A DNA stretch of 64,000 nt from Fusibacter paucivorans. GTDB lineage: Bacteria > Bacillota > Clostridia > Peptostreptococcales > Acidaminobacteraceae. The stretch covers positions 1 to 64,000 of the forward strand of contig NZ_JAHBCL010000026.1 in the NCBI RefSeq assembly GCF_018390735.1, given 5' to 3'. Of the stretch, positions 1 to 64,000 are shown piece after piece. The notes beneath the pieces are model-generated. The model was not told the origin of the DNA, ran no database searches, and saw only the letters and a list, made by a program, of their open reading frames with translations. Numbering within the stretch: the first letter of the stretch is position 1; the number at the start of each line of letters is the position of its first letter. A program made the position numbers and the translations under genes.

Positions 1-124
1 TGTCACTTCAGAAAGCTATTGTTCGTATTTCAAAATGGCTAGCTTTGCTGTACCTTCTTTTCAGGACAAGCATTATTCAAAAAATTTAAAATTGGTTGTT
101 GACTTTTATTAGCTGGTCTAAAAT

Positions 125-1075
125 TTAGATGAGTTTATGATACTTCAAAATTTCAAGAACACCTTGGTTGAGATACGCCCCGAGTTCCTGCTCATTATTG
201 CCGGTTCCCTTAGGGCGATTTGCCATTTCTTCCTTAATACCTTCTTCTGCGACATCGATATATCCTTCCGGAATATCAGACCATTTTGCCATGTCTTCCA
301 GCCACGTTTTCATTGCACCCGCTAAATGCGCGTTAATGCCTCTGAAGCCGGCAGCACCGCCACCCAAGTGGTTAACGAGGTGAGGTCCTAATATCGCCCA
401 TCGTAATCCAACGCCATAGGTTACCGCTTTATCAATATCTTCTACTGAGCAAACACCACGGTGCACTAGGTCATAAGCTTCTCTAATAACAGCAACTTGA
501 ATTCTATTGCAGAGAAAACCCGGTGATTCTTTCTTTAAGACAACCGGCTCTTTGCCAATTCCCTTATAGAAAGCAACTGCTTTTTCAACGACTTGTGCAT
601 CGGTTTGTTCATTTGTAGAAATTTCTACCAACGGCATCACATAAACAGGATTATATGGATGTGCACAAATAACACGTTCAGGGTGTACAGCATTTTTACT
701 AATATCTGAAAGCAATAACCCCGATGTGCTGGAAGCAATGATCGTGTCCTTAGGACAATGCGCTTCAATTAACTTTAGTACTGATTGCTTTAACTCAATT
801 TTTTCAGGACAGTTTTCCTGAATCAGTTCAGCATGCTCAACAGCAGTTTTAACATCAGTTGTATAAGTCACTGATTTTAGCGCTTTTTCCTTTGCTTCAG
901 CAGTCATCATGCCATAAGTACAAAAGAATGACAAAATCTCTTCTAGGTTTGTTTTTGTATCATCTAATTTCTCTGTATCTATATCATAAAAAGTGACATT
1001 GCAATTACCCTTTAAAAACGTTGCTCCCCATGCAGTACCAATAACACCAGTTCCGTAGCATGTAACGTTTTTCAT
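125..1075 (-). CDS. 3-hydroxyacyl-CoA dehydrogenase family protein (L-carnitine dehydrogenase-like)
   Basis: 316 aa NAD-dependent dehydrogenase that should oxidise a beta-hydroxy acid or its CoA ester to the 3-keto form in the cytoplasm. The N-terminus has a Rossmann fold with GTGVIGTAWG (residues 8-17) and an acidic residue after the second strand (FYD). HPYNP near residue 139 and SPGFLCNRIQ near residue 183 are hallmarks of the 3-hydroxyacyl-CoA dehydrogenase superfamily. The single-domain length fits carnitine dehydrogenase/3-hydroxybutyryl-CoA dehydrogenase forms. It is last in the sigma-54 operon, 8 bp after the BKACE gene, with RBS AGGAGG before ATG. Substrate is inferred only: the product would be the keto acid the neighbouring cleavage enzyme needs. 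Confidence 0.85.
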   Translation of the reverse strand: MKNVTCYGTGVIGTAWGATFLKGNCNVTFYDIDTEKLDDTKTNLEEILSFFCTYGMMTAEAKEKALKSVTYTTDVKTAVEHAELIQENCPEKIELKQSVLKLIEAHCPKDTIIASSTSGLLLSDISKNAVHPERVICAHPYNPVYVMPLVEISTNEQTDAQVVEKAVAFYKGIGKEPVVLKKESPGFLCNRIQVAVIREAYDLVHRGVCSVEDIDKAVTYGVGLRWAILGPHLVNHLGGGAAGFRGINAHLAGAMKTWLEDMAKWSDIPEGYIDVAEEGIKEEMANRPKGTGNNEQELGAYLNQGVLEILKYHKLI

Positions 1076-1083
1076 ATTGCCTC

Positions 1084-1995
1084 CTATTTTGTAATGCCAA
1101 GCATCGCTCTTGCTTCGTCAGGTGAAGCAATTTCAAAGTCAAATTCACGCATGATTCTCGCCATTTTTTCAACGAGTTCACCATTATTTTTTGCTAAAAC
1201 ACCTTTTGAAAGATAGAGGTTATCTTCCATACCGACGCGTACATGACCGCCGAGCAGCAAGTTTTGCATACAAATTGGGTATTCTGCACGACCTGCGCCG
1301 AATGCCGACCAATTGTATTCGCCTACACCAAACAAACGATCTGCTGTTTCTTTCATCATTGTGAGGTCAGCTACATTTGAACCGAGTGCGCCATTGATGC
1401 CAAGCACAAATTGTAGATATGGTTTACCTTGAATAAGACCTGTATCTTTTAAAAATTTAACATTGTAAATATGACCGACATCATAGCATTCCAGTTCTGG
1501 TTTTGTACCGTTGTCATTCATAATTTGAATCATTTTTTCCATGTCGGCAAAAGTGTTTTGGAAAACAAATCCTTTTGTCATTTCAAGCATTGCCTTTTCC
1601 CATGGATGTTTGTATGATTTGATTTTTGCCGCAGCCGGGAAGAGACCCCAGTTTATAGAACCTGCATTCATCGACGCGAGTTGCGGTTTGAATTTAGGAA
1701 CAACAGATACGCGTTCTTCAACGGTCATGCCTGCTCCGCCGCCTGTTGTAAGGCAGATGATCACGTCTTTATTAACCGCGCGAATTTTTTGAATAATCGT
1801 ATCGTAGATTTCCAAATCCGAAGATGGTTTGCCGTCTTCAGGATTTCTGGCATGGATATGAACCGCCGTTGCACCTGCATTGGCTGCATCTATGGCATTT
1901 TGTGCGATTTCATCTGGTGTAATTGGCAAATATGGTGACATAGAAGGAACATGAATCGAGCCCGTAATGGCACAGTTTAATATTCTTTTACTCAT
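1084..1995 (-). CDS. beta-keto acid cleavage enzyme (BKACE, DUF849 family)
   Basis: 303 aa TIM-barrel enzyme of the family founded by 3-keto-5-aminohexanoate cleavage enzyme. Members condense a beta-keto acid with acetyl-CoA and release acetoacetate plus a new acyl-CoA. Visible family marks are VHIHARNPEDGKPS (residues 45-58, with the two metal-binding histidines), a conserved ECYDVGH near residue 169 and the GGHVRVGMEDNLY segment near residue 249. The operon context (dehydrogenase, CoA-transferase, permease) agrees with use of a substrate-derived beta-keto acid. Which keto acid cannot be told by eye; the dehydrocarnitine and 3-keto-5-aminohexanoate subfamilies are both possible. RBS AGGAG precedes ATG. 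Confidence 0.9.
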   Translation of the reverse strand: MSKRILNCAITGSIHVPSMSPYLPITPDEIAQNAIDAANAGATAVHIHARNPEDGKPSSDLEIYDTIIQKIRAVNKDVIICLTTGGGAGMTVEERVSVVPKFKPQLASMNAGSINWGLFPAAAKIKSYKHPWEKAMLEMTKGFVFQNTFADMEKMIQIMNDNGTKPELECYDVGHIYNVKFLKDTGLIQGKPYLQFVLGINGALGSNVADLTMMKETADRLFGVGEYNWSAFGAGRAEYPICMQNLLLGGHVRVGMEDNLYLSKGVLAKNNGELVEKMARIMREFDFEIASPDEARAMLGITK

Positions 1996-2069
1996 AACTT
2001 AATCTCCTATATAATAATCTTTTGGGTGAATGAAATCATTCACGTCGTCAACCCCCCAAATTCAATTGT

Positions 2070-3374
2070 CTAAAATATCGCAATGGCGATAAAAGTACAG
2101 ATAAAGGCGATGATAATCGGCATAAATACCGTCGTCCAGAAAATATGGTGATAACCTTCTTTATGGTTGACACCGACAACGCCCATTAGGATGAAAATCC
2201 CGCCTGCATGCGGCAGCGTATCAAGGCCGCCTGCTGCAATCGCCGTTAAACGATGCAATACTGCCGGATCTGCGCCAAGGTCAATATAGGCTTGGCCGAG
2301 TGCTTTCAAGAAGATTGTCAGACCACCGCTTGATGAGCCGGTAATCCCTGCAACAATTTCTGTGGCAAGCACTGCTGAAAGATATGGATTAAAATCAAGT
2401 CCAAGCGCGAATTGAACAAAGCTTTGGAAAGCAGGTGCCTGCTGAACCACAAAGCCAAAGCCAACGATAACAGCAACGTCAATAATTGCCATACCATCTT
2501 TTAAGCCCTTGTTAATCGTCGTTAGTTTATTGGTGAGTCTTCCCCAGTTCAAAGCAAACACAAGTGCCGTCGCTGCAAGCATGCAATAGACAATCAATTC
2601 AATTGATGAGAACGTATTGCGCAGCAAGACGATGGCCGCAAGTATAAACACCATTGGAATAAACGAGATAAATGGATTCGGAAGTGTGTCCCGATCAATG
2701 GCATCGTATTTTTCAATGTTGTCATTTGGGCCTGGCACAAAGCCAATTCCCTTTTCTCTGAGTCTTTTCTCCTGCCAAACAAAATAGGCATAGCCGCCGA
2801 TAAACATCAGCACACTAGCGAATATCCCAAGTCCGGGAGCAGCCGTCAAGGTCGTACCAAGAACCTGTGACGGTATGACATTTGTTAGTTGAGGGGATGC
2901 GGGTAACGCGGTCATTGTAAATGTCGCTGCACCAAATGCAAGAACGCCCGGCAAAAGTGATTTAGGCAAATTCGCCTCTTTAAAGAGCACAATCGCAACC
3001 GGATATGTCGCAAAGACGACGACAAACAAGCTGACGCCTCCATATGTCAACACTGCCGTTGTGACAATCAGTACCAGCACCGCACGCTTTTTCCCAAACC
3101 ATTCAAGGCATTGGTAAGCAATTGCCTGCGCAGCACCCGAATCGTCCATTGCTTTTGCAAAGAGCGCCGAAGTGACAAACACGAGAAAATAAGAACTCAT
3201 AAAATAAGCAAACCCACCCATGAAGGCCTCTGAGAATCCCGTCCAGAAGGGCATGCCATTTGTTAAAATAACGACAGTAGAGCAAATAAGCGCCGCAGGA
3301 ATCGCGCCAACGCCTTTATACGCTAAAAAAATCAATAGTACAATTGCCAGTAATAACCCCAAAACACCTAGCAT
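2070..3374 (-). CDS. GntP-family permease
   Basis: 434 aa integral membrane carrier with about 12 hydrophobic segments, related to gluconate/beta-hydroxybutyrate permeases. It starts MLGVLGLLLAIVLLIFLAYKG and carries the glycine-rich GITGSSSGGLTIF segment (near residue 341) and LDTLPHAGGIF (near residue 385), both typical of GntP. GntP proteins take up hydroxy acids by proton symport. Its position between the CoA-transferase and the BKACE gene suggests it imports the acid that the operon breaks down. RBS AGGAGGC lies 5-6 bp before ATG. Confidence 0.88.
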   Translation of the reverse strand: MLGVLGLLLAIVLLIFLAYKGVGAIPAALICSTVVILTNGMPFWTGFSEAFMGGFAYFMSSYFLVFVTSALFAKAMDDSGAAQAIAYQCLEWFGKKRAVLVLIVTTAVLTYGGVSLFVVVFATYPVAIVLFKEANLPKSLLPGVLAFGAATFTMTALPASPQLTNVIPSQVLGTTLTAAPGLGIFASVLMFIGGYAYFVWQEKRLREKGIGFVPGPNDNIEKYDAIDRDTLPNPFISFIPMVFILAAIVLLRNTFSSIELIVYCMLAATALVFALNWGRLTNKLTTINKGLKDGMAIIDVAVIVGFGFVVQQAPAFQSFVQFALGLDFNPYLSAVLATEIVAGITGSSSGGLTIFLKALGQAYIDLGADPAVLHRLTAIAAGGLDTLPHAGGIFILMGVVGVNHKEGYHHIFWTTVFMPIIIAFICTFIAIAIF

Positions 3375-3391
3375 TTTAGCCTCCTATTTGA

Positions 3392-4708
3392 TTAAATGAA
3401 ATGATACTTTTGCGCTGCCGCTTCAAGTTCTGCTCTAAAATCCGGATGTGCAATCGCAATAAGCGCCTTTGTTCTTTCTTTTACTGTTAACCCCTTTAAA
3501 TGTGCAACACCATATTCCGTAACAACGTAATCGACATCTGTACGCGTCAAAGTAACAATCGTTCCGGGCTCTAAAAACGGCACAATATTCGATACGCGCT
3601 TCCGTTCGCCTGTATCAGGCATTTTGATTTCAGCCGTCGCATGAAGTGCAATAATCGACTTACCGTGCATTGCCATTTGAGCACCGATTGACGTTTCAAC
3701 TTGTCCACCCGTACCGCTGATTTGTTCGCTTCGAACAGATTCAGAAGCACATTGGCCAGAAAAGTCAACCATAATTGTCGTGTTGACAGACACCATTTTG
3801 TAATTTTGCTTCACCAAGTCTGGCGCATTCGTATACTGCGCTTTAAAATGCAAAATGCCGGGATTGTTGTCAATAAAGTCATAGACTTTTTGAGATCCCA
3901 TACAAAATGATGTGATAATTTTATCGGGATAAAGTGTTTTGCATCGCCCAGTGACAACACCTGCACGAACGAGATCCACCATGGCGTCATTAAGCATTTC
4001 AGTATGGATGCCCAAATCTTTTTTCTCCATGAGCGCTTGAGCCGCTGCATTGGGAATACCGCCAATTCCAAGTTGGATCGTCGAGCCGTCTTCGATGAGC
4101 TCAGCAATATAGCTGCCGATGATACGGTCCTCATCGGATATTGGCGCCGACGGAAGTACCGGCACAGGCCGATCGACTTCGTAAACGTAATCAGCATCCG
4201 ATATGTGAAAAACCGTATCGCCAAAAGTTCTTGGTGATCTTGAATTAACTTCAAAAATCACTGTTTTCGCACTGTGTATCATCTCGGGTTCATAAATAGC
4301 ACCAGGCCCTGTTGTCACATACCCGTGTTGATCCATTGCGCTTACTGTAACGACGTAAATATCTGGCGTACCGCGTCGTAGTACCCCGTCTGCACAATTT
4401 CTAAGGTGCGTTGGCATATGCGAACACAACCCAAGTTTGTTTGAAGCTCTGTGGACGCCACTGTAAAAGCCGGAATCCAGTTCAAAAATACCTTTGTATT
4501 TGGGGTTTACCATGATTTCATGCGCTTTCATGGAGAGCAACGCACTAATCTTGACGTTTTTTAGCCTATCGCTGACCTTCGGGAGATTGGCGATAAATTC
4601 CCATGGTTCAATTGGCCCACCGCCGAGGACTATGTGTTGATTCGATTGAACGAGGCCAACGGCATCTTCAACCGAAATGCGTTTTTGCTGATAGCGTTGT
4701 TGATACAT
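3392..4708 (-). CDS. acetyl-CoA hydrolase/transferase family CoA-transferase (4-hydroxybutyrate CoA-transferase-like)
   Basis: 438 aa class I CoA-transferase. The half with GIGGIPNAAAQAL (near residue 215) is followed by IHTEMLNDAMVDL, which holds the likely catalytic glutamate, and by GTGGQVE near residue 332, the oxyanion/CoA loop of this family. It should move CoA between an acyl-CoA such as acetyl-CoA or acetoacetyl-CoA and a carboxylic acid. It is the first gene of the operon, about 58 nt downstream of the predicted sigma-54 start point, and could recycle the acetoacetate or acyl-CoA made by the BKACE enzyme. RBS GGAGGT before ATG. Confidence 0.88.
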   Translation of the reverse strand: MYQQRYQQKRISVEDAVGLVQSNQHIVLGGGPIEPWEFIANLPKVSDRLKNVKISALLSMKAHEIMVNPKYKGIFELDSGFYSGVHRASNKLGLCSHMPTHLRNCADGVLRRGTPDIYVVTVSAMDQHGYVTTGPGAIYEPEMIHSAKTVIFEVNSRSPRTFGDTVFHISDADYVYEVDRPVPVLPSAPISDEDRIIGSYIAELIEDGSTIQLGIGGIPNAAAQALMEKKDLGIHTEMLNDAMVDLVRAGVVTGRCKTLYPDKIITSFCMGSQKVYDFIDNNPGILHFKAQYTNAPDLVKQNYKMVSVNTTIMVDFSGQCASESVRSEQISGTGGQVETSIGAQMAMHGKSIIALHATAEIKMPDTGERKRVSNIVPFLEPGTIVTLTRTDVDYVVTEYGVAHLKGLTVKERTKALIAIAHPDFRAELEAAAQKYHFI

Positions 4709-4775
4709 CTCTTACCTCCATTTGGTCATCGTGTGTGCAATTCAATTGCGCGCTTTGACTTGCACTTTATATAAG

Positions 4776-4791
4776 AGCAAGAAGGATGCCA
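4776..4791 (-). promoter_or_regulatory. sigma-54 promoter of the CoA-transferase/GntP/BKACE operon
   Basis: Minus-strand TGGCATCCTTCTTGCT matches TGGCAC-N5-TTGCW with the required 12 bp between the GG and GC pairs. It lies about 70 nt upstream of the CoA-transferase start, and the nearest regulator gene encodes a sigma-54 activator. Confidence 0.85.
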
Positions 4792-4799
4792 AATTCGTG

Positions 4800-4854
4800 A
4801 CGTTGAAATTTCAACGTTTATGAAATGCAGCAATGCATCTTTCGCACAATTGCA
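4800..4854. promoter_or_regulatory. probable activator binding region upstream of the operon
   Basis: The 18-bp perfect palindrome ACGTTGAAATTTCAACGT lies at 4800-4817. TGCAGCAATGCA (4826-4837) and a further TGCA (4851-4854) follow upstream of the -24 element. The TGCA-N4-TGCA pattern recurs before the activator gene, so these are candidate enhancer sites for the neighbouring sigma-54 activator. Inferred from pattern and position. Confidence 0.55.
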
Positions 4855-4862
4855 TTAGCCGT

Positions 4863-4893
4863 AAAAAAAAATAATGCCATTTGGCATTATTTT
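4863..4893 (-). terminator. Rho-independent terminator after the sigma-54 activator gene
   Basis: The hairpin ATAATGCC/GGCATTAT has a run of nine A before it on the plus strand, which is a T-run on the minus strand, and five T after it. It can stop transcription of the activator gene before the operon promoter and may also work in the other direction. Confidence 0.75.
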
Positions 4894-5042
4894 TGTCATT
4901 TGTTCATTCTGTATTTTTTCTTTATCCTTCATATGTTTTTTCTTCATCGTGCACGCGTCTTCATAGACTCATCATTCATTACAACGGTTCCGTTCAAGTT
5001 GTATCTGCATATGATTCAGGTGCATGATATAGCTTCTATTCA

Positions 5043-6476
5043 TTATACGCCTTCAATCAATTTACGATGTTTTCGGTGAATCGTCGACTGATTGACACCG
5101 AGTACTTCTGCGGCACGGTATGTGGTACCGTATTTTCGCATAGCGTATTTGATAATTTCCGCTTCATAGGCATCCATAAGTTCCTTATAACTTTTGTGTT
5201 CCAAGTCAAATAATTCTTTCGCCTTATCATTCATCTCACAGACCCAAACAGGCGAATCGACTTCACCGGCTGCTCGCTGATGTCGACTTTCAATATCTGC
5301 GAGCAGCCCCTCGGGCACATCATTGAGTTCAATCACCGCCGTTTGTGTCATAACGACCATTCGTTCTACAAAATTTTTTAATTCTCTCACATTGCCCGGC
5401 CACTGATATTGCCGCATAATGTTAAAAACGTTTTGTGAAAACTGCTTATTCTTATTGTACTTCTGACAGTAATGTTGAATATAAAATTGTCCCAAAGGGA
5501 TAATGTCCTCGCTGTGTTCTCTAAGCGGTGGTAATTTTAGCGGCACGACATTTAATCGAAAATAAAGATCTTGTCTGAAACGCTTTTGTGCGACAAGCTC
5601 CTCAAGATCGGCATTGGTTGCCGTAATCAGCCTAAAATCAGAAAACTGTTCCCGAATGCTGCCGATCTTTTTTATCATCTTGCTTTCCAATACGCGAAGC
5701 AGCTTTCCTTGTGTTGCCAACGGCATGGCATCAATTTCATCCAAGAATAGCGTGCCGCCATGCGCCAGTTCAAAGAGCCCAATTTTCCCTGTGTCCAGTG
5801 CACCTGTAAATGACCCCTTCTCATAGCCGAACAATTCTGCCTCTAAAAGACTTTCCGGCAATGAAGCACAATTTATTTTAATCATCTGTTGGTCAGAACG
5901 AGGACTCATTTCATGAATAAAACTAGAGATGACTTCTTTCCCAGTTCCAGATTCACCCAAGAGTAAAACACTTGTATCAACTGATGCTAAATTTTTCGCT
6001 TGGTTTAATAACTTCTTCATCCTATCGCTCTCTGCGATAATTGCCGTCGATTTTGATTTGCTTTTTTGTTCGTCACGATATCTGAAAATACTAACATCAC
6101 TATTTTCAAGTGCTTTTTGGTATTTGACATTGATATCCTTAACATCTTTCAATAAGCCAACGAGGTATATAACATCACCATTGGCATCAAAAATGGGAGA
6201 TTGCGTAATCATAAAGCGACTGACAATTTCGTTTTTATGCGTTACGTGCTGACAAGCGATCACCTTTTGCTTTGTTCGGATGACCGTTCGTGTTACCAGT
6301 GGTGAGATACGTCCTTTTTGTTCCATGTCAAAAACGTTCAGTTCGTAGAATTCCTTTCGTGAATAACCCGTTACTTTAATCAATGCCTTGTTTGCAAATA
6401 CAAAACTGCCGTCACAGTTTAATACATATGCCGGATCGTCGATTGCATCCAAGACATCTTCGAGTAAAATCTCCAT
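5043..6476 (-). CDS. sigma-54-dependent activator with PAS, AAA+ and Fis-type HTH domains
   Basis: About 477 aa. A PAS sensor domain occupies roughly residues 5-120. The AAA+ domain spans about 145-375 with Walker A GESGTGKE, the sigma-54 contact loop GSFTGA (within ELFGYEKGSFTGA), Walker B GGTLFLDEID and the FRQDLYFRLNV sensor region. A C-terminal HTH (YRAAEVLGVNQSTIHRKHRKL) ends the protein. There is no receiver domain, so a small ligand or redox signal probably acts through PAS. The ATG at 6476 is preferred over GTG at 6485 because AGAGGGTG sits 5-7 bp upstream of it. The gene has its own sigma-54 promoter, which points to autoactivation, and it likely controls the adjacent catabolic operon. 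Confidence 0.9.
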   Translation of the reverse strand: MEILLEDVLDAIDDPAYVLNCDGSFVFANKALIKVTGYSRKEFYELNVFDMEQKGRISPLVTRTVIRTKQKVIACQHVTHKNEIVSRFMITQSPIFDANGDVIYLVGLLKDVKDINVKYQKALENSDVSIFRYRDEQKSKSKSTAIIAESDRMKKLLNQAKNLASVDTSVLLLGESGTGKEVISSFIHEMSPRSDQQMIKINCASLPESLLEAELFGYEKGSFTGALDTGKIGLFELAHGGTLFLDEIDAMPLATQGKLLRVLESKMIKKIGSIREQFSDFRLITATNADLEELVAQKRFRQDLYFRLNVVPLKLPPLREHSEDIIPLGQFYIQHYCQKYNKNKQFSQNVFNIMRQYQWPGNVRELKNFVERMVVMTQTAVIELNDVPEGLLADIESRHQRAAGEVDSPVWVCEMNDKAKELFDLEHKSYKELMDAYEAEIIKYAMRKYGTTYRAAEVLGVNQSTIHRKHRKLIEGV

Positions 6477-6548
6477 CGTCTTCACCCTCTTCCTACATTT
6501 AAAAAACCGCCAATAACCTAACTCATTTTTCTTCCTTCATTATCATAT

Positions 6549-6564
6549 TGCAAGTCACATGCCA
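6549..6564 (-). promoter_or_regulatory. sigma-54 promoter of the activator gene
   Basis: Minus-strand TGGCATGTGACTTGCA is a near-consensus -24/-12 element with correct spacing, about 75-90 nt upstream of the activator start codon. Confidence 0.82.
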
Positions 6565-6620
6565 TGAGATATTGAAACTCACTTTAGGTAAATTTCAAAG
6601 ATTATCTAAAAACCAGCCTT

Positions 6621-6702
6621 TGCACTAATGCATTAAAATGCATAATTGCAAAAATAAAATTGCAAAATAATGCACAGGCGCATTATGCCGTTGCATCTTG
6701 CA
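6621..6702. promoter_or_regulatory. TGCA-repeat cluster, candidate enhancer of the activator gene
   Basis: Eight TGCA tetramers fall in 82 bp, including two with N4 spacing (6621-6632 and 6639-6650). The same spacing occurs upstream of the operon promoter. The cluster sits 57-153 bp upstream of the -24 element, the usual enhancer distance. It abuts the stop codon of the diguanylate cyclase gene. Confidence 0.6.
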
Positions 6703-6707
6703 AGGAT

Positions 6708-8351
6708 TTATACGGTTTCAATATCAGCTCCCGTCACAATCTTGTTCTTACCATATGATTTAGCCTGATAAAGCAGTGTATCCGCCCTGTTAAATACATG
6801 CTCAACAGTCTGTGACGCTACATCGTCAAGCATTCCTGCCGAAACAGTAACTGCTATTTTCTGCCCGTTAAAAGTAAAGGTATAGTTTTCAACCGTATGT
6901 CGAAGGGTTTCAAAAATACGATAACCTACTGTGCAGTCACAGTTTTTCATAATAATAATAAATTCATCGCCGCCATAGCGGCAGACAATATCTGTTTTGC
7001 GAAAGTGCTCCTTGATAATTTCAGCTAACGTAATCAACACGTAATCTCCGGCCAAGTGACCGTAAGTATCGTTGATCTGCTTAAAATTATCAATATCCAT
7101 AAGCACAAATGTATCATTTGTCATATAATCATTAAACATGCGCGTAATATAGCGCTGATTCCATAAACCTGTTAAGCTGTCTGTCATCGCACTGTTAAAT
7201 GCCTGTTCTTTCAGATACGTTTCTTTAACCAGCATAAGGTCTTTCTCATAAATAGCCTCGTATACCAAAAGTACGGGAATAACGGCAAGAAAGCTAATAT
7301 AGACAATGGGGGAATTTAGGTTGAAATAATACCCTAATGCATCCATAACGACAGTAATGCCCCCATATATGCCCAACATTAATGCCGTCATAAAAAAGAT
7401 GTAGGCGGCAAGGCGCTTTTTCAAATACGCAAAACAGACAATCACCCAACTGAAAACGTTAATCAACGCCATAAAGTACCAGTACGTATAAAGCATCTTA
7501 AACATCACCATATCATTAGCAATAAACAGAATGATGAGTGTGCCGTCAAGCATAAGAATACCGAGGTTTCGAATCCACGGCTTTTCAAAATACCTGCTGA
7601 CGACAAAAGAATAAAAAGCAATGCTGATAAAAAGGCTCCCCATAACAACTTTTTTATAGAGCAAATAGGAAATGCCGACACTTTCAAGCGGCAAATAATC
7701 GAAAAAATAAAAGCCTGCCAAAAGCGTCGCCACAGTAAGATAGACAAAGTTACGGTCACGCTCTTTATTAATGAAGTAAAACATCAGTGTAATGACTGCC
7801 GAAAAATATAAAAATCCGATCATCAGTGTATTCAGCTGTTCCCCGAAATAACGCATATTGGCAATAATCGGATGGGCTTGGTTCGTTGGGACTATATAAA
7901 TCGGCGCAATGGTCAAGCCAGTTTTATATTGTGCAACAGTTTCAATCGCCAAAGTGTTTTGTACTTCGATCAGCTCCGGATCAATGATAAAGGCGTGCAT
8001 TCCGTTCCAGTAATTACTGTTGCCCTTTATAAAATCGCCCTTTGTACCAATCATGATTTCATTGAAATAGACCCTGAAAGCATTGTCAGCAAGCCGATAG
8101 ATGACCAGTGCATAACTATCTGTCTCCGTATTGCCAAACTGTTCTTTAGGAATAGTCGTCGTATACACATGCTGCTGCAAACCGCTTTCCGAATGGTTCG
8201 CCGCAACGAGAGATGGGGTAAAAGCCTCTCTTGGTACGACAATTGAGCCTTCTGTTTCAAATGCTTTGTAATGACTATTTTGGACAGCCGAAAACAAGCT
8301 GATTATAACGGTCAACAGCAAAATAGCCGTAATCAACAAGCGACTTCGCAT
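6708..8351 (-). CDS. membrane diguanylate cyclase (7TMR-DISM-like sensor plus GGDEF)
   Basis: 547 aa. An N-terminal hydrophobic segment is followed by an extracytoplasmic region of about 150 residues, then seven or so hydrophobic segments (about 175-375) as in 7TMR-DISM sensors. The C-terminal GGDEF domain holds an intact CRYGGDEF active site, preceded by RKTD with a five-residue gap, which matches the product-inhibition I-site. It should make cyclic di-GMP in response to an outside signal. RBS GAGGAGA. A -10 TATAAT (8379-8384) gives a short leader. No link to the neighbouring operon is shown beyond position. Confidence 0.9.
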   Translation of the reverse strand: MRSRLLITAILLLTVIISLFSAVQNSHYKAFETEGSIVVPREAFTPSLVAANHSESGLQQHVYTTTIPKEQFGNTETDSYALVIYRLADNAFRVYFNEIMIGTKGDFIKGNSNYWNGMHAFIIDPELIEVQNTLAIETVAQYKTGLTIAPIYIVPTNQAHPIIANMRYFGEQLNTLMIGFLYFSAVITLMFYFINKERDRNFVYLTVATLLAGFYFFDYLPLESVGISYLLYKKVVMGSLFISIAFYSFVVSRYFEKPWIRNLGILMLDGTLIILFIANDMVMFKMLYTYWYFMALINVFSWVIVCFAYLKKRLAAYIFFMTALMLGIYGGITVVMDALGYYFNLNSPIVYISFLAVIPVLLVYEAIYEKDLMLVKETYLKEQAFNSAMTDSLTGLWNQRYITRMFNDYMTNDTFVLMDIDNFKQINDTYGHLAGDYVLITLAEIIKEHFRKTDIVCRYGGDEFIIIMKNCDCTVGYRIFETLRHTVENYTFTFNGQKIAVTVSAGMLDDVASQTVEHVFNRADTLLYQAKSYGKNKIVTGADIETV

Positions 8352-8378
8352 AATGTCTCCTCAATAATTATTGCAACT

Positions 8379-8384
8379 ATTATA
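8379..8384 (-). promoter_or_regulatory. -10 element of the diguanylate cyclase gene
   Basis: TATAAT on the minus strand, 28 nt before the start codon. The -35 at 17-bp spacing is poor. Confidence 0.45.
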
Positions 8385-8466
8385 GCACACACAGACCGTG
8401 CTTTAATAGTACTAAATGCCCGTATAGGACAGACAGTCAATGTCGTAGTCATCCGCTTTTTCTCAA

Positions 8467-8518
8467 TAAAAAACTGCACCAAGCGCCGTATCATTGCGGC
8501 AATAGCAGTGCAGCTTTC
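8467..8518 (-). terminator. Rho-independent terminator after the FrnE/DsbA-like gene
   Basis: On the minus strand a CTGCAC/GTGCAG outer stem with an inner CCGC/GCGG-like stem is followed by TTTTTTA. It lies between the oxidoreductase stop (8636) and the diguanylate cyclase promoter. Confidence 0.65.
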
Positions 8519-8635
8519 ATAAACTCGTGTATTCACTTATATCTACAGTACATGTTCATTATCACAATTATTTCATTTTCCATACTGTTTTCAATATACG
8601 AAAATTGCCAGCATCCACATCCATAAATATATTTG

Positions 8636-9307
8636 CTATTGCCCAGTTATAGGCAATTCTGATTCACGCCCTTGCGTTTCATTCAGTATTTGTCTTAATG
8701 CCATTTTAAAATAATCAATGCTTTGAGCACCTGAGATCGCATATTGGCGGTCAATGACAAAATACGGCACACTCTGAATGCGTTGCTGATGGGCAATCGC
8801 CTGATCTGTAACGACTGCCTCTAAATAGCGTTTTTCATCAAGCGCCTCTTTTAACGCCTCTGGCGGAAGGTCAATTTGTTCTGCGATCTGCAAGAGCGAT
8901 ATCATCTCACCAATATCTACACCGTCTTCCAAATAAGCTTTGAAAAGCAGTTGAGCCGCTTCCATTCCTTTGCCGTTGGCTTCGGCAAACTTATGCATTT
9001 CATGAGCCATGCCGGTATGATTTGGTTTTATGTGATCAAAGTCGTAATGAAGTCCTACTTCGGCCGCCATTTTGATAATGTTGGCATTCGACGTTTTCGC
9101 CTGTTCATAGCTAATATTGTATTTCTCAGCAAGCATTTCGTTGAGATCTTTTCCGGGTACGCGCTTAGCATTCACATCCAGCTGAAAACTTTTAAATTCA
9201 ACCACTGTCGATTCCGCTAATCCCATTGCTTCAAGCGCTTTCATCATCGCCGTTTCACCAATATAACAAAACGGGCATGCAAAATCAGACCATATCTCTA
9301 TTTTCAT
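8636..9307 (-). CDS. DsbA-family oxidoreductase (FrnE-like)
   Basis: 223 aa thioredoxin-fold protein with CPFC near residue 11 (SDFACPFCYIGE) and a helical insertion, as in the cytoplasmic FrnE/2-hydroxychromene isomerase-like branch of DsbA proteins. There is no signal peptide, so it probably acts in the cytoplasm on thiols or disulfides. An upstream in-frame TTG exists at 9322, but the RBS GAGGAGG overlaps it and is well spaced from the ATG at 9307, which is taken as the start. Monocistronic. Confidence 0.85.
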   Translation of the reverse strand: MKIEIWSDFACPFCYIGETAMMKALEAMGLAESTVVEFKSFQLDVNAKRVPGKDLNEMLAEKYNISYEQAKTSNANIIKMAAEVGLHYDFDHIKPNHTGMAHEMHKFAEANGKGMEAAQLLFKAYLEDGVDIGEMISLLQIAEQIDLPPEALKEALDEKRYLEAVVTDQAIAHQQRIQSVPYFVIDRQYAISGAQSIDYFKMALRQILNETQGRESELPITGQ

Positions 9308-9625
9308 GTCAATCCTCCTCAATATTTCTTTGGCCTCATTTTGTCAAGAGGCCATTTTATTGCCTTCACTGTTCAAGTAATTGCATTGTCGCTTGTTTGC
9401 TATAAACGTATAATCAATTATAACAACGCCGCCTATAGACGTTATCCTTTTCTAATATCTTACCACAGACACTCAAAATAAGCATGTGCATAACATCGTT
9501 GCAGAGCCTGTGAAATCGCTTCAATAATCGATAACGTTTTTCAATTAACGTCGCTTGCCTGATTTCATCTTTAGGGTTTGGGTATTGATGAAACATAGGA
9601 GGGGGGAAGACAACGGAGGTAATTT

Positions 9626-10621
9626 ATGAACACATTCAGAGCACTCGAAGCATATGAAAACACAAATGGTCAATTTGAGCAGCGAATTATTCAGCGCGCT
9701 ATTGAAGATTTACCAGATGGCGAATTGCTCATCAAAGTCGCTTACTCATCTTTGAATTATAAAGACGCACTTTCTGCCAGTGGTAATCGCGGTGTCACAA
9801 AAAAGTTTCCGCATACCCCAGGCATTGATGCCGCAGGTACCATTGTCGTTTCACGCGTTGGCCGATTTAAAGTTGGGGATCCTGTCATCATAACCGGCTA
9901 TGACCTCGGCATGAATACCTTTGGCGGATTCAGCAATTACATTCGCGTCCCTGCGAACTGGGCTGTTGCACTTCCAGATGGCCTCACGCTGAAAGAAAGC
10001 ATGATTTACGGCACTGCCGGTTTTACCGCAGCACTCTCCATTGATAAACTGCTCCGGGGTGGCGTTCAGCCGGAAGACGGCGATATTTTAGTCACAGGTG
10101 CAACCGGCGGCGTCGGTTCAATGGCAGTCTCCATTCTCGCCAAATTGGGTTACCGCGTCATCGGTGCTACCGGTAAATCAGAGGCGCGTGAGATGCTGAT
10201 GTCACTGGGTGCTGCTGATATTATCAATCGCCGTGAAATGGATGACGACAGCGGTCGTGCCATGCTTCGAAGCCGCTGGGCAGGCGTTATTGATACTGTC
10301 GGCGGCAACACGCTTGCGACAGCGCTTAAAACAACACAATACGGTGGGTGTGTTACCTGCTGCGGCAATGTAGCCGCCGCAGATTTTACGACAACGGTTT
10401 ACCCATTTATTCTCAACGGTATCACACTTTTCGGCATCGATTCCGTCAATTGTCCTATGGCACATCGACTTGCTATCTGGGCACGCTTAGCGGATGCCTG
10501 GAAACCTGATACCTTACAGCATCAATACCAAACTATCACACTGGTTGCGTTGCCAAACGCCATTTCCCTTATGCTAAGCGGACAGCACAAAGGACGCACC
10601 ATTATTAAGCTTGACGATTAA
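9626..10621 (+). CDS. YhdH/AcuI-type quinone oxidoreductase (MDR superfamily)
   Basis: 331 aa NADPH-dependent reductase of the medium-chain dehydrogenase family. SSLNYKDALSASGNRGV (near residue 42) and HTPGIDAAGTIV are typical of YhdH/YhfP/AcuI proteins, and TGATGGVGSMAV (near residue 157) is the nucleotide-binding motif. Known members reduce acryloyl-CoA. RBS GGAGGT 6-7 bp before ATG. Single-gene unit ending before a strong hairpin terminator. Confidence 0.88.
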   Translation: MNTFRALEAYENTNGQFEQRIIQRAIEDLPDGELLIKVAYSSLNYKDALSASGNRGVTKKFPHTPGIDAAGTIVVSRVGRFKVGDPVIITGYDLGMNTFGGFSNYIRVPANWAVALPDGLTLKESMIYGTAGFTAALSIDKLLRGGVQPEDGDILVTGATGGVGSMAVSILAKLGYRVIGATGKSEAREMLMSLGAADIINRREMDDDSGRAMLRSRWAGVIDTVGGNTLATALKTTQYGGCVTCCGNVAAADFTTTVYPFILNGITLFGIDSVNCPMAHRLAIWARLADAWKPDTLQHQYQTITLVALPNAISLMLSGQHKGRTIIKLDD

Positions 10622-10737
10622 CCCTATCACTAATCATCGCTTAGGTTTCAGGGCTCAATCTTAATGATCCAGTCTTTTTAATCTTTAATCAAAAGAATGC
10701 CGCCTAAACGTTATTGGTGACAATTTCCTGATTTTAA

Positions 10738-10787
10738 TAAAAACGACTGTTGCTATTCAAGTGAGAATGGCTTCAGTCGTTTTTTAG
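10738..10787. terminator. bidirectional Rho-independent terminator
   Basis: ACGACTG/CAGTCGT stem with A-run on the left and TTTTTTA on the right. It separates the convergent reductase and M20 peptidase genes. Confidence 0.75.
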
Positions 10788-10881
10788 TTTATTGCACTTT
10801 AAATTTTTTTGATAAGCATTTTGAGTTCTTCTGCCGTACTCGCAACACTGTCCGCATTGCCGGCATATTGGTGATGCATCA

Positions 10882-12315
10882 TTAACATTGCCGCATGATC
10901 TTTGTAAAAAATTGTATTGCCATTTCATAATTTTCAATGCTGATTCGCTCATCGTAGCTGTGAATGCGACCGAGTTCAACATCATCCAATACCATAGGCG
11001 AAAATCTCAATATGTGGTCGGCAATTGCTGTATAATGTCTCGAATCGCTTGCGCCAAGCATTAAATAGGGTGCGACGACAATACCGGCATAGACATTTTC
11101 AATCGTCTCTGCGACTATTTGCCATTGTGCACTTTCAACATCAGTGTAAGGTGATGCCTCACGTGATTCGACGACGTTTATCTCGAAGTCACCGCCAATG
11201 ATCTGCTTAACACGATCAATTGCCTCTTTCGTTGAATCTCGTCTCAGAAGTCTCATATTGACACCCATGGCAGCCTCATCCGGCAATATGTTAAAAGCGT
11301 CACTGCCTTTTAGCTTCGTCACAGCAACTGTCGTTCGAATCAGCGCATTCATTTCACCGCCAGTTTTGGTAAATTGCCATTTCAATAAGGGTTCAAAGCA
11401 CCATAGATTGGCGAATATCATCCGGTACAGCCTTGTTGAATGCCTGCCCAAAGCATTAAAAAGTGCTCTTGACGGCGGAGAGAGCTCAGCGGGAAACGGT
11501 TTTTTCTCAAGTGCAGTAATCGCATGTGCAAGCTTTTGCGTCAGCGATTGAGGCGGCGGTGACGATGAGTGACCACCATGTCCTCTAAGCACTATTTCTA
11601 AATCAACATACCCCTTTTCGCCAATGCCTACAAAAGCGCACGGCTTATCAACACCGGGAAAGACATTTGAAACAATGGCGCCGCCCTCATCCAGTACGAG
11701 ATGCGGTTTAACACCGCGACTTTTAAGCAGCTCAACGATGGCGGGTGCCGATGGTCCGCTAATCTCCTCATCACCGCCAAATGCAAAGTATAAATCATTT
11801 GCCGGCATAAAACCGTCTGCTAGTAGATGTTCTGCGGATTCAAGAATACTGACAAGTGTTATCTTTGTATCCAATGTGCCGCGTCCCCAAATATACGTTT
11901 CGTCAATTTTACCTGAAAATGCCGGCACCGACCATGCTTTTTCATCGACGGGAACTACGTCGTAATGGCTCATCAGCACTGTGGGCGATTCGTGCGCATG
12001 CCCCAACCACTTGATTAATATCCCACGCGGTTCAACATAAGTTACTTCTAGCTTTTCATGAACAGCTGGATAAAAATCGCGCAATTTTTCTTTGAAAATC
12101 TTAAACTGTGTTTCATCAATTCGCGAAATATCTGTATAGGTAATGGTTTTGATTTTTAGCAATTCACTGAAATGGAACAGTGCCTTATCGAAGTCAACGG
12201 CTTCTTTTCTGAAATTTGTCGCCATTTTTGACTTCGGTACAAATGATACCGTGCGTATTATGATCACGCCCATAAAAGCGATCAAGCAAAATAAAATACC
12301 CAGAGCCCAATACAT
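10882..12315 (-). CDS. membrane-anchored M20 family metallopeptidase (carboxypeptidase S-like)
   Basis: 477 aa. An N-terminal membrane segment (WALGILFCLIAFMGVII) is followed by the M20 catalytic domain: SHYDVVPVDE (metal His/Asp, near residue 116), WGRGTLDTK and GGDEEISG (catalytic and metal glutamates). The family cleaves peptides or N-acyl amino acids. RBS AAGGAGG. It is followed on the same strand by no gene, and the YfcC carrier lies 31 bp upstream, suggesting one operon. The C-terminus may be affected by a one-base loss in the T6 run near 10916; adding one T would read through to 10799 with a protein-like tail. Confidence 0.85.
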   Translation of the reverse strand: MYWALGILFCLIAFMGVIIIRTVSFVPKSKMATNFRKEAVDFDKALFHFSELLKIKTITYTDISRIDETQFKIFKEKLRDFYPAVHEKLEVTYVEPRGILIKWLGHAHESPTVLMSHYDVVPVDEKAWSVPAFSGKIDETYIWGRGTLDTKITLVSILESAEHLLADGFMPANDLYFAFGGDEEISGPSAPAIVELLKSRGVKPHLVLDEGGAIVSNVFPGVDKPCAFVGIGEKGYVDLEIVLRGHGGHSSSPPPQSLTQKLAHAITALEKKPFPAELSPPSRALFNALGRHSTRLYRMIFANLWCFEPLLKWQFTKTGGEMNALIRTTVAVTKLKGSDAFNILPDEAAMGVNMRLLRRDSTKEAIDRVKQIIGGDFEINVVESREASPYTDVESAQWQIVAETIENVYAGIVVAPYLMLGASDSRHYTAIADHILRFSPMVLDDVELGRIHSYDERISIENYEMAIQFFTKIMRQC

Positions 12316-12346
12316 AGGCCAACCTCCTTTTATTCCTTAAAAATCG

Positions 12347-13753
12347 CTAAGTCAAGCCGTAGCCGATGACATAACCTGCGGCGAGCCAAGCAATCGAAAG
12401 TATAAGCAGCATCACTTGCAACGGTAAAATAAATTTTAGCCACCTACCATAGGAAATCTGCGTTAGTCCCAGCGAAATGAGCAAAACGGCATTGGTTGGA
12501 TAAAGAATATTTGAGAAACCGTCTCCAAACTGAAATGCCAAAATACCAAGTTGACGTCCCATTCCCAACATATCCATCATCGGCATAAGAATCGGCATGA
12601 GAATAAAGGCCTTTGCGCTGCCCGACCCAATAAAAAAATTCAGCAGCATCACCAGAAAAAACGCGCCGACAATTGCTGTAATTGGATGAAGCCCCATCAT
12701 TGCGGTTGAAACGTAATAAAGAATCGAATCGAGAATCTGGCCTTCCATCATAACATATTTAATGCTCGTTGCCAGCAATATTAGAATAATCGCCGGCGAC
12801 ATGTCGACAGCTCCCTTTAAAAAGCGCTTAATCACGCCGCCTTTCGCACCATATGTCATCATACCGACACCTAGCGCTGCAATGAGAAATGACAATGCAA
12901 TAACAATAAGACTCAAATCGCGCATCCACGCCACAAATGGCGAGATCAATACATAAACGAGCATAACTGACATCACGAGAACAAAAAAAGTGTAAGCGCG
13001 TTTTGGCGGTGTTGTTGGGGATGCCGAAACGACCTCGCTATCGACTTTATCAAACAGATCTTCCGTTTCGGTCATTTTCGCTTTAAGACCGGTAACAGTA
13101 CTGTGCTTTTGTGCGTGTCGATACAAGTAAGCAAATAATACAATGTAGACGGTTATAAATACAAGCGCTCTCAACGGTGCACCTGAAAATACCGGCAAGT
13201 CAGCCAATTGTTGTGCAACGCCAATTGTAAAGGGGTTCGTCACTGCTGCAGCAAAACCCACACCGCAAGCTAATACCGTAATACCCATTCCCGTCAGATC
13301 GTCCCATCCCATTTTTCTGCTGAGGATCAGTACAAGCGGTGCCAACGGTACAACTTCCTCAAAAACACCCACAAAAGCCCCCAGAGCCATAAAAAATAAA
13401 ATGAGAATGCCCATTAACTGAAAAGCATTGTTTTCGAATCGCTTGGCAATTTTTAAAATCACGCCTTCCACCAGTCCTGTCTCCTGCAAGAGATAAATTG
13501 AGCCACCGATTATTAATAAGAATAGAATAATGGCTATGACCAAGGCGCCGGAATCACTGAATAAAACTAAAATTGGCGCACCAAGCCACTTCAAAAATGA
13601 AATGCCCGCCTGATCTGATGGTACCCATGTACCGTCAAAGGTGCCGCTTGGAATGATATACGTCAATACGCCCGTTGCCATCCACATGACCACGAGCATG
13701 ACAATAGCACTTATAAATACTTTAATTTGTGAACTGCCTTGATGATCTGACAA
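12347..13753 (-). CDS. YfcC-family (DcuC/AbgT-like) membrane carrier
   Basis: 468 aa with 11-12 hydrophobic segments, starting with a short cytoplasmic tail and VFISAIVMLVVMWMATGVLTY. GVFEEVVPLAPLVLILSRKMG and GFAAAVTNPFTIGVAQ are typical of YfcC proteins, which are assigned to amino acid, dipeptide or C4-dicarboxylate uptake. Start is TTG at 13753 with RBS GGGGGG-type 6 bp upstream. Two M20 hydrolases flank it, so a short-peptide or N-acyl amino acid substrate is likely but unproven. Confidence 0.85.
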   Translation of the reverse strand: MSDHQGSSQIKVFISAIVMLVVMWMATGVLTYIIPSGTFDGTWVPSDQAGISFLKWLGAPILVLFSDSGALVIAIILFLLIIGGSIYLLQETGLVEGVILKIAKRFENNAFQLMGILILFFMALGAFVGVFEEVVPLAPLVLILSRKMGWDDLTGMGITVLACGVGFAAAVTNPFTIGVAQQLADLPVFSGAPLRALVFITVYIVLFAYLYRHAQKHSTVTGLKAKMTETEDLFDKVDSEVVSASPTTPPKRAYTFFVLVMSVMLVYVLISPFVAWMRDLSLIVIALSFLIAALGVGMMTYGAKGGVIKRFLKGAVDMSPAIILILLATSIKYVMMEGQILDSILYYVSTAMMGLHPITAIVGAFFLVMLLNFFIGSGSAKAFILMPILMPMMDMLGMGRQLGILAFQFGDGFSNILYPTNAVLLISLGLTQISYGRWLKFILPLQVMLLILSIAWLAAGYVIGYGLT

Positions 13754-13980
13754 ATAGATCCCCCCTTCATTTTTGTGGTATTACCAGTATGTAGTCATTA
13801 TAGTTTTTTATATCCTTAAACACAAGGTGTTTTTTGAATTATCTGACTTTTAAAACGAGTGCTTTCTGCTCCTCACGCTTACACCGCACTTCAGCAATTA
13901 AAAAGAAAAAAGAACCTAGAATCGCAATCTGTCGTTCTTACAAAATGCGTTCCTAAGCTCTCCGGACTTTAATCTAATTT

Positions 13981-15072
13981 TTAGCCTAACCGCCTCTGTA
14001 TAAAAGCGACGACAATATCTCGACCAATTTCAAGTGCCTTTAAATCAAAGGTCATCTCAGGATGATGCAGCCCCGGCTTTAAATCAGCTCCGAGACCAAT
14101 AAACGTATTTTGAATATCCAAATGACGTTTAAAGAAATGAAAATCATCACTGCCGGGGGTTACCGCAGGCGGCTGGCATACACCCAGTACAGATTCAATT
14201 GCCGCAGCAGCCTCTTCTACCATCGGCTGATCCAAGTTCGCCGCGTAAATATGACCAAGAATATCGATCTCTGCCGTTGCACCAATTGAACCGACCGCCC
14301 CTTCGATTGCTGTTTTAACGCGTTCAATCAATGTATCCAGCACTTCATTGGTTTGCCCCCTAAGGTCAATATTCATATCAACCGTATCGGGAATGATATT
14401 AAAAGCCGTGCCGTGTGAACGAATCCCCGTAACTTTTGCTGAATGTGCAACAGTTGGATCGACCCGTACGGCGTTGACGGCCATTCCTGCAAGCATTGCC
14501 GCATCAACAGCGCTAACGCCCAGATGAGGCCGTGCACCATGAGATGAGACGCCGTGAATGACAACGCGCATCATGCACGCACCGCTGTGATTGAGTCCCG
14601 GCAGCGCTTCCCCCAATGACAGTTCGGTATAGTCTCTTAAGTGCATGCCAAAGAGCTCTGTCATTGCCGGAAGTCGACCGCTCTGAATCATTGCCATTGC
14701 ACCCGTCCCCTTTTCCTCGGCCGGTTGAAAGATAAACATCATTTTCCCTTTTGAAATGCCTCTTTCCTTAATAATGCAGGCTGCACCCAATGCGATCGCG
14801 CAGTTGGCATCGTGACCGCACGTATGACGGTTTACAGTTTTACCGTCTATTTCATACGCAAGCGCATCCATATCGGCACGAAACCCCAATACAGGGCCGG
14901 GCACACCGGAATCCAAAATACCAACTAAACCGCATTGTCCTACATTATCAATCACTTCATAACCCAACTCAGTGAGTGTATCCGAAATAAAGCGACTTGT
15001 CTTCGAGAGTTCAAAGCCCGTTTCAGGCATTTTATGCAATTGATTATAGATTTCTACTACGCTAAACGACAT
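13981..15072 (-). CDS. M20D amidohydrolase (N-acyl-L-amino acid hydrolase/HipO-like)
   Basis: 363 aa. The metal site cysteine motif HTCGHDA (near residue 82), FQPAEEKGTGA (catalytic Glu) and HPEMTFD near the C-terminus define the M20D branch (hippurate hydrolase, aminobenzoyl-glutamate hydrolase subunits, IAA-amino acid hydrolases). It should cleave an amide bond of an N-acyl amino acid. RBS GGAGGA. It lies upstream of the YfcC gene in the same direction with a 227-bp gap, so shared function is likely while shared transcription is uncertain. Confidence 0.87.
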   Translation of the reverse strand: MSFSVVEIYNQLHKMPETGFELSKTSRFISDTLTELGYEVIDNVGQCGLVGILDSGVPGPVLGFRADMDALAYEIDGKTVNRHTCGHDANCAIALGAACIIKERGISKGKMMFIFQPAEEKGTGAMAMIQSGRLPAMTELFGMHLRDYTELSLGEALPGLNHSGACMMRVVIHGVSSHGARPHLGVSAVDAAMLAGMAVNAVRVDPTVAHSAKVTGIRSHGTAFNIIPDTVDMNIDLRGQTNEVLDTLIERVKTAIEGAVGSIGATAEIDILGHIYAANLDQPMVEEAAAAIESVLGVCQPPAVTPGSDDFHFFKRHLDIQNTFIGLGADLKPGLHHPEMTFDLKALEIGRDIVVAFIQRRLG

Positions 15073-15138
15073 TGCTGCAATTCCTCCTCGTCTGTCTTTA
15101 CTAAAGTGAACATTATTATTGTTGTTCCTCCCGCATTG

Positions 15139-15948
15139 CTAATCCCACTGCATTGTTAAACCAACGCCAACTTCATGTATTGGATGGCGCTCATGTATTT
15201 TAGCCTTTGCTTTAAACGAAACGCAGTGACTAGGGTAGAGTTGCGCCACTTTGTTTGCCTCAAAGTAATCAATGGTTTTTATAACTTGCTCATTCACTTC
15301 AAATAAATGAAAACCGCCAATGATCCCTGCAATCCGCTCTGTCTTAAAAATTTGTTTCGCATATTCCGTAATATTGCAGATCCCGCTGTGTGAACAACCC
15401 GTGATAATCCATAACCCGTCAGCCGAATCATAGACAAGAGCTGTATCGTCAATAAGGGCATCATCTTCCCAATTGCCGTCAATATTAATTTGACTTTTAA
15501 GTTTCGGCTTTTCAAAATCGTTAAGCCTTGGAATTTCACCTAAAAAAGTAATGTGATCACTTAGTTTCATAGGTTCTTTCGTCAGTGATAATTCACACAT
15601 TTTAGCCATTTCAGCTGTATTATAGGGCGCACCAACATCATTCCCCTCAGCTTGTTTAGGCTGAAAACACAGCGGGTGTGCAACAACCTTTACTGATTGC
15701 AGATCTATTTTGTCTTTCAGATATTGAAGGCCGCGTGTATGATCATCGTGACCATGTGAAAACGCAATGGTGTCAACTGTTCCCAAATCAATGCCCATCT
15801 TTGCGGCATTTTGCAAAAAGGCATCTGAATAACCAACATCAAATAAAATGCGACGATCACCATCTTCAAGATAGTAGCAGGCAGCCGGTTCACCTAAATA
15901 ATATTCATTAATGTGTGTATGGTTGTCCATTAATACCGTAAGTTTCAT
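15139..15948 (-). CDS. metallo-beta-lactamase fold hydrolase
   Basis: 269 aa. The metal motif SHGHDDHTRGL (near residue 64) and a later GCSHSGICN (near residue 178) and GGFHLF (near residue 209) place it with MBL proteins annotated as 7,8-dihydropterin-6-methyl-4-(beta-ribofuranosyl)aminobenzene-phosphate synthase-like. True substrate unknown. RBS GAGAGGTGA. Ends 66 bp before the M20D gene. Confidence 0.82.
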   Translation of the reverse strand: MKLTVLMDNHTHINEYYLGEPAACYYLEDGDRRILFDVGYSDAFLQNAAKMGIDLGTVDTIAFSHGHDDHTRGLQYLKDKIDLQSVKVVAHPLCFQPKQAEGNDVGAPYNTAEMAKMCELSLTKEPMKLSDHITFLGEIPRLNDFEKPKLKSQINIDGNWEDDALIDDTALVYDSADGLWIITGCSHSGICNITEYAKQIFKTERIAGIIGGFHLFEVNEQVIKTIDYFEANKVAQLYPSHCVSFKAKAKIHERHPIHEVGVGLTMQWD

Positions 15949-16312
15949 TTTTTCACCTCTCTGATTATCTGAATTTCTACTGCCGGCCTTCCTTCGTCAT
16001 ACTGATTGGTAACCTTGGAACAGCCTCTCTTCACTTTAACATATTTTTACCCCTTACACAGCCTTCCAAATGAATTTATGCCCAAAACTTTGCCGACCTT
16101 CACGCTTTTGCCACTCATTGCCATCGTTCATTGGTGTCATTCACTGGCGTCGCTATTTGGCAACTGTATCTTTTAGCCAGTTGCCTCAAACAGCATTTTC
16201 AACCGTTTTACATTATGCTATGATGTAGAAAAGCGATCCCATTTCGACGCTTATACCGCCTTAACGGTTTGACTTGGCGGCTAATGGACTCTTGGAAAAT
16301 AAAGGAGATATG
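15949..16312. other. intergenic region upstream of the RNase H gene
   Basis: 364 bp with no convincing gene. A TATGAT-like -10 near 16220 on the plus strand may serve the RNase H gene; the -35 is weak. Nothing else recognised. Confidence 0.4.
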
Positions 16313-17076
16313 ATGCTGCATCATTTACACATGCGCATCACTCAAAAGTGCGCATCAGGGTATTTATTGGAGATTAATAATCGGCTGTCAGATCAAACAG
16401 CCTCGCTGATGTTTGACCCTCATGAAAAACACATTATTTGGGGAGAACATACCGAACTTGCCGTTTTCCTAATGGCAAATGAAGATCAATTCAGGCGTTT
16501 GCTTCACAATAAAAAAGCCGATTCTTTTTTTATCGATTTTGAACTCGATTTCAGTCTATTGGACGGTAAGGATATTCGCGCCTTCAATGATAAACGCAAT
16601 ATCGTCGTTTCAGACCACGGCGATCTTTATGTCATTCAAGAATCACAAAACGTACAATCACTGAAATCTATACGGATGGCAGTTATAATGAATCTCTGGA
16701 AACCGGGGGCGGTTGTTTTCTGATCAAGGCAACTGACGGCGCTTATCAGGCAAATCATTTTCCGATATCGGGCAAAGGGTCATCGCGCATTGAACTCGAA
16801 ACAGTTATTGCGGCACTTTCAGCCTACTCGGATGATGTGCGCATCGTCACCGATTCACAGTATGTGCGCAAGGGCATCACGGAGTGGATACAGCACTGGC
16901 AGCATAACCATTGGATGACAGCCAATGGTACAAAGGCAAAAAATATTGGATTATGGCAGCAGCTCCATGAACTCTGCGCTCTACGGTATATCGAATTTCA
17001 ATGGGTTAAAGCACATCGGCAGCAATTCGAAAACACTTATTGCGACCTTCTGGCCAAAGAAGCTGCAAAACGTTAA
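16313..17076 (+). CDS. RNase H family protein split by a -1 frameshift
   Basis: The first frame encodes about 113 residues of N-terminal domain (start ATG 16313, GGAG 5 bp upstream). The RNase H domain follows in the -1 frame and is open from 16594, but it has no start codon of its own. The domain keeps all four acidic catalytic positions: YTDGSY, RIELE, VTDSQY and the final NTYCDLLAKEA, with WVKAH before it. Adding one A to the A4 run at 16647-16650 joins the frames into a natural reading (SQKRTITEIYTDGSY). No canonical slippery heptamer is present. Sequence error, recent mutation or true frameshifting are all possible; intact active site argues against old decay. Confidence 0.7.
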
Positions 17077-17120
17077 AAAGTCACCCCCCACTACCTATAT
17101 GGGCGATGACTTTTTATATT
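17073..17120. terminator. terminator after the RNase H gene
   Basis: AAAAAGTCA/TGACTTTTT stem with extra CCC/GGG pairing; it starts at the stop codon and can act in both directions. Confidence 0.65.
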
Positions 17121-17220
17121 ATTATACACAGATTTGGAGGGGCACTCGCAAAATCTAGTGTGATAATCCACTGATGTATCCTCTTGATCGAAACTTAACC
17201 GATCAATCTACTTTTAATAT

Positions 17221-17256
17221 CAACATGACTCTCGATGTCAACATGGCTCTCGACAA
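17221..17256. repeat. 18-bp tandem duplication
   Basis: CAACATGACTCTCGATGT is followed directly by CAACATGGCTCTCGACAA, with three differences. Noncoding. Confidence 0.6.
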
Positions 17257-17331
17257 AATACCCCATTATATCACCATTGCCATTTACTGTATGACTCAAT
17301 CATGTAACCATTCAGATTTGACCCATTCATG

Positions 17332-17721
17332 TCAATGATGAAATTTAATTGCGTCTAAAACGGGAATATACGGTTTAATATCCAACACGGGACATTGGTC
17401 CATTTTCTCCGGGCAAGTAACGGTTAACGTATTTTCAGCAATATCGACAATTTCAGCAATCGCCTGTAATATCGGGTTAGGGCGATTTTGAGATCTCGAT
17501 GCAAAAACGCCCAAATCTACAACTGAACCCGGCGGTTTAAGCATCAGTACATCGCGTTTTGAAGTCATATCCCAATACGTAATCATCACGCTGAGTTTTG
17601 GCGTCAGTCCCACGATAGCCGGCATAAAGGCAGCATCCAAAACAATGTCAAATGTATGACATGAATCTGACGCTTTTAAACACATTACAGGGTGAATAAT
17701 CCCAATGGTTTTTAGTTGCAT
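17332..17721 (-). CDS. TrmO/TsaA-like (UPF0066) methyltransferase domain protein
   Basis: About 129 aa, the short form of the family; E. coli TrmO, which methylates tRNA t6A37 using SAM, is about 235 aa. The hallmark GVFASRSQNRPNPI (near residue 74) and the closing DIKPYIPVLD are present. Only the SAM-binding N-terminal half is encoded, so the substrate may not be tRNA. ATG at 17721 has GGAGG 8 bp upstream; ATG at 17727 is possible but too close. It stands alone behind a cobalamin riboswitch and two hairpins with T-runs, a strong hint at a role linked to B12 or cobalt. Confidence 0.8.
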   Translation of the reverse strand: MQLKTIGIIHPVMCLKASDSCHTFDIVLDAAFMPAIVGLTPKLSVMITYWDMTSKRDVLMLKPPGSVVDLGVFASRSQNRPNPILQAIAEIVDIAENTLTVTCPEKMDQCPVLDIKPYIPVLDAIKFHH

Positions 17722-17771
17722 ATCCATCGCCTCCGCATTCTAAAAAAGGTGTATGGCGATAAGAGTATCAT

Positions 17772-17802
17772 AAAAATGCCACCTATCAGTTGATAGATGG
17801 CA
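17772..17802 (-). terminator. Rho-independent terminator in the leader of the TrmO-like gene
   Basis: 11-bp stem (TGCCATCTATC/GATAGGTGGCA on the minus strand) with TTTTT after it, between the riboswitch and the gene. Fits an attenuation platform. Confidence 0.75.
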
Positions 17803-17813
17803 ATACACGGCAT

Positions 17814-17836
17814 AAAAAGGCTCTATCTTAATAGCC
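17814..17836 (-). terminator. second hairpin with T-run behind the riboswitch
   Basis: Minus-strand GGCTATTAAGATAGAGCC with TTTTTA directly after. It directly follows the riboswitch aptamer and could be the switchable terminator, making two stops in a row. Confidence 0.5.
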
Positions 17837-17865
17837 TTGCACTCCATCGTCCGTAGAGTTCTTGC

Positions 17866-18030
17866 AAACGGCATTGGCAGGTCTTCTGACTTATGGCTCT
17901 TCACCTGTTACGCCTTCCCACCTTACGGCAGTGGCATCTGTAATAGGCTCCTCAAATACAGCAGCGGGACTGTGCAGGAATCACACCTGTTTCCCTTTTA
18001 ACGGCACATTGTGCAGACCAATGCTTACTA
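17866..18030 (-). ncRNA. cobalamin riboswitch (AdoCbl class) upstream of the TrmO-like gene
   Basis: Minus strand shows the conserved core in order: AAAGGGAAaCaGGTG, GATTCCTGCACAGTCCCGC, GCCACTG, GGGAAGGCG and the B12 box AAGTCAGAAGACCTGCC. Cobalamin binding to this RNA normally lowers expression of the downstream gene. Confidence 0.93.
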
Positions 18031-18044
18031 TTTTATTGTTACTT

Positions 18045-18073
18045 ATTTTATCGTTTCTCAACATTTTTGTCTA
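18045..18073 (-). promoter_or_regulatory. sigma-A promoter of the riboswitch transcript
   Basis: Minus-strand TAGACA, 17-bp spacer, TAAAAT, placed just before the riboswitch 5' end. Confidence 0.6.
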
Positions 18074-18205
18074 GATAGATTTTTACGCAATTTTATATTA
18101 TTTCGGTTAAAATAGTTGCATGTTGTAAACCATCAACGACTCTTTGGTCATTTAAAATACCATTCTTCCTTTAAGCACGGGGTAGGCATTTTACTCATCC
18201 TTTGC

Positions 18206-18211
18206 TATAAT
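18206..18211 (+). promoter_or_regulatory. -10 element of yaaA
   Basis: TATAAT 68 nt before the start codon with a partial -35 (TAGGCA) at 17-bp spacing. Confidence 0.45.
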
Positions 18212-18278
18212 GTTTGCGATATCAGCCTGAAGTATAAAGTTCATTCTCATTATTTTTATTGAAAGGAGCATCATTCAA

Positions 18279-19037
18279 ATGATACTCATCATATCACCTG
18301 CCAAAAAAATGAATCTCGACATTGACAGTCTCCCCTATGAAACGCTCCCTGCTTTTTTAAATGAAACGACTGAAATTTTAAAAACACTCCGAACTTTTGA
18401 TTACGCTTCACTTAAAAAACTGTGGGCCTGCAACGATTCCATCGCTACACTCAACACAGAACGCGTGCGTGAAATGGATATCACGCGGCGGCTGACCCCT
18501 GCTCTTCTCGCTTATGAAGGCATTCAGTATCAATATATGGCACCGCATGTCTTTGAAGATCGCCATTTTGAATATATTAAAACCCATTTGCGAATCCTCT
18601 CCGGCTTCTACGGCGTCTTGCGCCCCTTTGACGGCGTTACACCCTACCGACTGGAAATGCAGGCTAAGTTAAAGGTAAACGGCTATCAAAACCTTTATCG
18701 CTTTTGGGGAAAAAAATTAGCGCTCCATCTCGCTAAGGAAACCGATCTCATTATCAATCTCGCCTCTAAAGAATACAGTCGGAGCATCGAACCTCATCTG
18801 CCTAAACACGTTAAGGTCATCACCTGTGAATTCAGCGAAAATATTAATGGCAAGCGCATTGAAAAAGCAACCCTCTGCAAAATGGCACGCGGCGAAATGG
18901 TGCGCTACATGGCAGAAAATCAAATTGAAACCCCAGATGGGATCAAGTATTTCAACCGCCTCGATTATGCCTATGATGAAAACGTTTCAACAGATACACA
19001 CTATGTTTTTATCAAACGTCCAACCCTACGTAAATAA
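18279..19037 (+). CDS. yaaA: YaaA family peroxide stress protein (UPF0246)
   Basis: 252 aa. It begins ILIISPAKKMN and holds YQYMAPHVF, GFYGVLRPFDGVTPYRLEMQ and the lysine-rich C-terminus of the YaaA family. In E. coli YaaA is an OxyR-induced DNA-binding protein that limits free iron damage during peroxide stress. The next gene on the same strand is a peroxiredoxin behind a PerR-like operator, a matching context. AAAGGAG lies about 10 bp before ATG. Confidence 0.92.
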   Translation: MILIISPAKKMNLDIDSLPYETLPAFLNETTEILKTLRTFDYASLKKLWACNDSIATLNTERVREMDITRRLTPALLAYEGIQYQYMAPHVFEDRHFEYIKTHLRILSGFYGVLRPFDGVTPYRLEMQAKLKVNGYQNLYRFWGKKLALHLAKETDLIINLASKEYSRSIEPHLPKHVKVITCEFSENINGKRIEKATLCKMARGEMVRYMAENQIETPDGIKYFNRLDYAYDENVSTDTHYVFIKRPTLRK

Positions 19038-19088
19038 TTCCCTTCCAAATCTTTTTCAAACATGGCGAAAAAAAATTTAAGATTGTTA

Positions 19089-19117
19089 TTGACATATGCT
19101 TTATAGAATGTTATTCT
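19089..19117 (+). promoter_or_regulatory. sigma-A promoter of the peroxiredoxin gene
   Basis: TTGACA, 17-bp spacer, TATTCT. The PerR-like box starts 4 bp downstream, so a bound repressor would block it. Confidence 0.7.
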
Positions 19118-19121
19118 CATA

Positions 19122-19136
19122 TTGTAATCATTACAA
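19122..19136. promoter_or_regulatory. PerR/Fur-type operator
   Basis: TTGTAATCATTACAA is a perfect 7-1-7 palindrome differing from the PerR consensus TTATAATNATTATAA only at one symmetric position pair. ATTCTCA/TGAGAAT arms extend the symmetry on both sides. It overlaps the transcription start region of the peroxiredoxin gene. Confidence 0.82.
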
Positions 19137-19253
19137 ATTGAGAATAGTTTTCTTTCACTTGTTCTTTTCCCACTGAGACATTACATAGTGACATCAAATT
19201 CTCATCACACAATTGTTAAACTAAAAATCATATTATTTCTAAGGAGGCAAACA

Positions 19254-19913
19254 ATGGAACCCGCTAAATTACCTTTACTAGGAGACGCTTTTCCGAAAAT
19301 GCAAGTAACGACAACACACGGTGTTAAAACACTACCTGATGACTATAAGGGCAAATGGTTTGTACTGTTCAGCCATCCCGGCGATTTCACCCCTGTCTGT
19401 ACCACTGAATTCGTCGCTTTTTCAAAGAAGAATGAGGCTTTTAAAGCACTCAATACTGAATTGATCGGCTTATCAGTCGACCAAGTTTTCTCACATATTA
19501 AATGGATTGAGTGGATCAATGAAAATACAGATACCACTATTCCATTCCCGGTTATCGCAGATGAACTCGGCATTGTTGCCACAACACTTGGCATGCTGCA
19601 CCAAGGTAAGGGAACCAATACAGTTCGCGCCGTCTTTATCGTCGATCCCGAAGGTGTCCTGCGCCTGATGATGTACTATCCGCAAGAAATCGGAAGAAGT
19701 GTCGATGAAGTTCTCCGTGCATTAAACGCTCTGCAAGTGACTGATGCCAATGGTGTTGCCGCACCTGAAAACTATCCGAACAACGCATGGCTCGGTTCAG
19801 ATGTCATTGTGCCGCCAGCAAATACCGAAGCACTGAAAGCACAACGATTAGCCGATGCAGCAGCCGGCAAAATCACTTGCAAAGACTGGTGGCTCTGCCA
19901 TAAAAAGCTTTAA
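19254..19913 (+). CDS. peroxiredoxin, Prx6/1-Cys-type long form
   Basis: 219 aa thiol peroxidase. The active site is [14 protein letters not shown] (peroxidatic Cys near residue 47), followed by the Prx6-type long C-terminal arm. A further cysteine pair near the end ([12 protein letters not shown]) could serve as resolving thiols, as in archaeal-type Prx6 proteins. It reduces hydrogen peroxide and organic peroxides. ATG at 19254 with AAGGAGG is chosen over an upstream in-frame start at 19188 that has no RBS. PerR-type control is likely from the operator. Confidence 0.92.
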
Positions 19914-20084
19914 TACGGTATAATCCATAGAATGATTTACCGGTGTCACACGAGAACTTGTGTCTGACCATCATCAATTGGAAGCATCGTTTAAAAAATG
20001 CTATTGGTCTTAAAACAATTCCTGCTATGACAATCTAAAGAAATGATGTCGTTTCCTCAATTAAAAAAGCACCTAAAAAAGTAC

Positions 20085-20122
20085 CTTCCAAAGCAATATA
20101 ATTTTGGAAGGTATTTTTAATT
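20085..20122. terminator. bidirectional terminator
   Basis: ACCTTCCAAA/TTTTGGAAGGT stem with A-run before and TTTTTAATTT after. It lies between the peroxiredoxin gene and the convergent anti-sigma gene. The rest of 19914-20242 holds only short direct repeats of CTTTCGTTAAT and TTCACCTAAA (20158-20205). Confidence 0.72.
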
Positions 20123-20242
20123 TCAGCAATTTTGCATTTAAGAAACTTACTTGATGATCTTTCGTTAATCTTTCGTTAATCCTTCACCTAAAACTTCACC
20201 TAAAGCGCTATTCTAAATGATCTACCATCGCAGTTCGATAAG

Positions 20243-21298
20243 TTATTCCACACTTTCTAAAGGAAACGTAACCCGCCAGTCGCCTTCCGTCTTCATACCA
20301 GAAGTCACAAAGTCGCCATATAAAGCGTACGCTGCTATGTTTTCGAGTGGTACATCGAAGACGCATTCATGATAGTCAATGCGGCCGATCTGCTCGTCTG
20401 TCTCGGAAAAGTAGAAGCTAAAATCACAGTCAATTTCAGTGCCGTTTTCATCTTTCAAATAAAAGAATCCGTGATTATCATTGTCAAGCGGGTGTTCTAC
20501 AGCCGTTTGTATATGCAGCTCACCGTCTATATAGGCAATACCCGTGAATGCGATGCCGTCAATAGGAAAGTTTGCCATGGGAACTGACGGCACGAGCGCA
20601 ATGGGATTTTTCTCAAATTCCAAATAGCCTTGATAATCTCGTCCGCCGCCGCCATTCGACGATACGGTTTGTGTATGCTCGGCGTCCGCTATATTGGCAA
20701 GTGAGACGGGAATCGCCAGATCTTCATAGCTGTTTTTTTGACTTAAAAATTCTCGCACAGAAAACGTGATTTTATCCCCGTCAATATTTTGTCCACCCCA
20801 TTCGTCTATTGTAATTAAGAACGTAACGATTTTTGTTTTTTCATCATACCCAATCATCTGACAATGGGCTGAACTATCAAAGGGACGATTAATTGTATAA
20901 CTATCAAAGAGATCTGTCGTGCCATCAATGCGATTTTCAGTTAGATCCTGCATGGTCACATAGATTTCTGCCGTTTTCTGATGAATATTTGCAGAAACGA
21001 CCTCTAATTTTATACCATTGCTAATACTGGATTTTTGGACCGGCATAAAAAATTGCGCCACGCTTGGCGAAACCATATACATCAGCTGGTAAATCGGTTC
21101 TACCGTGGATGCAATGACAGGCATCGTCATTACTAAAATTGCGCTAAAAACGACGAGCATCATGATATTTCTTTTCAATCTTAGCGATATCATGCGCTTC
21201 TTGCAATGCTTACCGCGAGCCGCGCTTAAAACGTCCTGCATCAGCTGTTCGCTTGGAAAAATATGACTATTCATACGGTGATAGCTTTCTTTAAACAT
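20243..21298 (-). CDS. DUF4179-type membrane anti-sigma factor
   Basis: 351 aa. Residues 1-42 are cytoplasmic and basic. One membrane segment (NIMMLVVFSAILVMTMPVIA) follows, then an extracellular domain rich in beta-type sequence. This build fits DUF4179/RsiV-like anti-sigma factors, although no zinc-binding ZAS motif is visible. The gene overlaps the ECF sigma gene by 8 bp (start embedded in its end, RBS GGAGGAGG), so the pair is translationally coupled. Confidence 0.78.
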   Translation of the reverse strand: MFKESYHRMNSHIFPSEQLMQDVLSAARGKHCKKRMISLRLKRNIMMLVVFSAILVMTMPVIASTVEPIYQLMYMVSPSVAQFFMPVQKSSISNGIKLEVVSANIHQKTAEIYVTMQDLTENRIDGTTDLFDSYTINRPFDSSAHCQMIGYDEKTKIVTFLITIDEWGGQNIDGDKITFSVREFLSQKNSYEDLAIPVSLANIADAEHTQTVSSNGGGGRDYQGYLEFEKNPIALVPSVPMANFPIDGIAFTGIAYIDGELHIQTAVEHPLDNDNHGFFYLKDENGTEIDCDFSFYFSETDEQIGRIDYHECVFDVPLENIAAYALYGDFVTSGMKTEGDWRVTFPLESVE

Positions 21299-21779
21299 CC
21301 TGATCCTCCTCCAGTATATTTTTTAGCATTGCTCTCGCACGTGTAAGCTGCGTTCTTACCGTAGAGCTCTTTCGCTCTAAGCTTTCAGCAATGGCTTCTG
21401 TGGACATATCCTCATAGTAGTATAAGTGAATAACCTCTCTATATTTTGTCGGTAGCTGCTGCAATTCATTATAAAGATCAATGGCCTCTTTTGTTTCAAA
21501 GGGCAGGGTTTCTTCTAAAGGCACTATCTTTCTCTTCCAGGCAGAACCCCATAGTTTTTTGGAACAATTAACCGTTACTTTGATAAGCCATGCTTTTCTG
21601 TGGTCTTCATTTTCAAAAACCGGCTGTTTTTTGATATAGCGTAAAAAGACTTCTTGATAAATCTCATCGGCATCGTGTCTTGTTCCCGTTCGCGCAAAAG
21701 CAAGACGATAGACCATGTTGCTATAGCATTTTATAACCGCTTCGGCACTTTCATCCATACACAATGGCTGTGGCTCCAT
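21291..21779 (-). CDS. ECF sigma factor (SigV/SigW-like)
   Basis: 162 aa. Region 2 is visible as MVYRLAFARTGTRHDADEIYQEVFLRY and region 4 as LPTKYREVIHLYYYEDMSTEAIAESL followed by STVRTQLTRARAML, the DNA-recognition helix. It should direct RNA polymerase to envelope or stress genes when released by the downstream anti-sigma factor. RBS AAAGGAGGGG. It is probably autoregulated, but no clear ECF promoter was picked out by eye. Confidence 0.92.
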   Translation of the reverse strand: MEPQPLCMDESAEAVIKCYSNMVYRLAFARTGTRHDADEIYQEVFLRYIKKQPVFENEDHRKAWLIKVTVNCSKKLWGSAWKRKIVPLEETLPFETKEAIDLYNELQQLPTKYREVIHLYYYEDMSTEAIAESLERKSSTVRTQLTRARAMLKNILEEDQDV

Positions 21780-21841
21780 ATTAAATCCCCTCCTTTCACC
21801 CTAAACACCTTTCAACGAGTCATTATGCTACAGGCAAAAGC

Positions 21842-21870
21842 AAAAAAATAAGCGTGCCATTAGCACGCTA
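21842..21870 (-). terminator. Rho-independent terminator after the small membrane protein gene
   Basis: AGCGTGC/GCACGCT stem, then TATTTTTTT on the minus strand. Confidence 0.78.
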
Positions 21871-21965
21871 AACAATTCATTACGATATTATACCATTTTC
21901 TCTATTTTATCAAATCTTAAAATGCTGTCATCTAATCAGTCCAAATACGCAGTCTGCTTTATTGC

Positions 21966-22436
21966 TCAATAGGTCAACATATTCGGCTCATTAAATCTCA
22001 TGCTAAAAAAGAGAATACCGGGAACAAGCGTTGGTAAAAGAATTGAAATCACGGTATAGAGTACAGCACGATCTTCTGCATACTGTTTGAAAATCATAAA
22101 AAATGTATAGATCGTCAGCAATGACATGATAATCCGAAGCAAAGCGCCGATAACCGGTACTCTACTTAAAACAACTGATAGCAGTAAACCGACAACGAGT
22201 ATGTGTTCCGCATGATCATATGATTTGTCGCCAAATCGCAAAGGGCCAATCAATTGCCCCATGATCCATAAATTTCCTACTGGTATCCATGCCAGCCAAG
22301 CGTTGTCAATCCCCCTGTTTTGCGCCATGCGCATTAAACCAAGTGCTGACAATATGTATCCGACAATACCACTTAACAAGAGAACTGCAATCAATAAAAA
22401 CGCAGCAGTGCCAATCGAAGCCAGAAAAAAGTCCAT
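21966..22436 (-). CDS. small integral membrane protein, function unknown
   Basis: 156 aa with four hydrophobic stretches (about residues 8-32, 47-60, 82-102 and 105-146). The segment MAQNRGIDNAWLAWIPVGNLWIMGQLI recalls proteins annotated as DUF5684-like membrane proteins, where a short amphipathic loop separates the first two helices. RBS GAGGT, monocistronic, with its own terminator. No function can be assigned. Confidence 0.7.
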   Translation of the reverse strand: MDFFLASIGTAAFLLIAVLLLSGIVGYILSALGLMRMAQNRGIDNAWLAWIPVGNLWIMGQLIGPLRFGDKSYDHAEHILVVGLLLSVVLSRVPVIGALLRIIMSLLTIYTFFMIFKQYAEDRAVLYTVISILLPTLVPGILFFSMRFNEPNMLTY

Positions 22437-22492
22437 ATTAACCTCACAATATTTATTTGGTATTATTTACCATATTCAATATATTACCTTTT

Positions 22493-22994
22493 TTATCCAA
22501 TTAAGTCAAGTATTTGTCTATGTATAAAAAAAGATGTCCTGCAATCATTGCCGACTTTGCGAAAGTAAACAACTTGCAGACACCTTTCTTTGCTTTTTGT
22601 TTTATCGTTAAATATAACGTTTACAGCGCCCAAGCTTTTGCGCGATTCATCTCTGTGTACATACGATAATAATGCGCCTGTTTTTTTCATTAACGCTTCA
22701 TGCGTCCCCACTTCTTCAACAGAACCCTCATTGAGCAGAATAATTTGATCAGCATCTTTGATGGTATTGAGCCGGTGCGCAATGACCAGTACGGTTTTAT
22801 CTGCCGTTAATTTTTCAATGGCCTTGCGGATCGCATATTCGTTATCAGCATCCAATGACGCAGTTGCCTCATCCAACAATACAATCGGCGCATCTTTTAA
22901 AAGCGCCCTCGCAATGGAAACACGCTGTTTTTCTCCGCCTGACAGCGTTGAACCGCCTTCGCCAACAATCGTATCGTATTTTTTCTTCTTTGAT
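22493..22994 (-). pseudogene. C-terminal remnant of an ABC exporter ATPase
   Basis: The open frame holds YDTIVGEGGSTLSGGEKQR (signature motif), IVLLDEATASLD (Walker B) and VIAHRLNTI (H-loop) of an MsbA/multidrug-type exporter. The Walker A and all membrane helices are missing; the frame meets a stop just before the YDT motif near 22994. The last 45 residues do not look like the usual end of such proteins. It is best read as a truncated, nonfunctional gene fragment. Confidence 0.8.
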
Positions 22995-23175
22995 TGTCAA
23001 CGGCATAAAAAAATTTCAGAAAGCATTTCGATTAATATTTCAGCGACATTTCCTAAACATTACATAAATACTTTCCCAGTATGATGAACTTGTCAATCAC
23101 ACATGCGAAATGAAACGCAGCACACAATCGACAGACTGCGTAAACACGCAAATTATAACAAAAGGAGACAAAAAA

Positions 23176-23574
23176 ATGAGTAATAAAAAAATGGAAGAAG
23201 CCATCAAAGACAGGCTCGAAACAGGCTTTAAAAATTGGAACGGCGGCTATGAAAGCTGGCTCGTATGGTGCAACACACTTTATGATGATGCCTCTATGTA
23301 CAATGTTTATGGACATCGTCTTACATTGAAACAATATCAGGATATGATGGGCGACCTGTTTGCAAAGCAAGATATTTTCCTCGGAAAATTCCACAATATG
23401 ATTATCCAAGATGACTGGTGTGCCATCCGATATGACGTTGAAACAGTTGACAAAGCAACCGGCAAAAGAGAAACACAGGAATCAATGGAATTTGTCCATT
23501 TCAAAGAAACACCAACAGGCGTCAAAGTTGACGAAGGCTGGGCAACATCGACTTCACCGCTTCACGGCGCTTAA
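23176..23574 (+). CDS. SnoaL/NTF2-like fold protein
   Basis: 132 aa small alpha/beta protein whose layout (long N-terminal helix with WNGGYESWLVWCNTLYDDASMYNVYG, then beta-rich half ending EGWATS) fits the SnoaL-like NTF2 superfamily. ATG at 23176 has AAAGGAGA upstream; the longer in-frame start at 23110 lacks an RBS. The neighbouring downstream frame is a second, partial member of a similar family. Enzyme activity unknown. Confidence 0.7.
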   Translation: MSNKKMEEAIKDRLETGFKNWNGGYESWLVWCNTLYDDASMYNVYGHRLTLKQYQDMMGDLFAKQDIFLGKFHNMIIQDDWCAIRYDVETVDKATGKRETQESMEFVHFKETPTGVKVDEGWATSTSPLHGA

Positions 23575-23584
23575 GAGGGAATGA

Positions 23585-23851
23585 TGGCCATCTGACAATG
23601 GTTTTGTCATGCAAACACACTTTGGCGGCCATAAACCAGACGGCACCTTGGTTGATTTTTATGCCTATGGTTTTGTCAAAACAAATGTAGTCGGCGAAAT
23701 CACGCGCTGGGAAACTCATGTCAGCCCTGAATACAATGATTTTCTCGATGTGACGCTGGGTGTCCACGGACCATTTAAACAAGGGTCCGAACCCTATATG
23801 GCGGCACTTGCCCAAAAGCTCAAAGAAGCCGGCGTATCCTTACCAATGTAA
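23585..23851 (+). pseudogene. N-terminally truncated SnoaL/NTF2-like protein
   Basis: The frame is open from the TGA at 23582 and reads FGGHKPDGTLVDFYAYGF and ITRWETHVSPEYNDFLDV, the C-terminal half of a SnoaL-like protein. An RBS plus ATG ATG at 23581-23586 lies in another frame and stops after four codons. No N-terminal half precedes it, so a deletion probably removed it. Translation from ATG 23609 (80 aa) cannot be excluded. Confidence 0.6.
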
Positions 23852-23879
23852 ATGAACATCCTTGCAATCCAATATTTTT

Positions 23880-23925
23880 AAAGCGCTATCATGAGCGGAA
23901 TGCTTCCTGATAGCGCTTTTTATAA
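23880..23925. terminator. bidirectional terminator
   Basis: AAAGCGCTATCA/TGATAGCGCTTT perfect 12-bp stem followed by TTATAAT; separates the SnoaL region from convergent valS. Confidence 0.8.
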
Positions 23926-24050
23926 TGCTTTTTTGATGTTTTTTACTTAATACCTTTTACTTATTGCTTCTTACAGTACATTTCAACATCGCTTTTTAAG
24001 GTTTGGATTTGATAAAATTTGATGTCTTACGCTTCGATTAAAGGGTAATT

Positions 24051-26543
24051 TTATACTTCTTCAGTGAACACCAGCTTTCCAGCACGGCAACATGCTAAAA
24101 GATCACTTTCAGATTCTCTAAACCATGCTTGAAATTCAGATTTCGTCTTTACTTCAATCAGCGCCAGCTCAGCTTTTAAAGACAGCCCGTTTGTCGACTT
24201 ATACCGTCTCGCCTCGCTGACAGTCTTTTGAACATCTTCGCCAAATGCCAAGATCGCCGTATCGCCCGTTTCTCTTTGGTTCCATAGCATCTGATGCAGA
24301 GAATTTTCCTGTTCGCTTGCCTTAAAGAAATTTTGATAAAGGTACTCTGTGATATGCGGCACATAGATAGCGTAACATTTCAGCATGTTCATAAAGCAGT
24401 CATTAAGCGCATACTGTGCAGACCGCCTCGCATCATAACCGCGATGCTCCGGCTGGTACAGGCGCTCTTTGACGATTTCCAAGTAATCATCACACAAATT
24501 GTGCCAAAAGAAACCGTCCAGTGCCAGCCGTGCTGCACCAACCTCATAAACATCCAGCTGACTTTTTGCCTGATTAACCGTCAACCGGCACTTTTCAATA
24601 ATCCAACGATCGATCGGCAAGAGGGTTTCTGGCAGCTCTCCATTGTAGTCTTCTAAATGCTGTGCTGCAAATTTTGTCGCATGCCAAAGCTTCGTGATAA
24701 ATTTACGCGCCCCTTTTAATTCATCAAGATCAAAAAACGTATCCGTACCCAATTTGGCACTGGCAGCCCAATAGCGAATAACATCGGCAGAGTGCGTTTT
24801 AATCAATGCATCCGGTGCCATAGCGGCATTTTGCTTTGACTTGCTCATCTTTTCGCCTTTTTTCGCGAGGACAAATCCACTGATCATAATATCTTTCCAA
24901 GGTATGCGATTCGTATGGTAAAGACTCTTGACGATAGTGTAAAACGCCCATGTTCTGATGATTTCATGCGCCTGTGTTCGCAGTGCCATAGGCATTAGTT
25001 GCTCAGTACGGTCTTCGGCTTCACCCCATTTGGCATTGATAAACGGCGTCATGGAGGACGTCGCCCAAGTATCAAAGACACCCATTTCCGGTTCAAATGT
25101 AGTACATCCACATGTACACGGCTTATCCGGCTTTGATTCCATCGGATTTACCGGCAGCTTTGCTTCCTCTGCCAGCATAACAGCACCGCAGTTTTGACAA
25201 TACCAAACAGGAAAGGGAACGCCGAAATAGCGCTGTCTTGAAATGCACCAGTCCCATTTTAAGTTTTCAACCCAAGTGAGATAGCGATGCTTCATATGAG
25301 CCGGATACCAGTTGATTTCGTCAGCCGCTTCCAAATAGCGCTGTTTATTGCTTAAAATATCAATATACCATTGCCGTGACGGCAAAATCTCTGTATCGTG
25401 ACCGCATCTTTCATGTATGGCAATAGCGTGCTCAATGGTCTTTGACGACAAGAGCAATCCTGCTTCTGCCAATGCTTTGAGTACTTGCTGCCGTGCCTCT
25501 AAAACCGGCATGCCGCCAATGATCGGAACCGCTCTATCAATCGTCCCCTCAAATGTCATAACCGCCCGGTAAGGCAACTGATAGCGATCATACCACATGA
25601 CATCGGTACTGTCACCAAAGGTCGCACACATAACGACGCCCGTCCCCTTTTCACGCTCAACATCATCATCTGCCATGATGGGAATGTCATAATCATACAG
25701 CGGGACACGCGCCCTCTTGCCAATTAAATGCTGATATCGCGAATCTTCCGGATGTACAAAGAGGCAGACACAACCAAATAGGAGTTCAGGCCTCGTCGTT
25801 GCAACTGCAAGAACTTCGCCATCAACCTTAAAAGCGATATCGTTGAATGTCGTCTCGCGTGTCGCGACTTCCAGTTCCGCCTGCGCTATGGACGTCTGAC
25901 ACAGCGGGCACCAAAGAACAGGCGACTGTTTCAGATAAGCCTTGCCTGCCTTATAGAGTGCAATAAAAGACTTTTGTGAAATGCTTTGAGCCCTCGGGCT
26001 AATGGTTTCATACTGTAATGACCAGTCGACTGAAAATCCAAGTGTCTGCCACAGCGCTCTAAATGCTGCTTCGTACTTTGACGTCGTCTGGATGCATTTT
26101 TCTATAAACACTTCTCTTGGCAGTTCTTTTGCCAAGATGCCATTTTCGCGTTCAACAAGGCGCTCCGTCGGCAAACCGTTATCGTCAAAACCAAAGGGAT
26201 AGAAGACATTATACCCCTGCATCCGCTTATATCTAGCGATCATCTCAGCCTGTGTATAGGAAAAGATGTGCCCAATGTGAAGGCTCCCGCTAACCGTTGG
26301 CGGCGGTGTATCAATGGCGTACAGCGGCTTATCACTACTGTCATCAAATTTGTAGATTGCCGCTTCACGCCAAAATGCCTGCATGTCGCTTTCAACTGTT
26401 TTAAAGTCGTAATGTTTTGGGGTGGTTTTTGCATCACTTGCTTTCGCATGCTGTATCACTTTATGATGCCCTTTTTCTGCGCGTTCACCAAATAATTGAT
26501 TTTCCGACTCAACTCGTCCGCGTGTTTTCATTTGATCTTGCAT
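24051..26543 (-). CDS. valS: valyl-tRNA synthetase, archaeal-like short type
   Basis: 830 aa class I synthetase charging tRNA-Val. Motifs: HIGH within SGSLHIGHIFSYTQ (near residue 88), the editing domain with TTRPELLFGC (near residue 250), KMSKS within GEKMSKSKQN (near residue 570), then the anticodon-binding domain. The C-terminal coiled-coil arm of the usual bacterial ValS (about 880-950 aa) is absent, and the sequence style (PTVSGSLHIGH, DDNGLPTERL) matches the archaeal/alphaproteobacterial branch. It has an extra 35-residue polar N-terminus. RBS AAGGAGG. A T-box leader with a GUA specifier controls it. Confidence 0.93.
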   Translation of the reverse strand: MQDQMKTRGRVESENQLFGERAEKGHHKVIQHAKASDAKTTPKHYDFKTVESDMQAFWREAAIYKFDDSSDKPLYAIDTPPPTVSGSLHIGHIFSYTQAEMIARYKRMQGYNVFYPFGFDDNGLPTERLVERENGILAKELPREVFIEKCIQTTSKYEAAFRALWQTLGFSVDWSLQYETISPRAQSISQKSFIALYKAGKAYLKQSPVLWCPLCQTSIAQAELEVATRETTFNDIAFKVDGEVLAVATTRPELLFGCVCLFVHPEDSRYQHLIGKRARVPLYDYDIPIMADDDVEREKGTGVVMCATFGDSTDVMWYDRYQLPYRAVMTFEGTIDRAVPIIGGMPVLEARQQVLKALAEAGLLLSSKTIEHAIAIHERCGHDTEILPSRQWYIDILSNKQRYLEAADEINWYPAHMKHRYLTWVENLKWDWCISRQRYFGVPFPVWYCQNCGAVMLAEEAKLPVNPMESKPDKPCTCGCTTFEPEMGVFDTWATSSMTPFINAKWGEAEDRTEQLMPMALRTQAHEIIRTWAFYTIVKSLYHTNRIPWKDIMISGFVLAKKGEKMSKSKQNAAMAPDALIKTHSADVIRYWAASAKLGTDTFFDLDELKGARKFITKLWHATKFAAQHLEDYNGELPETLLPIDRWIIEKCRLTVNQAKSQLDVYEVGAARLALDGFFWHNLCDDYLEIVKERLYQPEHRGYDARRSAQYALNDCFMNMLKCYAIYVPHITEYLYQNFFKASEQENSLHQMLWNQRETGDTAILAFGEDVQKTVSEARRYKSTNGLSLKAELALIEVKTKSEFQAWFRESESDLLACCRAGKLVFTEEV

Positions 26544-26595
26544 GTTGTCATACCTCCTTTTTACCGAACACGTAAAGATGTTTTTTCTTCAAATT

Positions 26596-26633
26596 AAAAA
26601 AGCCCTAAGCAACTAAAACTAATTGCTTAGGGC
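26596..26633 (-). terminator. T-box attenuator terminator
   Basis: GCCCTAAGCAA/TTGCTTAGGGC 11-bp stem followed by TTTTTT on the minus strand, directly after the T-box sequence. Confidence 0.9.
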
Positions 26634-26885
26634 GAATTTTGCGTCCGTGGTACCACCTAAATTCAGATATGACTATCTGCACTCTGTCAATACGGGATGC
26701 TCACATCCGATATTGCTTTCCTCATAACGGTGGAAATTTCCGTTGAAGCCTACTTGGCATATTGCTTTTCGGTCCACTGCTCAAAGGCTACTTCCATACA
26801 TCCTTCACGAAGATTTCCACCAGCCATCTTCTCTCTCAGCATCCGGTACGTATGTACTCCTCCTTATCAACGCCATTTTTTCGTG
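26600..26885 (-). ncRNA. T-box leader, valine-specific, upstream of valS
   Basis: The minus strand carries the T-box core AGGTGGTACCACGGACGC (26641-26660), the stem I AGTA and AGAGAG features near its 5' end, and a GUA codon (26789-26791) in a GGAAGUAGC context, a fitting valine specifier. Uncharged tRNA-Val would stabilise the antiterminator and turn on valS. Confidence 0.92.
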
Positions 26886-26922
26886 TTCGTTTTTACCATC
26901 TTAGGTCATTCTTCCAAAAAAG

Positions 26923-28280
26923 TCAAGCCTGTCTTCGTCGAAGCATTAACCAGACGAGCAATGAAAGATACCCTGCCAGCAAGCCAATGGTGAGGCCGTA
27001 AAGCGATGTATTGCCGTCAACATAGCCCATAATCGGAATGTTGATAATGACGAGTAGCGGTGTCCCAAATGCCATGCCCACTGCCGATCCAAAGACTAAA
27101 TTCGATGCCGCATCGGTATCAAATTCCGGGTCTGTTCCACGCAACAGTGCCATTCCCGTAGAAATCGTGCCCGTCAGCATGCCATAAAAACCCATGAGGT
27201 TTTCCAGTGTATTTTTTTGATAAACGCGTTTCACCATAAACTTTAAATAATAAAGTGTCACAACACCGCCAAGGGTTGTCATCAGAACTGTTGGCAACCA
27301 GTACTGCTGAACGGCACTGATCGATATCGCCGCAATGGCCGCTGTAATCATATAGTCAAAGACACCGCCGGATATCCGCTGCAACAAATAGTTATTCGTA
27401 ATATCACGTTTCAAAATACCCTTTTTAAGCCAGCGATCCATGATGAGCCGTACGATAATGGCATAACCCGCGGCAATATTAAACTGCATGCCCCATAAGA
27501 CCGTTACAAATGTTTTGCCAAAAGTCCCCATCGGTGAAATCAGATGATCTAAAAACAAAATGCTCAAATAAGTTGCCAAATAGACGATGCCAATGAGCAC
27601 GATTTGCGGCGTTAAATGATCCAGCGCATCGCCAAGCGGCAGTTCATCAGGTTCCGACTGTGCCAAGTAGGGTGATCGTTCACGATGCAGTGTATCTGCC
27701 TTCGCCTTGAGTTGATGCCGTTTCAAATGATAATTCATAAAGGGAATGCCTATGAGAATTGCCCACAGGAATCCAAAGGTGGCTATGGTGAGACCAATAT
27801 TCCCGCCGCCTTGAAAACCGAGTTTTTCCCATTGTGACCCCATGGAAAAAGCCTGTCCGGGACCTTGACCGTAACCGAGCGGCAACAGCAATCCAAAACC
27901 GACGAACAAGTCCGGTTTAAGCGACGCCATAAAAATCAGCGTCAGGACAATGCCGATAATCCCTTGCAGCATGTAAACGGAAACAATGAGCATGCCTGAT
28001 TTTAAAACGATCGGCGATGTCTCGCGCGTTCTGCTCTTTAGTGATAAGGCAATAAAACCAATGGCCATCGCATGGTAAACAATATTGCCGAGAATTGCCT
28101 GATCAAAGGGAACGATCCCCAGCACTTCGGGCCCTAACAGCATACCAATGAATCCAGCGAGGATAGCGGTTGGCATGACATAGCGTTTAAAAACGGCACC
28201 TTCGCCTTAATCAGTGCAGCAATACCGATGAAGATTGACAGGTAAGAGAGATAGAGCATTAATGACCAACTGTCATTCAT
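26923..28280 (-). pseudogene. GltS-like sodium/glutamate symporter family carrier, frameshifted near the N-terminus
   Basis: The main frame (26923-28176, 417 aa) holds about 10 membrane segments and looks like the GltS family (for example GYGQGPGQAFSMGSQWE and FGSAVGMAFGTPLLVIIN). The true start should be ATG 28280, overlapping the PlsC stop as TGATG, which encodes MNDSWSLMLYLSYLSIFIGI, the missing first helix. The two frames meet at a run of five A (28189-28193, plus strand). One more base would restore VPFFKRYVMPTAIL. Either a sequence error or a fresh knock-out; without the shift it would be an intact carrier of about 452 aa. Confidence 0.72.
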
Positions 28281-29428
28281 CAGTAGGCTCCTTTCATGAT
28301 GAGATAGGCTTCATGCCATTTAAAAACTGAGTCGCCTTGACGATCAAATTCAATCACGTAAATGTGTTCATCGTATCTAAATTCAAATTGCGTGCCCTTT
28401 TGCACATTGACACCATGCAGCTCTGCCAACGGGATGTTCAATGTATTCACTGTGAAGCCATTGATTCCAAACGTAAGCTCGCCATGCATGCGGTCATGAA
28501 CATTTCTCGACGCGTCTAAAATCGTCACCATTCCCACGCCCTTGACAACACGCCCATTCTTTAATCGACGTTTCAAACGTGCTCTTTGCCGTTCATTCCA
28601 AATCCTAGGGGAAATGATGCGATCTCTACCTTCCAGTAATCCATGCAGATTATAGCGATAACTGGTTCCGCAGCGTTCACAAGTCACAAGGTCATCTGAC
28701 GTGCTGATACTCCCCTCAGCACCACAATGATCGCAAATATATAAAAAGCTTTCCATGCCCTCTGCCAGTTTCTTGCCTTTGTATTGAAAACCGTGCGATT
28801 CGACCCATGCGTATTCATCATGTGAAAGCGCCGTATTCATCTTCTCTAAAATAGCATTCGTCTCAAGTCCTTCAATCTCAGATGCCTGAAAAAGCACTTT
28901 GAAATCCAATTCCACAGGCCCTCTTCGAAACGTTCGAGACCATCTTGGCTGACTGAGCAGCGAGCCCTTTATCTGTACCGTTACGACTGGAATGCGCAGC
29001 AACTTTATCAATTTTGCCGTCGAATCAACCGGATGCCGATAAATACCATCCCATGACCGATTGCCTTCTGGAAAAATACAGATGACGCGCCCCGCTTTTT
29101 TGGCACGCATAACCTTGCGCGCTGCGGTTAGATCCGTCTCCGACTTGACAATGGGAATCGTGCCAACGTATTCGAGCAGCTTTCGAAAACAGCGGTGTTT
29201 AGCGAAAATACGTTCACCTGCAATGAAACTAATGGGTTCCGGCACCACTGCGTTAATATAAAGTGGATCCCAGTTGTTCAAATGGTTAGCCAGTACGAGA
29301 TACGGCGGCTTGAGCCCCTTGATCGCTTCGGTATTGCTGGTCATCTTACTTTTTCGCTTCATCACCACAGCGAGAACTCTTAAAATAATCCAACTGATGA
29401 TGAAGTTTGGTTTTTTGTATGTGCGCAT
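28280..29428 (-). CDS. PlsC-type 1-acylglycerol-phosphate acyltransferase with zinc ribbon
   Basis: 382 aa. The acyltransferase core has NHLNNWDP (NHxxxxD motif near residue 48) and FPEGNRSWDG near residue 119. After it comes a four-cysteine zinc ribbon CDHCG...CERCG (residues about 232-258) and a C-terminal beta-rich region, a layout seen in Firmicutes membrane-associated acyltransferases. It probably transfers an acyl chain in phospholipid synthesis. RBS AGAGG. The GltS-like gene starts within its stop codon, so the two are likely co-transcribed. Confidence 0.85.
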   Translation of the reverse strand: MRTYKKPNFIISWIILRVLAVVMKRKSKMTSNTEAIKGLKPPYLVLANHLNNWDPLYINAVVPEPISFIAGERIFAKHRCFRKLLEYVGTIPIVKSETDLTAARKVMRAKKAGRVICIFPEGNRSWDGIYRHPVDSTAKLIKLLRIPVVTVQIKGSLLSQPRWSRTFRRGPVELDFKVLFQASEIEGLETNAILEKMNTALSHDEYAWVESHGFQYKGKKLAEGMESFLYICDHCGAEGSISTSDDLVTCERCGTSYRYNLHGLLEGRDRIISPRIWNERQRARLKRRLKNGRVVKGVGMVTILDASRNVHDRMHGELTFGINGFTVNTLNIPLAELHGVNVQKGTQFEFRYDEHIYVIEFDRQGDSVFKWHEAYLIMKGAY

Positions 29429-29894
29429 ATTAGGCCTCTACTGTCTTTTCTCAAATGTACATGGTTGCACGATCATCAGCCACATCCTTGCAGTGGTGTA
29501 TCGTGGTTTTAAATGTGATTTTAAAATGTATTATACAATGTGATTTTAAATGCCGTCATGAAATGATCTGTTATGCAAGCATATCATACGGATGTTGCGT
29601 TCAATTTAAGTTTCTGTTAAAACCTTCGCTCAGTTGCCATATTGTGTTTTCTATACCCTAAATTCTAACTAATAAAGAATATCAATCTCATTTCCGCATA
29701 TTACTAGTTTAGTTTATCAGTAGCAAAATAGCAAGTATGCTCAATATTGATCCTTAAATCAAATGATAGACCTGATACTGTTTTTGTTATTTTTTGTGCA
29801 TTATAAATTGAATTTATCCCAGTGCCATGTTTTGTACAGATCAACTGTTAAATCCCTATATCTGTCCTATTCAATAAGTAAGTACAGGGGACAT
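29429..29894. other. noncoding stretch between plsC-like gene and tailocin locus
   Basis: About 465 bp, AT-rich, with no believable gene. It contains a direct repeat AATGTGATTTTAAA (near 29511 and 29537). No integrase site or tRNA end was recognised. Confidence 0.5.
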
Positions 29895-29945
29895 AAAAAA
29901 GCCCTCGATCACCATGTCGCGTCTATCGCGCAGGTTCTGAGGGCT
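29895..29945 (-). terminator. terminator of the tailocin operon
   Basis: GCCCTC/GAGGGC stem with TTTTTT on the minus strand, 23 bp after the last gene of the operon. Confidence 0.75.
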
Positions 29946-29967
29946 ATTTTAAAACGATTCACTTTAT

Positions 29968-30282
29968 TTATATGCTGTTGTTCATCATGCCGTCATCTAG
30001 GTAATCCTTCGCTTCATGATATAGATAGGCCACTACGGTGCGCAGCATCGTTTTGGTCATCAGTGCTGCAAGCGCATGAGGCAATATCGCGTAAAGTTTC
30101 TCAACAACCCATGTCTCCTGCGCCTCGCCTGATGATAGTATAAAGTCTTTTGCCAAGATCTTCGCTTGCAGCATTAGCTGATACGTTAGTACTTTGAATT
30201 GCTGCCATTCAAAAATAATGATGGTGATCATCGCCAGTACGACTACGATCCACACCTTGTAATCCATTAAAAATGCTTTCAT
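29968..30282 (-). CDS. small membrane protein of the lysis module (holin-like)
   Basis: 104 aa with one N-terminal membrane helix (VWIVVVLAMITIIIFEW) and an amphipathic helical tail. Size, position just after the endolysin and topology are like LLH-type holins, but no family motif is certain. RBS GAGAGGTGAT. It is the last gene of the tail operon and would help release particles by opening the membrane for the amidase. Confidence 0.6.
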   Translation of the reverse strand: MKAFLMDYKVWIVVVLAMITIIIFEWQQFKVLTYQLMLQAKILAKDFILSSGEAQETWVVEKLYAILPHALAALMTKTMLRTVVAYLYHEAKDYLDDGMMNNSI

Positions 30283-30461
30283 GATTCATCACCTCTCATT
30301 CATTGTGAACTTTATCATATGCATGCATCATGTGTTGAATTGCTGTCCTCGCAGGCCTTCAAAAGCATCTATTACGTTTGCTTTTCGTAAGTAATCCTAC
30401 GCTCGTTTTATGTGATATGTGTTATATTTTATATGTTATGTGTTATGCAAAATCTGCTTTG

Positions 30462-31199
30462 TTAGGATGTTTCTTGCTTTGCATCCGTCTCAGAAGCCAG
30501 TGCATGCATATGCATTAAAAGTGCTCGGTAAGCATTGTTGATGCTTGCCAACACTGCCCATGTTGGCATTGGCGTATCAATGTCTCGCATCCACCTTTCT
30601 AAATCTGTAATGATCTGATTTACATGGCTTTCATGAACAATTGCAGTTTTCCAAGCAGGTACTGAGGTGGCTTGTAAATAAGCTTCGTATCTTAAAATAA
30701 AGCCTTGCCACCCCCAATTGTCCAAGATCCACTGCGGACAATATTTGCCTGAGAAGAATTGATGCGGTTCGAGTTCAAGTGCTGTAAAAGGCGACTGCTG
30801 TTGCAGCGCCTTGCACAACACAAAGGCATTTTCACAGGCTTTGGCAACATTGCCGTTATCGGCGATTTCGATGCCGATGCCGTACAAGTTGCCTTTCCCC
30901 GAACCGCCGTCTCCCGCATGGTAACCGCTTCGAAGAATGCTGTGTCCCTGTGTGATGCTGTCCTCATCGACGGTAAAATGCCAAAGGATGTAATCGTCTT
31001 GCTTCATGAAGCGATTGTTTGCCGTATCGTCGGCATGGGCATTACCTGCGTTGTGGATGACGATGTAACGTTTATCGGTAACCCGGGTTGATTGATATTC
31101 CACCGATGTTTCAGGAACTTTACTAACGAAGACGGGGATACCCTCTAATGTCGCCACATGGATGAAGCCGTCAGCATCAAAGATCGTCAATGGGTTCAC
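30462..31199 (-). CDS. N-acetylmuramoyl-L-alanine amidase (Amidase_2 endolysin)
   Basis: 245 aa zinc amidase cutting the lactyl amide of peptidoglycan. VIHNAG (first zinc His), WHFTVDED, YHAGDG and GIGIEIADN mark the Amidase_2 fold, and HQFFSGKYCPQ holds the last zinc site. No clear cell-wall-binding domain follows. The start is GTG 31199 or TTG 31190; the gene overlaps the preceding membrane protein by about 23 bp, so they are coupled. In a headless tail locus it serves producer-cell lysis. Confidence 0.9.
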   Translation of the reverse strand: MNPLTIFDADGFIHVATLEGIPVFVSKVPETSVEYQSTRVTDKRYIVIHNAGNAHADDTANNRFMKQDDYILWHFTVDEDSITQGHSILRSGYHAGDGGSGKGNLYGIGIEIADNGNVAKACENAFVLCKALQQQSPFTALELEPHQFFSGKYCPQWILDNWGWQGFILRYEAYLQATSVPAWKTAIVHESHVNQIITDLERWMRDIDTPMPTWAVLASINNAYRALLMHMHALASETDAKQETS

Positions 31200-31548
31200 C
31201 GCCTCTCATCACTGCCTGAATTTCTGCGAGTTTGACATTGGCAATTGCCTGATTGTCAAAGAGCTGTCGAAACAGCGCCTGCTGTTCGCTCTTGCATTCA
31301 GCACAGAATTTCTGATCGGATTCGATCAGTGTTTTCAAAGCAGCGTTTACTTCGGTGTTGCGCTCGATGACTTTGATGAGTAAGCCTTCTCGTTCAGTTG
31401 CCTGTTTGCGTTTTTCTATGCCAATGCTTGAAACCGTTTTGATGACAGGCATTAATGCAACGATTAGCATGCCGATGACAACAAGCAAAATGATGATTGC
31501 GCTGTCGCTTTGTTTAACGAGTTCAATTGCGTTGTTCAAAATTGACAC
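31177..31548 (-). CDS. small membrane protein with coiled coil, lysis module
   Basis: 123 aa: an N-terminal membrane helix (SAIIILLVVIGMLIVALMPVI) followed by a long charged helix and a CAEC pair (near residue 80). It resembles the membrane-helix/coiled-coil proteins beside phage lysins such as XhlA/BhlA types, though the helix is at the other end from XhlA. Start GTG 31548, or TTG 31539 with better RBS spacing. Possible holin or spanin-like helper; not certain. Confidence 0.6.
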   Translation of the reverse strand: MSILNNAIELVKQSDSAIIILLVVIGMLIVALMPVIKTVSSIGIEKRKQATEREGLLIKVIERNTEVNAALKTLIESDQKFCAECKSEQQALFRQLFDNQAIANVKLAEIQAVMRGGEPIDDL

Positions 31549-31606
31549 TCTCCTTTGATTTCGGTAAAAATAACCTTCTCTAATTCATTTGTACTTGATA
31601 ATTCCT

Positions 31607-31717
31607 CTAATCCCTGTCATTAGTTAATAGATTTTCAACTGCTGCCCTCAAATTTGCTGGAACCTGATCAATTGAGCGTCGTCCTTCTTTAACCAGTTTA
31701 TAATATACCTTAATCAT
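31607..31717 (-). CDS. CD1375-like short phage protein
   Basis: 36 aa (MIKVYYKLVKEGRRSIDQ..., ending LLTNDRD). This is the typical tiny protein found after tail fibres in Clostridia phages and annotated as the CD1375 family: a V/A-Y-x-K-L start and a DVP-like IDQVPANLR centre. RBS GGGAAGG upstream. Function unknown. Confidence 0.7.
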   Translation of the reverse strand: MIKVYYKLVKEGRRSIDQVPANLRAAVENLLTNDRD

Positions 31718-31749
31718 ATCTTTCACCTTCCCTTTCTAATATGTGATCC

Positions 31750-32091
31750 TTAAACCATCATTTCATAGATTTCAGCTAAAGCTTCAAAAATGTCAATCTT
31801 CTCTGTTTCCGATTGAATTATTTTCTTTTCAATATCAATTACTTTCTCATCGGAGCTTTTAACATCCCTATTTTCCAAATCAATTTCTGATTTTGTAGAA
31901 TTGTAAAGTTCTTCTGAAACTTCTTCTAATTCTGAATGTGACGGTATAGTGTCTTCATAAGTTGCAATAACGCAATCTACATGATTTCGTCGATAGAGTT
32001 GTCCGCCACCTACAAACTTTTCAATGTTTAATCCCTTATAATCGCAAGTACCATTATTCATAATGTAATTCTTAACTTTTACGTATTTCAT
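31750..32091 (-). CDS. tail-fibre-associated small protein (XkdW/XkdX-like position)
   Basis: 113 aa, acidic, with a short beta-type N-terminus and a coiled-coil second half (about 60-100) ending ALAEIYEMMV, an ending common in small proteins directly after phage fibres. ATG 32091 with AGGAGGAG is used; an upstream in-frame extension overlaps the fibre gene and lacks a site. May be a fibre chaperone or cap; inferred only from place. Confidence 0.65.
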   Translation of the reverse strand: MKYVKVKNYIMNNGTCDYKGLNIEKFVGGGQLYRRNHVDCVIATYEDTIPSHSELEEVSEELYNSTKSEIDLENRDVKSSDEKVIDIEKKIIQSETEKIDIFEALAEIYEMMV

Positions 32092-32101
32092 TTTTCTCCT
32101 C

Positions 32102-34528
32102 CTAAAATAATCTAATTTGTGGTGTTCTGAGCATTCTAGCAATGGATAAAGCTGACATCATGTTGAAATTAGTATCTCTCCATGTATTCATATCTGGATA
32201 GGGATTTGATCTAAATCTAAAGTCAGTCCATGATCCAGCAGCAGATTTTACCACAAGTCCAAAATCCCATTTATTTACATAAGCTACTATATCATGATCA
32301 ATGAACGTGAGTGGTTTATGGTCTATTTCTGTTTCTGCTACGGTATAGGTAACGCGAATCATTTCCGTCCGATTTCGATCATAAATTGAAAAGTAATATA
32401 AATCGTGGTATGTGGATAAATTATCGCCATATTTATTACAGCCAAAATTCCATGCTTGATTAGGTGCACCTGAAGCAGCATTCATTAATAATGTTCCATC
32501 AAAATTGAATACTCGATAAGTATTCGTACCATTGTGAGCGCTGACAGACTCATCGAATGCATCAACTGTTCCTGTTAGATCTGAATAACTGCTATTAATA
32601 ACAATATCTTCTAACAGCGTTCCGTCTGTATTGTATTTGTACCGATGCAACTGACCACTTATTGTGACAAAACTGTAATAGAAACCATTTCGAATAACTT
32701 TCGGTATCGCTCCTGGAACATAAGTTCCTACAAGAAATGATGCTGGATGCGCTCTAGAAATTGCAACATCTTTTGCCTCTTTAACAGTTCCCGTGACATT
32801 TAGAATGTTCACACCAGACTTTATATTTCCACTTGTCAGTGTTGGTACATCTTGAGCTACCCATGTGGTGCCATCGTAGTACCCCCAATGTGGTTTTAAG
32901 TATACTCTGGTATTTGCATTACCTTCTGTAAGTACCCCAGCCATAGACTCGTTAGCAGGACTATGATACTCAAGGCTTCTATTTGGCATCGTACCATCTA
33001 TCGCCACACCATTTGAATAACCTCTATAGCCCGGCAATACTGCATCTGAAACTAAATTGCCATCGCTAGTAAATGTACCAACCATTCCCAAATTCGTATC
33101 AACTCCGGCTCTCACATTTGTTGCATTTAAATCTGGTGTTAATGCCCTGACCCAGGAATCTCCATTATAGTAGCCCGCCGGTGGCTTTAGATAAACACCA
33201 TAACCGTCAGCTACTGACATTGTTTGTGATACCGATGGTTGATGGAAATTCTCGTTGCTTCGATGTATGATACTTCCTGTTACCATTTCACCATTGATAC
33301 CAGCTGTTTTGCCACTGATAATGTCTGCGCTCGTCGCTGTTGCATCGGCAGTGAAGGTCCCGATAACATTTGATGATGCATTATCAATATGTCCTACTTT
33401 AACACCACTTTTAATATTTTTCGCTATTAAATTCTGTACTCTTGCTTTGATGATTGTAGAATCTGCTTCGTAGTATCCTGATGCTTGTGCTTTGTATTTT
33501 AAAAATGCTGAATTTGAGTCGTTTTGATCAATTTCATAATTTTGAATATGATCAACTCCATAATAAACTTCCGCACCTCTTCTATCTGCCATCGTCCCAA
33601 CCAGTTCCACATCATCATCATTGCTGAATGTCTTCCCGGCTAGTACGTTAGCAGCTGTTGCTGTTCCTACCGCACTAGCCTTGATAAAAAAACAGTCACC
33701 CGCGCTGTTGTACCAGACGTCATAGGCATTACCAGCTTTTAAGTTAGGGGGTGCTGATGTCGCCGGTTTGTAAAGCGGTTTTGCACCTAAGCTGTTGAGA
33801 TTGATCGTTGTCGCAGCACCATTATTGGCAGCCGGTGCAACAAATGTAAATCGCATACCGTCTCTAAGTGTCGAATAAGCCGTATTGCTGAGTGTTAAAG
33901 CTGTTGAAGTCCCGCCGGCAGTCATTGCCGTCATTGCTTTATCCGTGGCAGCTTTAACAAAGGCTGTTGAAGCCACCTGTGTTGAATTACTGCCAGCAGC
34001 TGCCGTTGGTGTCGTTGGTGTTCCTGTCATTACAGGTGAAGCAAGCGTCTTGTTTGAAAGTGTTTGTACAGCGCTTTTAGTAACGCTATTCGAGACATTC
34101 ATCAACTGATAACGGCTGCCATCCCAAATTGCCGTAACAATTGCATTAGCCGGTATATCGCCCGTTTCAATATCTGCCGATGAATCTTTTGCTAAATTAT
34201 ACGTTCCCAGTGAATTGATATTAAGTGTTGCTGCTCCGCTGTTTGCAACAGTAGCTTTAAAGTGTAAAGGTACACCAATCAACTGTGTCATTGACGTAAT
34301 GCCTTCAATGGCAAGTGTATAAGCATCATTTACTGCTGTATTCACATGCAATGTCTTTTGTGCGTTTAAAATAATTTTATCGGCTGCTGATAAGCGACCT
34401 GACTGTGTTGGCGAAGCCTCTTTTGCGACTTCTCCATCAAGTGTTGTAAAGTTGTCATTAATGTCTGCAATATCTGGTACATCTGTGTACTCAGGCAGTT
34501 TTAAGTTAAAATGACTCGTCTGTTGCAT
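32102..34528 (-). CDS. tailocin receptor-binding tail fibre 1
   Basis: 808 aa. The N-terminus (LPEYTDVPDIADINDNFTTLD) is the usual phage fibre attachment start. Residues about 110-300 are low-complexity Ala/Thr/Asn-rich stalk, and about 300-580 carry repeated VLAGKTFSN..LVGTM-like and ISGKTAGINGEMVTGSI units typical of fibre shafts. The last 200 residues are a distinct, beta-rich, aromatic-rich domain, probably the receptor binder. ATG 34528 with AGGAGG is preferred over the longer frame. It follows the YmfQ-like gene as in PBSX (xkdU-xkdV order). Confidence 0.85.
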   Translation of the reverse strand: MQQTSHFNLKLPEYTDVPDIADINDNFTTLDGEVAKEASPTQSGRLSAADKIILNAQKTLHVNTAVNDAYTLAIEGITSMTQLIGVPLHFKATVANSGAATLNINSLGTYNLAKDSSADIETGDIPANAIVTAIWDGSRYQLMNVSNSVTKSAVQTLSNKTLASPVMTGTPTTPTAAAGSNSTQVASTAFVKAATDKAMTAMTAGGTSTALTLSNTAYSTLRDGMRFTFVAPAANNGAATTINLNSLGAKPLYKPATSAPPNLKAGNAYDVWYNSAGDCFFIKASAVGTATAANVLAGKTFSNDDDVELVGTMADRRGAEVYYGVDHIQNYEIDQNDSNSAFLKYKAQASGYYEADSTIIKARVQNLIAKNIKSGVKVGHIDNASSNVIGTFTADATATSADIISGKTAGINGEMVTGSIIHRSNENFHQPSVSQTMSVADGYGVYLKPPAGYYNGDSWVRALTPDLNATNVRAGVDTNLGMVGTFTSDGNLVSDAVLPGYRGYSNGVAIDGTMPNRSLEYHSPANESMAGVLTEGNANTRVYLKPHWGYYDGTTWVAQDVPTLTSGNIKSGVNILNVTGTVKEAKDVAISRAHPASFLVGTYVPGAIPKVIRNGFYYSFVTISGQLHRYKYNTDGTLLEDIVINSSYSDLTGTVDAFDESVSAHNGTNTYRVFNFDGTLLMNAASGAPNQAWNFGCNKYGDNLSTYHDLYYFSIYDRNRTEMIRVTYTVAETEIDHKPLTFIDHDIVAYVNKWDFGLVVKSAAGSWTDFRFRSNPYPDMNTWRDTNFNMMSALSIARMLRTPQIRLF

Positions 34529-34539
34529 CTTATTACCTC

Positions 34540-35157
34540 CTAATAAGCTTTGACATCGTACCAAGTTGGTGCGACATCCATCAGTGCATGCCATGATTCA
34601 AGTTCTGCAATTCGTCCCCACCAAGAATAGGTATAGACAAATGAATAAGCAATGTGTGCCGGCAAAATGTGATCAATTGCTTCAATCAGACCTGCCATAT
34701 TGGGTGGTGTGCCTCTAACACCGACAAATTTGATTTCAATTCTCGATTCACTTGGGTATTCAATGACCTCAACATCAGCACCGCTAAATGTTTCTGCCGT
34801 ATTCTCAATCAATGCCTTTGTCACAGTTCCGGCACCGCGCTGTCTGGCAAAGAGATTTTCTCGCCTGTATGCATGAGCCTTACTGGGGTCTGAGTCTATG
34901 CCAAAGTCCGTTTCAAAAACCTCTAGCAGCCATGTTGCTGTGCCAATGTCCATTTGATTGTCAACATCCGAAACGGCTTGTTTAAGCTCATCGTAACGCG
35001 ACGCAATGGCCTGCTGAATGATGCTCATTTCTTGAAAATCAAGCAAAAATGTTGGTAAGTACTTGGATAAATCTGTTTCACCCAGTAAAGGCGACACAGC
35101 ATCAGAACCATCTTCACTGTATAAAATTGTGCCGTATGTGGTTTCTCCATATGCCAT
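34540..35157 (-). CDS. YmfQ/XkdU-like baseplate protein (DUF2313)
   Basis: 205 aa. It has the DLSKYLPTFLLDFQEM opening, the ATWLLEVFETDFGI segment and the RQRGAGTVTKALI region of the YmfQ/XkdU family, which links the baseplate wedge to the tail fibre in Mu-like and PBSX-like contractile tails. RBS GGGAGG. Placed between two fibre genes here. Confidence 0.85.
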   Translation of the reverse strand: MAYGETTYGTILYSEDGSDAVSPLLGETDLSKYLPTFLLDFQEMSIIQQAIASRYDELKQAVSDVDNQMDIGTATWLLEVFETDFGIDSDPSKAHAYRRENLFARQRGAGTVTKALIENTAETFSGADVEVIEYPSESRIEIKFVGVRGTPPNMAGLIEAIDHILPAHIAYSFVYTYSWWGRIAELESWHALMDVAPTWYDVKAY

Positions 35158-35160
35158 GTT

Positions 35161-38040
35161 TTAACCTCCCAGTGTAAAGCCATTTTTCAAATCGCCCCAT
35201 GTCAGTGTTTTTGAATCTTCCTGATAAGCAATTGTCTTCGGCGTTCCCCATGATAAATCTGTTTGAGCTGCCTGATAGTGCTGAATCTTCTTTGATGTCT
35301 TATCAAATGCCAAAGCGTTGACATATCCACCTGCCACATTTATATAAGTATTTAGCACCATCAAGTCAATATAATTCGTATCTGCCGCTCCCGTCAAACC
35401 GCCTTTTGAGGCAAAATAACTGGATAAGTAATGTTTTGGCGTTACCGATGGCTTCACATCCCGATCATCACTACTGTAAATATAGTTGTGGCGATGACTG
35501 TTATCAATAACGGTAACGGTCATACTGGCATCTGCTGAGCCATTAAATGAAACGGAACCCGTCGCGTCGCCAGTGAGGGTAATATTACGTGCTGTGTGCA
35601 GCTTCATCGCTTCATCCACAACCCCATCACCATCTGCATCATAAACAGACTTGAGCATATCGCCATATCCACCTGTACTTAATGCATTCTGCACAAAAGC
35701 GGTTGTGGCAAGTTGCGTTGAGTTATTGCCTGTTGTTGCAGTAGGCGCTTTAGGAACGCCAGTCAGAGTGGGCGATGCGAGCGGTGCTTTTGCATTCAGA
35801 GCCGTTTGCATCGCTGTCGATACCGGCTTGTCAGCGTCCGCTGTGTTATTAACACTGCCAAGTCCCACCTGCGCTTTTGTGACATTGTGCGGGTTAGTGG
35901 TACTATTGGCATGCGTACTTGCTTCTGTTTTATTAGCGCTGATTTGCGCCTGCAATTTCCCAAGTGCCGTTAAAACGGTATCAGCTGTTGTAATCACGGC
36001 ACTGCTTGCCGTGCTCAGCCCCGTTAATACCGCCGAACGAACACTTGCTGCAAAATCACTGATGATACTTGCAGGATGCGACACAGGATGTACATAATGA
36101 TTCGCTGAATCTTCAATAACATCCAGTTTAAACTTATCCGCCACGCTCATGAAGCCGTTGACATTACCATTCACCGTTCCGTGCGCTGCTCCAGTTGCGC
36201 CAACATGCGATATTGGTGCTTTCGTATTCAACGCCGTCTGCATCGCCGTCGACACTGGTTTGTCAGCGTCTGCTGTGTTATTGACACTGCCAAGTCCCAC
36301 CTGTGCTTTCGTCACAGTATGCGGGTTGGCAGTACTGCTGGCATGCGTACTCGCTTCTGTTTTATTGGCAGTCACTTGTGATTGAAGCTTCCCAAGTGCC
36401 GTTAAAACGGTATCAGCTGTTGTAATCACGGCACCGCTTGCTGTGCTCAGCCCCGTTAATACCGCCAAACGAACACTTGCTGCGAAATCACTAATCGTTG
36501 ATGCGGTTTGCATACCCGTGTGATTGGCACGACTTCGATCTGCGATGTGATAGTGAAGTGTGCTGGCACCACCATCGGTGAGATCTGCTGCATTTGCATC
36601 AGAAATGTTATTGACTTCTGCACTGCTCTCAATGGTGCCTAGCTTCGCTTTATCCGCTGCGGCCATAAGGCCATTTGCAGTGGTTGTCGCCGTTGCTGTA
36701 GAAGCTTTTGCATTCCATGTCGATTTTTCAGCGTCAGTCACAAAGCGATTGGTAGTATTTTGAACGATTATCGCCGGCGAATGCGTTGCGGGATGCACAT
36801 AGTGGTTTGCGGAATCTTCGACGTCATCAAGTTTACTCTTATCATCAGCACTCATAAAACCACTGATGGTATCCGTTGCGTCACCATGTGCTGTTCCAGT
36901 CGCTCCAACATGCGATAGCGGTGCTTTTTGATTTAAAGCCGTTTTCATTGCCGTTGATACGGGTTTGCTCAAATCTGCTGTGTTATCAGCATTGCCAAGT
37001 CCTACCTGCGCCTTTGAAACCGCATGCGGATTATTGGTACTGCCTGCATGCAGATCCGCCTCTGATTTATTAACCGTTACTTGCGCCTGCAATTTCCCAA
37101 AAGCCGTTAAAATCGTATCCGCTGCTGTAATCACTGTATTTGTCGTTGTACTCAGTCCTGTCAATACGGTCGTTCGAACACGTGTGACAAAATCACTGAT
37201 GGTGGCTGACGTCTGCGTCCCCGTATGGTTGGCGCGATTGCGATCTGCCGTGTGATAGTGCAAACTGCTGTCGCTATTTCCTGTCAGTTCAGAAGCAGCA
37301 TCATCTGTTAAGTTGTTTACTTCTGCGCCGGTTTCGATACCGTCCAGTTTGCCTTTCAGCACATCTGAAAAGTCATTGGCTGAGAGGCCGTAGCCTGCCG
37401 CTTTATCAACTTTCGATGCAAGCTGAGCCGTCATGGTAGCCGCAAAATCAGGGTCATTGTCGAGCGCATCTGCAATTTCTTTAAGGGTATCCAGCGCTTC
37501 TGGTGCGGTATCCACGACAAATTGAATGCGCGCATCCGTCTCCGTTTTCGTATAGGTATTGGCTGTATCTGATTTTAACGCGAGCTGTTCATTGACGTAA
37601 CTTTCGTCTGCTTTCTCAGATTCCACTGAGGCAATACGCTCATCATGAAGTGCAATCACAGAATTGTTGGAAGCCTTATAATCAATGACATCCTGCTGTA
37701 CCGCGTGAACAGATGTCTGGAGTGTATTGATATCCTCTGCTTCCACCTGGTCGCCTACTGTTTCATAATTAATGTAGGCTTCTGTCCCCGCATCAAATAC
37801 GCGAATGAACTTTTTCCAGGCACGGTCTGAATCAGTTGTAACAGAATAATTCGTAATCTGTCCGCCCGTAAACTTAGGCCCTCGGTAAATATTGATGGAT
37901 GCCGTTGACACATTATCGTGAATCAAGAAACCTTCGTATTTGCCATTTGTCAGTGTGACATGTTCTTCAACGACATAGTTTCCGGCTTCTTTTTTATTGA
38001 GTTTTTCTTGAAAAATATCTGCATTTTCTGGATAGGCCAT
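35161..38040 (-). CDS. tailocin tail fibre 2, long, with internal repeats
   Basis: 959 aa. Residues 1-120 form a folded N-terminal domain (NGKYEGFLIHDNVSTASINIY) like the BppU/upper-baseplate start of fibres. A coiled-coil part (about 125-190) follows. Residues about 250-780 hold three copies of a shaft module: DF..VR..VLTGLST, TALGKLQ.Q..ANKTEASTH, TNPH.VTKAQVGLG.VNNTADADKPVSTAMQTALN.KAP. A C-terminal domain ends in TWGDLKNGFTLGG. The gene lies between baseplate J and YmfQ, not the usual place for a fibre. RBS GGAGGTG. Confidence 0.82.
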   Translation of the reverse strand: MAYPENADIFQEKLNKKEAGNYVVEEHVTLTNGKYEGFLIHDNVSTASINIYRGPKFTGGQITNYSVTTDSDRAWKKFIRVFDAGTEAYINYETVGDQVEAEDINTLQTSVHAVQQDVIDYKASNNSVIALHDERIASVESEKADESYVNEQLALKSDTANTYTKTETDARIQFVVDTAPEALDTLKEIADALDNDPDFAATMTAQLASKVDKAAGYGLSANDFSDVLKGKLDGIETGAEVNNLTDDAASELTGNSDSSLHYHTADRNRANHTGTQTSATISDFVTRVRTTVLTGLSTTTNTVITAADTILTAFGKLQAQVTVNKSEADLHAGSTNNPHAVSKAQVGLGNADNTADLSKPVSTAMKTALNQKAPLSHVGATGTAHGDATDTISGFMSADDKSKLDDVEDSANHYVHPATHSPAIIVQNTTNRFVTDAEKSTWNAKASTATATTTANGLMAAADKAKLGTIESSAEVNNISDANAADLTDGGASTLHYHIADRSRANHTGMQTASTISDFAASVRLAVLTGLSTASGAVITTADTVLTALGKLQSQVTANKTEASTHASSTANPHTVTKAQVGLGSVNNTADADKPVSTAMQTALNTKAPISHVGATGAAHGTVNGNVNGFMSVADKFKLDVIEDSANHYVHPVSHPASIISDFAASVRSAVLTGLSTASSAVITTADTVLTALGKLQAQISANKTEASTHANSTTNPHNVTKAQVGLGSVNNTADADKPVSTAMQTALNAKAPLASPTLTGVPKAPTATTGNNSTQLATTAFVQNALSTGGYGDMLKSVYDADGDGVVDEAMKLHTARNITLTGDATGSVSFNGSADASMTVTVIDNSHRHNYIYSSDDRDVKPSVTPKHYLSSYFASKGGLTGAADTNYIDLMVLNTYINVAGGYVNALAFDKTSKKIQHYQAAQTDLSWGTPKTIAYQEDSKTLTWGDLKNGFTLGG
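35792..37260 (-). repeat. three diverged DNA repeats coding for fibre shaft modules
   Basis: Units begin near 35792, 36224 and 36929. The first two share long stretches such as the identical segment around 35956-36030 and 36390-36460; the third is more diverged. They encode the VGLG..NTAD..KPVSTAM modules, so length change by recombination is possible. Confidence 0.75.
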
Positions 38041-38042
38041 CG

Positions 38043-39062
38043 TTACACCTCCAAAATCGCGGTCGAAAGTACCGGTACATAGCCGCTGGGAATGCCAATG
38101 TTAACCACTTCGCCATTAATGGTGAGGTCTGTATAATCCAGTACACCCTTAACAGATAACAGAATAGCACCGATTTTGGCATAGCCGACATAGGTCTCCA
38201 TGAGGGCAATGGCTTTCAGATAGGCATCCAGACTTTCAAAAAAAGCTGTTTGGACATCGTTCAACATGTACCCTTCCGCCAGTGTCACCGTTGCCGATAC
38301 ATTGATGTCAACACGCGCTGCCGAAGTCACCGTAACCGCTGCGCCAATGGGACGCACGGATTCAATATAAGCAGCCACCGCTTCAACCAACGCTGCTTCC
38401 GCAGGCTGTTTTTCAGCATTGACAATGGTTACTTTAACGGTACCCGCACCGTTAAAGAGCGGTTCAACCTCTGCGTAACCCACACCATCTACCGCCATTG
38501 CCCAGTTAAAGTAATGCGCCTTGTTGCCGCTCGTCGGCGGATTTTGCATACGCTTAAGCAATTGTTGTTTAACACTTGCAACAGTTTCAATCTCAGTTCC
38601 CGGAATCAAAACCTCTGTGAGCTTTGCGCTGGTAAGTCCTTTGATATAGCCAACGGGGATGAGCTTCCCGAGATTGCTATTTGGTTCAATCCCCGCTGTT
38701 TCACAGGTCATTTCGTAAATACCGTCTGAAATTTTTGACGTTGCCCGATAATATAGCGACCCGCATGAAAAACGTGTTTCCAGTGCAATCTCTTGATTAA
38801 ATTCCCCTTTTGCAATGGCATGCGTTGCCGCTTCGCGCTCAATACCGTACTCAAGCGCACGCGCCAGAACGGTTTCATCATCTGCTGTTTGAATGATACG
38901 ATTGGCGACAATTTGATCGAGTTCAATATACATTTGTCTGATTTCAGCGGCAGAAGGTGCCAAGGCATAAAATGCCAAAGAGCCTTCGCGTTTGTCGATG
39001 GTATCGGGGAGCGCCGCCATCATTCGTTTTAATAGCACGTCATAAGTCATCTCTTCATACAC
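38043..39062 (-). CDS. baseplate J-like wedge protein (XkdT)
   Basis: 339 aa. It matches the Baseplate_J family: a DTIDKREGSLAFYALAPSAAEIRQMY opening, RFSCGSLYYRAT in the first third, NKAHYFNWAMAVDGVGYAEVEP in the centre and the ESVRPIGAAVTVTSA segment. It forms the wedge ring around the hub in contractile tails. Start GTG 39062 overlaps the XkdS stop by one base, with GGAGGTG upstream. Confidence 0.92.
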   Translation of the reverse strand: MYEEMTYDVLLKRMMAALPDTIDKREGSLAFYALAPSAAEIRQMYIELDQIVANRIIQTADDETVLARALEYGIEREAATHAIAKGEFNQEIALETRFSCGSLYYRATSKISDGIYEMTCETAGIEPNSNLGKLIPVGYIKGLTSAKLTEVLIPGTEIETVASVKQQLLKRMQNPPTSGNKAHYFNWAMAVDGVGYAEVEPLFNGAGTVKVTIVNAEKQPAEAALVEAVAAYIESVRPIGAAVTVTSAARVDINVSATVTLAEGYMLNDVQTAFFESLDAYLKAIALMETYVGYAKIGAILLSVKGVLDYTDLTINGEVVNIGIPSGYVPVLSTAILEV

Positions 39063-39454
39063 TACAGCGTCACCTCCTTTGTTACATTTAGATCACCGTA
39101 AATTGTGGAAACGTTAAACGTAAGGATTAACGCCTCCTTCTTGCGATCAAATGAAAAGTTGTCAACAGATTGGATTGTGTCAAGCATCATCAATGCCTCT
39201 GTAATGCGCTGAACGATTGTCGGATAGATGTAATCCATCGACTGACCATAGAGATCATCCAGTTCTACACCAAAGCGCCAAGAATGAATAGCATAGCGGT
39301 AGCGTTCAACGTTTAGTACCGTATAAATCATCTGCCTGACAGCATCAATGCCTTCTATTCGGCCACCCAATTTCTTCGCTTCTAAATCAAGCTGCCATGT
39401 TGATGTCGACCTCGTGGTGATTTCGATATTTTGCAGTTGGCTTTGAGGAATCAT
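39062..39454 (-). CDS. XkdS-like baseplate protein (DUF2634)
   Basis: 130 aa, gp25-like wedge/sheath-initiator type protein. The pattern GRIEGIDAVRQMIYTVLNVERYRYAIHSWRFGVEL is the family mark (lysozyme-like W fold without catalytic role). The start overlaps the previous stop (ATGA). Confidence 0.88.
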   Translation of the reverse strand: MIPQSQLQNIEITTRSTSTWQLDLEAKKLGGRIEGIDAVRQMIYTVLNVERYRYAIHSWRFGVELDDLYGQSMDYIYPTIVQRITEALMMLDTIQSVDNFSFDRKKEALILTFNVSTIYGDLNVTKEVTL

Positions 39455-39702
39455 CCAATCACCTTCCCCAAGACAACAAATTTTTGACCGCCGCCCGCTT
39501 GAAGTAAAACAGCTGTATCCCCTATTTCAAACGCTGCCACAGCATCGGTTCGAATGATAAAATCTTCATCAATCGCCATCTTTTCCGTGGCCACTTCAAA
39601 AGGTGAAAGCGATGAAACGACACCGATGATAATGTCAGCAGGCATACTGGCGTTCACGGCTTCAGTCGCTGCTTTTTTAATGGTTTGCGCTAAATTCATC
39701 AT
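39451..39702 (-). CDS. XkdR-like protein (DUF2577)
   Basis: 83 aa, small OB-like baseplate protein with DEDFIIRTDAVAAFEIGDTAVLLQAGGGQKFVVLGK, typical of DUF2577. ATGA overlaps at both ends show tight coupling with XkdQ and XkdS. Confidence 0.85.
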   Translation of the reverse strand: MMNLAQTIKKAATEAVNASMPADIIIGVVSSLSPFEVATEKMAIDEDFIIRTDAVAAFEIGDTAVLLQAGGGQKFVVLGKVIG

Positions 39703-40637
39703 ATACCTCCCAATAATTTCAACGACATGACATGCAGGTCGCCGGTAAAGCTGTGCTTTACCGAATCGACCACCATGTACTGTTTGATTGCTTCTGAACC
39801 GATGTTTACCATGACTGCCAAACTCGATCCGCCAACAATGCTGACATCTCCGGGGAGATCACTTGCAGAAAAGCTACGGGTACGATGGTTATAAAGTGCC
39901 AGCAATGCCTTTGCTTTGGCATTCGGATTTTCACCTTCTTTTAACGAGCCATCGACATACTTCAGCACGCCCCATTTCTTGATGCTCGCATCATCTTTTG
40001 CAACAGTGGGTTTTATCGTTTCATCGTTTGACTTCACCTCTATGACGTTGTAAGTCTTATCATCAATGGAACTCTCTATGGTAAAATTGGGAATCGCATT
40101 GTTTAAAACGATCCCTGAACGCAGTGATTCGATGTCTTCCAGTACAATTTCGCCATAGTTGTCCCTTAAAATATAAAGCCGATTACTGTTGGTCAGTGTT
40201 AAACTGATCGCCGTACTGATTATGTCAATCAGTGTTGAATCCCGCTCTTTACGAGCTGGAATGACATAGCCTGTATCGACGAGCGCACCCGTTCGCAGAC
40301 CATACTTTTGAGCAATCAGTTCTACTAATCTGTTGAGTTTAATATTTTTATAGTCAAAGCTGTCCTTGTTCTTTAAATACCGCAGCTGGTCATAAGCCGT
40401 CACTTCAATTTTGTCCGCATCTGACTTGGTTTTAAAAACGTAGCCCCTAAAGACGCGATCATCATGAAAAACAAATTCAATTAACGCGCCCTCTTCGACG
40501 GCTAAATTCACATCGTTGATGACGCTGAAGGTCAGCTTTGCAGGAGTCCCATATCGATCACGCTCCAGTGTAACCGTATCGACGGCATCCATGTTATAGA
40601 GACATCCGCTGTGTCCCATTGTAATCATGCTACTCAA
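39699..40637 (-). CDS. XkdQ-like hub protein (phage late control D-like)
   Basis: 312 aa. It resembles XkdQ/YqbQ, the gp27/gpD-like tail hub: FVFHDDRVFRGYVFKTKSDADKIEVTAYDQLRYLKNKDSF in the first half and SLAVMVNIGSEAIKQYMVVDSVKHSF near the end. TTG 40637 with AGGTGAT 5 bp upstream is a good start, 8 bp inside the XkdP gene; ATG 40628 is an alternative. Confidence 0.88.
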   Translation of the reverse strand: MSSMITMGHSGCLYNMDAVDTVTLERDRYGTPAKLTFSVINDVNLAVEEGALIEFVFHDDRVFRGYVFKTKSDADKIEVTAYDQLRYLKNKDSFDYKNIKLNRLVELIAQKYGLRTGALVDTGYVIPARKERDSTLIDIISTAISLTLTNSNRLYILRDNYGEIVLEDIESLRSGIVLNNAIPNFTIESSIDDKTYNVIEVKSNDETIKPTVAKDDASIKKWGVLKYVDGSLKEGENPNAKAKALLALYNHRTRSFSASDLPGDVSIVGGSSLAVMVNIGSEAIKQYMVVDSVKHSFTGDLHVMSLKLLGGI

Positions 40638-41340
40638 AATAGATCACCTGCCCCGGATAAATGCGGTTGGGGTTGGCAATGCCGTTAAGCTTTGCCACTT
40701 CACCGTACTTTTCCCCATTTCCCAGCTCTTTTCGACAAATTGCCCAAAGAGTATCACCGGCTTTCACCGTATAGAATTTAGACGGTTCTTTTGCAATGCG
40801 CGCCTCATTCATCTCATCTGCCGGAATATTGACGGTATCCGAAGATCCGTCTTCCGAAGTGGTTTCTGTTGACGAATCCCTATTCGATGGATTGTTCAGC
40901 CGAGGATCCGGCAATTTTGTAAAGCCGCTTTTCCTGTAGATTTTAAGGCTGATGTCCACCCAAAGATCGAGACCATTTTCAGCACTTTCCTCAATGGTAT
41001 ATGCCTCAAGTGAGACATTGCTGCTCGTGGTAAATCGCGGCAGTCCATTTGGCGTAAGCCTTGAGATGGCAAATGCAAACGGCTGTGATCGCTTCTTGAG
41101 AAGCTCAAAGAGATCGAGATAATAGTTCTGCGGCTGCAGCGCTTCCGGCTCTTCGACAAAAGGGTATGCCATGTGCGGGATGAACAGTTTAAAAGAAATT
41201 GTTGAAAGCCCCGGCTGCTTTAAAACGTTGATTTCACCGCCGCCAAGCAGTTCAAATGTCTTATTGAAGTTTTTAATTTTTGTCGTAATGCTGCTGGGTG
41301 TTACCGGCATGCGAATACCGCCAAAGAAAACACTGTACAT
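40630..41340 (-). CDS. XkdP-like LysM protein of the tail tip
   Basis: 236 aa. The C-terminal LysM domain (FYTVKAGDTLWAICRKELG...NPNRIYPGQVIYFE) follows a spacer and an N-terminal domain with KNFNKTFELLGGGEINVLKQPGLSTISF, as in XkdP/gp53-type proteins. It helps attach the hub to the tube. Start ATG overlaps the tape-measure stop (TAATG). Confidence 0.9.
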   Translation of the reverse strand: MYSVFFGGIRMPVTPSSITTKIKNFNKTFELLGGGEINVLKQPGLSTISFKLFIPHMAYPFVEEPEALQPQNYYLDLFELLKKRSQPFAFAISRLTPNGLPRFTTSSNVSLEAYTIEESAENGLDLWVDISLKIYRKSGFTKLPDPRLNNPSNRDSSTETTSEDGSSDTVNIPADEMNEARIAKEPSKFYTVKAGDTLWAICRKELGNGEKYGEVAKLNGIANPNRIYPGQVIYFE

Positions 41341-43499
41341 TAGTAAACCCCCTCTGCGACCACAGCAAGCTGTTCCGTCAGCTTATCCGTAAAGAATGAA
41401 AGGACGCCATCCAAATCTGCGGTTTCACGAATGTCGCCAAACGTATTCGCCATATCGACTTTTACTTCTGCCGTGGTAAATTGATTGATGACATCTTGTT
41501 CTGCCAAATCGCGCATGTAGCCTAAATCTTCATCGCTAGTCGAAGCACTGTCTGAGTAGCTGGATGTTGGTGAAGCATACGCGCTTCCGACGCCCTCGCC
41601 AGTATAGCGGGAATCGTAGCTGCTGTCGTTCATCTGCTGCATTGCAACGGCATCGTATGAGGATGCTGTGTCTGACGCCGATTCGAATTCAGATACCGAC
41701 GTGGTTTCATGTGCTGCTTTTGCTGCGTTGTACTGATTTTCTCTTTCAACTTTATTGGATTCGTATTCAGCTCTCATCTTTTCAATATTCTGAGTGCGCA
41801 CCTGCCTATTTGAGGCAATTTCAGATTGATAGGCTTCAAGATCCTTATTGCGTGCTTCGATTTGAGCCATTTTTTCTGATTCAATCTCAGCTGCAAATGT
41901 CACTTTTTCAACAGCATCTATTTGTACGCCTGGGATAAGATTGACCACATCGATCAGTGCATTAATCATGTCAATGCCGTTATTGACAATACCTTGAAAG
42001 GTCAACGCCAATTTGATCGCCATCAAATCAAAGGCATTCGCGAGCCCAGTGGCAAATGATTTACCAGCCAGGAGCATGTTTTCAAAGTTAGTCGCTATAT
42101 TATCTTTAAGGATCGCAATGCTTATCCCCATAAATTCCCAGGCATTCAGTGCTGTATTTTTCAGTAGTACCAAAGAAGCTTCTACACCTCCATTTGCTTG
42201 TATCCAACTGTATAGTCGTGCTACGAGAGCACCAATGATTAATGCATACCATACTGCGGGATTCGCCAACATCGCTGTCGCCAAAGCACCAAAAGTCGTT
42301 GCACTTAGTGCATTCATTGCCGCTTGAATAGCCATCGCTGCGCTGAGAACACCTGCGGCTGCTGCCAGTCCATAAAAAACAGGCATCAGTAATGACAAAT
42401 GATCACTTACAAAAGTAGCCCCATTGCTTAACAGGTCAAAGACAGGCTGCATATCCGTTGCAAAGCGCGTTGAAATTTGTGATGATACATCTGAAAAAGT
42501 TGCCGGTATTTCGGCAAATCGCTGGTTTGTTTCACTGGCACTTGCAAACATAGCATTTTTAACAACCTCTGCCGTAATGGCACCTGAGGCCGCCAGTTCA
42601 CTGAGACCATCTGTGCCAACACCCATCGAATCCGCAATTGCTTGTGTCAGCATTGGTGCTGTTTGTAGCAAAGTGTCCATACTGCTGCTGTCAAAACTGC
42701 CTGCTGCCATTGCCTGTGTCAGCGATTCTATCGCCGAAGACTGTTCTTCAATGGTCGCGCCACCAATCTTAAATTGCTTATTCATCTGCTCTGCAAAGGT
42801 TACAATTTCATCACTGCCGGAAAAGGCATCGCCTGCAGAATCACCCAGTGATATGACGGCTGCTGCCGTGTCCTCGTAGGAGGATCGTGAATTTTCGGCA
42901 GCGCCTAAAATGCGATCTTGAAGTACATCTGTACTTTGAAGGCCGTCATTCATATTGTCAATTTTCATTCGCATCGTCGAAAACGAATCTGACATCTCCA
43001 CTAAGTTATCTACACTAAGATCAATCCCAATATCATCTGAAAAACTTAAATAGGCGTCTGCTAATCCTTTTATTAACTTTCTAGCTTCTTCAGCCTGCTT
43101 TTTGATCGCTTCTTGTTCTTCATTTAATTTTTTTGCTTTTGCCGCTGCATCATCAAAATGTTCACTCATTTCAGCCACTGTGTAGTCTACTGCCTCTGCC
43201 TCAGAAGCATCAAAATTTCCAATACGCTGTTGTGCATTGCTTAAATCAATAATCACTTTTGACATCTCCAAATAATGGTCATTGGCAATTGCCACTGCCG
43301 TATTCATGCCGTAAATTGAATCTTCTGCATCGACAATGGCTAACTGAGTTGATTGAAACGATTTTACCGCAGCGGTATTGCTTGCCATCACATTAAATGC
43401 TTCAAATGAATTATTCACACGACTGACAGACGCGTCAATGGCCGACAATGCTACCGGCATGCGATCATATAATTGAATCGCGTTTTCTAACGTACCCAT
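41340..43499 (-). CDS. tape measure protein
   Basis: 719 aa. An N-terminal coiled coil (to about residue 150) is followed by the TMP segment ATIEEQSSAIESLTQAMAAGSFDSSSMDTLLQTAPMLTQAI and the AMFASASETNQRFAEIPATF stretch found in tape measure proteins. A hydrophobic central part and a Ser/Glu-rich end follow. No lytic domain is seen. By the 0.15 nm per residue rule a tail near 105-110 nm is expected, R-pyocin size. ATG 43499 with GAGGTGAT is chosen over GTG 43508. Confidence 0.9.
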   Translation of the reverse strand: MGTLENAIQLYDRMPVALSAIDASVSRVNNSFEAFNVMASNTAAVKSFQSTQLAIVDAEDSIYGMNTAVAIANDHYLEMSKVIIDLSNAQQRIGNFDASEAEAVDYTVAEMSEHFDDAAAKAKKLNEEQEAIKKQAEEARKLIKGLADAYLSFSDDIGIDLSVDNLVEMSDSFSTMRMKIDNMNDGLQSTDVLQDRILGAAENSRSSYEDTAAAVISLGDSAGDAFSGSDEIVTFAEQMNKQFKIGGATIEEQSSAIESLTQAMAAGSFDSSSMDTLLQTAPMLTQAIADSMGVGTDGLSELAASGAITAEVVKNAMFASASETNQRFAEIPATFSDVSSQISTRFATDMQPVFDLLSNGATFVSDHLSLLMPVFYGLAAAAGVLSAAMAIQAAMNALSATTFGALATAMLANPAVWYALIIGALVARLYSWIQANGGVEASLVLLKNTALNAWEFMGISIAILKDNIATNFENMLLAGKSFATGLANAFDLMAIKLALTFQGIVNNGIDMINALIDVVNLIPGVQIDAVEKVTFAAEIESEKMAQIEARNKDLEAYQSEIASNRQVRTQNIEKMRAEYESNKVERENQYNAAKAAHETTSVSEFESASDTASSYDAVAMQQMNDSSYDSRYTGEGVGSAYASPTSSYSDSASTSDEDLGYMRDLAEQDVINQFTTAEVKVDMANTFGDIRETADLDGVLSFFTDKLTEQLAVVAEGVY

Positions 43500-43504
43500 A
43501 ATAA

Positions 43505-44115
43505 TCACCTCGCTTTTTTATTCTTTTTTAGCCTGCTCGCTTCTTTTTTCTCATGTGCAATTTTAAGGTTGATGGATGCCATCATAAATGCCCGTTCTTC
43601 ACGCGGCAGTGCTAAGAATTCAGAAGGCAGCAATCTGAGCTTATGGAGACAGTAATGGGCGTAGTTGGCATCGGCGTCGCCGCCGTCAATTAGTTTTTTG
43701 CTTCTTCAACCAATTCATCCATTGATGTACTGTAACCGTTGATTTCCTGCACTTTCATTTGCAGGTTATTGAGTTCTCCGGGCAGTAACATCTTGCCGAG
43801 TAGATCCTCTGCACACATGACGCCATAGGAGTCTTGCAACTCTTTGCTGTTTAAATCCGGATACTTGATGCAGGCGACACAAAGCTTTGTCAAATACAGA
43901 TCGTAATCCGTATCCTTTGTAAATTGACCGCGTTTGCCCGGTACGGGAACGTGTTTGGTGCTGGATTTGCGGATACTCTTATCCACGTCTGCTGTAATTG
44001 ACTGCAATTGCCATGACACTGGCTCATTATCTATCTTGAAACGCGTTGAAGCGATAAACGCTTCAACGTGTGTCGTCGTTTCAACATTTTGAGCAAGAAA
44101 TGCACTTAAGCTCAT
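43505..44115 (-). CDS. frameshift fusion of the tail assembly chaperone (gpGT-like, XkdN plus extension)
   Basis: A -1 shift at the heptamer on 43693-43699 joins the XkdN frame to a second open frame ending TGA 43505-43507, giving about 203 aa. The extension reads LIDGGDADANYAHYCLHKL and RLLPSEFLALPREERAFMM with a basic tail, the style of second-frame chaperone parts next to tape measure genes. It has no proper start of its own. Long and short chaperone forms are both expected. Confidence 0.85.
43690..44115 (-). CDS. tail assembly chaperone, short form (XkdN-like)
   Basis: 141 aa (MSLSAFLAQNVE...). It contains KHVPVPGKRGQFTKDTDYDLYLTKLC and YGVMCAEDLLGKMLLPGELNNLQMKVQEINGY, matching XkdN/YqbN-type proteins placed between tube and tape measure genes. 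Its last codons, GCA AAA AAC TAA, hold the slippery site. RBS GAGAGGAG. Confidence 0.9.
   Translation of the reverse strand: MSLSAFLAQNVETTTHVEAFIASTRFKIDNEPVSWQLQSITADVDKSIRKSSTKHVPVPGKRGQFTKDTDYDLYLTKLCVACIKYPDLNSKELQDSYGVMCAEDLLGKMLLPGELNNLQMKVQEINGYSTSMDELVEEAKN
43693..43699 (-). promoter_or_regulatory. programmed -1 ribosomal frameshift site A AAA AAC
   Basis: The minus strand reads GC A AAA AAC TAA in the chaperone frame, one of the strongest known X XXY YYZ heptamers, directly before the stop codon. The -1 frame then runs open to 43505. Confidence 0.9.
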
Positions 44116-44137
44116 ATGAAAGACTCCTCTCTGTTCC

Positions 44138-44611
44138 TTAAATCATGCCGGAAAGCATACCAAAGCTTTCTGGGAATTCAAAATCTTCGAATGTAAAACT
44201 GATATCTTCTGACAGGTAATCCCCATCCGCATCAAATTTGGCGAGAATGCCGCCGTCAAGGTTGACACCGACAAGTGTACAGGATTGTCTTCCCGCTGCA
44301 CTGGATGGATCGTCGTTGACCACTTGAATATCAAAGTAGAGGTCTTTACCGGTCTCTTTGTATTTTTTCAAAAGGTCTCTGAAAATTGGCGTATTGTAAT
44401 AGAAGCTGGCAGAACCGGTTCCCGACATCGTCGTGCCTTTGTTGCCCTTCATCACCCTGCCTAAAATCGGCAGCTGCACCTTATTCTTGTCAACACTGGC
44501 CTCTAAATTAATGGCTTGCATAAAGTTGTAGCGGCTCCCGTCAATGATGACGTAGCACTGAGCAAGTGATGCGCTGACGGCATCTGGTGAAATCATTGTC
44601 GTATTTTCCAT
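44138..44611 (-). CDS. tail tube protein (XkdM-like)
   Basis: 157 aa. RYNFMQAINLEASVDKNKVQLPILGRVMKGNKGTTMSGTGSASFYY is the hallmark of the XkdM family that forms the inner tube of contractile tails. ATG 44611 with GGGAGG is used rather than the in-frame start at 44626. It follows the sheath gene as in PBSX. Confidence 0.93.
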   Translation of the reverse strand: MENTTMISPDAVSASLAQCYVIIDGSRYNFMQAINLEASVDKNKVQLPILGRVMKGNKGTTMSGTGSASFYYNTPIFRDLLKKYKETGKDLYFDIQVVNDDPSSAAGRQSCTLVGVNLDGGILAKFDADGDYLSEDISFTFEDFEFPESFGMLSGMI

Positions 44612-44634
44612 ATTATTGCCTCCCACTGTTTACA

Positions 44635-45951
44635 TTAGTTCACAATTGTCGTCATGTAGATTTTTGCCATCGCAACCACCGGATCAATTGGATTCGTCAC
44701 GACAACGCTGTCTTTAGCCTCTCCGGCTTCGACGACGAGATCATCGGATACAAAATTTTCAATGGCTTGAAGTCGTTGAAGCTCTTTGTTCATTGCAACG
44801 AGTTCTGACCAGAATGCGTTGCGACCCGATGCCGAGTTTTGGATTTTACCCAGATAGCGCTGTGCAAAGATCAATGCTGTATCATTTGCCACTTGATCGA
44901 GAATGCGAATCACTTGATTGGATGCAAAGTCACTCGATTTTTCACTGGTAAATGAAACAAACGTATTGATATCCGACAGGACTTTTACCATGTCATCAAC
45001 TCTGTGGAGCATGTATTTGCCCGCTGTAATACCTGCTGCCAACTGACTTTGCGTGTAAGCCACATCCGGTGCATACTCGCCGTCATAGGTTTTATTGGTG
45101 GTTGATTTGTTAATCGCCGCCGCAGCCTGTGCACCGCCAACCCAGTAAACCATGGCATGTGCCGCCGCATCTGCGTCAGTCACTGTGTTTTCAACACTGA
45201 TAACCCCTTCATGATCGGCATAACGTCTGTAGACGACGACTTGGAATTTAATACCGTTTTCATCGCGAAGTCGTTTCGCATATGCAATAAACAAATCTTC
45301 TGTAGTCGTATCTGCTGTCGGACAAATGAGAACATTGAAACCATAGGATTCAAATGCATCTAACGCCGCCTGATATTCTGTACCCGTTACACTGGCAAGG
45401 TTCGTGCCGCCAGTGAGTTCAACGCCTGTCGTCGCCGTCAAATCGCCTGTTCCCGAAAAATTGATAAAATCATTGGATACCAGACCGTCAATAGTTGAAA
45501 CCGTTTGGGTTTCAATATGTTTCGTTTCAAGATAGGTGGAAACATCCATTTTGAGTTCGTCATCTGCATTTGCTGCAACAACAATTTTCAAATCATTGCC
45601 CCGCGTACCGGCATACTTTGCCGTTGCAGTTAAGAGCCCAGCTGTCGCTGTTGCTTTATCCCCTGCATTGAGTCGATACACATAAACCTTTGACGCATTT
45701 CTAAAGATTTCTCTGAGATCCTTTAACCCCTCTGCATCATAGGCATAACCCAACATTTTAAGAGAATCCTTTTGAAATGACGTGCTGTCGAGTGTGATAA
45801 TGCCGTCTTCACCCCAGTCCAAGTTCATTGGTACAGCTGCAATACCGCGATCTGATAATGCCGCCGACGCATTTGCAGCACTGACGAAATTAATGTACGC
45901 CCCTGGCAATACTTTGTTTTGTGTTACAAAAGTGCCACCGCCTAATGCCAT
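44635..45951 (-). CDS. contractile tail sheath protein (XkdK-like)
   Basis: 438 aa. It starts LGGGTFVTQNKVLPGAYINFVSA, the usual sheath N-terminus with AALSDRGIAAVPM, and holds AWELLVAMNKELQRL-like ending segments (SELVAMNKELQRLQAI). The domain order is that of XkdK sheaths, which contract to drive the tube through the target envelope. RBS GGAGGTG. Its presence rules out a flexible F-type particle. Confidence 0.94.
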   Translation of the reverse strand: MALGGGTFVTQNKVLPGAYINFVSAANASAALSDRGIAAVPMNLDWGEDGIITLDSTSFQKDSLKMLGYAYDAEGLKDLREIFRNASKVYVYRLNAGDKATATAGLLTATAKYAGTRGNDLKIVVAANADDELKMDVSTYLETKHIETQTVSTIDGLVSNDFINFSGTGDLTATTGVELTGGTNLASVTGTEYQAALDAFESYGFNVLICPTADTTTEDLFIAYAKRLRDENGIKFQVVVYRRYADHEGVISVENTVTDADAAAHAMVYWVGGAQAAAAINKSTTNKTYDGEYAPDVAYTQSQLAAGITAGKYMLHRVDDMVKVLSDINTFVSFTSEKSSDFASNQVIRILDQVANDTALIFAQRYLGKIQNSASGRNAFWSELVAMNKELQRLQAIENFVSDDLVVEAGEAKDSVVVTNPIDPVVAMAKIYMTTIVN

Positions 45952-46232
45952 AAAACTTCACCTCCGCTTGTATTTGGCTGATCTGCTCAGCCGTGAAAGA
46001 AATTGTGTTTGTTGCCGACAGTTCGCTATGCTTCGCATGCAATTAATAGAAATAGCGAATGGCTTACACCCCTATGACGCCTGGTCAGTACCTGCGCAAT
46101 CTTTATGAGGTCTGCCACTTTATCACTGCTATCTTCGTTAATCTCGCATTGTCATCATCATTTTTCATATCGCTGTCAACAGCACTCTATTTGATAAGCA
46201 TTTATATTGGATGCTTTATCAAGCTGATTTAT
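45952..46232. other. 281-bp gap between tail terminator and sheath genes
   Basis: No full gene. A minus-strand frame (about 46152-46045) reads DKVADLIKIAQVLTRRHRGV and ends ACEA, looking protein-like but lacking a start and RBS. It could be the remains of a small gene. Confidence 0.35.
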
Positions 46233-46646
46233 TTAGGCCGTCGTCACTGTGACACTGCCCATGTAATCCTCTGGCATCGCTGCCGGTTCCTTGACCATAA
46301 ATTTATAGGTCGCTTTAAAATGCAGCACATCCGAATCAATGCTGTAGGTCATCGTTGGACTTTCGATAACAGTGCCTGCAACCTCAACCCGCTTAAGGTT
46401 TTCAAACAATGTCAACGCCACTTGGTACATTGCCGTCCGCGTGGACACATCACCGGGAAAATAAGCGACGTCGATAACCGTTTCAAACAAATAGCGTCCC
46501 GCGAGATGTTTCGTAAAAATAGGTGCGATTGGTTCAATAAAGAACGCCGGATCACTGCCCTGTACCAATTGTTCTGTACTGATCGGAATGGATGGGTATG
46601 CTTCACTGAGCTTCTCCGTAATGCCTGTTAAAACTTCATTGATCAT
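46233..46646 (-). CDS. tail terminator-like protein (DUF6838/XkdJ region)
   Basis: 137 aa. The opening MINEVLTGITEKLSEAYPSIPISTEQ and the central RRYLFETVIDVAYFP-type strand match small proteins that cap phage tails and precede sheath genes. RBS AAGGAGGTG. In a headless tail it would close the upper end of the tube. Confidence 0.78.
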   Translation of the reverse strand: MINEVLTGITEKLSEAYPSIPISTEQLVQGSDPAFFIEPIAPIFTKHLAGRYLFETVIDVAYFPGDVSTRTAMYQVALTLFENLKRVEVAGTVIESPTMTYSIDSDVLHFKATYKFMVKEPAAMPEDYMGSVTVTTA

Positions 46647-46650
46647 ATTA

Positions 46651-46962
46651 TCACCTCCTTCCGAGCGAACGCTTTATCGCGACTGGATTTGCGTGCGCTT
46701 GCTTCAGCTTTAATTTTTTCAGCTGCACTTTCAATTGTTCAATTTCATCTCGAACCATAAAAATTGAAACCGCCAGTTCTTCTATATCAATGGGCTGATA
46801 ACAACCATTCCCGTTTGGGTTCGCATAATCAATGCCCATGATGGCTGTTGGACGATAAGCATTGGCCAGTCTTTCAAGTTTTCGCTCTGCCAGAGCGAGC
46901 TTCATTTTGACATGTACAATGTCATCAGAAAGCTGTTTGCTTTCATCAGTAATCTTCAACAT
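46651..46962 (-). CDS. coiled-coil protein, first gene of the tail operon (late-regulator-like)
   Basis: 103 aa with two helical, heptad-rich parts (LALAERKLERLANAY and RDEIEQLKVQLKKLKLKQAHA) around a DYANPNGNGCYQPID loop. The shape recalls the N-terminal half of ArpU/DUF1492-type late transcription regulators, but no HTH is present. It sits first in the operon, 4 bp before the terminator gene. ATG 46962 follows GAGGTGG. Function not assigned. Confidence 0.55.
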   Translation of the reverse strand: MLKITDESKQLSDDIVHVKMKLALAERKLERLANAYRPTAIMGIDYANPNGNGCYQPIDIEELAVSIFMVRDEIEQLKVQLKKLKLKQAHANPVAIKRSLGRR

Positions 46963-47025
46963 ACACCACCTCACTTTCTTTTATTAGATCCATGCCGATA
47001 AGTTCAGATGACATGACAACCGCCG

Positions 47026-47043
47026 AGTTCCTTTGTAGGAACT
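47026..47043. promoter_or_regulatory. operator repeat O1, tail operon side
   Basis: AGTTCCTTTGTAGGAACT, an inverted repeat 64 bp upstream of the first tail gene. The same motif occurs at three places before the divergent repressor gene. Confidence 0.7.
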
Positions 47044-47076
47044 TTAAAGATAAAAAAATTTACCCTGCCTAATCAC

Positions 47077-47290
47077 TTGCAAACAGCATCTTTTCAAACC
47101 GCTCTAAAACCGCACATGTTGCTGCCAGCGGTATTAATCGCCCTGCCGATTATCATGAAAACACTGTCTTTTCAATCATTCCCAATAGCATCACCAAAAT
47201 GCATCACGGACAATCAATCCGGCAAGCAGTCTTTTTTAATCAATCAGTATCGCAATGCCATTCGATATGCCGAAAATTTGATATCGCTTA
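47077..47290. other. control region interior, no gene recognised
   Basis: Part of the 465-bp gap between divergent units. A 96-aa plus frame is open here but has no RBS and no protein features. Promoters could not be placed with confidence. Confidence 0.4.
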
Positions 47291-47308
47291 AGTTCCTTTA
47301 TCGGAACC
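47291..47308. promoter_or_regulatory. operator repeat O2
   Basis: AGTTCCTTTATCGGAACC, inverted repeat with the same GTTCC-N6/7-GGAAC plan as O1. Confidence 0.68.
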
Positions 47309-47331
47309 GCACCCTTATCATAACCCCTTCT

Positions 47332-47349
47332 TGTTCCTTTGTCAATAAC
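47332..47349. promoter_or_regulatory. operator repeat O3, half site
   Basis: TGTTCCTTTGTCAATAAC keeps the left arm and spacer of the motif but loses the right arm. Confidence 0.5.
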
Positions 47350-47372
47350 AAATTTCAATTTCTTTAAAAAAA

Positions 47373-47403
47373 TATTCCTTTTTCGGCAACTTTCAGTTAT
47401 AAT
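47373..47403 (+). promoter_or_regulatory. operator O4 and repressor promoter
   Basis: TATTCCTTTTTCGGCAAC (47373-47390) overlaps the -35 position of a promoter whose -10 is TATAAT (47398-47403). A repressor bound here would shut off its own gene. Confidence 0.6.
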
Positions 47404-47427
47404 GTTTATGTGAGGAGGTCTTAAACC

Positions 47428-47781
47428 ATGAATACGGCGAAACTATTAAGGCAATTGAGAAAAGAAAAAGAAATCACAATGGACGAGATGGTCATTGATT
47501 TAAAACGTTACGGCGTATCGCCGTCAAAATCAATGATTTCAAGATGGGAATCCGGCAAAGCCGAACCCTCTATGGAATATGCGCGCATTTTAGCACAATA
47601 TTACGGCGTTTCACTGGATTACCTGCTTGGACTCAGTGCTGAGCGATCGTCTGTTTCTGCAACAACGTCACCACCGACAACAATTGCTGCCCATGCCGTT
47701 GACGACCTCACACCAGAAGAACAGCAAGAAGTGATGAATTTTATCCAATACGTCAAATCAAAACGGAGACCGAATGATTAA
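47428..47781 (+). CDS. XRE-family repressor of the tailocin locus
   Basis: 117 aa. N-terminal HTH of the Cro/CI type (LLRQLRKEKEITMDEM...SKSMISRWESGKAEPSMEYARILAQYYGVSLDYLLGL). The C-terminus is short (DLTPEEQQEVMNFIQYVKS), with no LexA-like self-cleavage domain, so relief must come from another protein. It overlaps by 8 bp the ImmA-like gene, the classic repressor/antirepressor-protease pair. RBS GAGGAGG. Confidence 0.9.
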   Translation: MNTAKLLRQLRKEKEITMDEMVIDLKRYGVSPSKSMISRWESGKAEPSMEYARILAQYYGVSLDYLLGLSAERSSVSATTSPPTTIAAHAVDDLTPEEQQEVMNFIQYVKSKRRPND

Positions 47782-48229
47782 TAAATTGACAGATTATGCA
47801 CACAGCAAGGGCATTGACATCGTAGATGCAGATATGCCGACAGACAAAGTAAAAGGCCTATACGCCGATGACCTGATTATCATCAGCAAGGATTTAACCG
47901 AAAGTGAATATACTGAAATTCTTGCCGAAGAAGTCGGTCACTATGAAACCAGTCACGGCAATCTGCTCGATCCCAATGATGTCAATGCCGAAAAACAAGA
48001 ATTGAGAGCAAGACAGTGGGCTTATGAAAGACTCGTACCACTTGAAAAGATTATTGCTGCCTACGAAGCACATGTTTCCGGTCAAGAAGAACTCGCTGCA
48101 TTTCTAAATGTCTCAGAACCATTTTTAGAGGCAGCCATTGCACGTTATCACGAGAAGCACGGCACATATGTACGCTTACAGTCATACATAATTTATTTTG
48201 AGCCTTTGGGTGTTATGAAAATACTCTGA
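47774..48229 (+). CDS. ImmA/IrrE-type metalloprotease-like protein
   Basis: 151 aa. ILAEEVGHYETS carries the EExGHY form of the ImmA/IrrE metal motif (usual HExxH, with first His replaced by Glu in many phage members), and RARQWAYERLVPLEKI is the conserved second segment. Family members cleave the partner repressor after DNA damage, as in ICEBs1. Translation is coupled to the repressor. Confidence 0.83.
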   Translation: MINKLTDYAHSKGIDIVDADMPTDKVKGLYADDLIIISKDLTESEYTEILAEEVGHYETSHGNLLDPNDVNAEKQELRARQWAYERLVPLEKIIAAYEAHVSGQEELAAFLNVSEPFLEAAIARYHEKHGTYVRLQSYIIYFEPLGVMKIL

Positions 48230-48252
48230 TCCGCAACACTCTTTTCAATTCA

Positions 48253-48310
48253 AAAATGCACGGCATATGATGATTATTTGAAATATAGGTCATCACATAC
48301 CGTGCATTTA
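48253..48310. terminator. bidirectional terminator at the right end of the tailocin locus
   Basis: AATGCACGG/CCGTGCATT outer stem continuing into ATGATGA/TCATCAC-type pairs, with T-rich tail. It divides the immA-like gene from the convergent glycosylase gene. A direct repeat CTGTTCGTTATCTTTT follows at about 48319-48352. Confidence 0.65.
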
Positions 48311-48366
48311 TCATTTTATCTGTTCGTTATCTTTTTCTGTTCGTTATCTTTTAAAGAAAGTGCTTC

Positions 48367-48981
48367 CTATTTAACAGATACATTCGCATTGCCGTCAATG
48401 TAAAATCGCCACAGATAATCGCGCGCCTCTTCGGCATAATCAATACCAATGCGCTTTGCCGAGGCAATTGAGAACGGATCACTAATGTCAGAATCAACAA
48501 TATACAAGGTATCACCACACAAATCCATGCCATTTTGACGCCTGTCGATTCCAAGTGCACGACATAGCTTTCCCGGACCGTTCACCATGTTTTTCTTCTG
48601 CTGACTTGTTAAATTTTCATATTTTTTCCCATAGCGGTTTTGCGCCATTTGCTCAATGCCTTCAATGGGCTCAATGCCTCTAATAAGTACTGCCTGTGGA
48701 TTATCACGTGCTTCTGTCACCACATTGAGGCAAAAATGGATCCCATAAATCATATAAACATAGGCGTGTCCTGGCTCGCCATACATGACTTCAACCCTTT
48801 TCGTTCTCCTACCACCATAAGAATGTGCCGCTTTATCTGTTATGCCCATATAGGCCTCTGTTTCGACTATTTTTGCCTTATAAAGACCCTGTGCATCCTT
48901 AAATACAATCATTTTTCCCAATAGTTCCTTTGCAACAGTGACAGCATCTCTATTGTAAAATACTTTGTCAATCTTTCTCAT
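48367..48981 (-). CDS. 3-methyladenine DNA glycosylase (AAG/MPG family)
   Basis: 204 aa base-excision repair enzyme. AKIVETEAYMGITDKAAHSYGGRRTKR holds the catalytic Glu, and YVYMIYGIHFCLNVVTE and VLIRGIEPIEG complete the family marks. ATG 48981 is used; the frame continues to a TTG at 48996 that overlaps the RBS. Removes alkylated purines from DNA. Confidence 0.93.
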   Translation of the reverse strand: MRKIDKVFYNRDAVTVAKELLGKMIVFKDAQGLYKAKIVETEAYMGITDKAAHSYGGRRTKRVEVMYGEPGHAYVYMIYGIHFCLNVVTEARDNPQAVLIRGIEPIEGIEQMAQNRYGKKYENLTSQQKKNMVNGPGKLCRALGIDRRQNGMDLCGDTLYIVDSDISDPFSIASAKRIGIDYAEEARDYLWRFYIDGNANVSVK

Positions 48982-49263
48982 AACGCTCTCTTTCAATCTT
49001 TTATACTCTCTTCCTTCGTTTTATGCCCTTTTCCTATGGTCAAAATATTAATTTGGCCTGCCTTTTCACCGCTCAAGCTTTTAAAACGCTTTTCGATCAC
49101 AGTGCTGCCCCGGCTATTGTCGTTCACTTGAAAATCCGACTGGATAGGCGTATAATACTTGGCGTAACATCGCGTTCGACTTTGCATGTACGATCATGCA
49201 TTTTTTGAAGTTAAATCGTCCCTCTCGACATCTAGTACAATAACATATAGGCAGGTGATTTTT

Positions 49264-50109
49264 TTGACACAACTCATTATTGACAGCACTTGCGATGTGA
49301 ATCCAATCTATATTGCAGAACACCATATTGAAATGCTGCCACTCTCCATAACACTGGGGGAAGACTCCTACGACGATAAAATCGATATCACACCCGAAGC
49401 TGTTTACGACGCCATGCGCAACGGCATCTATCCTAAAACGGCTCAGCCAACCCCTTATAAAATGCTTTCCATCTTTGAAACGTGCTGCAAGAAACAGCAG
49501 GACTTTATCTATCTGTCATTTTCCAGCGCACTTTCCGGTACATGCCAAACCGCCTCTTTGGTCATTGAAGCACTAAAAGAAAAATATCCGAATGTTAAGA
49601 TGACATGTATTGACAGCAAATCGGGCTCTGCCGCTACCGCGCTAATCCTCGAATCACTCGTAAAGCTAAATCCCAAAACATCATTTGAAGTACTTATTCA
49701 AGAAGCTCAAAGCAGCATCTCAAAAATACAGCATATCTTTACCATTAATGATATCTCATGGCTCGTCAAGGGCGGCCGCATTAATCGTTTTGAAGGCACC
49801 ATCGGGCAAATTCTAAAGATCAAACCCATTTTAAACGTTCGCGAGGGATTTATCGAAATGGTCGGTAAAGAACGCGGTCGAAAACGCGCCTATGCGAAGT
49901 TATTAAGTATGATGACTGAACGTATCGAAAACACGGCTTCGCCTCGCATTGGCATTACACATGCCGATAGCCTTAACGATGCATTGCTCATTGAATCGAT
50001 GATCAAAGAACGTTTCCGCACCGCAGAATTAACAATCAGTTCAATTGGCAGCACATTAGCCAGCCATCTGGGAATCGGCGGAATCGGTCTCTTTTTCTTT
50101 AGCGATTAA
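49264..50109 (+). CDS. DegV family fatty-acid-binding protein
   Basis: 281 aa. IIDSTCDVNPIYIAEHHIEMLPLSI at the start and SGTCQTASLVI near residue 82 are typical of DegV proteins, which bind fatty acids for the FakA kinase. TTG at 49264 with AGGTGAT upstream gives the expected length; an upstream in-frame ATG at 49186 adds residues unlike the family. Alone in its unit. Confidence 0.9.
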   Translation: MTQLIIDSTCDVNPIYIAEHHIEMLPLSITLGEDSYDDKIDITPEAVYDAMRNGIYPKTAQPTPYKMLSIFETCCKKQQDFIYLSFSSALSGTCQTASLVIEALKEKYPNVKMTCIDSKSGSAATALILESLVKLNPKTSFEVLIQEAQSSISKIQHIFTINDISWLVKGGRINRFEGTIGQILKIKPILNVREGFIEMVGKERGRKRAYAKLLSMMTERIENTASPRIGITHADSLNDALLIESMIKERFRTAELTISSIGSTLASHLGIGGIGLFFFSD

Positions 50110-50190
50110 TCAACCGCAACGACTGTTGCGATAAAATGATTATGCAGTGGTGCTACCGTGAGGCAATAAGTTCCCATTGGTGTTAATCAG

Positions 50191-50240
50191 TATTTATTGA
50201 TGTTTATTGGTGTTTATTGGTGTTTATTGGTGTTTATTGG
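50191..50240. repeat. 10-bp tandem repeat reaching into recQ stop codon
   Basis: Four perfect TGTTTATTGG units (50201-50240) with one changed unit before (50191-50200). The last one includes the recQ stop codon, so unit number can change the noncoding tail but not the protein. Confidence 0.9.
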
Positions 50241-52042
50241 TGAGCTTTAATCACATCGATCATCCGCTCACCATAAGTTTCAAATTTCTTTTCACCGATG
50301 CCCTTAATGGTCAAAAAATCATCTTTTGTTAACGGCTGCTCATCTGCAAGTGCTTCCAGTACAGCATTGGAACAAATAATGTAAAGCGGCACACCCTTTT
50401 CCTCTGCCAGTGTTTTGCGAAGTGCGATCAATGCTTCATAGAGTACTGGCGAATCGCCTTCATAACCGCTCTTTTTGCGTGTCTTCTTACTGCCGGTTTT
50501 CTCAATTTTTGCACGTTCAAATTGTTTCGACGGCTTCATTAATACACGTTGCTTTCCTTTTAGAACGCGCTGTGACATCGCGTTGAGTTTTAAAATAGGA
50601 TACGTATCTGCCGTCATGGTAAGATATCCCTCAGCGATGCAAAACATTGCCAATTCCTTTATTTCAGCAACCGATCGATCCTGCATAATACCATAGGTAG
50701 ACACTTCATCTAAATGCCAGTCCATAATGCGCTGCGACTTGGATCCTCTTAAAACGTCAATGACAACATTGAGTCCAAACCGCTGCCCCACTCGGTAAAC
50801 ACAAGAGAGTATTTTTTGAGCTTCCACAGTGTAGTCAACAGCAGCTGTCAAGTCCGTGCAGTTCCCGCAATATCCACAAGTCTCTTCCGTAACCGTTTCA
50901 CCAAAGTAGCGCATCATTTCTGCATTGAGGCAAGCACTCGTATGGCAGTAACGAACAAGGGCTTGAAGATTTTCCAGCATGATCTGGTGCCTTTCGGTAT
51001 CTGATGTACTTTGGTGAATGAGCAGTTTTTGCTTAACGATATCCGAAGCATCGTAAAGCAGCAGGCACGTGCTTTCAAGTCCATCGCGGCCGGCACGTCC
51101 TGCCTCCTGATAGTATGCTTCCATATTCTTTGGCATATTGTAATGAATGACAAAACGCACATCGGGTTTATCAATGCCCATGCCAAAAGCATTGGTTGCC
51201 ACGACAATAGATACTTTGTCCTGCATAAAATCATCCTGTGTCTGATTGCGTGCTTCGGCGGACATCCCCGCATGATATGCCAAGGCATTAAAACCATCTT
51301 TTCGCAGTTTATCTGTTAGTGATTCGACTGTTTTTCGCGTCGCGGCATAAACGATTCCAGTATGTGTTTCAGGCGATTTCGCTAACCAGTTTTTTAAATA
51401 ATTGTATTTGTGAACAGGCTTTACAACATCATAGAAAAGATTTTCCCGTTTAATGCCATTAATATGGACATAGGGGTCTTGTAGTTTTAAAAGCAAAAGA
51501 ATATCTTCTCGCACTGCTTTAGTCGCAGTCGCCGTAAGCGCCACGACAACAGGGCGCTTTGGCAGTGTTTCTATCCATCCAGAAATCGCCCGATAACTGG
51601 GCCTAAAATCATGTCCCCACTGACTGATGCAATGCGCTTCATCCACAGCAATCATGTCAATGGTCAGCTTCTGACAGAGTCTATTAAAATAAGGGGTCGA
51701 CAGGGCTTCCGGTGCCGCATAGAGCAGTTTATACCGACCGTTTTCCAGTTCATAGATACGCTCATTCAGCGCTGATTGGCTTAATGTACTATTGAGGAAT
51801 GTCGCAGCGATACCATTTTGAATCAGATTTTCCACCTGATCTTTCATCAGGGCTATAAGTGGTGATATAACGATGGTCATGCCTTCCTTCTGAAGCGCCG
51901 GGATCTGGTAGCAAAGCGATTTGCCACCGCCGGTCGGCATAATAATCAATGCGTCACGACCACCGATCACCTGCTCAATAATACTTGCCTGTCCCTCTCT
52001 AAATGTCTCATATCCAAAGTATCGTTTTAACAGTGTTTCCAT
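50234..52042 (-). CDS. recQ: RecQ family ATP-dependent DNA helicase
   Basis: 602 aa 3'-5' helicase. Motif 0/[16 protein letters not shown] and [15 protein letters not shown]; motif II DEAH ([19 protein letters not shown]); motif [12 protein letters not shown]. The RecQ zinc site is CGYCGNC with CHTSAC upstream, followed by a winged helix and an HRDC domain (about residues 530-600). Start ATG 52042 has AAAGGAG; an in-frame start at 52081 is less likely. Works in recombination and fork repair. Confidence 0.95.
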
Positions 52043-52205
52043 GTCAGCTCCTTTTAATATGATGTCACATGCGTCTATCACTTTATAAATGTGTCATGTA
52101 TGTGTTGATAAATGTCATCGAACCCTTGCGCGTTCATCGTGTTGTCTTCACCAATGTACCGTTTTGAAAAGTCAAACTATCTGCTGCAAGCTATCTGTAA
52201 TGCTA

Positions 52206-52264
52206 TGTAAAAAAACTGTGCCCAATCAACGTATATGAACGTATATGATTGAGCCCAGTTTCAT
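52206..52264 (-). terminator. terminator of the amino-acid ABC operon
   Basis: AAACTGGGCTCAATCA/TGATTGGGCACAGTTT stem on the minus strand followed by TTTTTTA. Confidence 0.75.
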
Positions 52265-52340
52265 TCTATCGACCGATCTGTTATGTTTCAAGTCCAAAAC
52301 ACAACTTTTAACCAAAATTCAAAAATCAGTGAACTTTCCG

Positions 52341-53087
52341 TTATAACACTTTTGAAAGAAAATCTTTCAGCCTTGGATCTACAGGCTGATCAAAAAGTGC
52401 TTTAGGCGTATTCTCTTCTAAAATGGCACCATCCGCCATAAAGACGGCGCGCGTTGCCACCTCTTTGGCAAATCCCATTTCATGCGTCACGATGACCATG
52501 GTCATCCCCTCTTTAGCAAGGTCTTTAATCAGCGAAAGGACTTCGCCGACCATTTCAGGATCCAGCGCCGACGTCGGCTCATCAAAGAGCATGACCTCAG
52601 GGTTCATCGCCAGTGAGCGCACAATGGCAATGCGCTGTTTTTGTCCACCCGAAAGCATCGAAGGGTATTCATTGGCTTTATCAGAAAGACCAATGCGCTC
52701 TAGCAGGGCATACGCCGTTTTATTTGCTTCAGCCTGCGTTTTGATTTTGAGTTTTGTCGGCACCAGTGTGATATTCTGCAAAACCGTCATATGCGGAAAG
52801 AGGTTGAAGTGCTGAAATACCATGCCCATACGGCGACGATGTAAATCAATGTTGACTTTTTTGTCTGCCAAATTGACACCTTCAAAGAAAATATCGCCTT
52901 TCGTCGGCGCCTCAAGCATATTTAAACTGCGTAACAGCGTCGATTTACCCGAACCGGAAGGCCCGATAATCACAACGACCTCACCACGGTAAATATCGAT
53001 ATTACAGTTATTGAGGGCAACCACTTCACCTTTATTGTACGTCTTTGATAATTGTTTTACCGAAATGAGTTTATCGCTTGTCGCCAC
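52341..53087 (-). CDS. polar amino acid ABC transporter ATPase (GlnQ-like)
   Basis: 248 aa. Walker [10 protein letters not shown], signature LSGGQKQR, Walker [14 protein letters not shown] and [14 protein letters not shown] are those of the PAAT ATPases for glutamine, arginine or cystine. GTG start at 53087 overlaps the permease gene by 17 bp. Last gene of a three-gene importer operon. Confidence 0.93.
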
Positions 53088-53775
53088 GTCTCATTCTCCT
53101 CTCTATCGCATCAATTGCCTTGCTTGCAGGATAATTGATGGTGAAATACACGAGTGCCGCAAGGACATAAGGGCCAATGGTAATATAGGTCGTTGCGGAA
53201 ACGGTCTTTGCCGCCCACATCAGCTCCATCATGCCCAAAGTGGATAGAATGGATGATTCTTTGACCATAGTGATTACCTCATTGGCAAGCGCCGGCAGAA
53301 TATTTTTAATCGCCTGAGGCAATACGACATATCGCATAGAAGCTGATGCCGGAAGCCCGAGACTCCTTGCCGCTTCATTCTGTCCAGAGTCCACTGCGAG
53401 AATGCCCGCTCTAAAAATTTCTGCAACATAGGCAGCACTGTTGAGTGCCAATGCAACAACCCCCGGAATAAACATGGCGAGATTGATAAAACCAAATAAA
53501 TGATACGACGGTATTTTCACCAAATTAAAAAGGCCATAATAAACAAGTGCCAATTGAACGAGCAGCGGCGTCGATCTAAAAATGGCAATGTATATGCCGG
53601 AAATACTTCTAATAACCCGTGATTTGCTTAGTCGCATCAATGCCAGCAGCAGTGCCGGAATGACGGCGATTAAAACAGATACAATGGAAATTAAGAGTGT
53701 GTATTCAACACCTTTAATGAAAAAAGACGTATATTTAGGTAAAAAAGATAAGTTAAAAAAACTCGTCGGAGACAT
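53071..53775 (-). CDS. polar amino acid ABC transporter permease (HisM/GlnP-like)
   Basis: 234 aa with five membrane helices. The EAA loop is [27 protein letters not shown] at 53775 with GGAAAGG is chosen, as the longer form to 53802 lacks a site. Works as a homodimer with the ATPase. Confidence 0.92.
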
Positions 53776-53810
53776 AATAATCCTTTCCAAGCATTCGATC
53801 ATTGTTGTAA

Positions 53811-53840
53811 ACGCATGAACGTCATTCGGCGTTCATGCGT
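53811..53840 (-). promoter_or_regulatory. perfect 11-bp hairpin between binding-protein and permease genes
   Basis: ACGCATGAACG/CGTTCATGCGT with an 8-nt loop and no T-run. Such hairpins after binding-protein genes can protect the upstream mRNA and give high binding protein relative to permease. Confidence 0.65.
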
Positions 53841-53865
53841 CATACACAATACTTCATTCATTTTA

Positions 53866-54660
53866 TTATTCAATCGCTTGATCACTTAAATCATTTGCTT
53901 CTTGAATCCACGTATCCATTGAACCGTCAGTTGTAACAGCTGCTACAGTTGTATTAATTGATTCGAGCAGCCCAAGTGGATCATTTTTTTGTACTGCGAC
54001 GCAGTAAGGATATGCTTCGCCGAGGCTAACCTCTGCAATTGCAAGATTATCATCATTTTCAGCATATTGCTGTGCGACGGCGCCGTCAAGAACGATGGCA
54101 TCACATTTGTCGTAAACGACGTTATTGACAAGATCTGTCACCGTTGACATGGTGACAAGGTTTGCACCCATCATATCATTTGAAACGATATCCGCTTTAG
54201 TCGTTCCCATTTGTGCACCAACGGTTTTGCCGTCAAAGCTTTCAAGCGATGTATAATCGCCTACATTTTCAGCTTTTGTCACAACCATCGGCGGAAGATC
54301 CGTATAGTACGGATCGGAAAAATCAGCGACTTCTGCACGCTCTTCACTCGCTTCAATGGCTGCAATCACCATATCGATCTCCCCTTTTTGCAGCGATGCC
54401 ATCAGATTGTCAAAACTCATGTTGACAATTTCGAGTTCAAGTCCCATATCATCTGCAATTTTCTTTGCAAAGCTAACATCAATCCCTGCGTATTCCTGAT
54501 CGCCGTTATCATCTAAAACGATGAATTCAAAAGGCGGGTAATCCGCAGATGTGCCAAGGACTAGTTTCGTCTTTTCTGGTGCCGCTTCTTCTTTAGCACC
54601 GCATGCTGTCATGCTAAACAACATGACAAATGTCAATAACAATATTACAAACTTCTTCAT
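53866..54660 (-). CDS. polar amino acid ABC substrate-binding lipoprotein
   Basis: 264 aa lipoprotein; the signal peptide ends at lipobox MTAC (cysteine near residue 20). SBP family 3 marks are YPPFEFI, GIDVSFAKKIADDMG, MVIAAIEASEERAEVADFSDPYY and GTTKADIV. First gene of the operon, so ligand is likely a polar amino acid; which one cannot be told. Its leader holds repeat element A. Confidence 0.93.
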   Translation of the reverse strand: MKKFVILLLTFVMLFSMTACGAKEEAAPEKTKLVLGTSADYPPFEFIVLDDNGDQEYAGIDVSFAKKIADDMGLELEIVNMSFDNLMASLQKGEIDMVIAAIEASEERAEVADFSDPYYTDLPPMVVTKAENVGDYTSLESFDGKTVGAQMGTTKADIVSNDMMGANLVTMSTVTDLVNNVVYDKCDAIVLDGAVAQQYAENDDNLAIAEVSLGEAYPYCVAVQKNDPLGLLESINTTVAAVTTDGSMDTWIQEANDLSDQAIE

Positions 54661-54691
54661 AACCCATTTCTCCTTAATTCTAACTTATTTG

Positions 54692-54808
54692 AGGCAATTA
54701 CATCATTCAAGTTTTAATCCTTTCACGACAATACGCAACAGTATTATTGTACTAAAATTCAACCTACTTGACATGAAGGATCAACGAAAAGTAATGATAC
54801 AATTGCCT
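54692..54808 (-). repeat. nested inverted-repeat element, copy A
   Basis: 117 bp with outer arms AGGCAATTACATCATT and AATGATACAATTGCCT and inner arms ATCCTT/AAGGAT. The minus strand reads CTTTTCGTTGATCCTTCA after the first arm, identical to copy B at 58138-58221. It lies in the leader of the binding-protein gene. Confidence 0.7.
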
Positions 54809-54949
54809 TATTTATGGTGTTAAACCGATAGCCGGATGCAAATCTTCCAACTATTAATACATGGTTTTCATAACTTTAAACAAATTTCATCAAAAAATAA
54901 TAGCATGTCATGAAATGACGTTTTCTTTATTGATCATATATTGATAGCT

Positions 54950-55957
54950 TTATTGATGGCTAGTTGATTGATTTATTGATAAATGATCCGCCAAAGTACA
55001 CTGTAGCAGTGAACTGTCTACATTGCCGCCGCTTAAGATCAAGGCAATTTGTTTTCCCGGTAATTTATCACCATATTGCATTACAGCTGCAATCGGCACG
55101 GCGCCTGAAGCTTCCACAACAATTTTTTCATTGAGAACAGCATGGCAAAGTGCTTCACGAATGATCGATTCCTTCACTTCAAAAGCACCATCTAACCAGT
55201 GACGCATCTCAAAAGCTAACGCGCCAATACCGCCGACCATCGCTTCGCAAATAGAAGGTGCACTGTCATAAGTCACAAGGCATTTGCCCTGTTCGATTGA
55301 TTCAAGCCAAGCAGGGCACGCTTCTGAATAAAGACCATAAACTTTTACATTTGGATTAACGGATTTCGCAGCAACCGCTGACGCGATGGCGAAAGCACCG
55401 CCGCCAATAGGAACATAAATGGCATCTATCAGCGGATTCTGTTCCATAATTTCAAGTGCCGCCGTCCCCTGTCCCGCATAAATATCAGCGTCAAAATCAC
55501 CGCCGTCAATATAGACCATGCCGTATTTATCAATATAGGCCATTCCCATCATATGCGCTTCGTCATAATTGTTACCCAGCAAAACAACTTCGCCGCCATA
55601 GAATCTTATTTTTTCAAGCTTGCTTTCAGGCGTCGTTTCCGGCACAATGATTCGAACTTTCGAAATGCCGAGCTTAGCAGCTGCATAAGCAACGGCAATG
55701 CCGTGGTTGCCCGATGAAATTGTGGCAACACCTTTTTCAATTTCCGCCTTTGTCAAAAGATTGAGCTTATTTGCCGCACCTCTTATTTTAAATGATTTTC
55801 CAACTTGCTGACATTCAAGTTTTAGAAAAATCGCTCGGTCCTCTCGGCTCAAATAATGTGATTTCTCCAGTGGCGTTTTATAAATATATGCGTTAATACG
55901 TTGATAAGCAGCTTCTATATCTGAAAGTTTTATTGCCTTCAATCCTTGTTCAGTCAA
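54950..55957 (-). CDS. threonine/serine dehydratase (PLP-dependent, TdcB-like)
   Basis: 335 aa fold type II PLP enzyme. The Schiff-base lysine is in SFKIRGAANKL (near residue 57), the phosphate loop is GGGAFA and SSGNHGIAVAYAA is the conserved asparagine loop. No ACT regulatory domain, thus like catabolic TdcB or a serine racemase/dehydratase. Deaminates threonine or serine to a 2-oxo acid. Start TTG 55957. Divergent from an AEC carrier. Confidence 0.9.
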   Translation of the reverse strand: MTEQGLKAIKLSDIEAAYQRINAYIYKTPLEKSHYLSREDRAIFLKLECQQVGKSFKIRGAANKLNLLTKAEIEKGVATISSGNHGIAVAYAAAKLGISKVRIIVPETTPESKLEKIRFYGGEVVLLGNNYDEAHMMGMAYIDKYGMVYIDGGDFDADIYAGQGTAALEIMEQNPLIDAIYVPIGGGAFAIASAVAAKSVNPNVKVYGLYSEACPAWLESIEQGKCLVTYDSAPSICEAMVGGIGALAFEMRHWLDGAFEVKESIIREALCHAVLNEKIVVEASGAVPIAAVMQYGDKLPGKQIALILSGGNVDSSLLQCTLADHLSINQSTSHQ

Positions 55958-56091
55958 TCGTTTTGCCCCTTTTCATCTCTTTGTACAGTGTCTCATCGCC
56001 ACCGTCTCAAAAAAAAGCCGCTAATCACTGTCGAAGAAATTAGCCGCCATTCATTTATCATCATTATTATAGTGCATCTTGCGGTAAAATA

Positions 56092-56111
56092 AAATACATA
56101 AAAATGTATTT
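56092..56111. promoter_or_regulatory. 20-bp inverted repeat, candidate operator
   Basis: AAATACATAAAAATGTATTT, 8-bp arms and 4-bp centre, in the 244-bp gap between the divergent dehydratase and carrier genes. Confidence 0.4.
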
Positions 56112-56201
56112 GTATAAAATATTAACTTATTTTAATTAACTGCGCACAATTTATCAAAAATGCGATATGATAGAAATGACATTTTAAAAGGAGCCTATTC
56201 T

Positions 56202-57140
56202 ATGTTTACTAATGGACTAATCGTACTGAATCAAATGGTTATTATGGCGCTGCTCGTTGCCGCCGGTTACGCACTGTACCGTTATCGTATATTTAATAAC
56301 GATACGACACAGAGCATGTCAAACCTGCTGTCCAAATTCGTCATTCCCTGTGCAATTGTCGCCTCATTTCAGCGCGCATTTGACATTAACATGGCCAAAA
56401 CACTTGGGATTACTTTTCTCTCTGCAATCCTCATGTTCTTAGTCGCCGTTACCATTTCACGATTTCTATATGGTCCCGGAAAATTCGACAATTACGCAGA
56501 TCGCCAGATGTGTGCCATTTTTTCAAACAATGGGTTTATGGCACTGCCGCTGCTCAATGCGATGTTTGGCGATTACGGCGTGTTTTTAGCAACGGGACAT
56601 ATCGTCTGCATGGCAGTCGTCGTCTGGACATATGGCGTTTTTCTCCTCGAGGGGGATAAGTATCAGTTCAGCCTAAAAAAAATTCTGCTCAATCCGGGAA
56701 TCGTCGGAATGTATATCGGTGTTGCACTGTTCTGTTCACCGGTTAAACTGCCAGACACTGTTTACACGACTGTTAGCTACATTGCACAGCTCAACACGCC
56801 AATTGCAATGTTCGTCCTCGGCTGTTTCCTCGCGCAGCTCAACTTAATTGACAGCTTAAAAAACTGGGCGGCATGGCGCGTTTCACTGGTGCGCCTGCTC
56901 CTTATACCGGCGGTTTCAATGCTCGTTCTTTACTTTATTCCGCTTGAAATGACGGCAAAAATCACACTGCTCGTTGGCGTCGCTGCACCAACTGCCATCA
57001 TTAGTGCGATGTTCGCCCAAATTTATAAAACCGATTATCTTTTCTCTACACAAGTCATTGCACTGTCAACCATTTCTTCGATCATTACATTACCGGGATT
57101 GATCACTTTTTTTGAAATATCCAGTCAATGGATCGGTTAA
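56202..57140 (+). CDS. auxin efflux carrier (AEC) family transporter
   Basis: 312 aa, about 10 membrane helices in two repeats of five. The start GLIVLNQMVIMALLVAAGYALYRYRIFN and NLLSKFVIPCAIVASFQRAF are typical of bacterial AEC proteins that move malate, malonate or amino-acid-related acids. ATG 56202 has AAAGGAG; the in-frame start at 56160 lacks a site. Confidence 0.88.
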   Translation: MFTNGLIVLNQMVIMALLVAAGYALYRYRIFNNDTTQSMSNLLSKFVIPCAIVASFQRAFDINMAKTLGITFLSAILMFLVAVTISRFLYGPGKFDNYADRQMCAIFSNNGFMALPLLNAMFGDYGVFLATGHIVCMAVVVWTYGVFLLEGDKYQFSLKKILLNPGIVGMYIGVALFCSPVKLPDTVYTTVSYIAQLNTPIAMFVLGCFLAQLNLIDSLKNWAAWRVSLVRLLLIPAVSMLVLYFIPLEMTAKITLLVGVAAPTAIISAMFAQIYKTDYLFSTQVIALSTISSIITLPGLITFFEISSQWIG

Positions 57141-57161
57141 AGGCGACCTTGTCAAAAAATG

Positions 57162-58082
57162 TTAGTGCTCAGAAACGTTTTGCACATCCTCATGCACATC
57201 CTCATGCGCTTCTTTGAAGCGAAATGTCGGTTTGAAATGGATAAAAGCCACTTGAAGCTGACGCTGATAATAGCTTATGCCCTCTTTTACAATAATGGCG
57301 CTTTCAAATATTTTCTTTGCGTCCTGATAGGGTAAATGATGCTCATTACATATTTCTTTTAATGCTTTCAAAGACGCTTCCGGCGATTCAAGTGCCATAG
57401 ATTTCGTGACTGTCTTAATCGTTAACTGTGGATCAATTCCCAAACTGTAAAGCAAATTAATCAGGTATATGTATTCCTGACACCGCTCAATTCCTTTGAC
57501 AGAGAACTGATTCAAAACTTGATCAAACATATGACGCTGCATCGTCCATATAAGGACGACATTTTCTCGAACGCTATTGTTCATCTTCTTTAACGCCGAT
57601 TCCATGTCGATAATCCGATAGTTGGCATTGACAGCATAGATACTATCAAACGGTGCGCCATCATTGATCTCAAAGGTTTCGAATTTGCTCCGGCAGCAGT
57701 TAATATTTGGGATGCGCTCACTTTCGATTTTCATCATGAGCTTATGGAGCATATGCTGAGAGAAGTCAATTGCCGTGATGGCTTGACTTCTGCGTGACAA
57801 TGGAATGGTGAATTTACCTGTGCCACACCCAAATTCAAGTAACTTCTTTCCTTCTCCAACAATACTGATTAAATAATCAAGCAGCTCTGGAGCATCATCA
57901 TATAGAGATGGGATCCCATCGTACTTTTCGCTGTATGTTTCCCAAAATGCCGTTTCCTTTTCATCTGAAAATGCTCTATCAGCATGTATACCAGGTTTTA
58001 ACGCTAACGTCTCACGCCATATCTGATTAAAATCCACATCATGTTTTTTCATTAATGTCATAAACGCACTTCTATTTTCCAT
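57162..58082 (-). CDS. class I SAM-dependent methyltransferase
   Basis: 306 aa. KLLEFGCGTGKFTIPLSRR (near residue 79) is motif I for SAM binding, then AITAIDFSQHML (motif with the acidic ribose-binding residue) and DSIYAVNANYRI. The C-terminal third is not typical of a known group. It lies 136 bp after the second ATPase gene of the cobalamin-regulated importer in the same direction, with repeat copy B in between. A role in metallophore or corrinoid handling is possible but only inferred from place. RBS GGAGA. Confidence 0.82.
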   Translation of the reverse strand: MENRSAFMTLMKKHDVDFNQIWRETLALKPGIHADRAFSDEKETAFWETYSEKYDGIPSLYDDAPELLDYLISIVGEGKKLLEFGCGTGKFTIPLSRRSQAITAIDFSQHMLHKLMMKIESERIPNINCCRSKFETFEINDGAPFDSIYAVNANYRIIDMESALKKMNNSVRENVVLIWTMQRHMFDQVLNQFSVKGIERCQEYIYLINLLYSLGIDPQLTIKTVTKSMALESPEASLKALKEICNEHHLPYQDAKKIFESAIIVKEGISYYQRQLQVAFIHFKPTFRFKEAHEDVHEDVQNVSEH

Positions 58083-58137
58083 CTTTTTTCGTCTCCATTA
58101 ACATAATCACCGTCTTAAATTTTAAAAACACATTAGA

Positions 58138-58221
58138 TGAGTCAATTGCATCATTCAAATAATAATCTCTTCACAACATTCTAGTGAAGGATCAACGAAA
58201 AGCGATTATGCAATTTCCTCA
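58138..58221 (-). repeat. nested inverted-repeat element, copy B
   Basis: 84 bp. Minus strand shows GAGGAAATTGCATAATCG, then CTTTTCGTTGATCCTTCA shared exactly with copy A, then TTTGAATGATGCAATTGACTC. Outer arms pair imperfectly. It overlaps the stop of the ATPase gene by a few bases. Confidence 0.7.
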
Positions 58222-58974
58222 AATATCAAAAAAAGCGAATTCTTCGACAAGTTTTTTAACATAAGCCGTCTTTGGACGCGTCAGCAGTTGTTCTGTTGTC
58301 CCTTGCTCAACGACGCTTCCACAATATATTACGGCAAGCGTTTGACACGTTTTCGAGATTACTTCCAAGTCATGAGAAATCAAAATCATCGTCATACCCG
58401 TCCTTTTTTGTGCCGTTGTTAAAACGTCAAAGAGCTTCGCTTGTACGGAAACATCCAGCATTGAAGTGCCCTCATCCATTACCATTATTTTTGGTTTCAG
58501 CAACAGTGCTCTCGCAATTGCCATCCGCTGTGCTTCCCCACCACTGACTTCATGCGGATATCGATGCAACAATGTCTCTGATAAGTCAACTTGGCTGAGC
58601 ATTTCTCGAATCGCAGCATTAAATTTATCACGGTCAATACGCTGACTAACTTTTAGCGCCTCCATCAAGGAATGTTCAAACATCATCTTGGGGTCAAATG
58701 ATTGTGCAGGATGCTGAAAGATCATTTGAATAGATTGGCTTCGTTCTTTTCTGGAATAGCTGCTAACGGCTTTACCATCAAGCAGTACACTGCCGCTTGT
58801 CGGCGGTATTAACCCCATCATCACACGTGCCAGCGTCGATTTGCCGCAGCCGCTGTTGCCTGCGATCCCCATAATTGTGCCCTGAGGAATGTCAAATGAC
58901 ACATTATCCAGCGCTATTTGCGTCTGTCCAAGCCCCTGTTTAAATATCTTTGTGACATGCTTCAACTCAATCAT
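58219..58974 (-). CDS. Opp/Nik-type ABC importer ATPase 2 (NikE/DppF-like)
   Basis: 251 aa. Walker A AGNSGCGKSTLA, Q-loop IFQHPAQSFDPKM, signature VSGGEAQRMAIARAL and Walker B IMVMDEGTSMLDVSVQ. Note that the usual DEPTSALD is DEGTSMLD here. Overlaps the first ATPase gene by 8 bp. Fifth gene of the importer. Confidence 0.92.
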   Translation of the reverse strand: MIELKHVTKIFKQGLGQTQIALDNVSFDIPQGTIMGIAGNSGCGKSTLARVMMGLIPPTSGSVLLDGKAVSSYSRKERSQSIQMIFQHPAQSFDPKMMFEHSLMEALKVSQRIDRDKFNAAIREMLSQVDLSETLLHRYPHEVSGGEAQRMAIARALLLKPKIMVMDEGTSMLDVSVQAKLFDVLTTAQKRTGMTMILISHDLEVISKTCQTLAVIYCGSVVEQGTTEQLLTRPKTAYVKKLVEEFAFFDI

Positions 58975-59905
58975 ACAAAATACACCTCACCATTGTGTCG
59001 GGATCTATCTCACGCAGTTCGACGAATTGGACTTTACACTTAGCACTGGCAAACTGACATCTGCTATAAAATTTGCACCTGCTCTCATGGGATGGGTTCA
59101 GATGATCCGGTATTGGCGTCATACCTGCTTTCGGCGTTGCCATAAGCAAACCTTTTGTATAAGGATGCAACGGCGTTGTCAATACTTTCTTTGCCTCACC
59201 AATTTCAACAATTTCACCTTGATACATCACGACAATTTGCTCACATAGTTTTTTGGCAAAAAAAAGATCATGTGTGATGACAATCATGCTTTGGGTATAA
59301 TGTTGGCGAATCTCCCAGAAGACATCATAGATACTCCGTCGCAATATAGCGTCTAATCCCTTTGTCGGTTCATCTGCAATTAGCCAGCTCGGGTGACAGA
59401 TCAAGCCCATAATGGCAATTAGTCGCTGATTCATGCCGCCACTCATCTGAAAAGTGTACTGCTGCATCACTTTTTTGGGCATTTCAAACCCAAAACACCT
59501 TAGATGCGCTTCAACTGTTTTTCGAGCTTCCGTGCGTGAAACATCAAAATGCTTAATCAACGGTTCCATGAGCTGACGTCCTATCGTTCGAACAGGATTT
59601 AAAGCTTCATTGGGATTTTGGACGATTAAACCGATCTCTTGTCCACGTATTTTACGCATCGACTCTGCGTCCAGCGCGTATAAATCTTTATGTCCAAAAA
59701 AGCATGTGCCTGAAATACACGCTTGTTTGGGCAAGAGCTGCAAAATCGACATTCCCAATACGGACTTTCCACTGCCTGTTTCACCAATAACGCCTGTGAT
59801 CTTTCCCGCCTTAAATGTGACGTTAACCTGATCAACTGCCGATACCCGCTTTGATTTTAAAGCAAATTCAATGGTGACATCTGCCATTTGAATATCATAA
59901 TGCAT
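58967..59905 (-). CDS. Opp/Nik-type ABC importer ATPase 1 (NikD/DppD-like)
   Basis: About 312 aa. Walker A GETGSGKSVLG, Q-loop IVQNPNEALNPV, signature MSGGMNQRLIAIMGL, Walker B WLIADEPTKGLD, and a C-terminal cysteine motif CKFYSRCQFASAKC (iron-sulfur-like Cys cluster seen in Dpp/Opp ATPases). ATG 59905 is preferred to 59926 because AAAGGAG stands 6 bp before it. Overlaps the permease by 11 bp. Confidence 0.92.
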   Translation of the reverse strand: MHYDIQMADVTIEFALKSKRVSAVDQVNVTFKAGKITGVIGETGSGKSVLGMSILQLLPKQACISGTCFFGHKDLYALDAESMRKIRGQEIGLIVQNPNEALNPVRTIGRQLMEPLIKHFDVSRTEARKTVEAHLRCFGFEMPKKVMQQYTFQMSGGMNQRLIAIMGLICHPSWLIADEPTKGLDAILRRSIYDVFWEIRQHYTQSMIVITHDLFFAKKLCEQIVVMYQGEIVEIGEAKKVLTTPLHPYTKGLLMATPKAGMTPIPDHLNPSHESRCKFYSRCQFASAKCKVQFVELREIDPDTMVRCILYD

Positions 59906-60716
59906 CATTTGCTCCTTTATTGACATCCAGTTTGTCTCTCATATAATCACCAATCGCATGAACGCTCCAAACAAAAGTAATAATGGCTGCACCCGGTGCT
60001 GCCATCAACAGTGGGTGTTCCCGAAAATAGGGTCTGGCATCACTAATCATAATCGCCCAATCTGGCGCGGGCGGCTGAAGTCCCAATCCCAAGTAGCTTA
60101 ATGAAGCAACACTCAAAACCACTGAACCAACTTTTGTTGCAAATAAAATGATTAAACTATCTGATAAGTTGGGTAAAACATGGCGAATAAAGATCCACCC
60201 GTCACTTGCACCAACACTTTTCATGCCTTCTATAAAATTAGCATGCTTCAGCTGCATCACCTCACCGCGGACAATACGTGAAAAACCAACCCACGAATTC
60301 ACTGTTACGGCAATCAGCAAACTATTCATCCCGGGTCCGAGGACTCCTGCAAATGCAACCATAATACTGACGCCGGGAATCCCTAAAAAGACATTGGAAA
60401 TACCCGTAATCAAAAGATCTGCTTTACCGCCATAGTAACCTGCCACAAACCCGACTGCTGTACCGATCCCCATTGAAATCAGCGTCGCAGCAAATGCCAG
60501 TAAAATAGACTGTCTACCACCATACAACACTCTGCTAAATGTGTCGCGTCCCAAGGAATCAGTCCCCAAAATATGGGCTGCTGTAGGGGCTGACAATCGA
60601 TTTTGCATGTCAATCATCTCGGGATCAAATGGTGCTAACAATGGTGCTAAAATAGTGATCAGCACGATTGCACCAAGTATCATAAAAGGCATTGCTTCCA
60701 TTCGCTTCATTTTCAT
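59895..60716 (-). CDS. Opp/Nik-type ABC importer permease 2 (NikC/DppC-like)
   Basis: 273 aa with six membrane helices. GTDSLGRDTFSRVLYGGRQS is the DppC signature after the first helix, and NFIEGMKSVGASDGWIFIRHVLPN is the ATPase-binding EAA loop. Start overlaps the stop of permease 1 (ATGA). Confidence 0.93.
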   Translation of the reverse strand: MKMKRMEAMPFMILGAIVLITILAPLLAPFDPEMIDMQNRLSAPTAAHILGTDSLGRDTFSRVLYGGRQSILLAFAATLISMGIGTAVGFVAGYYGGKADLLITGISNVFLGIPGVSIMVAFAGVLGPGMNSLLIAVTVNSWVGFSRIVRGEVMQLKHANFIEGMKSVGASDGWIFIRHVLPNLSDSLIILFATKVGSVVLSVASLSYLGLGLQPPAPDWAIMISDARPYFREHPLLMAAPGAAIITFVWSVHAIGDYMRDKLDVNKGANDAL

Positions 60717-61654
60717 AGCGAATCTCCCTGTTTCATCCTAGGATTGATTAAAAAATACAACATGTCAATCAGCAAATTACTCAGTACATAAATGGTGCCA
60801 GTCAGCAGAACAAACGCCTGTATGATAAAATAATCTCTATTGTAGATAGCGTCAATAACATAACTGCCCATTCCAGGTAATGCAAAGATGGATTCGATGA
60901 CTGCAGAACCACCTAAAATACCTGCAAAGTACAACCCAAAGAAGGTAATAATCGGAATCATCGCATTCTTAAAAATATGCCAAGTACCAATAAACGATTT
61001 TGACATGCCCTTTGCCGAGGCAACTAAAACGTACTGCTTTGATATTTCACCAATAAAATTGGACCGAGAGAGCCGTGCAGAAGTACCAATGGTTCCCATT
61101 GAAAGAACGAGTGACGGCATGATAAAACTTTTGACGCCTTCCATACCGGACGTTGGCAGCAGATGAAAGCATTCAGAAAAAATGGCGATTAAAATAATCG
61201 CCATACAAAATCCTGGTATGGATACCATTAGTGTACATAATTGCCTTAGAAATCGATCAAGGATCGTATCCCTTGTGGCAGCCATAACTGCTCCAATACC
61301 AAGGCCAGCAACCACTGTTATCACAAAAGCGCTGAATGCCAGCTTTAATGTAACCGGCATCCTTCGCAGCATCTCTGCTTTAATCTCTTCGTTGTCATAG
61401 ATTGACTTGCCAAAATCACCTCTTATAACGCGATTAATCCAATTGACATATTGAATATGATAAGGCAAATCCAGACCAAGTTCAGCTCTTTTGGCATTGA
61501 CCATGGCTTCGCTGGGCTCCGTTATTCCATCACGGGTTAAGGATAGGTATACGGGATCCCCAGGCGAAACCAAGCCTAAGAAGAATGCAAAAATGGTAAT
61601 ACCAATCCACACGGGCAATAGACTAATTACCCGTTTTAAGAAATAGTGTATCAT
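60713..61654 (-). CDS. Opp/Nik-type ABC importer permease 1 (NikB/DppB-like)
   Basis: 313 aa. FLKRVISLLPVWIGITIFAFFL at the start, the DPVYLS loop and the EAA loop SAKGMSKSFIGTWHIFKNAMIPI near residue 215. ATG 61654 overlaps the binding-protein stop as ATGA and is chosen over the longer 61666 start. Confidence 0.93.
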   Translation of the reverse strand: MIHYFLKRVISLLPVWIGITIFAFFLGLVSPGDPVYLSLTRDGITEPSEAMVNAKRAELGLDLPYHIQYVNWINRVIRGDFGKSIYDNEEIKAEMLRRMPVTLKLAFSAFVITVVAGLGIGAVMAATRDTILDRFLRQLCTLMVSIPGFCMAIILIAIFSECFHLLPTSGMEGVKSFIMPSLVLSMGTIGTSARLSRSNFIGEISKQYVLVASAKGMSKSFIGTWHIFKNAMIPIITFFGLYFAGILGGSAVIESIFALPGMGSYVIDAIYNRDYFIIQAFVLLTGTIYVLSNLLIDMLYFLINPRMKQGDSL

Positions 61655-63327
61655 TGCCCTGCCCAATGTACCTTGTCGAGGGTTACACCATAGTTGACCG
61701 CTTCGTAACCTTCAATCTTTTTATTAAACGCAACCAGTGTCACATCATTGAAATACGGAATAACCGGCAGCTCTTCCACCGCGATTGTTTGCAGACGGTT
61801 ATACATCGCTTCTCTCTTTGCCATATCGAGTTCTCCAGAGACATCTTCAATTAACTTATCTACCTCTGTATTACTGTAACCAAAGCTCCATGATTTATTT
61901 AAGCTATTATCAGTCTTCATCATGCTCGAAAATAGGCTGACGGGTTCAGCACTGGAAAGGCCTTTAATTTTGAGCGAAAGATCATATTCCCCCTCTTTTA
62001 CCGCCGCACTCCATGCCGCATTATCCAATATTGTTATTTCTGCGTCAACGCCGATTTCCTTTAGTTGTGCTTGAAGCAGTTCCGCTTCTTCTTTATTGGG
62101 ATAGCGATTTAATTCACCGCTTCTCAATACCAATGCAACTGAGACTCGTTCATCTCCAAGTACTTCCTTGGCAAGCGATTTTGCCTTTTCAACATCATGC
62201 GGAATATCGAATGCTTCATAAAAAGGTGTCATTTGATTGAGAACATTTACCGTAGGGTACCCAAGTCCTGCATAAAAACTATCTAAAATCAGCTCTCTGT
62301 CAATTAGCAAGCTAACTGCTTGGCGCATTCTCACATCGTTAAATGGAAATTTATTCCCATTGACAATGATATAATGCGTAATGGTACTTGGCGTATAGGA
62401 AATATCAAAATCGCCGGTTTCTACGAGCGACATCGCCATGACCGGCTGAATAGCACCCAAGTCAAGCACCCCCATCACCTCACCTGATTTAAGTGCTGAA
62501 TAACGCGTATCAGGATCAGGGATCACTTTTATACGAATTTGCGCAATTTGCGCTTTATCGCCATAATAATCGTCGTTACGTGCAATAACTGTATAAGAAT
62601 CAAGTACGTTTTCAATGAGTTTAAATGGTCCTGTTCCCATTGGCAACCCGTTAAAATTGCCTTCTGCATCAAAGTTTTTCGGACTGTACATTGCACTGCC
62701 AAAATTCGTCATTGCATAATCTAGTGTTGGCAAAGGTGACGCAAATACCAATTGGATTTCATAGTCACTTAACTTTTCTACTTTTTCCAGCCCCGGATAG
62801 GTCGTATCAATGTTCATCGTATAGAAATTCGAAGATTTTTCACCGAGTTTCATCCGATCAAAATTCGCAATCACAGCATCTGCATTAAACGGTTCACCAT
62901 CATGAAACGAAACGCCCTCTTTCAATTGAAAAGTCCAAATCGTGTAATCTTCATTGGCGCTGTATGATGCCGCGAGTTTTGGGATCGGAGCACCACTTTC
63001 GTCACTGGCGATCAACGGTTCCCAAACCATGAGTATTGAACTGCAATAGTAGGCATCGTTTTCACCAGGTGCAATGTTTCTTGTTCCCGCCAGAACAATT
63101 TCCGCATCAGCAACGTCAGAAACCTGTTCATCATCCTCTTCTTCATCAGCTGTCCGATCAGATTCGTTGTTTTCATTTAATGCAGCCTGAGCAGCCGCTT
63201 CATCAGGCTTATCAGTTGTTGCATTGACATCGTTATTGCTGCAGCCAGCTACCCCCAGAACCATTACGATGGCCAAAATAATCCATAAATAGCTTTGCTT
63301 TTTTTTCATTTTTGTTAATCCTTGCAT
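61651..63327 (-). CDS. Opp/Nik-type ABC substrate-binding lipoprotein (SBP family 5)
   Basis: 558 aa lipoprotein: signal WIILAIVMVLGVAGC with lipobox VAGC, then a very acidic linker of about 45 residues (DRTADEEEDDEQVSD). The SBP5 domain shows YTIWTFQLKEGVSFHDGEPFNADAVIANFDR and NDVRMRQAVSLLIDRELI. First gene after the cobalamin riboswitch, so the ligand is probably Co/Ni, a metallophore complex or a B12 precursor rather than a peptide. RBS AAGGAGGG 9 bp before ATG 63327; M7 is an alternative. Confidence 0.9.
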   Translation of the reverse strand: MQGLTKMKKKQSYLWIILAIVMVLGVAGCSNNDVNATTDKPDEAAAQAALNENNESDRTADEEEDDEQVSDVADAEIVLAGTRNIAPGENDAYYCSSILMVWEPLIASDESGAPIPKLAASYSANEDYTIWTFQLKEGVSFHDGEPFNADAVIANFDRMKLGEKSSNFYTMNIDTTYPGLEKVEKLSDYEIQLVFASPLPTLDYAMTNFGSAMYSPKNFDAEGNFNGLPMGTGPFKLIENVLDSYTVIARNDDYYGDKAQIAQIRIKVIPDPDTRYSALKSGEVMGVLDLGAIQPVMAMSLVETGDFDISYTPSTITHYIIVNGNKFPFNDVRMRQAVSLLIDRELILDSFYAGLGYPTVNVLNQMTPFYEAFDIPHDVEKAKSLAKEVLGDERVSVALVLRSGELNRYPNKEEAELLQAQLKEIGVDAEITILDNAAWSAAVKEGEYDLSLKIKGLSSAEPVSLFSSMMKTDNSLNKSWSFGYSNTEVDKLIEDVSGELDMAKREAMYNRLQTIAVEELPVIPYFNDVTLVAFNKKIEGYEAVNYGVTLDKVHWAGQ

Positions 63328-63423
63328 TGTGTTCGCCCTCCTTCAATCAATACGATTTGATTTTCCCGTGTCCTTAGCGCCGAGCGTCTCACTGATCGAT
63401 TAAGATCAATCTTTTTGCCAAAT

Positions 63424-63453
63424 AAAAAAACTTTGGTTCCAAAAAAACCAAAG
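63424..63453 (-). terminator. terminator between cobalamin riboswitch and importer operon
   Basis: CTTTGGTT/AACCAAAG stem followed by TTTTTTT on the minus strand, 97 nt before the first start codon. Expression platform for transcription attenuation. Confidence 0.85.
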
Positions 63454-63544
63454 CTCACCTGCAAAAACACCGTGCTGAAATCATTCATCGAAAGCACATT
63501 GCCTCTAGCATTTAATTCTTCACTGGAAAATCAAATACACACCT

Positions 63545-63690
63545 GTATAAGCAGGTTTCCTGACTTATGTGTCTTCGCTTCTCTCACCTTCCCGGTTTCC
63601 CAGTGGCATTTGAAAGTCGCTCTACAATTACAGTGGCCTGACCGTTCGGGATTTTAACCCGATTCCCTTTTACCTTAATGTTTAAGCACT
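63545..63690 (-). ncRNA. cobalamin riboswitch upstream of the Opp/Nik-type importer operon
   Basis: Minus-strand core in order: AAAAGGGAATCGGGT, AATCCCGAACGGTCAGGCC, GCCACTG, AACCGGGAAGG and B12 box AAGTCAGGAAACCTGC. A terminator follows, so cobalamin should reduce importer expression. Confidence 0.93.
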
Positions 63691-63740
63691 TATACATGAA
63701 ATTATTCAATTGTTATATGATTATCAATAACTTGATCACA

Positions 63741-63769
63741 TTATACATTAGTTCACTTACTTTGTGAAG
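63741..63769 (-). promoter_or_regulatory. sigma-A promoter of the riboswitch-importer transcript
   Basis: Minus-strand TTCACA, 17-bp spacer, TATAAT, about 45 nt before the riboswitch core. Confidence 0.72.
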
Positions 63770-63836
63770 CAACAACCTTTATTTGAGATCAACTTCACGA
63801 AAAGATACCACTCAATTATAAAAAATTACTGGTTGC

Positions 63837-64000
63837 CTAGTCAAAAAACGACAGCTGTTCAACCGTATAAGGTGCCTTGTAAGCATGAACGATATCCGCC
63901 ATGCGATAGAGAATCCCCCGTTCTTCACAGTCGTGTTTAAACTGACGCCACAATCCTTTTGCATTGGGCGATCTGCATTCATAGGCATTGCCAAATGTAT
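63837..64000 (-). CDS. C-terminal end of a radical SAM protein (SPL-like), cut by the window edge
   Basis: 54 codons of the true frame are visible: TFGNAYECRSPNAKGLWRQF, ERGILYRMADIVHAYK and the ending EQLSFFD. The style fits the end of spore-photoproduct-lyase-like radical SAM proteins, which often finish EQLSLF. The catalytic CxxxCxxC part is outside the window, so the call is tentative. Confidence 0.5.
   Translation of the reverse strand, partial: TFGNAYECRSPNAKGLWRQFKHDCEERGILYRMADIVHAYKAPYTVEQLSFFD

Follow-up and report, generated by a model that had tools for sequence, protein, structure and literature searches.

A short UPF0066 gene directly behind a cobalamin riboswitch in Fusibacter paucivorans, with a candidate role in cobalt or corrinoid acquisition

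The window, which is the whole stretch of DNA analysed here (64,000 nucleotides, positions 1 to 64,000 of contig NZ_JAHBCL010000026.1 of Fusibacter paucivorans), carries a cobalamin riboswitch whose only gene encodes a short UPF0066 (TrmO_N) protein (Table 1). With moderate confidence, we read this gene as a member of the B12 regulon from a family of short UPF0066 proteins engaged in the handling of trace-metal ligands, the window copy being a changed-ligand or partner protein in cobalt or corrinoid acquisition.

Table 1 Features of the UPF0066 locus and of the second riboswitch transcript in the window
Feature	Coordinates	Strand	Basis	Remark
Sigma-70-like promoter, TAGACA-17-TAAAAT	18045..18073	(-)	Consensus scan, 10/12	5' of the riboswitch
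Cobalamin riboswitch aptamer, RF00174	17859..18037	(-)	Rfam covariance model
Expression platform: P13-like hairpin CTCTACGGACGATGGAG, weak T-run hairpin, strong intrinsic terminator	17777..17858	(-)	Folds and scan
Short UPF0066/TrmO_N gene, 129 aa	17332..17721	(-)	Pfam PF01980; start by Shine–Dalgarno (SD) spacing
Inverted repeat with T run, probable terminator of a monocistronic transcript	17074..17116	(-)	Fold of 17060-17125(-), -23.7 kcal/mol, z -5.2	Also ends the gene on the opposite strand
Second cobalamin riboswitch	63533..63708	(-)	102.5 bits	Separate transcript, same regulon
NikA-like substrate-binding protein (SBP), two permease, two ATPase genes and a class I methyltransferase	57162..63327	(-)	Open reading frames; Pfam	Behind the second riboswitch; same regulon

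The aptamer matches RF00174 over the full length of the model (positions 1-189), and its 116 bits (E 2.2e-28) exceed the gathering score, which is 31.5. The promoter-like sequence upstream of it is weak by itself, because 17 matches of such quality occur in the scanned region when 9.9 are expected. Of the two T-run hairpins, the first (approximately 17838-17817) is present in one fold and absent from a refold of 17846-17820, a stretch too short for the purpose; the second (17802-17777) is a strong intrinsic terminator of 11 pairs (-16.9 kcal/mol, z -6.6) and supplies the expression platform, either a terminator or control of the ribosome-binding site, that is expected of RF00174. An earlier note on this DNA had described a riboswitch core, a promoter and two T-run hairpins directly upstream of a single gene, and all of these parts are found. 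The aptamer is most similar to two other riboswitches of its own genome, those on C22 (70% identity) and C86 (66%); nine others reach at most 61%, a weak thirteenth being left out. By eye, the letters of the P13-like hairpin recur unchanged behind the C86 aptamer and in altered versions behind the C22 aptamer and that of a Tissierellia metagenome-assembled genome (MAG; L065), and a fold places a T-run hairpin 3' of the C86 aptamer as well.

Repression at high B12 is the likely direction of control, because a terminator is present and, in a survey of 86 cobalamin riboswitch reporters, a terminator was predicted for 37 of the 38 that showed repression (PMC9600662). With plentiful corrinoid, the terminator would form and the transcript would stop; scarcity of B12 would lead to synthesis of the lone short UPF0066 protein. 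The parts and their order are observed, and the direction is read from the terminator.

The pairing of riboswitch and gene is not due to chance, because it occurs twice in the same genome. The assembly (4.43 Mb, 96 contigs) contains 13 cobalamin riboswitches, and of its three TrmO_N genes, two lie directly behind a riboswitch: the window gene and the 137-aa gene on C86 (hypergeometric P ~3e-5, assuming 4200 genes). The C86 gene leads an operon that continues with genes for an FMN_bind+Peripla_BP_2 protein, a FecCD permease and an ATPase (the last assigned by eye), and its product scores 135.9 bits with the TrmO equivalog model TIGR00104, over the cut-off of 93.25. The third TrmO_N protein (C11, 161 aa) also passes, with 124.7 bits, and the nearest riboswitch on its contig is about 105 kb from its gene.

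The window gene could start at the ATG at 17727, giving 131 residues (17727-17332(-)), the form in which residues are numbered below; a GGAGG at 17734-17730 sits 8 nt upstream of the inner ATG at 17721, which is probably the true start and yields the 129 residues given in the earlier note. The transcript is monocistronic by its layout: downstream of the stop codon come the inverted repeat with its T run and then a gene on the opposite strand, an arrangement that gives no indication of read-through into other genes and agrees with the description of the gene as standing alone. No metal-type ABC genes adjoin it. The opposite-strand gene, RNase H-like by eye, extends over two frames (16274-17076 (+)), with a first open reading frame to 16723 and the RNase H part in the other frame from about 16650; either an assembly error or a real frameshift could account for the split.

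The protein matches the Pfam TrmO_N domain (64.6 bits, E 1.3e-17), and its AlphaFold2 model (pLDDT 89.3) has the β-barrel fold of the family, with 2nv4, the structure of AF0241, as the best match in the PDB by Foldseek (TM 0.84), and with 3okx, 7btu and 1xqb among the further matches. TIGR00104 is still its best NCBIfam match, at 66.2 bits, which is under the cut-off. The chain ends at residue 131 and contains no DPR, and so the C-terminal DPRxxY domain is missing.

In AF0241, Gln22 and Asp111 contact the amino group of AdoMet and Arg82 and Lys122 its carboxylate; the protein is dimeric and Lys122 is supplied by the other subunit (PMC4132733). The relatives of the window protein retain these four residues nearly throughout, and the PxQG loop that bears Gln22 is close to invariant among them (P20 and Q22 in 81 of 81, G23 in 80 of 81). 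At this loop the window protein has an alignment gap: Gln22 is deleted, Asp111 is replaced by Glu (as in 13 of the 81 relatives), and Arg82 and Lys122 are kept, leaving neither the complete set of TrmO contacts nor the PxQG motif of the short archaeal-type branch. The window protein is thus probably no normal AdoMet enzyme, and the earlier designation of a SAM-binding form, which suits the relatives, is doubtful for this copy.

Four cysteines, at positions 16, 23, 105 and 112, form two CX6C pairs that flank the loops holding AdoMet in AF0241, as judged from the alignment and from the strands of the AlphaFold2 model. Cys105 takes the place of a Gly found in 80 of 81 relatives and Cys112 that of a Ser or Thr found in all 81. 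Equal short spacing of both pairs arises in 0.6% of shuffles (a test chosen after the pattern had been seen), and four cysteines are present in 10 of the 82 proteins compared. That the four form a metal site is a guess. It leads to a bolder proposal, which we regard as a long shot: the AdoMet pocket of a UPF0066 barrel would have turned into a metal site, with one CX6C pair by the former PxQG loop and the other round the former Asp111 loop, placing four cysteines where the relatives bind AdoMet, and the protein, its synthesis confined to times of B12 scarcity, would carry cobalt to corrin-ring synthesis. If so, the window protein would be a new kind of B12-regulated metallochaperone, and many TrmO-annotated proteins of anaerobes and methanogens would belong to a metal-ligand processing family.

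The window copy is probably sister to the C86 protein. Two trees group them (92/80 and 95/78, neither starred), and the end branch leading to the window copy is very long in both: 3.69 for a tree median of 0.19, and 3.43 for a median of 0.26 in the second tree. Riboswitch similarity, with C22 and C86 nearest, agrees with these trees and fits a joint copying of switch and gene. The window gene would then probably have arisen by duplication of the short UPF0066 gene, itself riboswitch-controlled, at the head of the present BtuF/FecCD-type ABC operon on C86. This placing is weakened by the UPF0066 proteins of four genomes of one genus (L206-L209), which are 38-40% identical to the window protein over its whole length (C86, 39%); in a tree that includes them, joining them with the window protein is not rejected (p-AU 0.365). 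The separation of short from other TrmO types is itself not firm: the larger tree shows it as a starred branch, but in the smaller tree the C11 TrmO, whose branch is long, is placed within the short group (82/61). In L206-L209, genes for FecCD, ATPase, short UPF0066 and FmdE-like proteins stand in one row, by eye.

A duplicate of this kind could simply be in decay: the C86 leader (or a C22-like one) would be the source of its riboswitch and gene, and its protein would be losing function. The very long end branch and the loss of a loop that does not vary among 81 relatives both speak for decay, as do the searches for orthologs: no clear one was found in 61 genomes of relatives, 391 of the class and 398 of the phylum (samples that partly overlap), and the one congener compared, 90% complete, has no short-type match. 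Viral contigs contained no ortholog, and the 132 matches in plasmid records are all below 60% identity (28-41% among the 15 matches listed). Against decay, the locus is intact, with a full open frame, a start site with good SD spacing, an aptamer, a terminator and a confidently predicted fold. Along a simulated neutral path from C86 to the divergence of the window copy, a mean of 4.4 stops accumulated and 1.3% of 300 simulations were free of stops; late decay after long constraint is compatible with this result. We consider decay unlikely, albeit a contender to be taken seriously.

The loss of Gln22 and the retention of Arg82 and Lys122 also suit a pseudoenzyme partner of the C86 protein, a rather doubtful alternative in which both proteins would be made at low B12 and pair in a putative mixed dimer. 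By the logic of AF0241, where dimers and a Lys acting in trans are known (PMC4132733), such a dimer would have one whole site, made of Gln22, Arg82 and Asp111 of C86 with Lys122 of the window copy, and one changed site. The same kind of switch at both genes would fit this arrangement.

A search for UPF0066 members among riboswitch-regulated genes, as the earlier note had proposed, shows that the pairing recurs outside Fusibacter. In Proteocatella sphenisci DSM 23131 (L054), a cobalamin riboswitch at 3716-3899 precedes a short UPF0066 match from 4001 (the same protein as L029); in the Tissierellia MAG, a riboswitch broken off by the contig end lies directly 5' of a short UPF0066 gene; and in G259, of the same class, a riboswitch lies directly 5' of a short UPF0066 gene with an SBP_bac_5 gene next (L052). 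Together with the two Fusibacter genes, the pairing is seen at five genes, spread over four genomes. In the majority of the short-type loci scanned, there is no switch directly upstream: one was found in 2 of 41 named loci (the part of the 80 described below that was scanned with Rfam) and in 0 of 29 phylum loci. There was likewise none directly 5' in the 20 loci scanned among 25 other TrmO_N loci, and none above the Rfam threshold in the Tetragenococcus loci L055 and L057. Triage by a B12-box regular expression missed the P. sphenisci switch, and that screen is therefore incomplete.

Several loci were rejected as switch-controlled genes. In seven (L056, L078, L116, L125, L168, L187 and L194), a riboswitch lies nearby and not directly 5' of UPF0066; in L044 and L142, UPF0066 comes before the cobalamin riboswitch, so that the gene is beside the switch and not under it. 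In L044, the riboswitch is followed by an SBP that shares 55% identity with the SBP of the C86 operon. The UPF0066 genes of L044 and L142 group with other TrmO types in the tree, and L142 stays in the control count below.

Short UPF0066 genes are often found with genes of metal transport. We compared 80 named C86-type loci from bacteria and archaea, the best 80 of at least 492, with 25 other TrmO_N loci, all of one class and thus differing in taxonomy; neighbours were assigned by phmmer against 19 representatives, with four more for a phylum sample. A metal-type SBP or permease (Fec/Btu, Nik or Znu) lies within 1.5 kb in 36 of these best 80 of at least 492 short-type loci, the remaining 44 having none, and in 1 of the 25 controls (Fisher P 8e-5); the one control locus with such a gene is L142, which adjoins cobalamin switches. 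In the phylum sample, which partly overlaps the named loci (L191 and L122 coincide in their gene coordinates), a metal-type subunit is present at 17 of 29 loci, and at 21 of 29 when a CooC-like or FmdE gene is also counted. The operons take various forms: SBP5, UPF0066 and NikB-like in Methanothrix; ZnuB, ZnuA and UPF0066 in Methanoculleus; Peripla_BP_2, FecCD, ATPase and UPF0066 in Thermoanaerobacter; and UPF0066, CooC-like, Peripla_BP_2, FecCD and ATPase in L122. Some include flavin reductases or FMN_bind domains. On two alphaproteobacterial plasmids, a gene annotated 'SAM-dependent methyltransferase' is followed by an SBP, an 'iron' permease and an ATPase, one such row coming after moeA; an Agrobacterium plasmid and a haloarchaeal plasmid have no such transporter row beside the gene. 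Translation-type neighbours, identified by eye, are a KsgA-like gene in L133 and a gltX-like gene in L067.

Fusions in a single frame point in the same direction. In Desulfotruncus arcticus (L056), UPF0066 is joined to a CooC-like ATPase in a protein of 409 aa, the second part of which is 55% identical to a separate protein of L078; the best solved relative of the latter is CooC, a CO dehydrogenase accessory protein (3kje, E 7.7e-15). L084 combines UPF0066, FmdE and a zinc finger (L126 is similar by eye), and L092 a class I methyltransferase and UPF0066. The FmdE-UPF0066 combination has already been named as a proposed architecture (PMC2954224), which matches L084 and, by eye, L126; the accessible text of that paper states no role for UPF0066. 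We favour a corrinoid or cobalt role over tRNA methylation because of the neighbourhood counts, these fusions and the recurring riboswitch pairing.

From operons and fusions, we infer that short archaeal-type UPF0066 proteins may act in taking up trace-metal ligands (cobalt/corrinoid, nickel, Mo/W, zinc) or in processing them once they are in the cell. They would most likely be AdoMet-dependent methyltransferases whose substrate is the ligand or a partner protein and not tRNA, and such processing perhaps frees the metal inside the cell, alongside flavin reductases and FMN_bind domains. The window copy, having kept the fold, lost the PxQG loop and gained two nearby CX6C pairs, is most likely a changed-ligand or partner protein and not an ordinary methylase; it would aid the supply of cobalt or corrinoid, alone or together with C86. 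The earlier interpretation is thereby supported in part: a role in corrinoid or cobalt metabolism gains from a probable sister gene at the head of a riboswitch-controlled BtuF/FecCD-type operon and from the frequent company of metal-type ABC genes, and its other branch, the saving of SAM or methionine, finds no support, as set out below.

Comparison with known systems delimits this reading. Like the archaeal-type short YaeB/UPF0066 protein AF0241, the window protein is short and lacks a C-terminal domain, and the folds agree; unlike it, the window protein is B12-switched, carries Glu in place of Asp111 and is missing the loop with Gln22. With E. coli TrmO (YaeB), the tRNA (t6A37-N6) methyltransferase, it shares the TrmO_N domain, an RPNPI motif and the Arg and Lys that contact the AdoMet carboxylate, but it differs in the missing DPRxxY domain, the score under the TIGR00104 cut-off, the riboswitch and the presence of metal-type transporters near many of its relatives. 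The window locus has the RNA family and the terminator logic in common with cobalamin riboswitch regulons that include Btu/Fec or NikABCDE transporters; it differs from them in having UPF0066 as its only gene.

The window protein might nevertheless be an ordinary tRNA m6t6A methylase under B12 control, tuning threonine decoding for example. Its TrmO_N domain and best NCBIfam match would agree, and short relatives exceed the TIGR00104 cut-off (in addition to C86, L029 with 146.1 bits and L092 with 155.9). This is very unlikely, given its own score below that cut-off, the loss of one of four AdoMet contacts and the Glu for Asp at another (the latter shared with 13 of 81 relatives), the separate 161-aa TrmO without a riboswitch in the same genome, and the metal-type transporters near so many of the best-matching relatives. 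The saving of SAM or methionine when a B12-dependent methionine synthase runs short of cofactor has B12 control alone in its favour and is scarcely credible: no methionine or SAM gene was recognised by eye among the open reading frames of 10000-27000, the relatives go with metal transporters, and the Gln22 loop is lost.

According to PMC4132733, the C-terminal DPRxxY domain is specific to gamma/beta-proteobacteria and mammals, archaeal YaeB lacks this motif and might have a different RNA, or a protein, as its target, and the substrate of archaeal-type UPF0066/YaeB was open in 2014. In the open-access literature we found no later answer, no biochemistry of a short member, and no paper linking UPF0066/TrmO to a cobalamin riboswitch, B12 or an ABC transporter. 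The NCBIfam TrmO model accepts short members despite the open substrate. The Fec/Btu, Nik and Znu neighbours, the CooC-like and FmdE fusions and the B12 switch found in several Bacillota all indicate a part in the handling of trace-metal ligands. This is a direct, testable lead, for which the window copy provides a natural variant with a changed cofactor site.

The other riboswitches of the genome precede cbi/cob genes, btuFCD-type operons and cobT-like, nrdD-like, mutase and other genes, as well as a NikA-type operon (names mostly by eye from translations). In the operon behind the second riboswitch of the window, Pfam supports the SBP, one permease, one ATPase and the methyltransferase; NCBIfam matches for the SBP and the methyltransferase are all under curated cut-offs. 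The class I methyltransferase that ends this operon is 25% identical to a methyltransferase of L131 (E 6e-17), and its kin occur near short UPF0066 genes of methanogens; it may thus belong to the same theme as the UPF0066 link. Elsewhere in the genome, two cobalamin riboswitches lie back to back on opposite strands (L021, G000:C11:61564-62074): downstream of the first are a gene for an Asp-Al_Ex permease and others that resemble succinyl-CoA synthetase genes (by eye), and the second has no open reading frame of at least 90 aa directly 3' on its strand. A further one (L020, G000:C15:28418-28587) lies 5' of a gene for an nrdD-like (B12-independent) ribonucleotide reductase, by eye. Finally, the window contains a T-box leader at 26625-26879 (-) (122 bits), 5' of a valyl-tRNA-synthetase-like gene (by eye) at 26543-24051.
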